28,033 nucleotides of DNA from a virus, in IMG/VR virus record IMGVR_UViG_3300024518_000910, positions 1 through 28,033 of that record; one strand, 5' to 3'. Below the pieces are notes generated by a model. The model saw only the letters and a list, made by a program, of their open reading frames with translations. It ran no database searches and was not told the origin of the DNA. This document shows, one piece after another, positions 1 to 28,033 of the stretch. How positions within the stretch are numbered: the first letter of the stretch is position 1; each line of letters begins with the position of its first letter. The position numbers and the translations under genes are program-made.

Positions 1-134
1 AAAAAAAAAAATACAAAAAAAAAAAAAACCAATACCCCAAAAAAAAAAAAAGGTAAGAGAAAAAATATAATTTAAACCAAAACTTATTAAATTTTAAAAA
101 AAAAAAAAAAAAAAAAAATAAAAATTTCACTTAT
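1..134. repeat. Poly-A low-complexity region at window start
   Basis: Runs of A of 11, 14, 13 and 23 bases (the last at 96-118) are separated by short AT-rich words. No reading frame or clear promoter is visible. It could be an assembly or contig end, a true genome-terminal low-complexity tract, or an A-tract (bent DNA) upstream of the first promoter. The sequence alone does not decide between these. Confidence 0.8.
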
Positions 135-195
135 ATGTATGCTTTCTCATACATTAACACACATATCTGTACTTAATGTATGCTTTTCCATACAA
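135..195. repeat. Two direct copies of a small palindrome (ATGTATG-N6-CATACA)
   Basis: A 7-bp perfect inverted repeat, ATGTATG/CATACAT with loop CTTTCT, lies at 135-154. A near-identical copy with a 6-bp stem, TGTATG/CATACA and loop CTTTTC, lies at 177-194. The copies are 41 bp apart, about four helical turns. They sit just upstream of a predicted promoter (200-231), so paired operator half-sites for a dimeric regulator are a reasonable guess. The symmetry and spacing are seen directly; the function is inferred. Confidence 0.6.
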
Positions 196-199
196 TTTG

Positions 200-231
200 T
201 TTGGTAGATCTATTTATTTTTATTACATTGG
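200..231 (+). promoter_or_regulatory. Bacteroidota-type promoter (TTTG-N20-TACATTGG)
   Basis: TTTG at 200-203 is followed by exactly 20 nt and then TACATTGG at 224-231, close to the -33/-7 consensus TTTG...TAnnTTTG. It shares its form and 20-nt spacing with the other promoters in this window. The ATG at 236 lies only 5 nt after the -7 box, so the transcript may be leaderless or nearly so. Confidence 0.55.
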
Positions 232-235
232 CCGC

Positions 236-460
236 ATGAATTGGAAAGAATATCTAACATCAGAAGGATTTATGTACTCTGAGAAGAATGATAAATACAG
301 TAAAGGATATGGCTGGGGTAAGAGTATAACTGTATGTAGGATATTGGGGAGTTTGTTTGAAATCAAGAGAGATGGAAAAGTATTCTTCTCACACTTTATA
401 GAATCATTTGAACAATTTAAAAATTTAATAAAACAAGTACAAAATGAAAAAAAAGAATGA
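236..460 (+). CDS. Small hypothetical protein (74 aa)
   Basis: Encodes a 74-residue protein starting MNWKEYLTSEGF and ending in TGA. It is rich in Lys, Ser, Phe and aromatic residues, has no Cys motif and no membrane segment, and matches no family I recognise. The frame is open 20 codons further upstream, to an ATG at 176. That ATG lies inside the second palindrome and upstream of the predicted -7 box (224-231), so the transcript would not contain it. The start at 236 is therefore preferred. Its position at the head of a group of tiny genes, each with its own promoter, suggests an early accessory or host-interaction gene, but that is only context. Confidence 0.6.
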   Translation: MNWKEYLTSEGFMYSEKNDKYSKGYGWGKSITVCRILGSLFEIKRDGKVFFSHFIESFEQFKNLIKQVQNEKKE

Positions 461-496
461 ACATCAGTTCCCTAAAGCATAAAAAGAGTTAAAAAA

Positions 497-528
497 CTTG
501 CATAGTAATTTTTAGTTTACTAAATTAG
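497..528 (+). promoter_or_regulatory. Bacteroidota-type promoter (CTTG-N20-TAAATTAG)
   Basis: TTG at 498-500 and TAAATTAG at 521-528 are separated by 20 nt. The -7 box continues as GCAAAATA, the same downstream extension (GCA/GCC then A-rich) found at the promoters near 1633, 5278, 1222 and 6342. It drives the small membrane-protein gene at 556. Confidence 0.6.
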
Positions 529-555
529 CAAAATATTAATTAATAAAATAAAACA

Positions 556-756
556 ATGAATTATTTAAAGAACACATTAGCCTTTGTATTAAATTTCACA
601 ACTGGACTAGGATTTTATGGAATAGGATTATTAGCTGTAGCACTAGGACTTACATTACTCTTTGGATGGGGAACTATTCCTGCTGGGTTTGTAGGAGCAT
701 TCGTTTATAAGAATTACGAAACAATTGCAAATTACGTAAAGTCACTTTTCAGCTAA
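556..756 (+). CDS. Small membrane protein (66 aa)
   Basis: A 66-residue protein. Residues about 8-32 and 36-51 form two hydrophobic, Gly-rich segments (for example LGFYGIGLLAVALGLTLLFGW) separated by a short Gly/Pro turn, with a Lys/Asn/Tyr-containing C-terminal tail. This predicts a two-helix inner-membrane hairpin. The leader before the ATG is purely A/T (ataaaataaaaca), as expected for a Bacteroidota host. It has its own promoter upstream and a strong terminator 25 nt after the stop, so it is probably a one-gene unit. Small two-helix phage membrane proteins can be holins, superinfection-exclusion factors or membrane toxins; the sequence does not say which. A separate, better holin candidate lies at 22359. 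Confidence 0.7.
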   Translation: MNYLKNTLAFVLNFTTGLGFYGIGLLAVALGLTLLFGWGTIPAGFVGAFVYKNYETIANYVKSLFS

Positions 757-780
757 CTAGCTTATTTTGAGTTAAGTTAA

Positions 781-810
781 AAATCCTAATAAATAATTGG
801 GATTTTTTTT
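781..810 (+). terminator. Rho-independent terminator
   Basis: Stem AAATCCTAAT (781-790) pairs with ATTGGGATTT (796-805) with one G-U pair and loop AAATA, followed by a T-run to 810. It ends the unit containing the 556 gene. The last Ts plus G811 also form the TTTG of the next promoter. Confidence 0.75.
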
Positions 811-839
811 GCTTAATACTTTAATATTCACTAACTTTC
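808..839 (+). promoter_or_regulatory. Promoter starting in the terminator T-run (TTTG-N20-TAACTTTC)
   Basis: TTTG at 808-811 uses the end of the terminator T-tract. After exactly 20 nt comes TAACTTTC at 832-839, one mismatch from TAnnTTTG. It lies 15 nt before the ATG at 854. Confidence 0.45.
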
Positions 840-853
840 ACAAAAATTAAATT

Positions 854-1120
854 ATGATCTTATTTATTCAAATTATTATCGGACTGGGATTAATATCATT
901 TCCAATAATTATGATATTTTTTAAAGGAGCTGTAGAATACACCCTATATTGGGGAGTAGTATTTGGAACACATTATGACAAATTATACTTCCAAACTAAA
1001 GATAAAGATGGAGAAAAACAAAATTACAGATTGAATATAATTCAGTTTCATATTTTATGTGTAAGTATTATGTTAAGTTTCTCAACAAAAGCAGATAATA
1101 TAATAGTAGAGGACGAATAA
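854..1120 (+). CDS. Small membrane-associated hypothetical protein (88 aa)
   Basis: An 88-residue protein. Residues about 1-24 are strongly hydrophobic (MILFIQIIIGLGLISFPIIM) and read as a signal anchor or transmembrane helix. A mixed charged/aromatic middle (DKLYFQTKDKDGEKQNYRLN) follows, then a second moderately hydrophobic segment at about 63-76 (FHILCVSIMLSF) and an acidic end (VEDE). I recognise no family. The stop TAA (1118-1120) overlaps the ATG of the following frame (TAATG), an arrangement that normally means translational coupling to a downstream gene. Here the downstream frame is broken (see 1120-1521). Confidence 0.6.
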   Translation: MILFIQIIIGLGLISFPIIMIFFKGAVEYTLYWGVVFGTHYDKLYFQTKDKDGEKQNYRLNIIQFHILCVSIMLSFSTKADNIIVEDE

Positions 1121-1521
1121 TGTTACATTTCTTTATTTCCCAAGAAGAGGATTTAATTGGAGTAAATAAAAGACTTAATTTTTTAGTGATATATAAATTT
1201 GGATATTAATCCATTTTGCTATATATTTGCCAAACATAGTTATTACAGTGTTTTAACTGGTATAAAATCTGCAGCTAATTTATCGACGCATATAAATAGG
1301 GTACAGACGACCAGAGAGGTTAAAGTAATAACATTTGATTAACGCAGGAAACCTTTTACACATACGCTCAAGATTGGACTGGATACGGAACAAGTATATC
1401 CTTCTGAATTAACAGATATTATCAGTCCTTGCTAGAAATACACTGTCTTGAGGAAATTGTAATAAAAACTGTTCCAGAGTACGCAAACCCAGCGATGCTC
1501 AAGGACTTTGCGTATTTATAA
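1120..1521 (+). pseudogene. Possible decayed 134-codon gene (two compensating frameshifts, one TGA)
   Basis: An ATG overlaps the previous stop (TAATG) and opens a frame reading MLHFFISQEEDLIGVNKRLN that stops at 1209. The next frame is open from 1190 to the TAA at 1340-1342 and includes SVLTGIKSAANLSTHINRVQ. The first frame then resumes from 1339 (TQETFYTYAQDWTGYGTSISF without its first L), hits TGA at 1405-1407, and continues through SLLEIHCLEEI and VPEYANPAMLKDFAYL to a TAA at 1519-1521. Total length is 402 nt, exactly 134 codons, as if one base was gained near 1190-1209 and one lost near 1330-1341. The pieces look protein-like, but I recognise no family. Alternatives are sequencing errors, or a structured RNA with only chance open frames (see 1236-1599). 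Confidence 0.35.
1198..1229 (+). promoter_or_regulatory. Perfect Bacteroidota promoter (TTTG-N20-TATATTTG)
   Basis: TTTG at 1198-1201, 20 nt, then TATATTTG at 1222-1229: an exact match to TTTG...TAnnTTTG, followed by CCAAA as at the 6342 promoter. No intact gene starts downstream before 1659, and a strong terminator lies between. Its product would therefore be an RNA of about 360 nt ending near 1599. Confidence 0.6.
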
Positions 1522-1599
1522 ATTACTTTAATAAGTTGTTTTTGTTTATAAATGTTTATCCGAAATGTCCATTGATTAAGTTCAATGGACATTTTTTTT
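1236..1599 (+). ncRNA. Candidate structured RNA, about 360 nt, promoter to terminator
   Basis: No intact reading frame lies between the promoter at 1198-1229 and the terminator at 1563-1599. GC content rises to about 38-43% in places, against a lower AT-rich background. Possible nested pairings: CTCAAGA (1368-1374) with TCTTGAG (1446-1452); inside it GGACT (1377-1381) with AGTCC (1424-1428), and a small GGATA/TATCC hairpin that shares one base with that helix. TACGCAAA (1480-1487) can pair with TTTGCGTA (1507-1514), an 8-bp stem. I cannot match it to tmRNA, RNase P RNA, a group I intron or a tRNA. The competing reading is a decayed gene in the same interval. Pairings were found by eye and could partly be chance. 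Confidence 0.3.
1563..1599 (+). terminator. Strong rho-independent terminator
   Basis: A perfect 13-bp stem, AAATGTCCATTGA (1563-1575) with TCAATGGACATTT (1582-1594), has loop TTAAGT and a run of eight T (1592-1599). It is the best terminator in the window and isolates the chaperonin operon from the upstream transcript. Confidence 0.9.
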
Positions 1600-1608
1600 A
1601 TAAAAACA

Positions 1609-1640
1609 TTTGGTGGAACAAAAATTTTATTCTACATTAG
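1609..1640 (+). promoter_or_regulatory. Promoter of the groEL operon (TTTG-N20-TACATTAG)
   Basis: TTTG at 1609-1612, 20 nt, then TACATTAG at 1633-1640 followed by CAGAAATA. The first start codon (1659) is 18 nt further on. The genes from 1659 to 5265 overlap or nearly touch with no terminator between them, apart from a 76-nt gap before 2303, so this is probably the main promoter for groEL. Confidence 0.65.
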
Positions 1641-1658
1641 CAGAAATATTTTACATCA

Positions 1659-2009
1659 ATGGACAAAATAGAAGATTTAGAAGAAATTAAAACGCCATTA
1701 GACACAGAACAACTTAAACAGGATCTGGAAAAGTCTGGCGTATCTCTTAGCGAATACGCTAATAGAATACGAATAGCTCCATCTAAAAGAGTTATTCTTC
1801 AGATGCCAAAGGATATTCTATTAAAACATAACGCGCTTGTGTTTCATAAAGGATCATCATTGTCATCTAAACAAAGAAGACTTGTTCAGGAAAGAGTTGC
1901 ATACGGTATCAATAGTGGCACGATAAAACCTGAAGAGGTTGCAAGTGAAATAAACAAATTAAACGCTCTCATACAGGGAGAACTTATAAAACAAATAAAA
2001 GATGAGTAA
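1659..2009 (+). CDS. Hypothetical soluble protein, first gene of groEL operon (116 aa)
   Basis: A 116-residue charged, mostly helical protein without Cys. The N-terminal 30 residues are acidic and coiled-coil-like (KIEDLEEIKTPLDTEQLKQD). The middle holds basic patches (NRIRIAPSKRVILQ; SSKQRRLVQERV), and the C-terminus is another amphipathic helix ending KQIKDE. I do not recognise the family. It is the first gene after the operon promoter, and its stop overlaps the next start by 8 nt, so the two are translationally coupled. The basic, helical character would fit a small nucleic-acid-binding or structural accessory protein, but this is a guess. Confidence 0.75.
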   Translation: MDKIEDLEEIKTPLDTEQLKQDLEKSGVSLSEYANRIRIAPSKRVILQMPKDILLKHNALVFHKGSSLSSKQRRLVQERVAYGINSGTIKPEEVASEINKLNALIQGELIKQIKDE

Positions 2010-2226
2010 GTTTAATGAGATTGTAAGCGGATATAGTAATCTGGTTAAATCAAAACTAGGATTATCTGACGAGAAAGACGAAGAGATCTTTATGGCTCGT
2101 AGAACAATATGTAACGCGTGTTCATATAAGTCAGCACTTGATAGGTGTTTGAAATGTGGATGCCCATTAGCTGCCAAGACAAGAAGCTTAGATCCAGCTA
2201 GTAAATGTCCAGAAGGACACTGGTAA
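2002..2226 (+). CDS. Small zinc-ribbon protein (74 aa, CxxC...CxxCxC...C)
   Basis: A 74-residue protein with C37-x2-C40, C49-x2-C52-x-C54 and C69, ending KCPEGHW. The arrangement CxxC-(8)-CxxCGCP-(14)-CPxGxW with KTRS between the clusters is a recurrent small zinc-ribbon pattern in Bacteroidota phages and their hosts, of unknown function. Four of the Cys (possibly with His73) can coordinate one Zn2+. The N-terminal 30 residues form a charged helix. It starts inside the end of the previous gene (8-nt overlap). A role in transcription control or protein-protein bridging is typical of such folds but is not shown here. Confidence 0.8.
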   Translation: MSKFNEIVSGYSNLVKSKLGLSDEKDEEIFMARRTICNACSYKSALDRCLKCGCPLAAKTRSLDPASKCPEGHW

Positions 2227-2302
2227 TATGAAAGAAGAACAATCAATTTAATAACATTTAATAAGTTTTATAAAGACCTTATTTCTATATCGTAGAAAGA
2301 AT

Positions 2303-2476
2303 ATGATGTTTAGAGTAAAATTACACAAAGAAGTCGTTAAGTTTCTTGAGAGTTCAGGAACAGTATGGTTGTCTGATGGAGAGAAATCATACGTAGTTAA
2401 TAATAGTTGGTATCAACCAACAGACGAGCCAGGGATTTATACATTACAATTTTTAAAACAAGAAATAATAGAATGA
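2303..2476 (+). CDS. Small protein (57 aa) overlapping the groEL start
   Basis: ATGATG at 2303 opens a 57-residue frame (MMFRVKLHKEVVKFLESSGT ... ending KQEIIE) that stops at TGA 2474-2476. The stop overlaps the groEL ATG at 2473 as ATGA, a classic coupling arrangement. The composition is a plausible small alpha/beta protein: a basic helix, a beta-rich middle with two Trp (VWLSDGEKSYVV, SWYQPTDEPGIYTL), and a C-terminal helix. The second ATG (2306) is an equally possible start. No family recognised. Its real-gene status is supported by the overlap and by explaining the interval that would otherwise look like an N-terminal extension of GroEL. Confidence 0.75.
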   Translation: MMFRVKLHKEVVKFLESSGTVWLSDGEKSYVVNNSWYQPTDEPGIYTLQFLKQEIIE

Positions 2477-4053
2477 CAGATATTATATTTGACCAAGAGG
2501 TTAGAGACGGAATTAAAGCAGGAGTAGATGCTCTAGCTAATGCAGTAAAAGTAACATTGGGACCAAAAGGCAGAAATGTTATAATCTATAAGAAAAATGG
2601 ATTAGATCCTCATGTAACTAAAGATGGTGTCACAGTGGCAGACTCGATAGAGCTGGAAGGTGACATAGAAAATATGGGAGCAACAGTAGTAAAAAGAGTT
2701 GCTCAGAAATCAAATAAAAATGCAGGAGACGGAACTACAACTGCAACAGTTCTTGCTCAAGCTATATTAAGAGAAGGGTTAAAGCTTGTTTCTGCAGGTT
2801 ACAACCCTTTGGACATTAAGAGAGGTATAGATAAAGCAACTGATGTTATTGTCAATGAATTAAATAGAGTTGCCATACCAGTTGACCATGACTCACCCAT
2901 GATAGAGCAGATTGCTTCAATCTCTGCAAACAATGATCCAGAGATTGGCAAGCTTGTTGCAGAAGCATTTGCCAGTGTAGGAAAAAATGGAGCCGTATCT
3001 GTAGAAGAAGGCAAAGGATTTGAAACCGTACTCAATAGAGTAGATGGATTACAATTTGACCGTGGACTAATAACACCTTTCTTCTCTACTTCCCCGGATA
3101 AGGTTGAGGTATCAATGCAGAACCCATTAATATTGGTGGTTGATGGAAAGATAACAACTAAAGAACAAGCTGTTGCTATATTGACACCAATAGTTGAATT
3201 AAGAAAACCTTTATTTGTAATAGCTGAAGATATCACTGGTGATGCTCTTACTACATTTACATTAAATAAATTAAAAGGTGGTCATACTATTGGTGCAGTA
3301 AAAACACCTGGGTTTGGTAATCATAGAAAAGATTTAGCTTATGATATAGCAGCCATAGTAGGTGCAACAGTAGTTCCTGAAGATATGGTGGCTGAGATAA
3401 CATCTGAATTTGTGGATCAGTTATTTGGTACTGCTAAAGCTATAAAGTCTGAACAAATGAGTACAGTAATTATGGGAGGGGTGCAAAAAGACGGAGAAGT
3501 AAAGAAAAGGATTGATGTAATCGAGGCAAAAATAAAAGCTGGCGGATTAACTGAATTTGAAGAGGAAAAACTTAATGAAAGAATAGCTAAATTGGGCGGA
3601 GGCGTAGCAGTAATAGAAGTTGGGGCAAAGTCTGAAATAGATATGAAAGAATTGAGGGATAGAATCATTGATGCAAAAGAAGCTGTAATATCTGCACTGG
3701 AAGAAGGAGTTGTTCTTGGTGGAGGCGTGGCATTGCTTAATTGTAAACAACTGAAGGTGAAGACCTTAAAAAATACCGACGAAGAAATAGGGGTGCAACT
3801 TATAATGAAAGCAATAGAATCACCGTTCAGAGCTATATGTGAGAACGCTGGAGTTAGCGCAGACGTAAAGTTAAACGCTTTAAAAAAGTCAAAAATAAAA
3901 AACTACGGATATAACGCTAAGACAGATAGAATGACAGATATGCTTTCTGAAGGAATCCTTGATCCTAAAAAAGTAACAAGAATTGCAATCGAAAGCGCGT
4001 CTAGTGTTGCTGGAACCTTACTAACCACTGCTTGTGCAGTAATAGAGAAATAA
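2473..4053 (+). CDS. groL: Phage-encoded GroEL chaperonin (Hsp60), 526 aa
   Basis: Group I chaperonin subunit; it forms ring complexes that fold proteins using ATP. Conserved: LGPKGRNV at 29-36 (nucleotide binding), GDGTTT at 85-90 with the Asp of E. coli D87, FDRG at 195-198 opening the apical domain, AEDITGDAL and KTPGFG in that domain, and the catalytic Asp400 (E. coli D398) before EEGVVLGGGVAL. Substrate-binding positions are hydrophobic (L199, F203, F204). Numbering tracks E. coli GroEL closely, but the protein stops after VAGTLLTTACAVIEK, so it lacks the usual GGM-rich C-terminal tail. The frame is open 22 codons further upstream; that extension overlaps the 2303 gene in another frame and has no homology to GroEL, so the ATG at 2473 is chosen. 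It sits in an operon of phage small genes, not beside a cellular groES. Confidence 0.97.
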   Translation: MTDIIFDQEVRDGIKAGVDALANAVKVTLGPKGRNVIIYKKNGLDPHVTKDGVTVADSIELEGDIENMGATVVKRVAQKSNKNAGDGTTTATVLAQAILREGLKLVSAGYNPLDIKRGIDKATDVIVNELNRVAIPVDHDSPMIEQIASISANNDPEIGKLVAEAFASVGKNGAVSVEEGKGFETVLNRVDGLQFDRGLITPFFSTSPDKVEVSMQNPLILVVDGKITTKEQAVAILTPIVELRKPLFVIAEDITGDALTTFTLNKLKGGHTIGAVKTPGFGNHRKDLAYDIAAIVGATVVPEDMVAEITSEFVDQLFGTAKAIKSEQMSTVIMGGVQKDGEVKKRIDVIEAKIKAGGLTEFEEEKLNERIAKLGGGVAVIEVGAKSEIDMKELRDRIIDAKEAVISALEEGVVLGGGVALLNCKQLKVKTLKNTDEEIGVQLIMKAIESPFRAICENAGVSADVKLNALKKSKIKNYGYNAKTDRMTDMLSEGILDPKKVTRIAIESASSVAGTLLTTACAVIEK

Positions 4054-4057
4054 AATA

Positions 4058-4396
4058 ATGAAAAACCATGAAGAACTAAGACGAGAAATAAATAGAAGGG
4101 AGTATTACAATTCTCTTGCTCCTTTCCCTGTTTATGATACAGAAATAATTAACGACTTTAAAAAACTAGAAATGATTACATCAAAAGAAGATAGTAACAA
4201 TGAACCTATAACTTATTGCAAAACATGTCTTTCAATCCACATTAAAACTGTTCATTTTAAAGACACAAAGCAAGAGGTTGACTATTGCGTAAATTGCAGT
4301 AATACAGATCTTGATGAAGTTCATATCTCAGAATGGGAAGATATGTATGAAGAAAAGTATGGAGAAAGATTCTTAACTGAAAAAGAAGAAGAGTAA
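4058..4396 (+). CDS. Zinc-ribbon-like hypothetical protein (112 aa)
   Basis: A 112-residue acidic protein with two CxxC knuckles, C54-K-T-C57 and C77-V-N-C80, 19 residues apart. They enclose a beta-like stretch (LSIHIKTVHFKDTKQEVDY), a standard zinc-ribbon layout. The N-terminus is a charged helix (EELRREINRREYY) and the last 25 residues are very acidic (EDMYEEKYGERF... EKEEE). It starts 4 nt after the groEL stop and its own stop overlaps the next ATG by 1 nt (TAATG), so it is tightly coupled in the operon. It could be a small regulator or an adaptor for the chaperonin; neither is shown. Family not recognised. Confidence 0.8.
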   Translation: MKNHEELRREINRREYYNSLAPFPVYDTEIINDFKKLEMITSKEDSNNEPITYCKTCLSIHIKTVHFKDTKQEVDYCVNCSNTDLDEVHISEWEDMYEEKYGERFLTEKEEE

Positions 4397-4674
4397 TGAT
4401 AAACATTCTAAAGCTTGAGGGCTGGAATAGATTTGGGCGATTGAAATATATCGTAAAAGATTCCAGCTTAAAGTGTTTAGAGATAATGGCATCAGATCTT
4501 CACACTGGAGTCGAACACGTTAACAAATCACTCAAGAAGAGTAAATATGTTATAGCAACAAAAATAACTGGTGAAGAAAATAACTACGAGATGCTCGTAA
4601 AAATAAAATACTATGACAGCAAGTCAAGATATGAATATAAAAAGAATTCACACAGACAAGAAATCAATATTTAG
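4396..4674 (+). CDS. Hypothetical basic protein (92 aa)
   Basis: A 92-residue Lys-rich protein starting MINILKLEGWNRFGRLKYIV and ending KNSHRQEINI. Predicted content is a beta-strand N-terminus, a helix (LEIMASDLHTGVEHVNKSLKK) and two strands (KYVIATKITG; YEMLVKIKYYD). The pattern resembles small phage DNA- or RNA-binding proteins, but no family is recognised. It starts on the previous stop (TAATG) and its last 44 nt overlap the next gene. Confidence 0.7.
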   Translation: MINILKLEGWNRFGRLKYIVKDSSLKCLEIMASDLHTGVEHVNKSLKKSKYVIATKITGEENNYEMLVKIKYYDSKSRYEYKKNSHRQEINI

Positions 4675-4999
4675 ATATTGGTTGGAATTCTTAAGACCTT
4701 ACCATAAACTAAGAACTAAAGAAATCGAAGCTCTTAGTCTATTGTTGTACTATAGATATGAGTTATCAAGAAGCATATCGGATAACAACATGGTGGATGT
4801 GGTATTATTCTCAACACAGACTAGAAATAAAATAAGAGAAGATTTAGGTGGAATGACTCAAAAAGTATTCAACAATTTACTTACGTCTCTAAGAAAAAAA
4901 GATATAATAAAGGAAGAGAATAAAATAAACCATGTGTTAATACCAAACATGACAGAAAACGGATTTAAACTAATTTTTGATTTTGATGTAAAAAAATGA
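4631..4999 (+). CDS. Winged-helix-like putative DNA-binding protein (122 aa)
   Basis: Residues about 10-50 are helical (FRYWLEFLRPYHKLRTKEIE, ALSLLLYYRYELSRS). A helix-turn-helix-like unit follows: TRNKIREDLGGMTQKVFNNLLTSL without its last four residues, then KKDIIKEENKINHVLIPNM, which reads as the recognition helix and beta wing of a winged-helix domain. This resembles replication or transcription accessory proteins of Bacteroidota phages, but the assignment is by fold pattern only. An upstream ATG (4613) in frame would lengthen the overlap with the previous gene from 44 to 62 nt; 4631 is preferred, though both are possible. The stop overlaps the next start (ATGA). Confidence 0.65.
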   Translation: MNIKRIHTDKKSIFRYWLEFLRPYHKLRTKEIEALSLLLYYRYELSRSISDNNMVDVVLFSTQTRNKIREDLGGMTQKVFNNLLTSLRKKDIIKEENKINHVLIPNMTENGFKLIFDFDVKK

Positions 5000-5265
5000 A
5001 GGCAAACAGAGTAGATGAAATAAAGATTAAGGAGTTGGCCAAAAAATATAAAATGGATCCAGAAATAGTTAAGAAGATCGTTCAAGCCCCTTATGACTTT
5101 ATACATAAAAAAACAAAGGAAATCACATTTGAGGACGGCATTAGTCGAGAAGAGTTTGATTCAATAAAAAAGAATTTCAATCTCCCAGGAATAGGAAAGC
5201 TATACGCATCATTCTTTTCTTATGAAGAAATTTGTAAAAAAAGAAGAAAAAAATTAGGCAGTTAG
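4996..5265 (+). CDS. Small basic protein, possibly HU/IHF-like (89 aa)
   Basis: An 89-residue, strongly basic protein coupled to the previous gene by ATGA overlap. The pattern IKELAKKYKMDPEIVKKIVQ, then a helix continuing into YDFIHKKTKEITF, then NFNLPGIGKLYASF, recalls short HU/IHF-like proteins of Bacteroidota phages (helix-turn-helix dimer core, then a short beta segment with a PGIGK or LGKF signature). A histone-like DNA-bending role is plausible but not proven; the DNA-binding beta arm of true HU is not obvious. It is the last gene of the groEL operon; the next promoter overlaps its end. Confidence 0.65.
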   Translation: MKANRVDEIKIKELAKKYKMDPEIVKKIVQAPYDFIHKKTKEITFEDGISREEFDSIKKNFNLPGIGKLYASFFSYEEICKKRRKKLGS

Positions 5266-5285
5266 TTTTTTTTAAGTTAAATTAG
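5254..5285 (+). promoter_or_regulatory. Promoter of the groES-like unit (TTAG-N20-TAAATTAG)
   Basis: TAAATTAG at 5278-5285, followed by CAGAATAATA, is almost identical to the -7 boxes at 521 and 1633. TTAG at 5254-5257, a weak -33, lies exactly 20 nt upstream. It sits across the end of the 4996 gene and precedes the ATG at 5320, which begins the two-gene unit containing the GroES-like gene. Confidence 0.5.
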
Positions 5286-5319
5286 CAGAATAATAATTAT
5301 TAATTTTAAAATTTTAAAA

Positions 5320-5589
5320 ATGACACAAAATCAAGTGACTCAACAAAGAAAGCCAAATTTACTTATTACAACAGATGAGATCCTGAATGCAATACTTCAG
5401 TATTTATCTAGTAGGCCATACTCAGATGTTGCGCATTTAATTGACGCTCTTAAACAGTCAACACCTTATACTCCGCCTGTAAATAAACCAGAAGCTGGTT
5501 ATGATGAAGGCTCTTTAAAGGAATCTCCGAAAACAATTCCTCAAATGGAAGTTGTTGATGCTGAAGAAGTAAATAATAAAGAAAATTAA
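5320..5589 (+). CDS. Hypothetical protein (89 aa)
   Basis: An 89-residue protein. A helical N-terminal half (LLITTDEILNAILQYLSSRP then VAHLIDALKQS) is followed by a Pro-rich, acidic and probably disordered C-terminal half (TPYTPPVNKPEAGYDEGS ... VDAEEVNNKEN). No family recognised. It is separated by 2 nt from the GroES-like gene and shares its promoter, so it may act with the co-chaperonin or be a capsid/tail accessory. The sequence does not distinguish these. Confidence 0.7.
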   Translation: MTQNQVTQQRKPNLLITTDEILNAILQYLSSRPYSDVAHLIDALKQSTPYTPPVNKPEAGYDEGSLKESPKTIPQMEVVDAEEVNNKEN

Positions 5590-5591
5590 AA

Positions 5592-6179
5592 ATGAAAGAA
5601 GCGCAAGTGTCAAAAGATGTAGAATTTTTGAAAAAAGAAGAAGCTAAACACTTAGGGATACAGGACTTCTTTACTTCAAGAGATAAAAAAAATAGAGGAA
5701 CAAAGGGATTGGTTGAAAACGCAAAGTTGGAAATCAATTCAGAATCTTCAAGAAAAGAGGAACTGTATGAAAAGTCGTTGAATATCAATAGCATTCCAGA
5801 ACATATAGTTCCATTATTCTCTGGCGTATTCTTAACTGCCAGAAGAAATAAGATTTCAGAAAATGGAATATATCTACCAACTGCATCTTACGGAAAAGGT
5901 AAAGATACAGATATGGATGTTGACTTTTCTGATAAGCAAATTGTTCTTGCTTGTGGAGTACATGCTACTCAAATAAAACCAGGAATGGAAGTCGTTATAA
6001 ATATGGATAGTTTTAAGAAAAGACTTGACGGTACTATGGCACAAAAATTAAACAAGGAACATACTTACGAATTACCAATAGAAATTATTGATGGTGCTGA
6101 GTATTTGTATATAACAGAAAGAGATATAAAGTATATCTCAAATACTAACAAGTTAAATTTAAAAGAAAACAAAAATTAA
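5592..6179 (+). CDS. Divergent GroES-like co-chaperonin with N-terminal extension (195 aa)
   Basis: Residues about 71-185 follow the GroES plan: an N-terminal strand (HIVPLFSGVFLTAR, compare GroES IRPLHDRVIVKR); a long flexible loop at about 86-115 bearing NGIYLPT, with the hydrophobic triplet I93-Y94-L95 where GroES has IVL for binding GroEL; QIVLACGVHATQIKPGMEVV (GroES EVLAVG ... VKVGDIV); and a C-terminal strand, YLYITERDIKYI (GroES VLIMSESDILAIV). The 70-residue charged N-terminal extension is absent from cellular GroES (about 97 aa) and is of unknown role. Phage T4 gp31 and related proteins are precedents for phage-coded GroEL caps with little sequence identity. Together with the groEL at 2473 it gives the phage a possible complete chaperonin system. 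Identification is by motif, not by search. Confidence 0.75.
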   Translation: MKEAQVSKDVEFLKKEEAKHLGIQDFFTSRDKKNRGTKGLVENAKLEINSESSRKEELYEKSLNINSIPEHIVPLFSGVFLTARRNKISENGIYLPTASYGKGKDTDMDVDFSDKQIVLACGVHATQIKPGMEVVINMDSFKKRLDGTMAQKLNKEHTYELPIEIIDGAEYLYITERDIKYISNTNKLNLKENKN

Positions 6180-6282
6180 ATTTAACAAAGAATCAAAAAA
6201 AGTAAAAGGGGCTGCAATTCATTTAAAAGCTGCAATTGGATCTCTAGCTAAAGCTAGAAAATTTGCTAGAGTCAAGTCTTAA
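6178..6282 (+). other. Short basic open frame in +1 phase after the GroES-like gene
   Basis: After the GroES-like stop (6177-6179), the +1 frame reads KFNKESKKVKGAAIHLKAAI then GSLAKARKFARVKS and ends at TAA 6280-6282. It is a lysine/arginine-rich amphipathic helix of about 35 residues. No ATG, GTG or TTG opens it; in-frame ATT (6175) or a +1 frameshift in the A-rich end of the upstream gene would be needed. It may be a real small protein with an unusual start, a frameshift extension, or a remnant. Confidence 0.35.
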
Positions 6283-6309
6283 TGTTAGCACATCATACAC
6301 TTATAAGGA

Positions 6310-6337
6310 TAGCCTAACTTGACAGTTAGGCTATTTT
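6310..6337 (+). terminator. Terminator before the packaging module
   Basis: A perfect 9-bp stem, TAGCCTAAC (6310-6318) with GTTAGGCTA (6325-6333), loop TTGACA, followed by four T. The T-run is short, so termination may be partial. Its loop provides the TTG of the next promoter. Confidence 0.7.
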
Positions 6338-6349
6338 GTTGTATATTGC
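6319..6349 (+). promoter_or_regulatory. Promoter of terminase operon, -33 box inside terminator loop
   Basis: TTG at 6319-6321 (loop of the hairpin), 20 nt, then TATATTGC at 6342-6349 followed by CAAAG. Spacing and the downstream extension match the other promoters here. The ATG at 6371 lies 21 nt downstream. Confidence 0.55.
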
Positions 6350-6370
6350 CAAAGGAGAAAACAATTAATT

Positions 6371-6925
6371 ATGAATTTATTTGAAATAGTTAACAACAAT
6401 GTGACTTTTAGTCCACAAGCATTATTAGTAAGACCATTTAAAGATATATGGCATGCTGATGAAAGTAAAGATAAGCATACTGCTAATTTAGAAATGGCTT
6501 ATGTTTATTATATGACTGATGAAAGAAGTGATTTTATGCACATACTTGATATAGAAGAAAGAGAAGAAGAGGTAAAAAGGTGGTTAGATCTTCCTGAAAG
6601 CTGGAGTGGTCAAAGAAAAAGTATTGTTAGAGCTATGCATTATTACCAATTAATGTCAGAGACTACAAGTACTAAGTTGTTACAAAGCACGAGGCTTGTA
6701 CTTCAGAAGATTTCTGAATTTCTTGACAATATCAATATGAATGAGCGTGATGAAAGGTCAAAGAAGCCTATACATGATATAAGTAAAATTACATCTGCTG
6801 TGGAAAAAATACCAAAGCTTATTAAAGCTATAAATGAAATTGAGAAAGAAGTAATAAAAGAAAAAGAACTTAAAGCACAGTCAGGGAATAGAACCCAGTC
6901 TATGTTTGACGATCAAGGTATATGA
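6371..6925 (+). CDS. Putative terminase small subunit (184 aa)
   Basis: A 184-residue charged, almost entirely helical protein directly upstream of terL; its stop overlaps the terL ATG. The size, position and long C-terminal helices (LLQSTRLVLQKISEFLDN; VEKIPKLIKAINEIEKEVIK) fit a small terminase subunit, which recognises phage DNA and regulates TerL as an oligomer. No classic helix-turn-helix is obvious in the N-terminal half, which begins with a conserved-looking NVTFSPQALLVRPFKDIW. The function rests mainly on context; a conserved structural accessory is the alternative. Confidence 0.6.
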   Translation: MNLFEIVNNNVTFSPQALLVRPFKDIWHADESKDKHTANLEMAYVYYMTDERSDFMHILDIEEREEEVKRWLDLPESWSGQRKSIVRAMHYYQLMSETTSTKLLQSTRLVLQKISEFLDNINMNERDERSKKPIHDISKITSAVEKIPKLIKAINEIEKEVIKEKELKAQSGNRTQSMFDDQGI

Positions 6926-9276
6926 TGAGAAAGTTTAATTATATACAGACAGAACTTACTCAAGAACTCTTGGATAAAATGCCAAGAGATGAAAAGCAGG
7001 ATTTACTTGATAATATAGATTCTATTCAATTTATACAGAATTTAATATCTCCAACAAGAAAATATGCTAAAGATTTAAAAAGATGGGATAATCCTTTGTT
7101 GCCAGAGACAAGCTTAGACTCTACAATGAATGTAAGGAAGCTAAATCCAAAGGGAAGAATAGCAGTAAATTTAACAAATCCTCATATACTGGAGGACATG
7201 GATTACTTTAGACCATCTGCTATTCACTTTGAAAAGCATAAGTGTTACACCAAATTATTCCCTAACCGGAACCCTAATTCAGAGTATTATAAGTTTTGGG
7301 CAGAAGAAGCAAGAAGATGTAGAGAAGGATATATAAGAGATTACGATGGTGAGTGGATACCTGGTAATTATTATTATCAATTAAATTACGCTCCATTATT
7401 AAGAGCAGAAATTATAGAAGGAACAAAACAAGCTGACAGGCTTGAGGGATTTGCATTTGTATATGATGCAGATTACTTGTTTTTTCATTATGTAGAACAA
7501 GCAAGAGCGCAAGGTAAGCACGGGGCCAATCTAAAAAGAAGAGGTTGTGGTTATTCTGTTAAGGCATCAAATATGTTGGCCAAGAACTTTATACTTGGCG
7601 ACACTACAAAAGCAAAAGAAAAGGTAAAGTCATTTGCAATAGCAAATGAAAAAGAATATCTAATTAAGGATGGTATTCTAAATAAATTTGTCAATGTAAT
7701 TGACTGGAATGCAACTCATACTCCGTGGCCAAGAATCAGATCTTTAAAAGATTCATTGAATGATATGCACTGGAGAATGGGTCGTAAAGATAATGTAAAG
7801 GGTATTGAAATTGGTGTACTTAATGAGGTTATGGGTGTTACATTAAAAAATGACCCTCAGAAAGCAAGGGGTAAAAGGGGTGCTTTAGTACTGTGGGAAG
7901 AAGCTGGTAAATTCTCTGACTTCCTTACTGCATGGAAAATTGCACAACCGTCTGTTGAAGAATCTGGATTTGCATTTGGATTTATGATGGCTGGTGGAAC
8001 CGGTGGTGTTGAAGGTGGAGCCTTTGAAGGTCTTGAAGAGATATTCTATAATTCATCTGGTTATAACATTATGTCTATGCCTAATGTGTTTGATAGAAAT
8101 ACAAATGGCAAAGGAGAATGTGCATTCTTTTTCGGAACATATCTTAACTATCGTGGAAAGATGGACAAGAATGGTAACAGTGATGTTATCGGAGCAATGA
8201 TTCAGATTAATAGTAAAAGGACTCAGATTAAAAATGGAGCTTCAGATCCTAATGCAATTGTTCAGGCAAAAGCTGAAGAGCCAATTACTCCACAAGAAGC
8301 AATCATGCGTACAGAAGGAACAGCTTTCCCTGTTGCTGATTTAAGAGATTACCTTGAAGACATTGCTCCTGAGCTTAATTCTTTTGTAGATTCTCACTGG
8401 GTCGGCCATTTATCGTATGATGAAAAAGGATTTTTAAAGTGGGTTAATGACCCCGATAAAAGACCAATACGTGATTATCCATTTAAAGTAAAAGGAGGTA
8501 TTAACTCTGATGGCGCTATTGAAATCTTTGAGATGCCAAACAAAGATAGAGATGGTAATGTGTTTCAAAATAGATATATTGCCGGTATTGACCCAATTGA
8601 TAATGATTATACTATGGGAGGATCTCTTGCTAGTATATTTGTTTTTGATTTATGGACAGATAAGATAGTTGCAGAATATACTGGAAGACCAGTATTAGCA
8701 GATGAGTTCTATGAAAAGTGTTTGAGGCTTACAGCATTTTATAATGCTCAGGCAAATTACGAAAATAACCTCAAGGGACTTTTTACATACTTTTCCAATA
8801 ATAATGCCTTGTATTTATTAGCAGACAGTCCAGATATCCTACGTGATATGGATATTGTAAAAAGTGTGTTACATGGTAACAGATCTAAAGGAACTAGAAC
8901 AACAAAAGAGATAATTAAATTAGGAAAAACCCTTCAAAGACAATGGATGCTAAGTCCATACGAAGAAGAAAGATACGATGACTCAACTGGAGATGTTATC
9001 GAAATTAATATGCCAAACCTAAGAAGAATAAGAAGTATTGGTTATATAAAAGAATGTATAGCATGGAATCCAGATATAAACACGGATAGGGTATCAGCAA
9101 TGGATATGGTAATGATACTAAGAGAAGATAGAGCCAAGATGACGGAGAAGTATGAAGAAAGTAGAACAGAGAATGTTAATATGTTTTTTCATGATGATGA
9201 ATTTCTAGATTCTAATTGGCAAAAAGCTGTATCTAAGATGGGTAACTCAAATAACGATGGATTTGGAATCATTTAG
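6922..9276 (+). CDS. terL: Terminase large subunit, ATPase and nuclease (784 aa)
   Basis: DNA-packaging motor and headful/end-cutting nuclease. The P-loop at about 205-215 reads KRRGCGYSVKA, lacking a GK[ST] ending but resembling the lambda gpA variant with the basic residue at the start (KSARVGYSK). Walker B is ALVLWEEAG (D/E pair E326-E327). The RNase-H-type nuclease follows: GIDPIDND with D557, an acidic E614 in YENNLKG, and D728 in MDMVMIL. The protein is longer than most TerLs (typically 450-650 aa), with about 200 N-terminal residues before the P-loop, as in crAss-like and related Bacteroidota phages. It overlaps the small subunit by 4 nt (ATGA); a second ATG follows immediately (6925). 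Confidence 0.95.
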   Translation: MMRKFNYIQTELTQELLDKMPRDEKQDLLDNIDSIQFIQNLISPTRKYAKDLKRWDNPLLPETSLDSTMNVRKLNPKGRIAVNLTNPHILEDMDYFRPSAIHFEKHKCYTKLFPNRNPNSEYYKFWAEEARRCREGYIRDYDGEWIPGNYYYQLNYAPLLRAEIIEGTKQADRLEGFAFVYDADYLFFHYVEQARAQGKHGANLKRRGCGYSVKASNMLAKNFILGDTTKAKEKVKSFAIANEKEYLIKDGILNKFVNVIDWNATHTPWPRIRSLKDSLNDMHWRMGRKDNVKGIEIGVLNEVMGVTLKNDPQKARGKRGALVLWEEAGKFSDFLTAWKIAQPSVEESGFAFGFMMAGGTGGVEGGAFEGLEEIFYNSSGYNIMSMPNVFDRNTNGKGECAFFFGTYLNYRGKMDKNGNSDVIGAMIQINSKRTQIKNGASDPNAIVQAKAEEPITPQEAIMRTEGTAFPVADLRDYLEDIAPELNSFVDSHWVGHLSYDEKGFLKWVNDPDKRPIRDYPFKVKGGINSDGAIEIFEMPNKDRDGNVFQNRYIAGIDPIDNDYTMGGSLASIFVFDLWTDKIVAEYTGRPVLADEFYEKCLRLTAFYNAQANYENNLKGLFTYFSNNNALYLLADSPDILRDMDIVKSVLHGNRSKGTRTTKEIIKLGKTLQRQWMLSPYEEERYDDSTGDVIEINMPNLRRIRSIGYIKECIAWNPDINTDRVSAMDMVMILREDRAKMTEKYEESRTENVNMFFHDDEFLDSNWQKAVSKMGNSNNDGFGII

Positions 9277-9312
9277 CTATAATAGAAGAAATGTTTTTTT
9301 TAAGATATTGAT

Positions 9313-9320
9313 TAAATTTA
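9313..9320 (+). promoter_or_regulatory. Weak -7-like box before portal gene (TAAATTTA)
   Basis: TAAATTTACAAAATA resembles the extended -7 boxes of this window but has no TTG/TTTG 19-21 nt upstream. It may be a weak promoter in the 62-nt gap between terL and portal, or simply AT-rich leader. Confidence 0.25.
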
Positions 9321-9338
9321 CAAAATATAATTAGAAAT

Positions 9339-11744
9339 ATGTCAACGGTAAAAAACTTTCCACCTCAAAAGCTTCCTTTTTCACAAAAAGGAAAGCAATG
9401 GCGTAGGGATCATTTAGATTGGGCAGATAATAATAGTTATCTAAACAACAGTGCTGTAAGAAGAAAATTAAAGCACAAGAAAATAAACTTAAACCTTTAT
9501 AACGGTAAGTTGGATGTTGCTGATATGAAACTAATTTTAAATCCAGGAGATTTAGAAAAGTTTTATGTACCTGATGCAGTTCAACATTATCCTATAATAA
9601 CACCGCGAGTGAATGTTCTTGTTGGTGAAGAAAAGAGAAGAAAGTTTGATTGGTCAGTTCAGATAATTAACCCAGACACTATCTCTAAAATAAAAGAAGA
9701 TAAGAAAAAATTAGTCGAAGCAAAACTTATGGAGATGCTTCAGTCAGACGTATCTGATGATGAGTTAGAAAAAGAACTTATAAAATACGGAGACTATATT
9801 AATTTTGATTATCAAGATATGCGTGAAAAGAGAGCAAATCTCTTAATGCGTCATTATATCTCTAAACTAAACATGAAGATTCAATTCCAACAAGGATTTA
9901 AAGATGCCTTGATTATGGGAGAGGAAATATACATGTTTGATATAGTAAATGGAGATGTTGTCTTTGAAAAATTAAACCCACTTAAAGTTCATACGCTTAG
10001 AAGTGGATTTTCTAATAAAATAGAAGATTCAGATGTAATTATTCTTGATGATTTCTGGAGTCCAGGAAAAATACAAGACACATATTACAACGATTTAAGT
10101 GATTTAGAAGTTAAGAAACTTGATGAAGGAAGTATGACTGGTGGTTATACTAATGCAGATGGAGTTACAGAAGCTATTGATGATGAAGGTGGATTAAGAA
10201 TTCTTGGTAGAGAAGCTATGGATTCTTATATTGAATCAACCGGAGTATTCACATCAGTTAATTCTGAAGGAAGAAACACTTATACTGATAGTTATGGAAA
10301 TGTACGTGTATTACGTATGTTTTGGAAGAGTATGAAAAAAGTAATCAAAGTTGAATACTTTGATGATTTAGGAAAGAAACAAGTAAAATTCAGGTCTGAA
10401 GATTACGTTCTGGATAAAGAAAGAGGAGAAACAAGTACAGTATTATGGGTTCCTCAATGGTGGAAAGGTGTTAAGATAGGTAAAGACACTTATCTTCAAA
10501 TTAAACCAAAAGAAATACAATATAACAAAATAGATCAACCTAGCTTTAATTCTTGTGGAGTTGTTGGTCAAGTTTATAATTCAGGAGATGCTGAAGCTGT
10601 AACATTGGTTGATAGAGCTAAACCATTTCAATATCTTTATGATATTTCTTGGTATAGAGTTAATGAAGCATTAAGTAAGTATCTTGGCTCAATAGTTGAA
10701 TTAGATCTTGCAAAAGTTCCTACTGGATGGTCAGTTACCAAATGGTTATACTTTGCACGTAAGTCTGGAATATCTGTAGTGGATAGTTTTAAAGAAGGGC
10801 AGAAAGGAATGGCCAAAGGTAAGTTAGCAGGATCTGTTGGTAATACTACTGGTAGAATATTAGAACAAAGAGTAGGTGACTTCATTCAAACTCATATTGA
10901 GATGATGGAGTTTGCCAAAGCACAAATGGACGAGATTACGGGTGTTTCTAGACAGCGTCTAGGACAAGTCGAGAATAGGGAGACTGTCGGTGGTGTAGAA
11001 AGAGCCGTTTCTCAGTCCAATCATATTACTGAAGAATTATTCACATTGCATGATTATTGTAAGAAAAGATGTTTTCAGTTACTTATTGAGACTGCTAAAA
11101 TTGCCCTTAAAGGCAAGACAGTTAAGTTCTCATACATAGCAGACGATATGACTCGTCAGATTGCAGAAATTGAAGGTGATGAGTTTGCTGCTGAAGAATA
11201 CGGATTACAAGTATCAAATGATGATGAAATAAATCAATTGCAACAAAAATTAGATGGAATGGTGCAAATGGGATTACAAAACCAAATGTTATCTTTCTCT
11301 ACTGCAATCAAAATATACAACTCTCCATCTATTAGAGAGATTCAGAGACTTATTGAAAAAGATGAGACTCAGATGAAAGAAGGTCAGGCTAAACAGGCTG
11401 AAGAGCAAACAAAGCAGATTCAAGCTCAAATGAAGCAACAAGCTATTAAAGATCAGCAAGAACAAGCATTGGATCTTGAAAAATTTAATAGAGAAGATGA
11501 GACTAAGAGATATATTGCTGAACTTCAAGCAGAGACTGCTAGAATTAAGAAAGACAATGAAGGTAAAGGTATTGAGCCTGATGATGATGACAAAGAATTA
11601 GAAAAGTTTGAAAAAGAACTTGGTGTTAAAAAACAAGCTCAGTTAAATGATATGCAAAAGCATAATGACAACATGTCTAGAAAAGATAGGGAAATAGCTA
11701 TTAAAAACAAAATAGCAAACAAGCCTAAAACCAATAATAACTAA
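9339..11744 (+). CDS. Portal protein (801 aa)
   Basis: Forms the dodecameric DNA-entry ring of the capsid. Evidence: position directly after terL, length typical of large Bacteroidota-phage portals, and a portal-like core: VLVGEEKRRKFDWSVQIINP near residue 100, then a central all-helical region including QMDEITGVSRQRLGQVENRE (about 527-546) and VGGVERAVSQSNHITEELF. From about residue 630 it becomes a long Gln/Lys/Glu-rich coiled coil (EEQTKQIQAQMKQQAIKDQQ), a common C-terminal barrel or tail of such portals. The N-terminus is basic (FSQKGKQWRRDH). It is followed after 6 nt by the fibre genes rather than by capsid genes, which is unusual. Confidence rests on context plus fold pattern. Confidence 0.85.
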   Translation: MSTVKNFPPQKLPFSQKGKQWRRDHLDWADNNSYLNNSAVRRKLKHKKINLNLYNGKLDVADMKLILNPGDLEKFYVPDAVQHYPIITPRVNVLVGEEKRRKFDWSVQIINPDTISKIKEDKKKLVEAKLMEMLQSDVSDDELEKELIKYGDYINFDYQDMREKRANLLMRHYISKLNMKIQFQQGFKDALIMGEEIYMFDIVNGDVVFEKLNPLKVHTLRSGFSNKIEDSDVIILDDFWSPGKIQDTYYNDLSDLEVKKLDEGSMTGGYTNADGVTEAIDDEGGLRILGREAMDSYIESTGVFTSVNSEGRNTYTDSYGNVRVLRMFWKSMKKVIKVEYFDDLGKKQVKFRSEDYVLDKERGETSTVLWVPQWWKGVKIGKDTYLQIKPKEIQYNKIDQPSFNSCGVVGQVYNSGDAEAVTLVDRAKPFQYLYDISWYRVNEALSKYLGSIVELDLAKVPTGWSVTKWLYFARKSGISVVDSFKEGQKGMAKGKLAGSVGNTTGRILEQRVGDFIQTHIEMMEFAKAQMDEITGVSRQRLGQVENRETVGGVERAVSQSNHITEELFTLHDYCKKRCFQLLIETAKIALKGKTVKFSYIADDMTRQIAEIEGDEFAAEEYGLQVSNDDEINQLQQKLDGMVQMGLQNQMLSFSTAIKIYNSPSIREIQRLIEKDETQMKEGQAKQAEEQTKQIQAQMKQQAIKDQQEQALDLEKFNREDETKRYIAELQAETARIKKDNEGKGIEPDDDDKELEKFEKELGVKKQAQLNDMQKHNDNMSRKDREIAIKNKIANKPKTNNN

Positions 11745-11750
11745 ATAAAA

Positions 11751-12584
11751 ATGAAGCAAACCCAAAATCAATTTTTTGGATTAAAGTCCAAAATGCCTAG
11801 CAGAATGGAAGCTGGCTCTACTTATCTTTGCGAAGATAGTAGGGAGCTTTTCTTGTATGGTCAAGACAAACAGCCTGTATTAATAAACGGTGAGATAGGT
11901 GATGCAAACGCAGAATTGGCTTTAGCTGGACATTCAGGTTATTCTCATACAGGAGCTTTTGCAGGCAAACCTACATCTAACAATTATGTATGGCAAGCAG
12001 GAGCGGGTATTAACTACACACAAGCTGACGTAACTGCAAAAACATTTAAGGTATTTAGCCTTGATAGAGCTGTACACGATGCAGTGGATAATCCTTATTG
12101 GACCAGTCCTGCACCTATAGGAGTTAAAGGTATAGGCTTATTCGAGGGAGTACACTTACCTGAAGGAGTAACTAGCTTGGTAGACTATGAATATAATTAT
12201 GATGCTAACTATCCTACATCAAGTGGAACAGGTTTTGAGGGTTCTACAGGTAGAATAAAGCTAAATGAAATAAAGGTAGGAGACCAATTAAGAGTAAGAT
12301 TTGACTTTAACATCATACCCCAGATAGCTAACACAACTATTGAGCCTGCATTATGGTACTCTAACAGGGATGCTGAAGACAATATCACCTTTACCTTTCC
12401 GTTAACAGCACAGCCTATATTCTTCGGAGCAGGTTCTGTTGCTAACACATACCTAAATAGGGTAGAAATTAGTGCTTGGATTACTTCAGACGAAGACATC
12501 AATGCACTTACATTGCCTGCTATCAAGTCAGACAACCCTGTGATAGTGCAACCATTAGGACTTTTAATAACAATATTAAGATAA
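11751..12584 (+). CDS. Virion/tail-associated protein with fibre-type N-terminus (277 aa)
   Basis: The N-terminal 50 residues read like the attachment motif of small phage fibres or tail adaptors: FFGLKSKMPSRMEAGSTYLC then EDSRELFLYGQDKQPVLING (compare the frequent YxCxDTxxLFLY pattern). The rest (about 55-277) is beta-rich, Gly/Ala/Tyr-rich, without Cys clusters, consistent with a jelly-roll or beta-sandwich head: KGIGLFEGVHLPEGVTSLVD, then ELRV-type strands and NRVEISAWITSDED. It sits between portal and a giant fibre gene, separated by 6-7 nt on each side, so it belongs to the same structural operon. A head-fibre or decoration protein is also possible. No family recognised with confidence. 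Confidence 0.65.
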   Translation: MKQTQNQFFGLKSKMPSRMEAGSTYLCEDSRELFLYGQDKQPVLINGEIGDANAELALAGHSGYSHTGAFAGKPTSNNYVWQAGAGINYTQADVTAKTFKVFSLDRAVHDAVDNPYWTSPAPIGVKGIGLFEGVHLPEGVTSLVDYEYNYDANYPTSSGTGFEGSTGRIKLNEIKVGDQLRVRFDFNIIPQIANTTIEPALWYSNRDAEDNITFTFPLTAQPIFFGAGSVANTYLNRVEISAWITSDEDINALTLPAIKSDNPVIVQPLGLLITILR

Positions 12585-12591
12585 TAAGAAA

Positions 12592-15500
12592 ATGTCTATA
12601 AAAATTGTAAGAAATAACGAAGGTAACTGTATAAACTTCTACGGTAGTAGCAATCCAACTTATTGGAATGCTTGTTTATCAGGAGAGGTTGACTCATTAA
12701 ATAATACCTTAGTAAATATAAAAAATGATATTAAAACTGCAGAAGCAGGAGTTACTCAGTATGAGTTCTTTAGAATAGAATACACAGAGTTTGTTGATGA
12801 GGAAAATAATGGGTTTGCAAATGCTCAAGCTGTAGCAGACTATATTACTTTAAAGGGTAATGTAACGATAGGTACAGGGGTAACTTATAAGGGTATTTGG
12901 GATGCATCTACCAACACTCCTGATATCACAACTAATACCGCTATATTCAACGCAGGAGATTTCTATAATGTAATAGCACAAGGTACTCACGACTTAGGTG
13001 CAGGAGATGTAGATTTCATTAATGGCGACGAAGTTATCTTTGATGGCACTGATTGGCAGCACAAGCCTTATGCAGGTGCTTTAATTGAGTATGATAGTAC
13101 ATCTATACTGCTTAACAACAACGGAGCTGTATATGCTGATGGCGCACAAGGACTAGAAGAGCCTAATGGTTCTGAAGATGGATGGTACTTTAAGAATGAT
13201 GAAGCAGGTAAGAAGATTAACTGGTATTTCTTAGGTAATGAGAATGCAGGTTATCAGATTACTAAAGCTACACTACAAGGTGGATATGTTAGAATTAAGC
13301 TATTACAAGAGCTAGGAACTGACTCTCCATTCTTTTCTTTGTATACCACTCCAAAAGGAGATGGGTATGATAGATTCTGGTTTAGAAGTAGATATAGCTA
13401 CGTAGGAGACTTTACAGGAGTTGCTGTAGGTCAAGAGGTTATAGCGTACTGGGGAGAAGATCCTAGTGTACACCCTGAGCTTACAAGAGTTACACTAACT
13501 CAAGATTCATTCAGTAGCTTAATATCTGATCATCCTGATGTATCTAATGACTCAGTATACACTATGTCACTTGGAACTAATTCTGCTGCTAATACAGACT
13601 CTATTGAATTTATAGCAAAGGAACTAGGATATAAGAATCAACAGTACTTAAGAAGCTACCTATTAGAAGCTAAACTAGAGAGACTAGTAGTAAGCCCTAA
13701 TGGTTCTGACTTAACTGACAAAGTTGTAGACTTCAAATTAGATGCTACATCTACTAGTATTATGTTAGACAATGGATACGCATACGGAGTTAACACAATC
13801 AAAGCTGTAAACTTAGGTAATGGATTAATAACTATAAAGTCAATACAAGGTGATTTAGAACACTTTATTAACTTAGACCATACAAATGTAACTATTAATG
13901 GAGAAAGTGCAGCGGGAGGCTTAAATGACGTTATTAACGTATTAAATGAACTCTTTACTGTAGGTGCATTTCAATCTGTTGTAATTTCAGATCCTTACTC
14001 AACTATGATAGCTGATGTAGCTGGAGTGGTAACAACAGAATTAACTGCTGCTAAAGGTACTGCTATAGAGACAGGAACAGATGAGTATGGAGCCACTACT
14101 GCAGGATACAATGCAGCAGGTTATAAGACACCTGAAACTATTAATCAGGCAGGAGAATACTTCACTTTTGATATTAGAAATGAAGGTATCATAGGTTTTG
14201 GTTTAATTCCTAGTGATGCTGACTATGCTAATGGAGACTACAATGGTAATGCAACATATGCAGACCCTTCTAGCTTCTGTACCGCAGCTAATAGCGGTCA
14301 TTATGGTTATCAGTTCTCTCATTGGTTTCACCCTAGCCCCAATGGTCCTTGGACTAACTACGGAGCTAACACAGGTTATACACAAAGAGAAGGTTGGAGT
14401 AATGCTGAGTTTAGATTTAGCACAAGTCCTGAAGGAGCTAAATGGTTAGATGGTGACTTAGTTAAGATTAAAGTAGGTATAGATGAGAATAACTTTATAG
14501 TTATATCTTATTTTGATGAATCAACTTCATTATTTGTACCTATAGCTAGAACTACATACCCTGTACCTAATGGTCTAGAGTATCATTTAGGCATTAAGTT
14601 TGGAGATACTACAGTTAGATTAGTAGGTATTCCTAAGATTCACGAGCTTGAAGACTTAGCACCTACAATGTATTTTAGAGTTGTAGAATCTCCTGATGGA
14701 ATATTTAATTATCCTGTATTTGCTACTACTGAAGAAGCTGAGTATTATGATGATAACAATGGAGGAACAGGTACATATACTTCTATAGTATTCCCTGATG
14801 ACCCTACGTTTACAACTTGGTATGTTCCAGCAAATGGTTATACTAATAATGGAACAGCAATCCCTACTACAGATACTTTCTTAAGTAACCCTATAACGTA
14901 TACTGAGATTACTACATTAACTAATGCTGACTTAGCACCTACTGCATTTAGCGATGCTACAATGGCTATAAATGAGCTTAGTTCTGTTAATATTCAGTTG
15001 CACCCTGTAGATGCTTCTTATGTTACTAGTATAGTAGATACAGATGGTAGTGGATTAACAATCGATGTTAATGGTATTCATTTAAATGGTACTTCTCCCG
15101 AAGTAACGGGTGATAACGTATCTAATCCAAGTGATACATATACTATTGAAGTAGTTAGAACTAATGCTTATGGTAGTGCAAGTGGAACTCTTACGTTAGT
15201 AATAACTAATACTACAGCTCCATCTACTGCATTAAGTGGATTTACTTGGGATAACACTTCATCAGCATTGGTTAATTCTACAACTATGGGAGAAGGTTCT
15301 GTTGTTTCTTTTGATGATACATTAGAAGAAGGTAAGAGACTTGTAATAGATAAGGCTTGGGTAGAAACAAATATTTATCCTAACTTGGTTAACATTAATG
15401 ATAAAGTAATTATTGGTATCCCTACATCGACTGCAGACTGGTCAAGTGTAGAAGTTGCTGACTTTGAGATATCTATAACTTGGGTAAGACAAAGTTCTAC

Positions 15501-16800
15501 TATTATTGAAAATTATCTAACAGTTTTAGGTGGTGCTAACAATGGTATAGGAATAGGTAGTCTTACAAATGCTTTGTATGACTTTGGATTTGAAGTTGAT
15601 AATGGAACTACATACGCAATTGCTAGTTCTACTTCTGATATGAATACAGAACCGTCACCTAGTGATGGAGGAAGTTTTACTAGAATTGTAAACAAAACTT
15701 CTTTTTCTGGACCACATACAATTGTGATAGCAACTATAAGTGCAGAGACTACTTTAAGTACAAGTGGAATTGGAGAGATAACTGCTCCAGTTGCAAGTAG
15801 TGCTTTAACACCTTGGACTAAGGCTTTAGACTTTAGTGGTTCTAGTGAGTACACTAAGACTGTTGCTAATTGGCTACAGTCATCACCATTACAAATGGGT
15901 GGGCTAGCTAATATAGTTGACTTAGGTACTGTTTCGCAAGGTGATACATCTAATAACACATCTTCTAGACCTTGGGCAACAGCAGTTGTATTCAAGTCTG
16001 ATGGTAACAACAGTAACCAGATGATATGGAATCAAGGTGAGGGAAGTACCAGTGGTGACGACAACATCTACCTGAGACTGTCTGCTTCAGGCAGCCTATT
16101 CTTTGGGTGGGGTCGTGAAGGCACTGGCTACAATGAGTGTAGACTCGCTAACCAAACCATCTCCTCTTCTAACTGGTACGGAGTTGCCATTGCACACTCT
16201 GGCGTAAGATTAGGAGGTAACGACGCCACAGCTGCTAACCTTGCAGACTGCTTTACCATCCACATGATGAGTAGTGCAGACTCCTTTGCCGCAGTAGGCA
16301 GCAACCTGTCAGTTACTGCTAACTGGACAAGCATTGGATACAGAATGGATAGGACTGTGGCGGGTGACTTCACCGTGGGTGGTCGTGGAAGCGGCAATAG
16401 TTTTCACGGTAAGATTGCTAGCATGGTTGTTACTACATTACTTCAAGGTGGCTACTCTAGCGCTCAAATGCCAGGAGGAACTATGGTTGGTGCAAACCAA
16501 GCAAAAGCGATGATTACTGACCCTGTTAAGTGGGTTGATGATTATAAGGTTAGATTATCTGCAAATAACCCTAGTGGTCTATACAGACAATCGTCTTCAA
16601 GATTTGCATCGAATTATTTCACATTTTCAAATGCTTATCAACACACTTACGTATGGTTAATGGGTGATGGTACTAACGATTCTTATTCTAATGGAGTAAG
16701 GAGCTATATTAATCCTTCTGACCAAAACTATGCTAAGATGCAGTTAAACAGTATGGTATCTAATGATATTGAGAATGTAAATATACCAGGATTAAGTTAA
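12592..16800 (+). CDS. Giant modular tail fibre / adhesin (1402 aa)
   Basis: Beta-rich fibre-like protein. Residues 1-90 carry an adapter-like start (SIKIVRNNEGNCINFYGSSN, then CLSGEVDSLNNTLVNIKNDI). About 90-160 is a fibre-shaft module (TLKGNVTIGTGVTYKGIWDA). About 500-690 looks like a SPRY/ConA-like sandwich (FDIRNEGIIGFGLIPSDAD ... GLEYHLGIKFGDTTVRLVGI). About 780-880 is an Ig/cadherin-like repeat (PTAFSDATMAINELSSVNIQ ... TYTIEVVRTNAYGSASGTLT). About 1080-1280 is a LamG/ConA-like domain (WATAVVFKSDGNNSNQMIWN, DDNIYLRLSASGSLFFGWG, ASMVVTTLL). The LamG-like part coincides with a GC-rich island (separate entry). Probable role: host-surface or glycan binding. Domains are read by pattern; exact borders are uncertain. 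Confidence 0.75.
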   Translation: MSIKIVRNNEGNCINFYGSSNPTYWNACLSGEVDSLNNTLVNIKNDIKTAEAGVTQYEFFRIEYTEFVDEENNGFANAQAVADYITLKGNVTIGTGVTYKGIWDASTNTPDITTNTAIFNAGDFYNVIAQGTHDLGAGDVDFINGDEVIFDGTDWQHKPYAGALIEYDSTSILLNNNGAVYADGAQGLEEPNGSEDGWYFKNDEAGKKINWYFLGNENAGYQITKATLQGGYVRIKLLQELGTDSPFFSLYTTPKGDGYDRFWFRSRYSYVGDFTGVAVGQEVIAYWGEDPSVHPELTRVTLTQDSFSSLISDHPDVSNDSVYTMSLGTNSAANTDSIEFIAKELGYKNQQYLRSYLLEAKLERLVVSPNGSDLTDKVVDFKLDATSTSIMLDNGYAYGVNTIKAVNLGNGLITIKSIQGDLEHFINLDHTNVTINGESAAGGLNDVINVLNELFTVGAFQSVVISDPYSTMIADVAGVVTTELTAAKGTAIETGTDEYGATTAGYNAAGYKTPETINQAGEYFTFDIRNEGIIGFGLIPSDADYANGDYNGNATYADPSSFCTAANSGHYGYQFSHWFHPSPNGPWTNYGANTGYTQREGWSNAEFRFSTSPEGAKWLDGDLVKIKVGIDENNFIVISYFDESTSLFVPIARTTYPVPNGLEYHLGIKFGDTTVRLVGIPKIHELEDLAPTMYFRVVESPDGIFNYPVFATTEEAEYYDDNNGGTGTYTSIVFPDDPTFTTWYVPANGYTNNGTAIPTTDTFLSNPITYTEITTLTNADLAPTAFSDATMAINELSSVNIQLHPVDASYVTSIVDTDGSGLTIDVNGIHLNGTSPEVTGDNVSNPSDTYTIEVVRTNAYGSASGTLTLVITNTTAPSTALSGFTWDNTSSALVNSTTMGEGSVVSFDDTLEEGKRLVIDKAWVETNIYPNLVNINDKVIIGIPTSTADWSSVEVADFEISITWVRQSSTIIENYLTVLGGANNGIGIGSLTNALYDFGFEVDNGTTYAIASSTSDMNTEPSPSDGGSFTRIVNKTSFSGPHTIVIATISAETTLSTSGIGEITAPVASSALTPWTKALDFSGSSEYTKTVANWLQSSPLQMGGLANIVDLGTVSQGDTSNNTSSRPWATAVVFKSDGNNSNQMIWNQGEGSTSGDDNIYLRLSASGSLFFGWGREGTGYNECRLANQTISSSNWYGVAIAHSGVRLGGNDATAANLADCFTIHMMSSADSFAAVGSNLSVTANWTSIGYRMDRTVAGDFTVGGRGSGNSFHGKIASMVVTTLLQGGYSSAQMPGGTMVGANQAKAMITDPVKWVDDYKVRLSANNPSGLYRQSSSRFASNYFTFSNAYQHTYVWLMGDGTNDSYSNGVRSYINPSDQNYAKMQLNSMVSNDIENVNIPGLS
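16021..16500 (+). other. GC-rich island inside the giant fibre gene
   Basis: Counting by 60-base lines gives about 47, 53, 48, 52, 52, 52, 43 and 50% GC across 16021-16500, against about 37-38% on the flanking lines (15901-15960 and 16501-16560). The reading frame stays open throughout and codes for the LamG-like domain (residues about 1144-1303). Codon choice shifts to C/G-ending codons (CTG, GAC, ACC, GGC). This is a sign of recent in-frame acquisition of a binding domain from a higher-GC source. Confidence 0.8.
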
Positions 16801-16815
16801 TAAATAATTAAATAG

Positions 16816-16884
16816 AGGGAGTGTAAAAGCTCCTTCTTTAGCTATAATACAAATGCCCCTTTTTTGTTAAAAAGGGGTATTTTT
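16816..16884 (+). terminator. Two hairpins, the second a strong terminator
   Basis: A weak stem AGGGAG/CTCCTT lies at 16816-16835. It is followed by CCCCTTTTT (16856-16864) pairing with AAAAAGGGG (16869-16877), loop TGTT, extended by ATG/TAT pairs, then a T-run (16880-16884). It ends the transcript of the portal-fibre operon. Confidence 0.85.
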
Positions 16885-16902
16885 GTTTATCAATATAACA
16901 TT

Positions 16903-17643
16903 ATGGGTACTATAACTTTAGACATATCCGCAAAGGCGAATACAGCTCCTAATCAATCAGGATGGCTAGTTGTTACATTGGGTTATGGAATAAATCACAC
17001 ATTCACACTTACTAACTTCACGACAGAGACAACACCTCCCTACTCCGATCCAGAAGGAGATCCATTAAATGAAATTAAGATAACATCCCTCCCTGCTCAG
17101 GGAGTTCTTAAGCTATCTGGAACACCAATTAGTGTGAATGCTGTTATAACATCTGCGCAGTTGTCAGGTGGATTATTTACTTATGAATCCGATTCTGTAG
17201 ATGTTGATGGATATAGTGATGGATTTATGGAGTTTGTTGTTTCAGATACAGGCTCGACTATTTTCACTACTACTCCGCAAACAGTAACATTTCAAGTTGC
17301 AGGAAACATAAATCAAGCTCCATCATCGGTTGGAGATGCAGAATTAACTGTTGGAATTGGTTCTACAACAGTATTCACAAGAGCTATGCTCACAACTGGA
17401 CTAAATCCTGCTTATTCGGATCCAGAAAATGATGCGGCATTAAATTTATTAATAAACATTGTTCCTATCTACGGAAACTTGTATCTAAGTGGAGTTTTGG
17501 TAGTGACTGGACAGGTTGTACCTTTTTCAGAAATAGACCTCGGAAACTTCACCTATGTTAATAACAGCTTGGTGACTGGAGATGACCCAGAGCTTTTTGA
17601 TTTCTCAATATCTGATACAGGTTCAGGATTATACGTAGGGTAA
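16903..17643 (+). CDS. Tandem Ig/cadherin-like repeat protein (246 aa)
   Basis: Two tandem repeats of about 110 residues. Each contains a xPPYSDPEGDPL or xPAYSDPENDA element, an I.I...P..G.L.LSG strand pair (ITSLPAQGVLKLSGTPI; INIVPIYGNLYLSGVLV), a GLFTYESD or GNFTYVNN element, and a closing FxFxVSDTGS (FVVSDTGS; FSISDTGSG). This is a cadherin/CalX-like calcium-type beta-sandwich repeat common in secreted adhesins and phage fibres; the DPE/DTGS acidic residues could bind Ca2+. The start at 16903 (ATGGGTACT) is preferred over an upstream TTG at 16864 because that one lies inside the terminator hairpin. The gene ends GLYVG and the next starts 1 nt later. Role inferred: fibre stalk or accessory adhesin. 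Confidence 0.7.
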   Translation: MGTITLDISAKANTAPNQSGWLVVTLGYGINHTFTLTNFTTETTPPYSDPEGDPLNEIKITSLPAQGVLKLSGTPISVNAVITSAQLSGGLFTYESDSVDVDGYSDGFMEFVVSDTGSTIFTTTPQTVTFQVAGNINQAPSSVGDAELTVGIGSTTVFTRAMLTTGLNPAYSDPENDAALNLLINIVPIYGNLYLSGVLVVTGQVVPFSEIDLGNFTYVNNSLVTGDDPELFDFSISDTGSGLYVG

Positions 17644-17644
17644 T

Positions 17645-18355
17645 ATGGCAATATTTCAATTTAACATAACAGATTCATCCTTTAAGGTAGAAAGACTTCC
17701 AGATGTAAGCACAGAATGTGCTACAATATATAAATGGAAAGTGACAATGCCACAAGGAAATACTGTAAGATTTCAGATAGGACAAACATTTCAACACTTT
17801 AGCAATGCGACTTACTCTGTATTGGGTGTTGACACAGCATTCTCAACAACACCAGTAACATTTGCTTTTGGTGGAGACTTATATATTTCGTTCTCACTTG
17901 GTAATTCTGGAACTCCAGGATTATTCCATAAATGTAGAATTGAAGTTTGGGATGATACAACTGTTGAATCTTATAATTATTTTACAGAACAAGTAGAAAG
18001 AACAAATGACAACAATCCTTGTGATAATCCTCTTGGTACTGGTGGTACTTATGATAATCTTACAGATACGCCAAATACTAAAGTTAGTCACGCGTTAAAA
18101 CTTGTTAGAGTTAATGCTACAGAAGATGCACATGAATATGTAGATCCAGGTTCTCTTGGAAATGATTTAAACTATACTCATGTATTTACATCATCAACAT
18201 CAGTAGTAATAGCTCATAATCTAGGGAAGATTCCATCTGTTACTGTAATAGACGGCTCTGGTAATATGGTTCATGGAGATGTAGTATATACTGATTTAAA
18301 CAATTTAACAATAACTTTTAATATTGCATTTGCAGGAACAGCATATTTAAACTAG
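17645..18355 (+). CDS. Tail-fibre-type protein with HNL module (236 aa)
   Basis: N-terminal 1-120: a beta-sandwich-like domain (FQFNITDSSFKVERLPDV ... LYISFSLGNSGTPGLFHKCR). About 125-170: a fibre connector typical of Bacteroidota phage tails (GTYDNLTDTPNTKVSHALKL, then VRVNATEDAHEYVDPGSLG, a trimer-shaft motif). About 178-236: a compact C-terminal module, VFTSSTSVVIAHNLGKIPSV then TVIDGSGNMVHGDVVYTDLN and LTITFNIAFAGTAYLN, the H-N-L-G-x-x-P-x-V type found at fibre tips and in the 23451 gene here. One nt separates it from the next start. Probable structural fibre/adaptor. Confidence 0.65.
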   Translation: MAIFQFNITDSSFKVERLPDVSTECATIYKWKVTMPQGNTVRFQIGQTFQHFSNATYSVLGVDTAFSTTPVTFAFGGDLYISFSLGNSGTPGLFHKCRIEVWDDTTVESYNYFTEQVERTNDNNPCDNPLGTGGTYDNLTDTPNTKVSHALKLVRVNATEDAHEYVDPGSLGNDLNYTHVFTSSTSVVIAHNLGKIPSVTVIDGSGNMVHGDVVYTDLNNLTITFNIAFAGTAYLN

Positions 18356-18356
18356 T

Positions 18357-19505
18357 ATGTCTCATATATTCGGAACAGAAGTAGATTTTAATAGCAATGA
18401 AGCTAAAAAATTTAGGATTGAAAATAATCTTTCATTCCCAACTGTTGGTGCCTCTGATTCTGGCCGAATAGTTTTAAATACTGGATTGAATGGATTTTAT
18501 GGATGGAATGGTACATCTTGGATAGGTTTAGGTGCTTCAGGAGGAGGTAGTTATACTTTACCTACTGCGTCTACTACTGTATTAGGAGGAGTTAAAACAG
18601 ATGGCACTACTATTACCATAGATGGGGGAGGAGTGATAACCGCTAATTATCCAACTGCTGCAATTATAGCAGAAAACCAAGGAAATGGAATAGGTTACTT
18701 TATATATAATAGAGAACCAACTAAATATAGTCCAATAGGATTAGGATCAGTTGATTTAACAGTAACTCCTATTACAGAACCATTAACTACGTATGGGGTA
18801 GAAAGTCCAGGTGGATTTTCAACTGGAACTTCAAATAGATTGCCTTCAGGAGCAAGCAACTATGGCTCACATCAAGCTCATGGTTATGGAAATGTTGTAT
18901 CTGGGTATTATAACAATATGGCATTTGGTACATATAATACTATGTCACAAGGGTATAGTAATTTTTGTGCAGGATATGGGAATACAGTTAATACAAGCCA
19001 TCTTACTCCTGCATCTGCCGTTATTGGTACACATAATAACCAAACTGGATATTTAGGAGTAACAGTAGGAGCAGGATTAATAAATAAATGGAAAGGCGCT
19101 ACTATTACTGGAATGTGTAATGTAGATAATACAGCAACAGTAATACAAGCAGATAGACCCGCTTTTGTTGTAGGTATTGGAGATATGTCTGTATTATCTA
19201 GTAGTTATGGTAATGCTAATAGTAGAAAGGATGGTTTGGTTGTTAAATTTAATGGTGAAGTAGTTCTACCTGAAACAACAATAGCTATAATAAATGCAGA
19301 AGCAACTGGAAGGACTCTAGTAACTAAAGAATGGATTCAAGCAGGCTATACAGTAGCAACATTACCAACAGGAGTAATTGGAAAAAGAACTTATGTAACA
19401 GATAGTACAGTAGTTGCCTCTGGAAACTTTGGAGCAACTGTTATTGGAGGTGGAGCAAATACAGTACCACTATTTTATGATGGAACAAATTGGATAATAG
19501 CATAG
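18357..19505 (+). CDS. Trimeric fibre with YadA-head-like beta-roll repeats (382 aa)
   Basis: Residues 1-70 include an attachment/shaft start (EVDFNSNEAKKFRIENNLSF; LNGFYGWNGTSWIGLG). About 70-110 has a collagen-like/tail-fibre TLPTASTTVLGGVKTDGTTI module. Residues about 165-250 form short G-[YF]-x-N-x repeats (GYGNVVSGYYNNMAFGTYN, TMSQGYSNFCAGYGNTV) of about 14 residues, the left-handed beta-roll pattern of YadA-type trimeric adhesin heads. The C-terminus (about 300-382) has another fibre-tip-like domain (VTKEWIQAGYTVATLPTGV; GGGANTVPLFYDGTNWIIA). Likely a receptor-binding fibre. The repeat identity is by pattern. Confidence 0.7.
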   Translation: MSHIFGTEVDFNSNEAKKFRIENNLSFPTVGASDSGRIVLNTGLNGFYGWNGTSWIGLGASGGGSYTLPTASTTVLGGVKTDGTTITIDGGGVITANYPTAAIIAENQGNGIGYFIYNREPTKYSPIGLGSVDLTVTPITEPLTTYGVESPGGFSTGTSNRLPSGASNYGSHQAHGYGNVVSGYYNNMAFGTYNTMSQGYSNFCAGYGNTVNTSHLTPASAVIGTHNNQTGYLGVTVGAGLINKWKGATITGMCNVDNTATVIQADRPAFVVGIGDMSVLSSSYGNANSRKDGLVVKFNGEVVLPETTIAIINAEATGRTLVTKEWIQAGYTVATLPTGVIGKRTYVTDSTVVASGNFGATVIGGGANTVPLFYDGTNWIIA

Positions 19506-19506
19506 C

Positions 19507-22248
19507 ATGACAATATTTAATCAAGATTTAAGTGTATTAGGAAATTTAACTTTAGCATTAACAAATTCTACTGGTAATATTATTACATTAGACGGCACTG
19601 GTATTGCTAGATTTAGAACCCCAACTGAGGTTCTTACTGATATTGGCGCAGCTTCATTAATACACACTCATTCTATAAAAGATCTATCTGATGTATTTAG
19701 TTCTATGACACCAACGCATGGTCAGGTTCTTACTTATGATTCTGTAAATGGATGGCAGTCAGAAACTCCTGGAAATGGAAATGGAAATGGAGGTGGAGGT
19801 GGAGGTGGAATGGTATATCCAGGATCTGGAATTGCTGTATCTACTGGAGCTTCATGGGGAACTTCAATAACAGATAATTCTGCAAACTGGAATACTGCTT
19901 TTGGGTGGGGAGACCACGCAGGATTATATGATGATTACTCTAGTTGGAACCTTAAAACTAATGGTGTACAAAGAACTACTGTAACATCTAGTGGTGATTT
20001 AGATTTAGTTGCAGGAACTGACATAAGTTTGTCTTATGGAGCAGGGGGAGTGGTAACTATTAATAGCACATTCACACCTAGTTACTTTACACCAACCTCT
20101 CTTTTAGCAGATTACGGATTTACTGATGATAGTGCTAATTGGAATACAGCTTACACGAATAGAATAACATCTTTAACCACTACGGGAAGTTCCGGAGCAT
20201 CTACATTAACAACCAATACTCTAAATATACCTAACTATACACTATCAGGATTAGGCTACACTGGTGATTTAAACGCTAATGAATATGTACACCCATCTGG
20301 TGATGGAAATTTACATGTCCCTGCTAATGGCATAACTAATAATGGTAAGGTATTAACAGCTGGGGCAACAGCAGGACTTTATACTTGGGAAACTATTCCT
20401 GCAGGAGTAACAGATCATACGCTACTTAGTAATATAGGCTCAAACTCACACGCGCAAATAGATACTGCTATTGGCGGTTATTTATCACACGCTGCGAATT
20501 CATCAATACATTTTACAGAAAACCCAAACTGGAACACAGCTTTTGGATGGGGTGACCATGCTTTAGAGGGTTATTTAGCATCTTTCACGGTTGCCAATAG
20601 TACATTTGTAAGTTTATTTGATTCAGGGACATTAACCGAGCCAATTATTACAGCAAGTTTATCAGCAACAGGAACGGCAGATGCTACAACCTTTTTAAGA
20701 GGAGATAATACATGGACCGCTTTAGTTTCATTCCCTGGGTTTACTAACCTATTAACTGATTACGGATTTACCAATAACAGCGCAAATTGGAATACGGCCT
20801 TTAGCTGGGGAGATCACTCTTTAGTGGGTTACTTAACTAGCTACACAGAAACAGATCCAATATTTGTAGCATCTCCGGCAGGGGGTATAACCAATACTGA
20901 CATAACAAATTGGAATAACTCATTTAGTTGGGGTGACCACTCAGGATTATATTTACCAACATCAACAGTATTACCGGTAACTAAGTCATTAGTAGCTAAC
21001 CAATTCTTTACATCTTATAACTCTGCTACCGGAGCTTTTACGTCTGCTCAAGTGGCTTATAGTGGGTTAAGTGGGATACCATCTACTTTTACCCCGTCTG
21101 CCCATACACTAGACTCACACTCTAACGTAACTATCACATCTAACACAAGTGGTGAGCTATTAAAATGGAATGGGTCAGCTTGGATAAATAATACACTTGC
21201 AGAAGCAGGAATATTAAGTACATCTGGTACAGCTGCTAATTCAACATTATTTAATTCTTTAAATAGTGGTCAATTTTTAAGAAGTGATTCTTTTGATACC
21301 CAAACTGGTGGTATAAGATTTACTAATAATACTGTCATTAGTTTAGGTGATAGTGATGATGTTAGACATTTTCATAATGGTACACATTACTATACTGATA
21401 TATACACTGGAGATTGGTTTATTAGAGATACCGGAACTACTAGATTCACATTTGGTAGAACTAGTGGTAATTTTACTGCTACCGGAAATGTAGGTATAGG
21501 AGTGACTAATCCTTACACAAAACTAGAAGTAGTAGGTACAATAGCTTCCGGAGCTGGAGCATCTGCAGGGAATCTTGGAATGGAATTTGGGGGATTATTA
21601 ACCCCTACTGCTATGCCATCTCAAGTTAGAGGTGTAATTGGTGCTTTAAATAGTGCTACAGGAGTTTCTGCAGGGTCTATTGGCTATCAACCTAGAACTG
21701 GCGTTGGTGCATCTCATATATTTTTTACTGAACAAACTGAAAAGATGAGAATTACCTCTACTGGTAATGTATCTATAGGAAATACAAATAATACATATAA
21801 ATTAGATGTATCTGGTACTGGTAGGTTTACTGGAGATGTTATTGTTCCTGATGAAGCTTATGGAGTAAGCTGGAATGCTTCTTTAGAGGTTCCTACTAAG
21901 AATGCTGTTTATGATAAAATTGAAACTATTATACCTTATAAAGTTTACACAGCATTGCTAACTCAAACAGGAACGTCAGCACCTACCGCAATAGTTTTAG
22001 AAAATACATTAGGTGGTACAGTTGTGTGGACAAGATTATCAACGGGAACATATGTTGGGACATTAGCTAGCGCTTTTACAGTAAACAAAACAGCGGCGTT
22101 TATAACAAGTGGCTCTTCGGTAGCAATAACATCTACAGTTTGGTCAGACACAGTAAATACTGTTAAAGTAGCTACAACAATTATGTCCGGGGCAATATCA
22201 GACAGTCTTTTAGTACAAGCATCAGTAAAAATAATAGTATACCCATAA
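19507..22248 (+). CDS. Long tail fibre with tandem NWNTAFxWGDH repeats (913 aa)
   Basis: A Ser/Thr/Asn-rich fibre. The N-terminus is a short structural motif (FNQDLSVLGNLTLALTNSTG), then LTDIGAASLIHTHSIKDLSD and a Gly-rich hinge (a run of eight G/N at about 93-101). NWNTA[FY] motifs occur at N127, N211, N341, N427 and N468; four of the five continue as xWGDHxxxGY, a common tandem shaft element of Bacteroidota phage fibres. Residues about 660-720 contain NVGIGVTNPYTKLEVVGT, typical of tail-fibre shafts just before a chaperone/head domain, and SIGNTNNTYKLDVSGTGRFT. LEVPTKNAVYDKIETI precedes a C-terminal beta domain ending SVKIIVYP. No peptidase S74 intramolecular chaperone motif is obvious. It is the last gene of the fibre operon. 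Confidence 0.75.
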   Translation: MTIFNQDLSVLGNLTLALTNSTGNIITLDGTGIARFRTPTEVLTDIGAASLIHTHSIKDLSDVFSSMTPTHGQVLTYDSVNGWQSETPGNGNGNGGGGGGGMVYPGSGIAVSTGASWGTSITDNSANWNTAFGWGDHAGLYDDYSSWNLKTNGVQRTTVTSSGDLDLVAGTDISLSYGAGGVVTINSTFTPSYFTPTSLLADYGFTDDSANWNTAYTNRITSLTTTGSSGASTLTTNTLNIPNYTLSGLGYTGDLNANEYVHPSGDGNLHVPANGITNNGKVLTAGATAGLYTWETIPAGVTDHTLLSNIGSNSHAQIDTAIGGYLSHAANSSIHFTENPNWNTAFGWGDHALEGYLASFTVANSTFVSLFDSGTLTEPIITASLSATGTADATTFLRGDNTWTALVSFPGFTNLLTDYGFTNNSANWNTAFSWGDHSLVGYLTSYTETDPIFVASPAGGITNTDITNWNNSFSWGDHSGLYLPTSTVLPVTKSLVANQFFTSYNSATGAFTSAQVAYSGLSGIPSTFTPSAHTLDSHSNVTITSNTSGELLKWNGSAWINNTLAEAGILSTSGTAANSTLFNSLNSGQFLRSDSFDTQTGGIRFTNNTVISLGDSDDVRHFHNGTHYYTDIYTGDWFIRDTGTTRFTFGRTSGNFTATGNVGIGVTNPYTKLEVVGTIASGAGASAGNLGMEFGGLLTPTAMPSQVRGVIGALNSATGVSAGSIGYQPRTGVGASHIFFTEQTEKMRITSTGNVSIGNTNNTYKLDVSGTGRFTGDVIVPDEAYGVSWNASLEVPTKNAVYDKIETIIPYKVYTALLTQTGTSAPTAIVLENTLGGTVVWTRLSTGTYVGTLASAFTVNKTAAFITSGSSVAITSTVWSDTVNTVKVATTIMSGAISDSLLVQASVKIIVYP
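19885..20946 (+). repeat. Imperfect tandem protein repeats NWNTA[F/Y]xWGDH
   Basis: Five NWN[T/N] units inside the 913-aa fibre. DNA is similar (for example aactggaatactgcttttgg, aactggaacacagcttttgg) but third codon positions have diverged, so the copies are old. Spacings of 84, 130, 86 and 41 residues show insertions between units. Confidence 0.7.
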
Positions 22249-22296
22249 AAAATAAGATTTATCAATTAATAACGTTATAGCAATAATAGGTATTAG

Positions 22297-22325
22297 ACAT
22301 TTTACAATGTTTTTTTGTACTTTTA
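22297..22325 (+). terminator. Weak terminator and promoter-like site before lysis genes
   Basis: ACATT (22297-22301) pairs with AATGT (22306-22310), loop TTAC, followed by seven T: a short, weak terminator. TACTTTTA (22318-22325) then resembles the -7 box, continuing ACAA as at 9313, but no good -33 lies upstream. Both calls are tentative. Confidence 0.35.
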
Positions 22326-22358
22326 CAACTTACACAAATATGTCTTAAGATATAAAAA

Positions 22359-22850
22359 ATGAATTCAATATCTTTATTTTTTGGCAAACTGACTTTAGAG
22401 AAAAAGGCATTAATTCTAACCTTAACACCAATCTTAACTGTTTTGTTAAACCTAAAACCAATGTTACTTGGCTTAACCATGCTAATCCTATTAGACCTAC
22501 TAACTGGAATACGTAAAAGTTTACACAAAAAAAATCTTAAATTTAATCCCTTTAAAAAATATTTTTGGCAAATATTGCATTCTAAAGGAATAAGAGGTAC
22601 TTGGAGAAAAACTTATGAATATGGAATTGGAATTATAACTTTCATTATTTTTGAAACTATGGTTCTTAATATATCTCCAATAGCATTAGGTAATGCTGTA
22701 TTTACTTTATCTGAATTATCTGTTGTTGCAGCAACTTTGGTTGAGATATATTCTGTATTTGAAAACATGGAAGCTGTAAGTGGAAGAAATATGCTAAAAA
22801 AAGTACAATTTCTTTTCCCGGAATGGTTAAAGAAGTTATTAGAAAAATAA
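22359..22850 (+). CDS. Phage holin-like protein (163 aa)
   Basis: Membrane protein with an N-terminal pair of hydrophobic helices (about 17-50, including ALILTLTPILTVLLNLKPML and LLGLTMLILLDLLTGI) and a third around 90-108 (GIGIITFIIFETMVLNI). The arrangement LLDLLTGIRKS ... KGIRGTWRK ... ELSVVAATLVEIYSVFENME ... GRNMLKKVQFLFP matches the phage holin family 4 pattern (D.[LT]TG..., later E..S...N). It immediately precedes the endolysin, which supports a role in timed membrane permeabilisation. The C-terminus is basic. Confidence 0.8.
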   Translation: MNSISLFFGKLTLEKKALILTLTPILTVLLNLKPMLLGLTMLILLDLLTGIRKSLHKKNLKFNPFKKYFWQILHSKGIRGTWRKTYEYGIGIITFIIFETMVLNISPIALGNAVFTLSELSVVAATLVEIYSVFENMEAVSGRNMLKKVQFLFPEWLKKLLEK

Positions 22851-22863
22851 ACCAAAAATAAAT

Positions 22864-22956
22864 GTGGAGACTGCTATCAACATTCATCAAGTCATTAAGG
22901 AAGAAGAAGGATCAAAAAAAGATAGCAACGAGTCAACCCCTGAAGAAATACAATAA
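22864..22956 (+). other. Small open frame between holin and endolysin (30 aa)
   Basis: A GTG at 22864 opens VETAINIHQVIKEEEGSKK then DSNESTPEEIQ, ending TAA 22954-22956, 4 nt before the preferred endolysin ATG (22961). The sequence is acidic and helix-like with normal codon use. The same frame is open further upstream to an in-frame stop at the very end of the holin gene, so it could also be a frameshift extension of the holin. The alternative is a chance frame. Confidence 0.35.
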
Positions 22957-22960
22957 AGAT

Positions 22961-23434
22961 ATGGGATTTAAGTTTAGCAACAATAGCGCCACAAAATTAG
23001 CAACATGTCATGAAGATATACAAAAGGTATTTAACCTTGTTATATCTAGAAGTAATGTTGATTTCGGGATAGCAGAAGGATATAGAACAGTTGAGAAACA
23101 ACAATCATATTACGCGATAGGAAGAACTATACAACTTCATCGTAGTACAATTACTAATGTTGACGGTATAGTTAAAAAAGGAAAGCACAACTACAATCCA
23201 TCTAAAGCAATTGATATTTACGTATGGCATGATGATACTAATACTAGAAAGAAAATTTCTTATGATGGTATGCATTTAGCTTATATTGCAGGACTTGTAG
23301 ATTCTTGCTCAAAAGAATTAAAAGATAAAGGAGAAATTACACATAACATAACATGGGGAGGAAATTGGGATTCAGACGGTATAATTATATTTGATCAGAA
23401 TTTAGATGATATGCCACATTTTGAAATAACTTAA
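22961..23434 (+). CDS. Endolysin, M15-type L-alanyl-D-glutamate peptidase (157 aa)
   Basis: Degrades host peptidoglycan at lysis. It opens MGFKFSNNSATKLATCHEDI like T5-type M15 endolysins (FxFSxxSxxxLxxxHxxL). Conserved zinc-site residues: H76 and D85 in KHNYNPSKAID, and H153 in DMPHFE; GYRT (40-43) precedes QQ..YY, and WGGNWDSDG is the typical loop. The frame is open 33 codons upstream (ATG at 22862), but that adds a basic stretch unlike the family, and another coding-like frame occupies it, so 22961 is preferred. No signal peptide, so it should depend on the holin. Confidence 0.92.
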   Translation: MGFKFSNNSATKLATCHEDIQKVFNLVISRSNVDFGIAEGYRTVEKQQSYYAIGRTIQLHRSTITNVDGIVKKGKHNYNPSKAIDIYVWHDDTNTRKKISYDGMHLAYIAGLVDSCSKELKDKGEITHNITWGGNWDSDGIIIFDQNLDDMPHFEIT

Positions 23435-23450
23435 TAAAAAAAAATATAAA

Positions 23451-24107
23451 ATGTCAAAAAGATTTAACATAGTATCTCAGTCATTGGTAGTGACTGACTC
23501 AATTACAGGCAATATATTGCTTGATTTTCCTAAATCAAAAATTTACTATAATGCTGAAAAACTAGAAAGAGACTCGATAGTTTATATATACAATATAGAC
23601 GATGATGAAGAAAGACTAGATGAAAGAACTAAAATATTTTCATTATCAGACTGTGTTGATGGAGATAATGCAGACGCTGTTTTTAATATTTCTACTTTTA
23701 AAACATTTGTAAGGCAGAATCTGGGTTTTAAGACAGCCTCGGGAGGTAGCGGGGCAGTATCTTCTGTTTTTGGTAGAACAGGAGGTGTTTCAGCTCAAGC
23801 TGGTGATTATGACGCTGATAAAATAACAGAAACTGCTAATAGAGTTTTTGTCACTCCAGCAGAAAAAGCAGCTATAGGTAGCGGAGGAGTATCTTCTTAT
23901 TCTGAAACATTTGGCGATGGTGTTTTGTCTACAATACGAATAACACACAATTTAAACACAACTGATTTCACGCATAGAGTTAAAGAAGTAGCAACAGGTC
24001 GTGATGCGGGTGTAACTGTAAAAGATTTTGATGCTAATAATGTAGATGTTGAAAGTGGGGTTGTAATAGGCTTAAATGAACTAAGAATAACAATTATAAA
24101 ATCATAA
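23451..24107 (+). CDS. Fibre-type protein with FGRTG and HNL modules (218 aa)
   Basis: Residues 1-85 are a beta-rich head (SKRFNIVSQSLVVTDSITGN; KIYYNAEKLERDSIVYIYNI). About 95-140 contains VSSVFGRTGGVSAQAGDYDA then DKITETANRVFVTPAEKAAI, the standard VFGRTG.V.A..GDY..[DE]I shaft motif of phage fibres and tail adaptors. Residues about 155-218 form a C-terminal module centred on IRITHNLNTTDFTHRV that ends VVIGLNELRITIIKS, a cousin of the HNL module in the 17645 gene. It sits just after the endolysin, suggesting the fibre module continues past the lysis genes. Function: receptor-binding or fibre accessory; inferred. Confidence 0.65.
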   Translation: MSKRFNIVSQSLVVTDSITGNILLDFPKSKIYYNAEKLERDSIVYIYNIDDDEERLDERTKIFSLSDCVDGDNADAVFNISTFKTFVRQNLGFKTASGGSGAVSSVFGRTGGVSAQAGDYDADKITETANRVFVTPAEKAAIGSGGVSSYSETFGDGVLSTIRITHNLNTTDFTHRVKEVATGRDAGVTVKDFDANNVDVESGVVIGLNELRITIIKS

Positions 24108-24117
24108 TAGAATTAAA

Positions 24118-25908
24118 ATGAAAAAAATATTTTTGTTAGCAACTATACTCATAACAACACTTTCTTTTTCTCAAAAAAAGATGTACGGTAATTACGATTA
24201 TTTAGGTACAGTTGATTTTTTAGGTACAATTAATATAAACGGTGTTCCTTTATCTCAAGTAAACACAGCATCAACTTTAGTAGCATACAACGCAACAGTT
24301 AGTGATGCTTACACAAGCGCACAGCCAAATAGACACATCACATTAGCAGGTAATTCTGATATAACAGTTACAGGTGGTGTAAGTGGAGATAGTGGTTTAT
24401 GGTATTTATATGGTACAGGAACAGCAACTTTAAATAATACAGATGCTAGCACTTTAGTAGTTCCTGTAAGTGGTAATTTAAAAGTAGTTTATTTTTTAGT
24501 TGATAAAGATGATAATTTAACATGGTATCAAGATGAAAATAGCGGTGGTAGTGGCGCAGTAGCAGTACAAACAGCAACAGGTGATGGTACAACTACTATT
24601 AATTGGACTGTTTCACCTTTTATGGATTTTACTTTTGGTGCTTTTAATGAAATTATTACAATGACACCTCCTGCATATCCTGAAAGGTTAAGATTAAAAT
24701 TAACACAAGATGGTGTAGGAAGCAGAACAGTAACTTGGGGCAATGATGTTTATGTGCCAAGTGGGATAATGCCAACTTTAAGCACAGGCGCAGGTGACAT
24801 AGATGTTGTAAATTTATTTTGGAATGGTGTAGATTTTGAATTAGACGAAGATTTCTTAGATTATCAATTAGTAGCAGGGGTAGATTCAGAAGCACCAACC
24901 GCACCAACAGGATTAGCTTCATCAAATGTTACAGAAACTACTTTAGATTTAACATGGACAGCAGCTACAGATAACGTTGCAGTAACTAATTATAAGGTTT
25001 ACCAAGATGCGGTAGAAATAGCTAGTTTAGGTAATGTACTAACATATAATGTTACGGGTTTAACTGCCAGTACTGCTTATGCTTTTACAGTTACAGCTTT
25101 AGATATCGCAGCAAATGAAAGTGTTGTTAGTAATACGGTTAATGTTACTACTAACGCATCAGGCGTTACTAATTATGCGGCTAATTTAATTGCAGCAGGA
25201 ACTTTTACTGCAGAAGAACAAACTTTAATTAATAATTTCTTTGCGACTTTAGATACAGACACAACTATTTATGACCAAATAGATGCTATGTATATGTTTA
25301 TTGGAACTACTGCTGCAAATCAGAATTTTAATGCAATGAATCCTGTTGATACAGATGCGGCATTTAGATTAACCCCACTAGCTACCATAACAAGAGATAA
25401 AGAGGGTGCTATTGGAGCAATGAATACTTTTTATGATTTTTCTGTAAATGGAGTTACGAATAGTGTGCATGTTTCTTATTATTCTTATACGTCTGCTGCT
25501 GTTGCAGGTAATACAGAGATGGGAGTTCTTGGTGGAGGTAGAATGTTATTAGATATTAAAGAAGGTGGTACAGGAACATCTAACTTTGATTGTTATAGTT
25601 TTGGTGCAGGTAGAGTTTCTTTTAATACTGCAAATGCTTTTGGATATTTTATTGGAAATAGAACAGGTACTACATTTAGTGAATTAGTACATGAGGGTGT
25701 ACAGGTAAATTCTATAGCTACTACATCGGGAACCCCTCCTACAGGAAATACATATCTAAATGCCTATAACGCAACAGGCAATACATCACAAGCTTCATCT
25801 AAAAAATGTGGATTTGCAACTATTGGTAAAGGATTATCACCTTCACAATGGGCATTACTAGATTCAGCAGTTCAAACTTTTGTAGATGGTAAAACAGCTT
25901 TACCATAA
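24118..25908 (+). CDS. Secreted FN3-domain protein with Sec signal peptide (596 aa)
   Basis: N-terminal MKKIFLLATILITTLSFSQ is a clear flavobacterial Sec signal peptide (n-region KK, hydrophobic core, SFS-Q cleavage). Residues 20-45 carry a beta motif (YGNYDYLGTVDFLGTININ). A fibronectin type III domain lies at about 258-346 (APTAPTGLASSNVTETTLDL then TWTAATDNVAVTNYKVYQDA, YNVTGLTASTAYAFTVTALD). The last 240 residues form an unassigned beta-rich domain (AANLIAAGTFTAEEQTLINN ... FATIGKGLSPSQWALLDSAV). A phage structural gene would not need a signal peptide, so the product is either exported and surface-bound in the infected cell or a fibre recruited from host secreted proteins. First of three such genes. 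Confidence 0.7.
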   Translation: MKKIFLLATILITTLSFSQKKMYGNYDYLGTVDFLGTININGVPLSQVNTASTLVAYNATVSDAYTSAQPNRHITLAGNSDITVTGGVSGDSGLWYLYGTGTATLNNTDASTLVVPVSGNLKVVYFLVDKDDNLTWYQDENSGGSGAVAVQTATGDGTTTINWTVSPFMDFTFGAFNEIITMTPPAYPERLRLKLTQDGVGSRTVTWGNDVYVPSGIMPTLSTGAGDIDVVNLFWNGVDFELDEDFLDYQLVAGVDSEAPTAPTGLASSNVTETTLDLTWTAATDNVAVTNYKVYQDAVEIASLGNVLTYNVTGLTASTAYAFTVTALDIAANESVVSNTVNVTTNASGVTNYAANLIAAGTFTAEEQTLINNFFATLDTDTTIYDQIDAMYMFIGTTAANQNFNAMNPVDTDAAFRLTPLATITRDKEGAIGAMNTFYDFSVNGVTNSVHVSYYSYTSAAVAGNTEMGVLGGGRMLLDIKEGGTGTSNFDCYSFGAGRVSFNTANAFGYFIGNRTGTTFSELVHEGVQVNSIATTSGTPPTGNTYLNAYNATGNTSQASSKKCGFATIGKGLSPSQWALLDSAVQTFVDGKTALP

Positions 25909-25923
25909 TTTAAAATAAATAAC

Positions 25924-27183
25924 ATGAAAAAAATAAATTTAATAATAGCCTTACTATTTGTAACATTAGCAATAGCACAAAAACGAAATGGAAATTTAGA
26001 TGTTGATGGTAGTGTTACTATTAATGGCAATATTAATGTTACAGGAAGTATTACAGGTGATGTTACAGGTGTAACGCTAGAAGGTAGTATTGATAGTTAT
26101 TTTGGTACTGCAATTAATAAATTTAATCCATCTTTAATTTTACCTGCTACTTCTGTAAATCCTAATGATGGAACAACGGGTAGTAGTGGCACTTTTAGTG
26201 CATCAGGTAGGCAAAAAGTAGAACCTAATAAACGTTATTACATTACTTATTCTGAATTTCCAAATAGTGTAGAGCAACCAACAGGTGCATTAAGAGCCTT
26301 TTATGATATAAATGGAAACTATGTTAATTGGAGTAATTTAGCTTTAGAAGCAGATAATAGTTGGATAGTACCTGCAAATGTACATTACGCACAATGGGCT
26401 AATACAGGAACAATGCCTGTAACAACACAACTTATTGAAGCATCAGATTTAATTACGCCAATTGTTTTGCCTATTGCAAAAGCAGTACAAGGCGGTGTTA
26501 TTTTTGACCCATTACAAGTAAATTTGCAAGATGCTTATTTAAGACAAATATTCTTACCTCTTTATAGTGAAAAATGGGTTTTAATGGGTGATAGTATAAC
26601 TCAACAAGGTAAATATATAGCCTTTACACAACGCTCAACGGGTTTAATTATAGATACTAATATTGGTGTTGGTGGTGCTTTACTAGGTGGTATGGCTAAT
26701 AATCTAACGCAACAAATGGTAGATGATGCCGATGTTATAACAGTTTATGGTGGCACTAATGATTATGGTTTAAGTTCTTCACCAATTGGTACTATTGCTG
26801 ATGCTTCAAATATAAATAGTTTTTACGGGCAAGTAAAGAATTGTTTAGAAACCATACACAACCTTATAGATTCAAGTAGTTTAACAATTCAAGAAAAGGC
26901 TGAAAAATTAGTTGTTTTTGTTACACCTGTTCAAAGGGGGACATCACAAGGCTATACACCACCAGAAGCAGGTGCGGGAGGTAAAACTCTTTTACAAATA
27001 AGAAATGCAATTATACAAGTTTGCGCTGAATTTGGAACGCCTGTATATGATGCTTATGCTTTATCTGGATTAAATAATACAAATATGCAATATCTATCAG
27101 ACCAATTACACCCATTAGACGAAGGTTCTGTTTATGGTGTTGGTTTAGGTAAATTTTTAAATCTTAATTATAAAGGGTTTTAA
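25924..27183 (+). CDS. Secreted SGNH/GDSL-type esterase (419 aa)
   Basis: Signal peptide MKKINLIIALLFVTLAIAQ, then a short beta-repeat stretch (VDGSVTINGNINVTGSITGD, about 28-47) and a linker/jelly-roll-like part to about residue 215. The catalytic domain follows with all four SGNH blocks: I, MGDSITQQG with Ser224; II, GVGGALLGG with a Gly; III, YGGTNDYG with G277 and N279; V, DQLHP with D393 and H396. These are the nucleophile, oxyanion-hole residues and acid/base of SGNH hydrolases, which cleave ester bonds (often acetyl groups on sugars). All catalytic residues are present. A deacetylase/esterase acting on surface polysaccharide, helping adsorption or host modification, is the likeliest role. 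Confidence 0.85.
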   Translation: MKKINLIIALLFVTLAIAQKRNGNLDVDGSVTINGNINVTGSITGDVTGVTLEGSIDSYFGTAINKFNPSLILPATSVNPNDGTTGSSGTFSASGRQKVEPNKRYYITYSEFPNSVEQPTGALRAFYDINGNYVNWSNLALEADNSWIVPANVHYAQWANTGTMPVTTQLIEASDLITPIVLPIAKAVQGGVIFDPLQVNLQDAYLRQIFLPLYSEKWVLMGDSITQQGKYIAFTQRSTGLIIDTNIGVGGALLGGMANNLTQQMVDDADVITVYGGTNDYGLSSSPIGTIADASNINSFYGQVKNCLETIHNLIDSSSLTIQEKAEKLVVFVTPVQRGTSQGYTPPEAGAGGKTLLQIRNAIIQVCAEFGTPVYDAYALSGLNNTNMQYLSDQLHPLDEGSVYGVGLGKFLNLNYKGF

Positions 27184-28033
27184 ATGAAAAAACTACTAAC
27201 ATATATTACACTATTAACTTTCTTTATTAATTACGGGCAAGTTGTGGGTGTTATTTCACAACAAAATAGTAAAAATTCTATTAACGAAGTTGTTGTTACG
27301 CCACCTACTACAAATAATATGATTGATGAGCAATTATATTTTGATGCTTATTTTTTACCTATTGCACAAAAAGCAGAGATACAAACAGCTTTAAATACCT
27401 ACGGGAGTGTAAGATTGGATAAAGGGGATTATAGTGGTGTTCCAATAACCATGACATCAAACCAAAGTTTATACGGGCATCCAGAAGTTACCACAGTTTC
27501 ACCAATTACTATTGCAGCAGGTAGCACAGGTGGAAGGTTAGAATCTGTAAAAATTTTAACAAGTCAAGATATAACTTTTGAAGATGGCGCACCTATTACA
27601 AATTGGACTTTAAAGCATATTGGGGGTACAAGATTATATACTTTAGGAGGTAGTTTAGAAGATAATTTGTTTATAGATATTAACGCTAGAATTTATTTTG
27701 ATTGTGGTGTTTCTGGTTATTTAAGAAATAATAGAGTATATCGACAAGCTGTAAGTACAATATCACCACAATTAATATTAAATGGTAATAATACAACGCC
27801 TAGTGATGGAAACTTATTTGTTTGGGGGAATTACTTAACACCTAATGGTGATGCTGTTTTAATTGATAATTTAGGTGATTTTACTTTTATAGGTTTAGAT
27901 TCCGAAGGTTGGAATTTAAGAAATGAAGAAACTGTAAACGCTATGTTTTATGCTAGAAACATGGGTGAAGTTATTATTACAGATTTTGGTGGTGCAAATG
28001 GTTATCAAGCAGCAAACGAAACAAGGGCATGGG
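27184..28033 (+). CDS. Secreted beta-helix-like protein, cut by window edge (partial)
   Basis: The ATG at 27184 follows the previous stop directly (TAAATG) and stays open to the end of the window (283 codons seen). It begins MKKLLTYITLLTFFINYGQ, the third consecutive flavobacterial signal peptide, cleaved around YG-Q. From about residue 65 a run of short beta strands with Asn/Asp/Gly turns (LNTYGSVRLDKGDYSGVPIT; SLYGHPEV; ESVKILTSQDITFEDGAPIT; LKHIGGTRLYTLGG; FIDINARIYFDCGVSGYLRN) reads as a right-handed beta-helix of the pectate-lyase/tailspike kind. This fits a depolymerase or tailspike partner for the neighbouring esterase. No catalytic residues can be assigned. The C-terminus is outside the window. 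Confidence 0.65.
   Translation, partial: MKKLLTYITLLTFFINYGQVVGVISQQNSKNSINEVVVTPPTTNNMIDEQLYFDAYFLPIAQKAEIQTALNTYGSVRLDKGDYSGVPITMTSNQSLYGHPEVTTVSPITIAAGSTGGRLESVKILTSQDITFEDGAPITNWTLKHIGGTRLYTLGGSLEDNLFIDINARIYFDCGVSGYLRNNRVYRQAVSTISPQLILNGNNTTPSDGNLFVWGNYLTPNGDAVLIDNLGDFTFIGLDSEGWNLRNEETVNAMFYARNMGEVIITDFGGANGYQAANETRAW

Follow-up and report, generated by a model that had tools for sequence, protein, structure and literature searches.

Genes at the locus

The window, by which we mean the whole stretch of DNA analysed here, is a virus record of 28,033 bases whose terminase and portal are crAss-like. The portal matches phrog_6547 (E 9.4e-128), and by sequence similarity of portal and terminase large subunit (TerL) the phage is assigned to the Crassvirales, the window stopping before the capsid gene and the capsid being seen only in relatives. 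The host is very probably a member of the Bacteroidota. Three adjacent late genes, all on the + strand and with gaps of 10, 15 and 0 bases ahead of genes 1, 2 and 3, lie at the 3' end of the window. The features are given below, with signal peptides as called by a rule-based scan.

6922..9276, + strand, terminase large subunit (phrog_6681, E 3.7e-103; 41-44% identical to crAss-like phages)
19507..22248, + strand, tail fibre protein of the conventional type, 913 aa, no signal peptide called (phrog_9729 tail fiber protein, E 2.4e-23)
22359..22850, + strand, holin-like gene (PF05105 Phage_holin_4_1, E 6.9e-6)
22862..23434, + strand, endolysin, upstream edge of the variable slot (phrog_465 endolysin, E 5.6e-32)
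23451..24107, + strand, 218-aa protein with fibre-like fragments between endolysin and cassette, without signal peptide (matches to phrog_16348 and phrog_8309)
24118..25908, + strand, gene 1, 596 aa: signal peptide, FN3, tail-fibre-like region
24118..24174, + strand, gene 1 signal peptide MKKIFLLATILITTLSFS (18 aa) and the Gln (Q) codon after it
25924..27183, + strand, gene 2, 419 aa, with a signal peptide, a short N-terminal module resembling that of gene 1 and an SGNH/GDSL hydrolase at the C-terminus (about residues 216-401)
25924..25980, + strand, gene 2 signal peptide MKKINLIIALLFVTLAIA, followed by Q
27184..28033, + strand, gene 3, incomplete at the contig end (first 283 aa available), with a signal peptide, a Pro/Thr linker and a body that is probably beta-helical
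27184..27240, + strand, gene 3 signal peptide MKKLLTYITLLTFFINYG, followed by Q, with an atypical Asn at -3

Signal peptides of the three genes

A rule-based Sec/signal peptidase I scan of about 26 non-overlapping open reading frames (ORFs) of the window called Sec signal peptides in genes 1, 2 and 3 only. The initial annotation had described three adjacent genes with flavobacterial-type Sec signal peptides, and this was confirmed, the ORFs being in place and the scan flagging exactly these. Each signal peptide has 18 residues followed by Gln at +1, and all three genes pass the scan for a positive n-region, a hydrophobic h-region, a small -1 residue and the +1 Gln. The predicted cleavage sites are TLSFS-QKK in gene 1, TLAIA-QKR in gene 2 and FFINYG-QVV in gene 3, and in contrast to the unusual Asn at -3 of gene 3, its homologue reads GNA-Q at the same site.

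In a chance control with shuffled N-termini, signal peptides were called 7 times in 3360 trials and never with Gln at +1, while 168 unshuffled ORFs, taken from the window and from three relatives, gave 3 calls, every one with +1 Gln and all in the window cassette. Among the 331 ORFs of 10 related records, Q-type signal peptides were found only in a homologous cassette (n = 4) of the 65.7-kb contig G001. Across the cassettes compared, nearly all distinct signal peptides are followed by +1 Gln, with MRNIVLILLFFNISFSFG followed by Lys (K) as the clear exception. The +1 Gln conforms to the Bacteroidetes Q-rule, which >60% of P. gingivalis signal peptidase I substrates follow and which has been connected with pyroglutamate and with the stability of the proteins (PMC5837995; PMC10653852). 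Judged by these features, genes 1-3 carry genuine Sec/signal peptidase I signals of the Bacteroidota Q-rule type, for which cleavage is predicted.

Domain composition

In gene 1 the signal peptide is followed by a short repeat-like N-terminal module, a tail-fibre-like region (172-239), an FN3 domain (262-331; PF00041, E 1.3e-8) resembling the FN3 of bacterial chitinase and exoglucanase, and a C-terminal domain of unknown fold; the protein matches phrog_9017 (tail fiber protein). Gene 2 was identified as Lipase_GDSL_2 (PF13472, E 4e-12, 47.4 bits vs a cut-off of 32.9), and its product is a candidate glycan-ester hydrolase: the catalytic blocks GDSIT at 222, GGTND at 276 and DQLHP at 393 are present, with the catalytic residues Ser224, Asn279, Asp393 and His396. 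The top PHROG match of gene 2 is phrog_5240 tail fiber protein (E 9.6e-19). The predicted structure of gene 2 alone was too poor for use (pLDDT 35). No relative was found in a viral-contig scan with gene 2, and no SGNH match in ten TerL fragments, all of them short.

Over its first 282 aa, a G001 protein of 762 aa is 85% identical to the available part of gene 3. Neither gene 3 nor this homologue gave a Pfam, NCBIfam or PHROGs match, no credible match was found in the PDB, and the AlphaFold model of the homologue (pLDDT 33) was unusable; judged by eye, the body is likely beta-helical. Thus, of the modules initially proposed, FN3 and SGNH were borne out by profile matches, while the beta-helix of gene 3 was not confirmed. 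The description of the genes as a secreted glycan-modifying set is supported by the hydrolase candidate in gene 2 and is otherwise overstated, a catalytic domain being demonstrable only there.

No NCBIfam match to a T9SS sorting domain was found in gene 1, gene 2 or the G001 homologue of gene 3 (gene 3 itself being incomplete), and no lipobox Cys is visible. With neither feature found, it is not apparent how the proteins would get to the surface of the cell ahead of lysis. Two scans by exact peptides, which covered 84,980 genomes of bacteria and archaea and reach close relatives only, returned no relative of gene 2 or 3.

A variable slot in the crAss-like lineage

The nearest relative of the cassette is found in G001, as a row of four Q-type signal-peptide genes. 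Two of these are homologues of genes 1 and 3 along most of the protein, and a third has the N-terminus of gene 1. Residues 43-595 of gene 1 are 66% identical to a G001 protein with a different signal peptide, whereas residues 1-50 are 82% identical to the N-terminus of another, sialidase-like G001 protein with which gene 1 has only these residues in common; the body of gene 1 is thus carried in G001 under a swapped N-terminus, which again consists of a signal peptide and Gln. Between gene 3 and its homologue, pN is 0.29 in the signal peptide and 0.01 in the body, and the signal peptide and Q are retained.

The capsid protein of G001 is 84% identical to that of another relative (G003), and G001 is syntenic; on both counts it belongs to the crAss-like lineage of the window. 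A reading of G001 as an unrelated siphovirus, suggested by a tape-measure gene, was ruled out by this capsid identity and synteny. The 53-65 kb end of the contig carries siphovirus-like genes, and G001 is either a mosaic phage or a chimeric assembly.

Two relatives (G003, G004) have no genes in the slot that separates the endolysin from the scaffold/capsid genes, two others (G015, L116) have four genes there that lack signal peptides, and G001 has its four signal-peptide genes there. The window endolysin is 80-88% identical in siblings, the window cassette starts just after it, and the window stops short of the capsid. The cassette fills a variable slot between the lysis and capsid genes in a crAss-like lineage. 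Apart from G001, no Q-type signal peptides were found in the relatives with sequence examined. A conserved N-terminal module with variable C-terminal domains, the pattern of tail fibres and spikes, was found on comparing gene 1 with the G001 proteins, and tail fibre family matches are present in gene 1 (phrog_9017) and gene 2 (phrog_5240) and absent in gene 3.

Cassettes of cultured flavobacterial phages

Rows of Q-type signal-peptide genes were also observed in the fibre/pectate-lyase region of Cellulophaga phages phi10:1, phi13:2, phi19:1, phi19:3, phi46:3 and phi18:3, and of Ingeline and Nekkels, the cassette-bearing Cellulophaga phages spanning Assiduviridae, Pachyviridae and Duneviridae. 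Environmental contigs L136/L137 and L134 gave additional examples, and L134 has tail spike PHROG matches. No such cassette was found in flavobacterial phages 11b, P2559S, P12024S and 6H, and the export-signal cassette is thus a feature of some phages rather than of all. PHROG 11548, which includes phi10:1 gp093, is filed as moron/auxiliary.

The virion MS/MS status of these proteins was taken as annotated in GenBank/RefSeq record notes, and the count was made for phi10:1, phi19:1 and phi18:3, which have MS/MS notes of their own; phi13:2, phi19:3 and phi46:3 were left out, as they are annotated by similarity. The results showed that 10 of the 11 Q-type cassette proteins are annotated in the virion by experimental MS/MS, namely phi10:1 gp091-gp094, phi19:1 gp101-gp103 and phi18:3 gp85-gp87, with phi10:1 gp095 as the only one unmarked. 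This weakens the initial argument that virion proteins need no Sec signal and that proteins with such signals are hence not virion proteins. In phi10:1 the marks fall on 4 of 6 signal-peptide CDS vs 8 of 92 others (Fisher p about 0.002; 4 of the 12 marks are based on record notes read in part), and the remaining MS/MS-noted proteins are head/tail or unnamed structural proteins and not stray enzymes. The same pectate-lyase domain, 44-49% identical, also occurs where no signal peptide is present, in proteins annotated as virion components of phi14:2 (from MS/MS of that phage) and of phi17:2 (from similarity to phi4:1).

Comparison of phi10:1 gp093 with phi18:3 gp86 showed 7 synonymous and 0 non-synonymous changes in the signal-peptide codons (pS 0.48, pN 0.00), in comparison to a pN of 0.13 in the next 97 codons. 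The signal-peptide codons of the Cellulophaga cassettes are under purifying selection, most clearly in this pair. The G001 homologue of gene 1 and the virion-annotated phi19:1 gp101 have residues 1-81 in common (41%, E 1.6e-6), a part of the homologue that is absent from gene 1 of the window, and the window proteins are linked to MS-detected proteins indirectly, by way of a homologue and its short N-terminal module.

Proposed export and attachment of the cassette proteins

In the textbook view, tailed phages are completed in the cytoplasm before lysis, and fibres that are annotated in the virion and carry selected Q-rule signal peptides do not fit this picture. The signals look used and selected, yet their bearers are recorded as virion components; both would be accounted for if the proteins were first exported and then attached at lysis. 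The explanation we favour, to which the sequence comparisons give in our judgement an even chance of being right, is that genes 1-3 make up a variable, recombining tail fibre/spike cassette of a crAss-like phage with working Sec/signal peptidase I signals of the Q-rule type, and the best reading of the individual genes within it is that each may encode an adhesin or a glycan-active protein. By analogy with the Cellulophaga phages, the cassette proteins would be present in the virions of the window phage.

The proposed course of events is as follows. The cassette proteins would be made late, together with the lysis genes, and exported by the host Sec system; the signal peptide would be cut before Gln, which host glutaminyl cyclase would presumably convert to pyroglutamate, and the mature proteins would be held in the periplasm. 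When holin and endolysin unite virions with the periplasm, or just after release, the proteins would join the tails. Points against this course are that an exported protein would come together with the virion only at lysis, that the link to virion-annotated proteins is indirect, and that several flavobacterial phages have no cassette of this kind.

Secreted proteins can also cling to virions through purification, and adhesion of free secreted proteins to particles would reconcile used signals with virion records as well. The genes may therefore encode free secreted enzymes or adhesins, periplasmic at first and then freed by lysis in soluble form, either as depolymerases clearing glycans or as decoys masking receptors, on debris and on neighbouring cells, with the MS/MS finds as adhering contaminants. 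This explanation, which as a whole we consider unlikely but deserving serious weight, is consistent with the functional appearance of the signal peptides, with the enzymatic domain of gene 2, and with the Q-rule proteins of Porphyromonas phages, which their authors regard as possible outer-membrane modifiers (PMC10367356). However, it has to account for the virion MS/MS notes on 10 of 11 cassette proteins in three phages, and export followed by attachment is favoured because the other MS/MS-noted proteins of phi10:1 are structural and the modular pattern, with its N-terminus conserved and C-terminus variable, is that of tail spikes.

The proteins could also be virion fibres whose hydrophobic N-terminus stays uncleaved and lies packed inside the tail, and would then resemble a signal peptide only incidentally. 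The MS/MS notes of the relatives would fit this equally, as would an N-terminal module that is kept while C-termini vary, which is how a virion anchor would behave. Such a buried anchor would not need Gln at +1, whereas the near-universal +1 Gln with a small residue at -1 is a signature of signal peptidase I and glutaminyl cyclase and not a packing need (PMC5837995), and one and the same body is found with different signal peptides as its hydrophobic segment rather than with a single conserved anchor; we thus regard this explanation as improbable. Recent capture of host secreted genes, carried as morons that serve the host or have no activity, is suggested by the host-type signal peptides and the chitinase- and exoglucanase-like FN3 of gene 1 and is very improbable in view of the genome scans without (close) relatives of genes 2 and 3, the phage tail fibre PHROGs among the best family matches of gene 2, and the position of the cassette in the late tail/lysis region.

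Extended beyond the window, export followed by attachment leads to a more general proposal, which we put forward tentatively: that Bacteroidota tailed phages may use host Sec to export their receptor-binding fibres and spikes, which would be cleaved and N-terminally cyclised in the periplasm, and may finish the virion outside the cytoplasm during lysis, with an export-ready cassette moving between unrelated phage families. If this is true, the annotation of Bacteroidota phages changes, and a signal peptide no longer argues against a virion protein.

Comparison with known systems

Phage proteins that use host Sec include SAR endolysins and the coats of filamentous phages. Lambda Lom is a Sec-exported phage protein outside tails (PMC12309495). 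In contrast to the proposed cassette, these are lysis or envelope proteins or belong to membrane-assembled virions, and are not tailed-phage fibres. Phage-encoded proteins with Bacteroidetes Q-rule signal peptides, as in the window, are known from the Nixviridae phages of Porphyromonas gingivalis, where they are five genes of unknown function and are not presented as a tail-fibre cassette (PMC10367356). An SGNH esterase domain in a tail-type protein, as in gene 2, is found in phrog_5240 (tail fiber) and in gp25 of Croceibacter phage P2559S, the latter being unlike gene 2 in having no signal peptide by the same scan.

In the literature searched, with most subscription journals outside its scope, we found no description of Sec-exported tail fibres and no comment on the signal peptides of the Cellulophaga cassettes. 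These cassettes (phi10:1 gp091-095, phi19:1 gp101-104, phi18:3 gp85-87) resemble that of the window in consisting of three to five adjacent late Sec-signal genes, nearly all with +1 Gln, and in combining a modular N-terminus and a variable C-terminus with fibre and depolymerase-like domains. They differ in belonging to other phage families, in carrying pectate lyases where the window has SGNH and FN3 domains, and in that virion association is noted for the Cellulophaga proteins and predicted for those of the window.

Slot content and genome make-up

In G001, the 65.7-kb relative, the signal-peptide cassette lies in the interval between the endolysin and scaffold/capsid genes (the slot). In L115 and the sibling contig L116 this interval is occupied by four genes that carry no signal peptide, of which the 570-, 598- and 622-aa products gave no match in Pfam.

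L115 10482-16883; L116 4975-11376: products of 298, 570, 598 and 622 aa from four genes, none with a signal peptide
G001 (L072, L091, L126), contig 53-65 kb: siphovirus-like genes, a tape-measure gene among them, next to a crAss-like capsid module
G006, L084 7879-10226: terminase large subunit split over three ORFs
Window 2407-4053: phage-encoded GroEL (phrog_5725, E 5e-141)

The G001 contig is either a mosaic phage genome or a chimera produced in assembly. The join of its siphovirus-like and crAss-like parts was observed near the fibre cassette. The three-ORF terminase of G006, another related record, may be ascribed either to frameshifts or to an insertion. The terminase gene of the window has the GroEL gene upstream, and GroEL was also found in the siblings.

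Signal-peptide proteins in other phages

L136 and L137 6121-13409: three adjacent signal-peptide proteins (394, 625 and 1407 aa)
L134 5271-9065: protein of 1265+ aa with Q-type signal peptide; PHROG matches to tail spike/virion structural proteins
L100 (Cellulophaga phi19:3) 9339-10250 and 12638-13552: signal-peptide tail fibre gene, two copies in one genome
L097 (phi10:1) 44100-46433: gp093, member of PHROG 11548

Signal-peptide rows were found on two additional environmental virus contigs, L136 and L137, where the +1 Gln is clear in two of the three proteins and follows a longer signal peptide in the first. PHROG 11548 is categorized as moron/auxiliary metabolic, yet the record for gp093 of the cultured Cellulophaga phage phi10:1 notes virion MS/MS.
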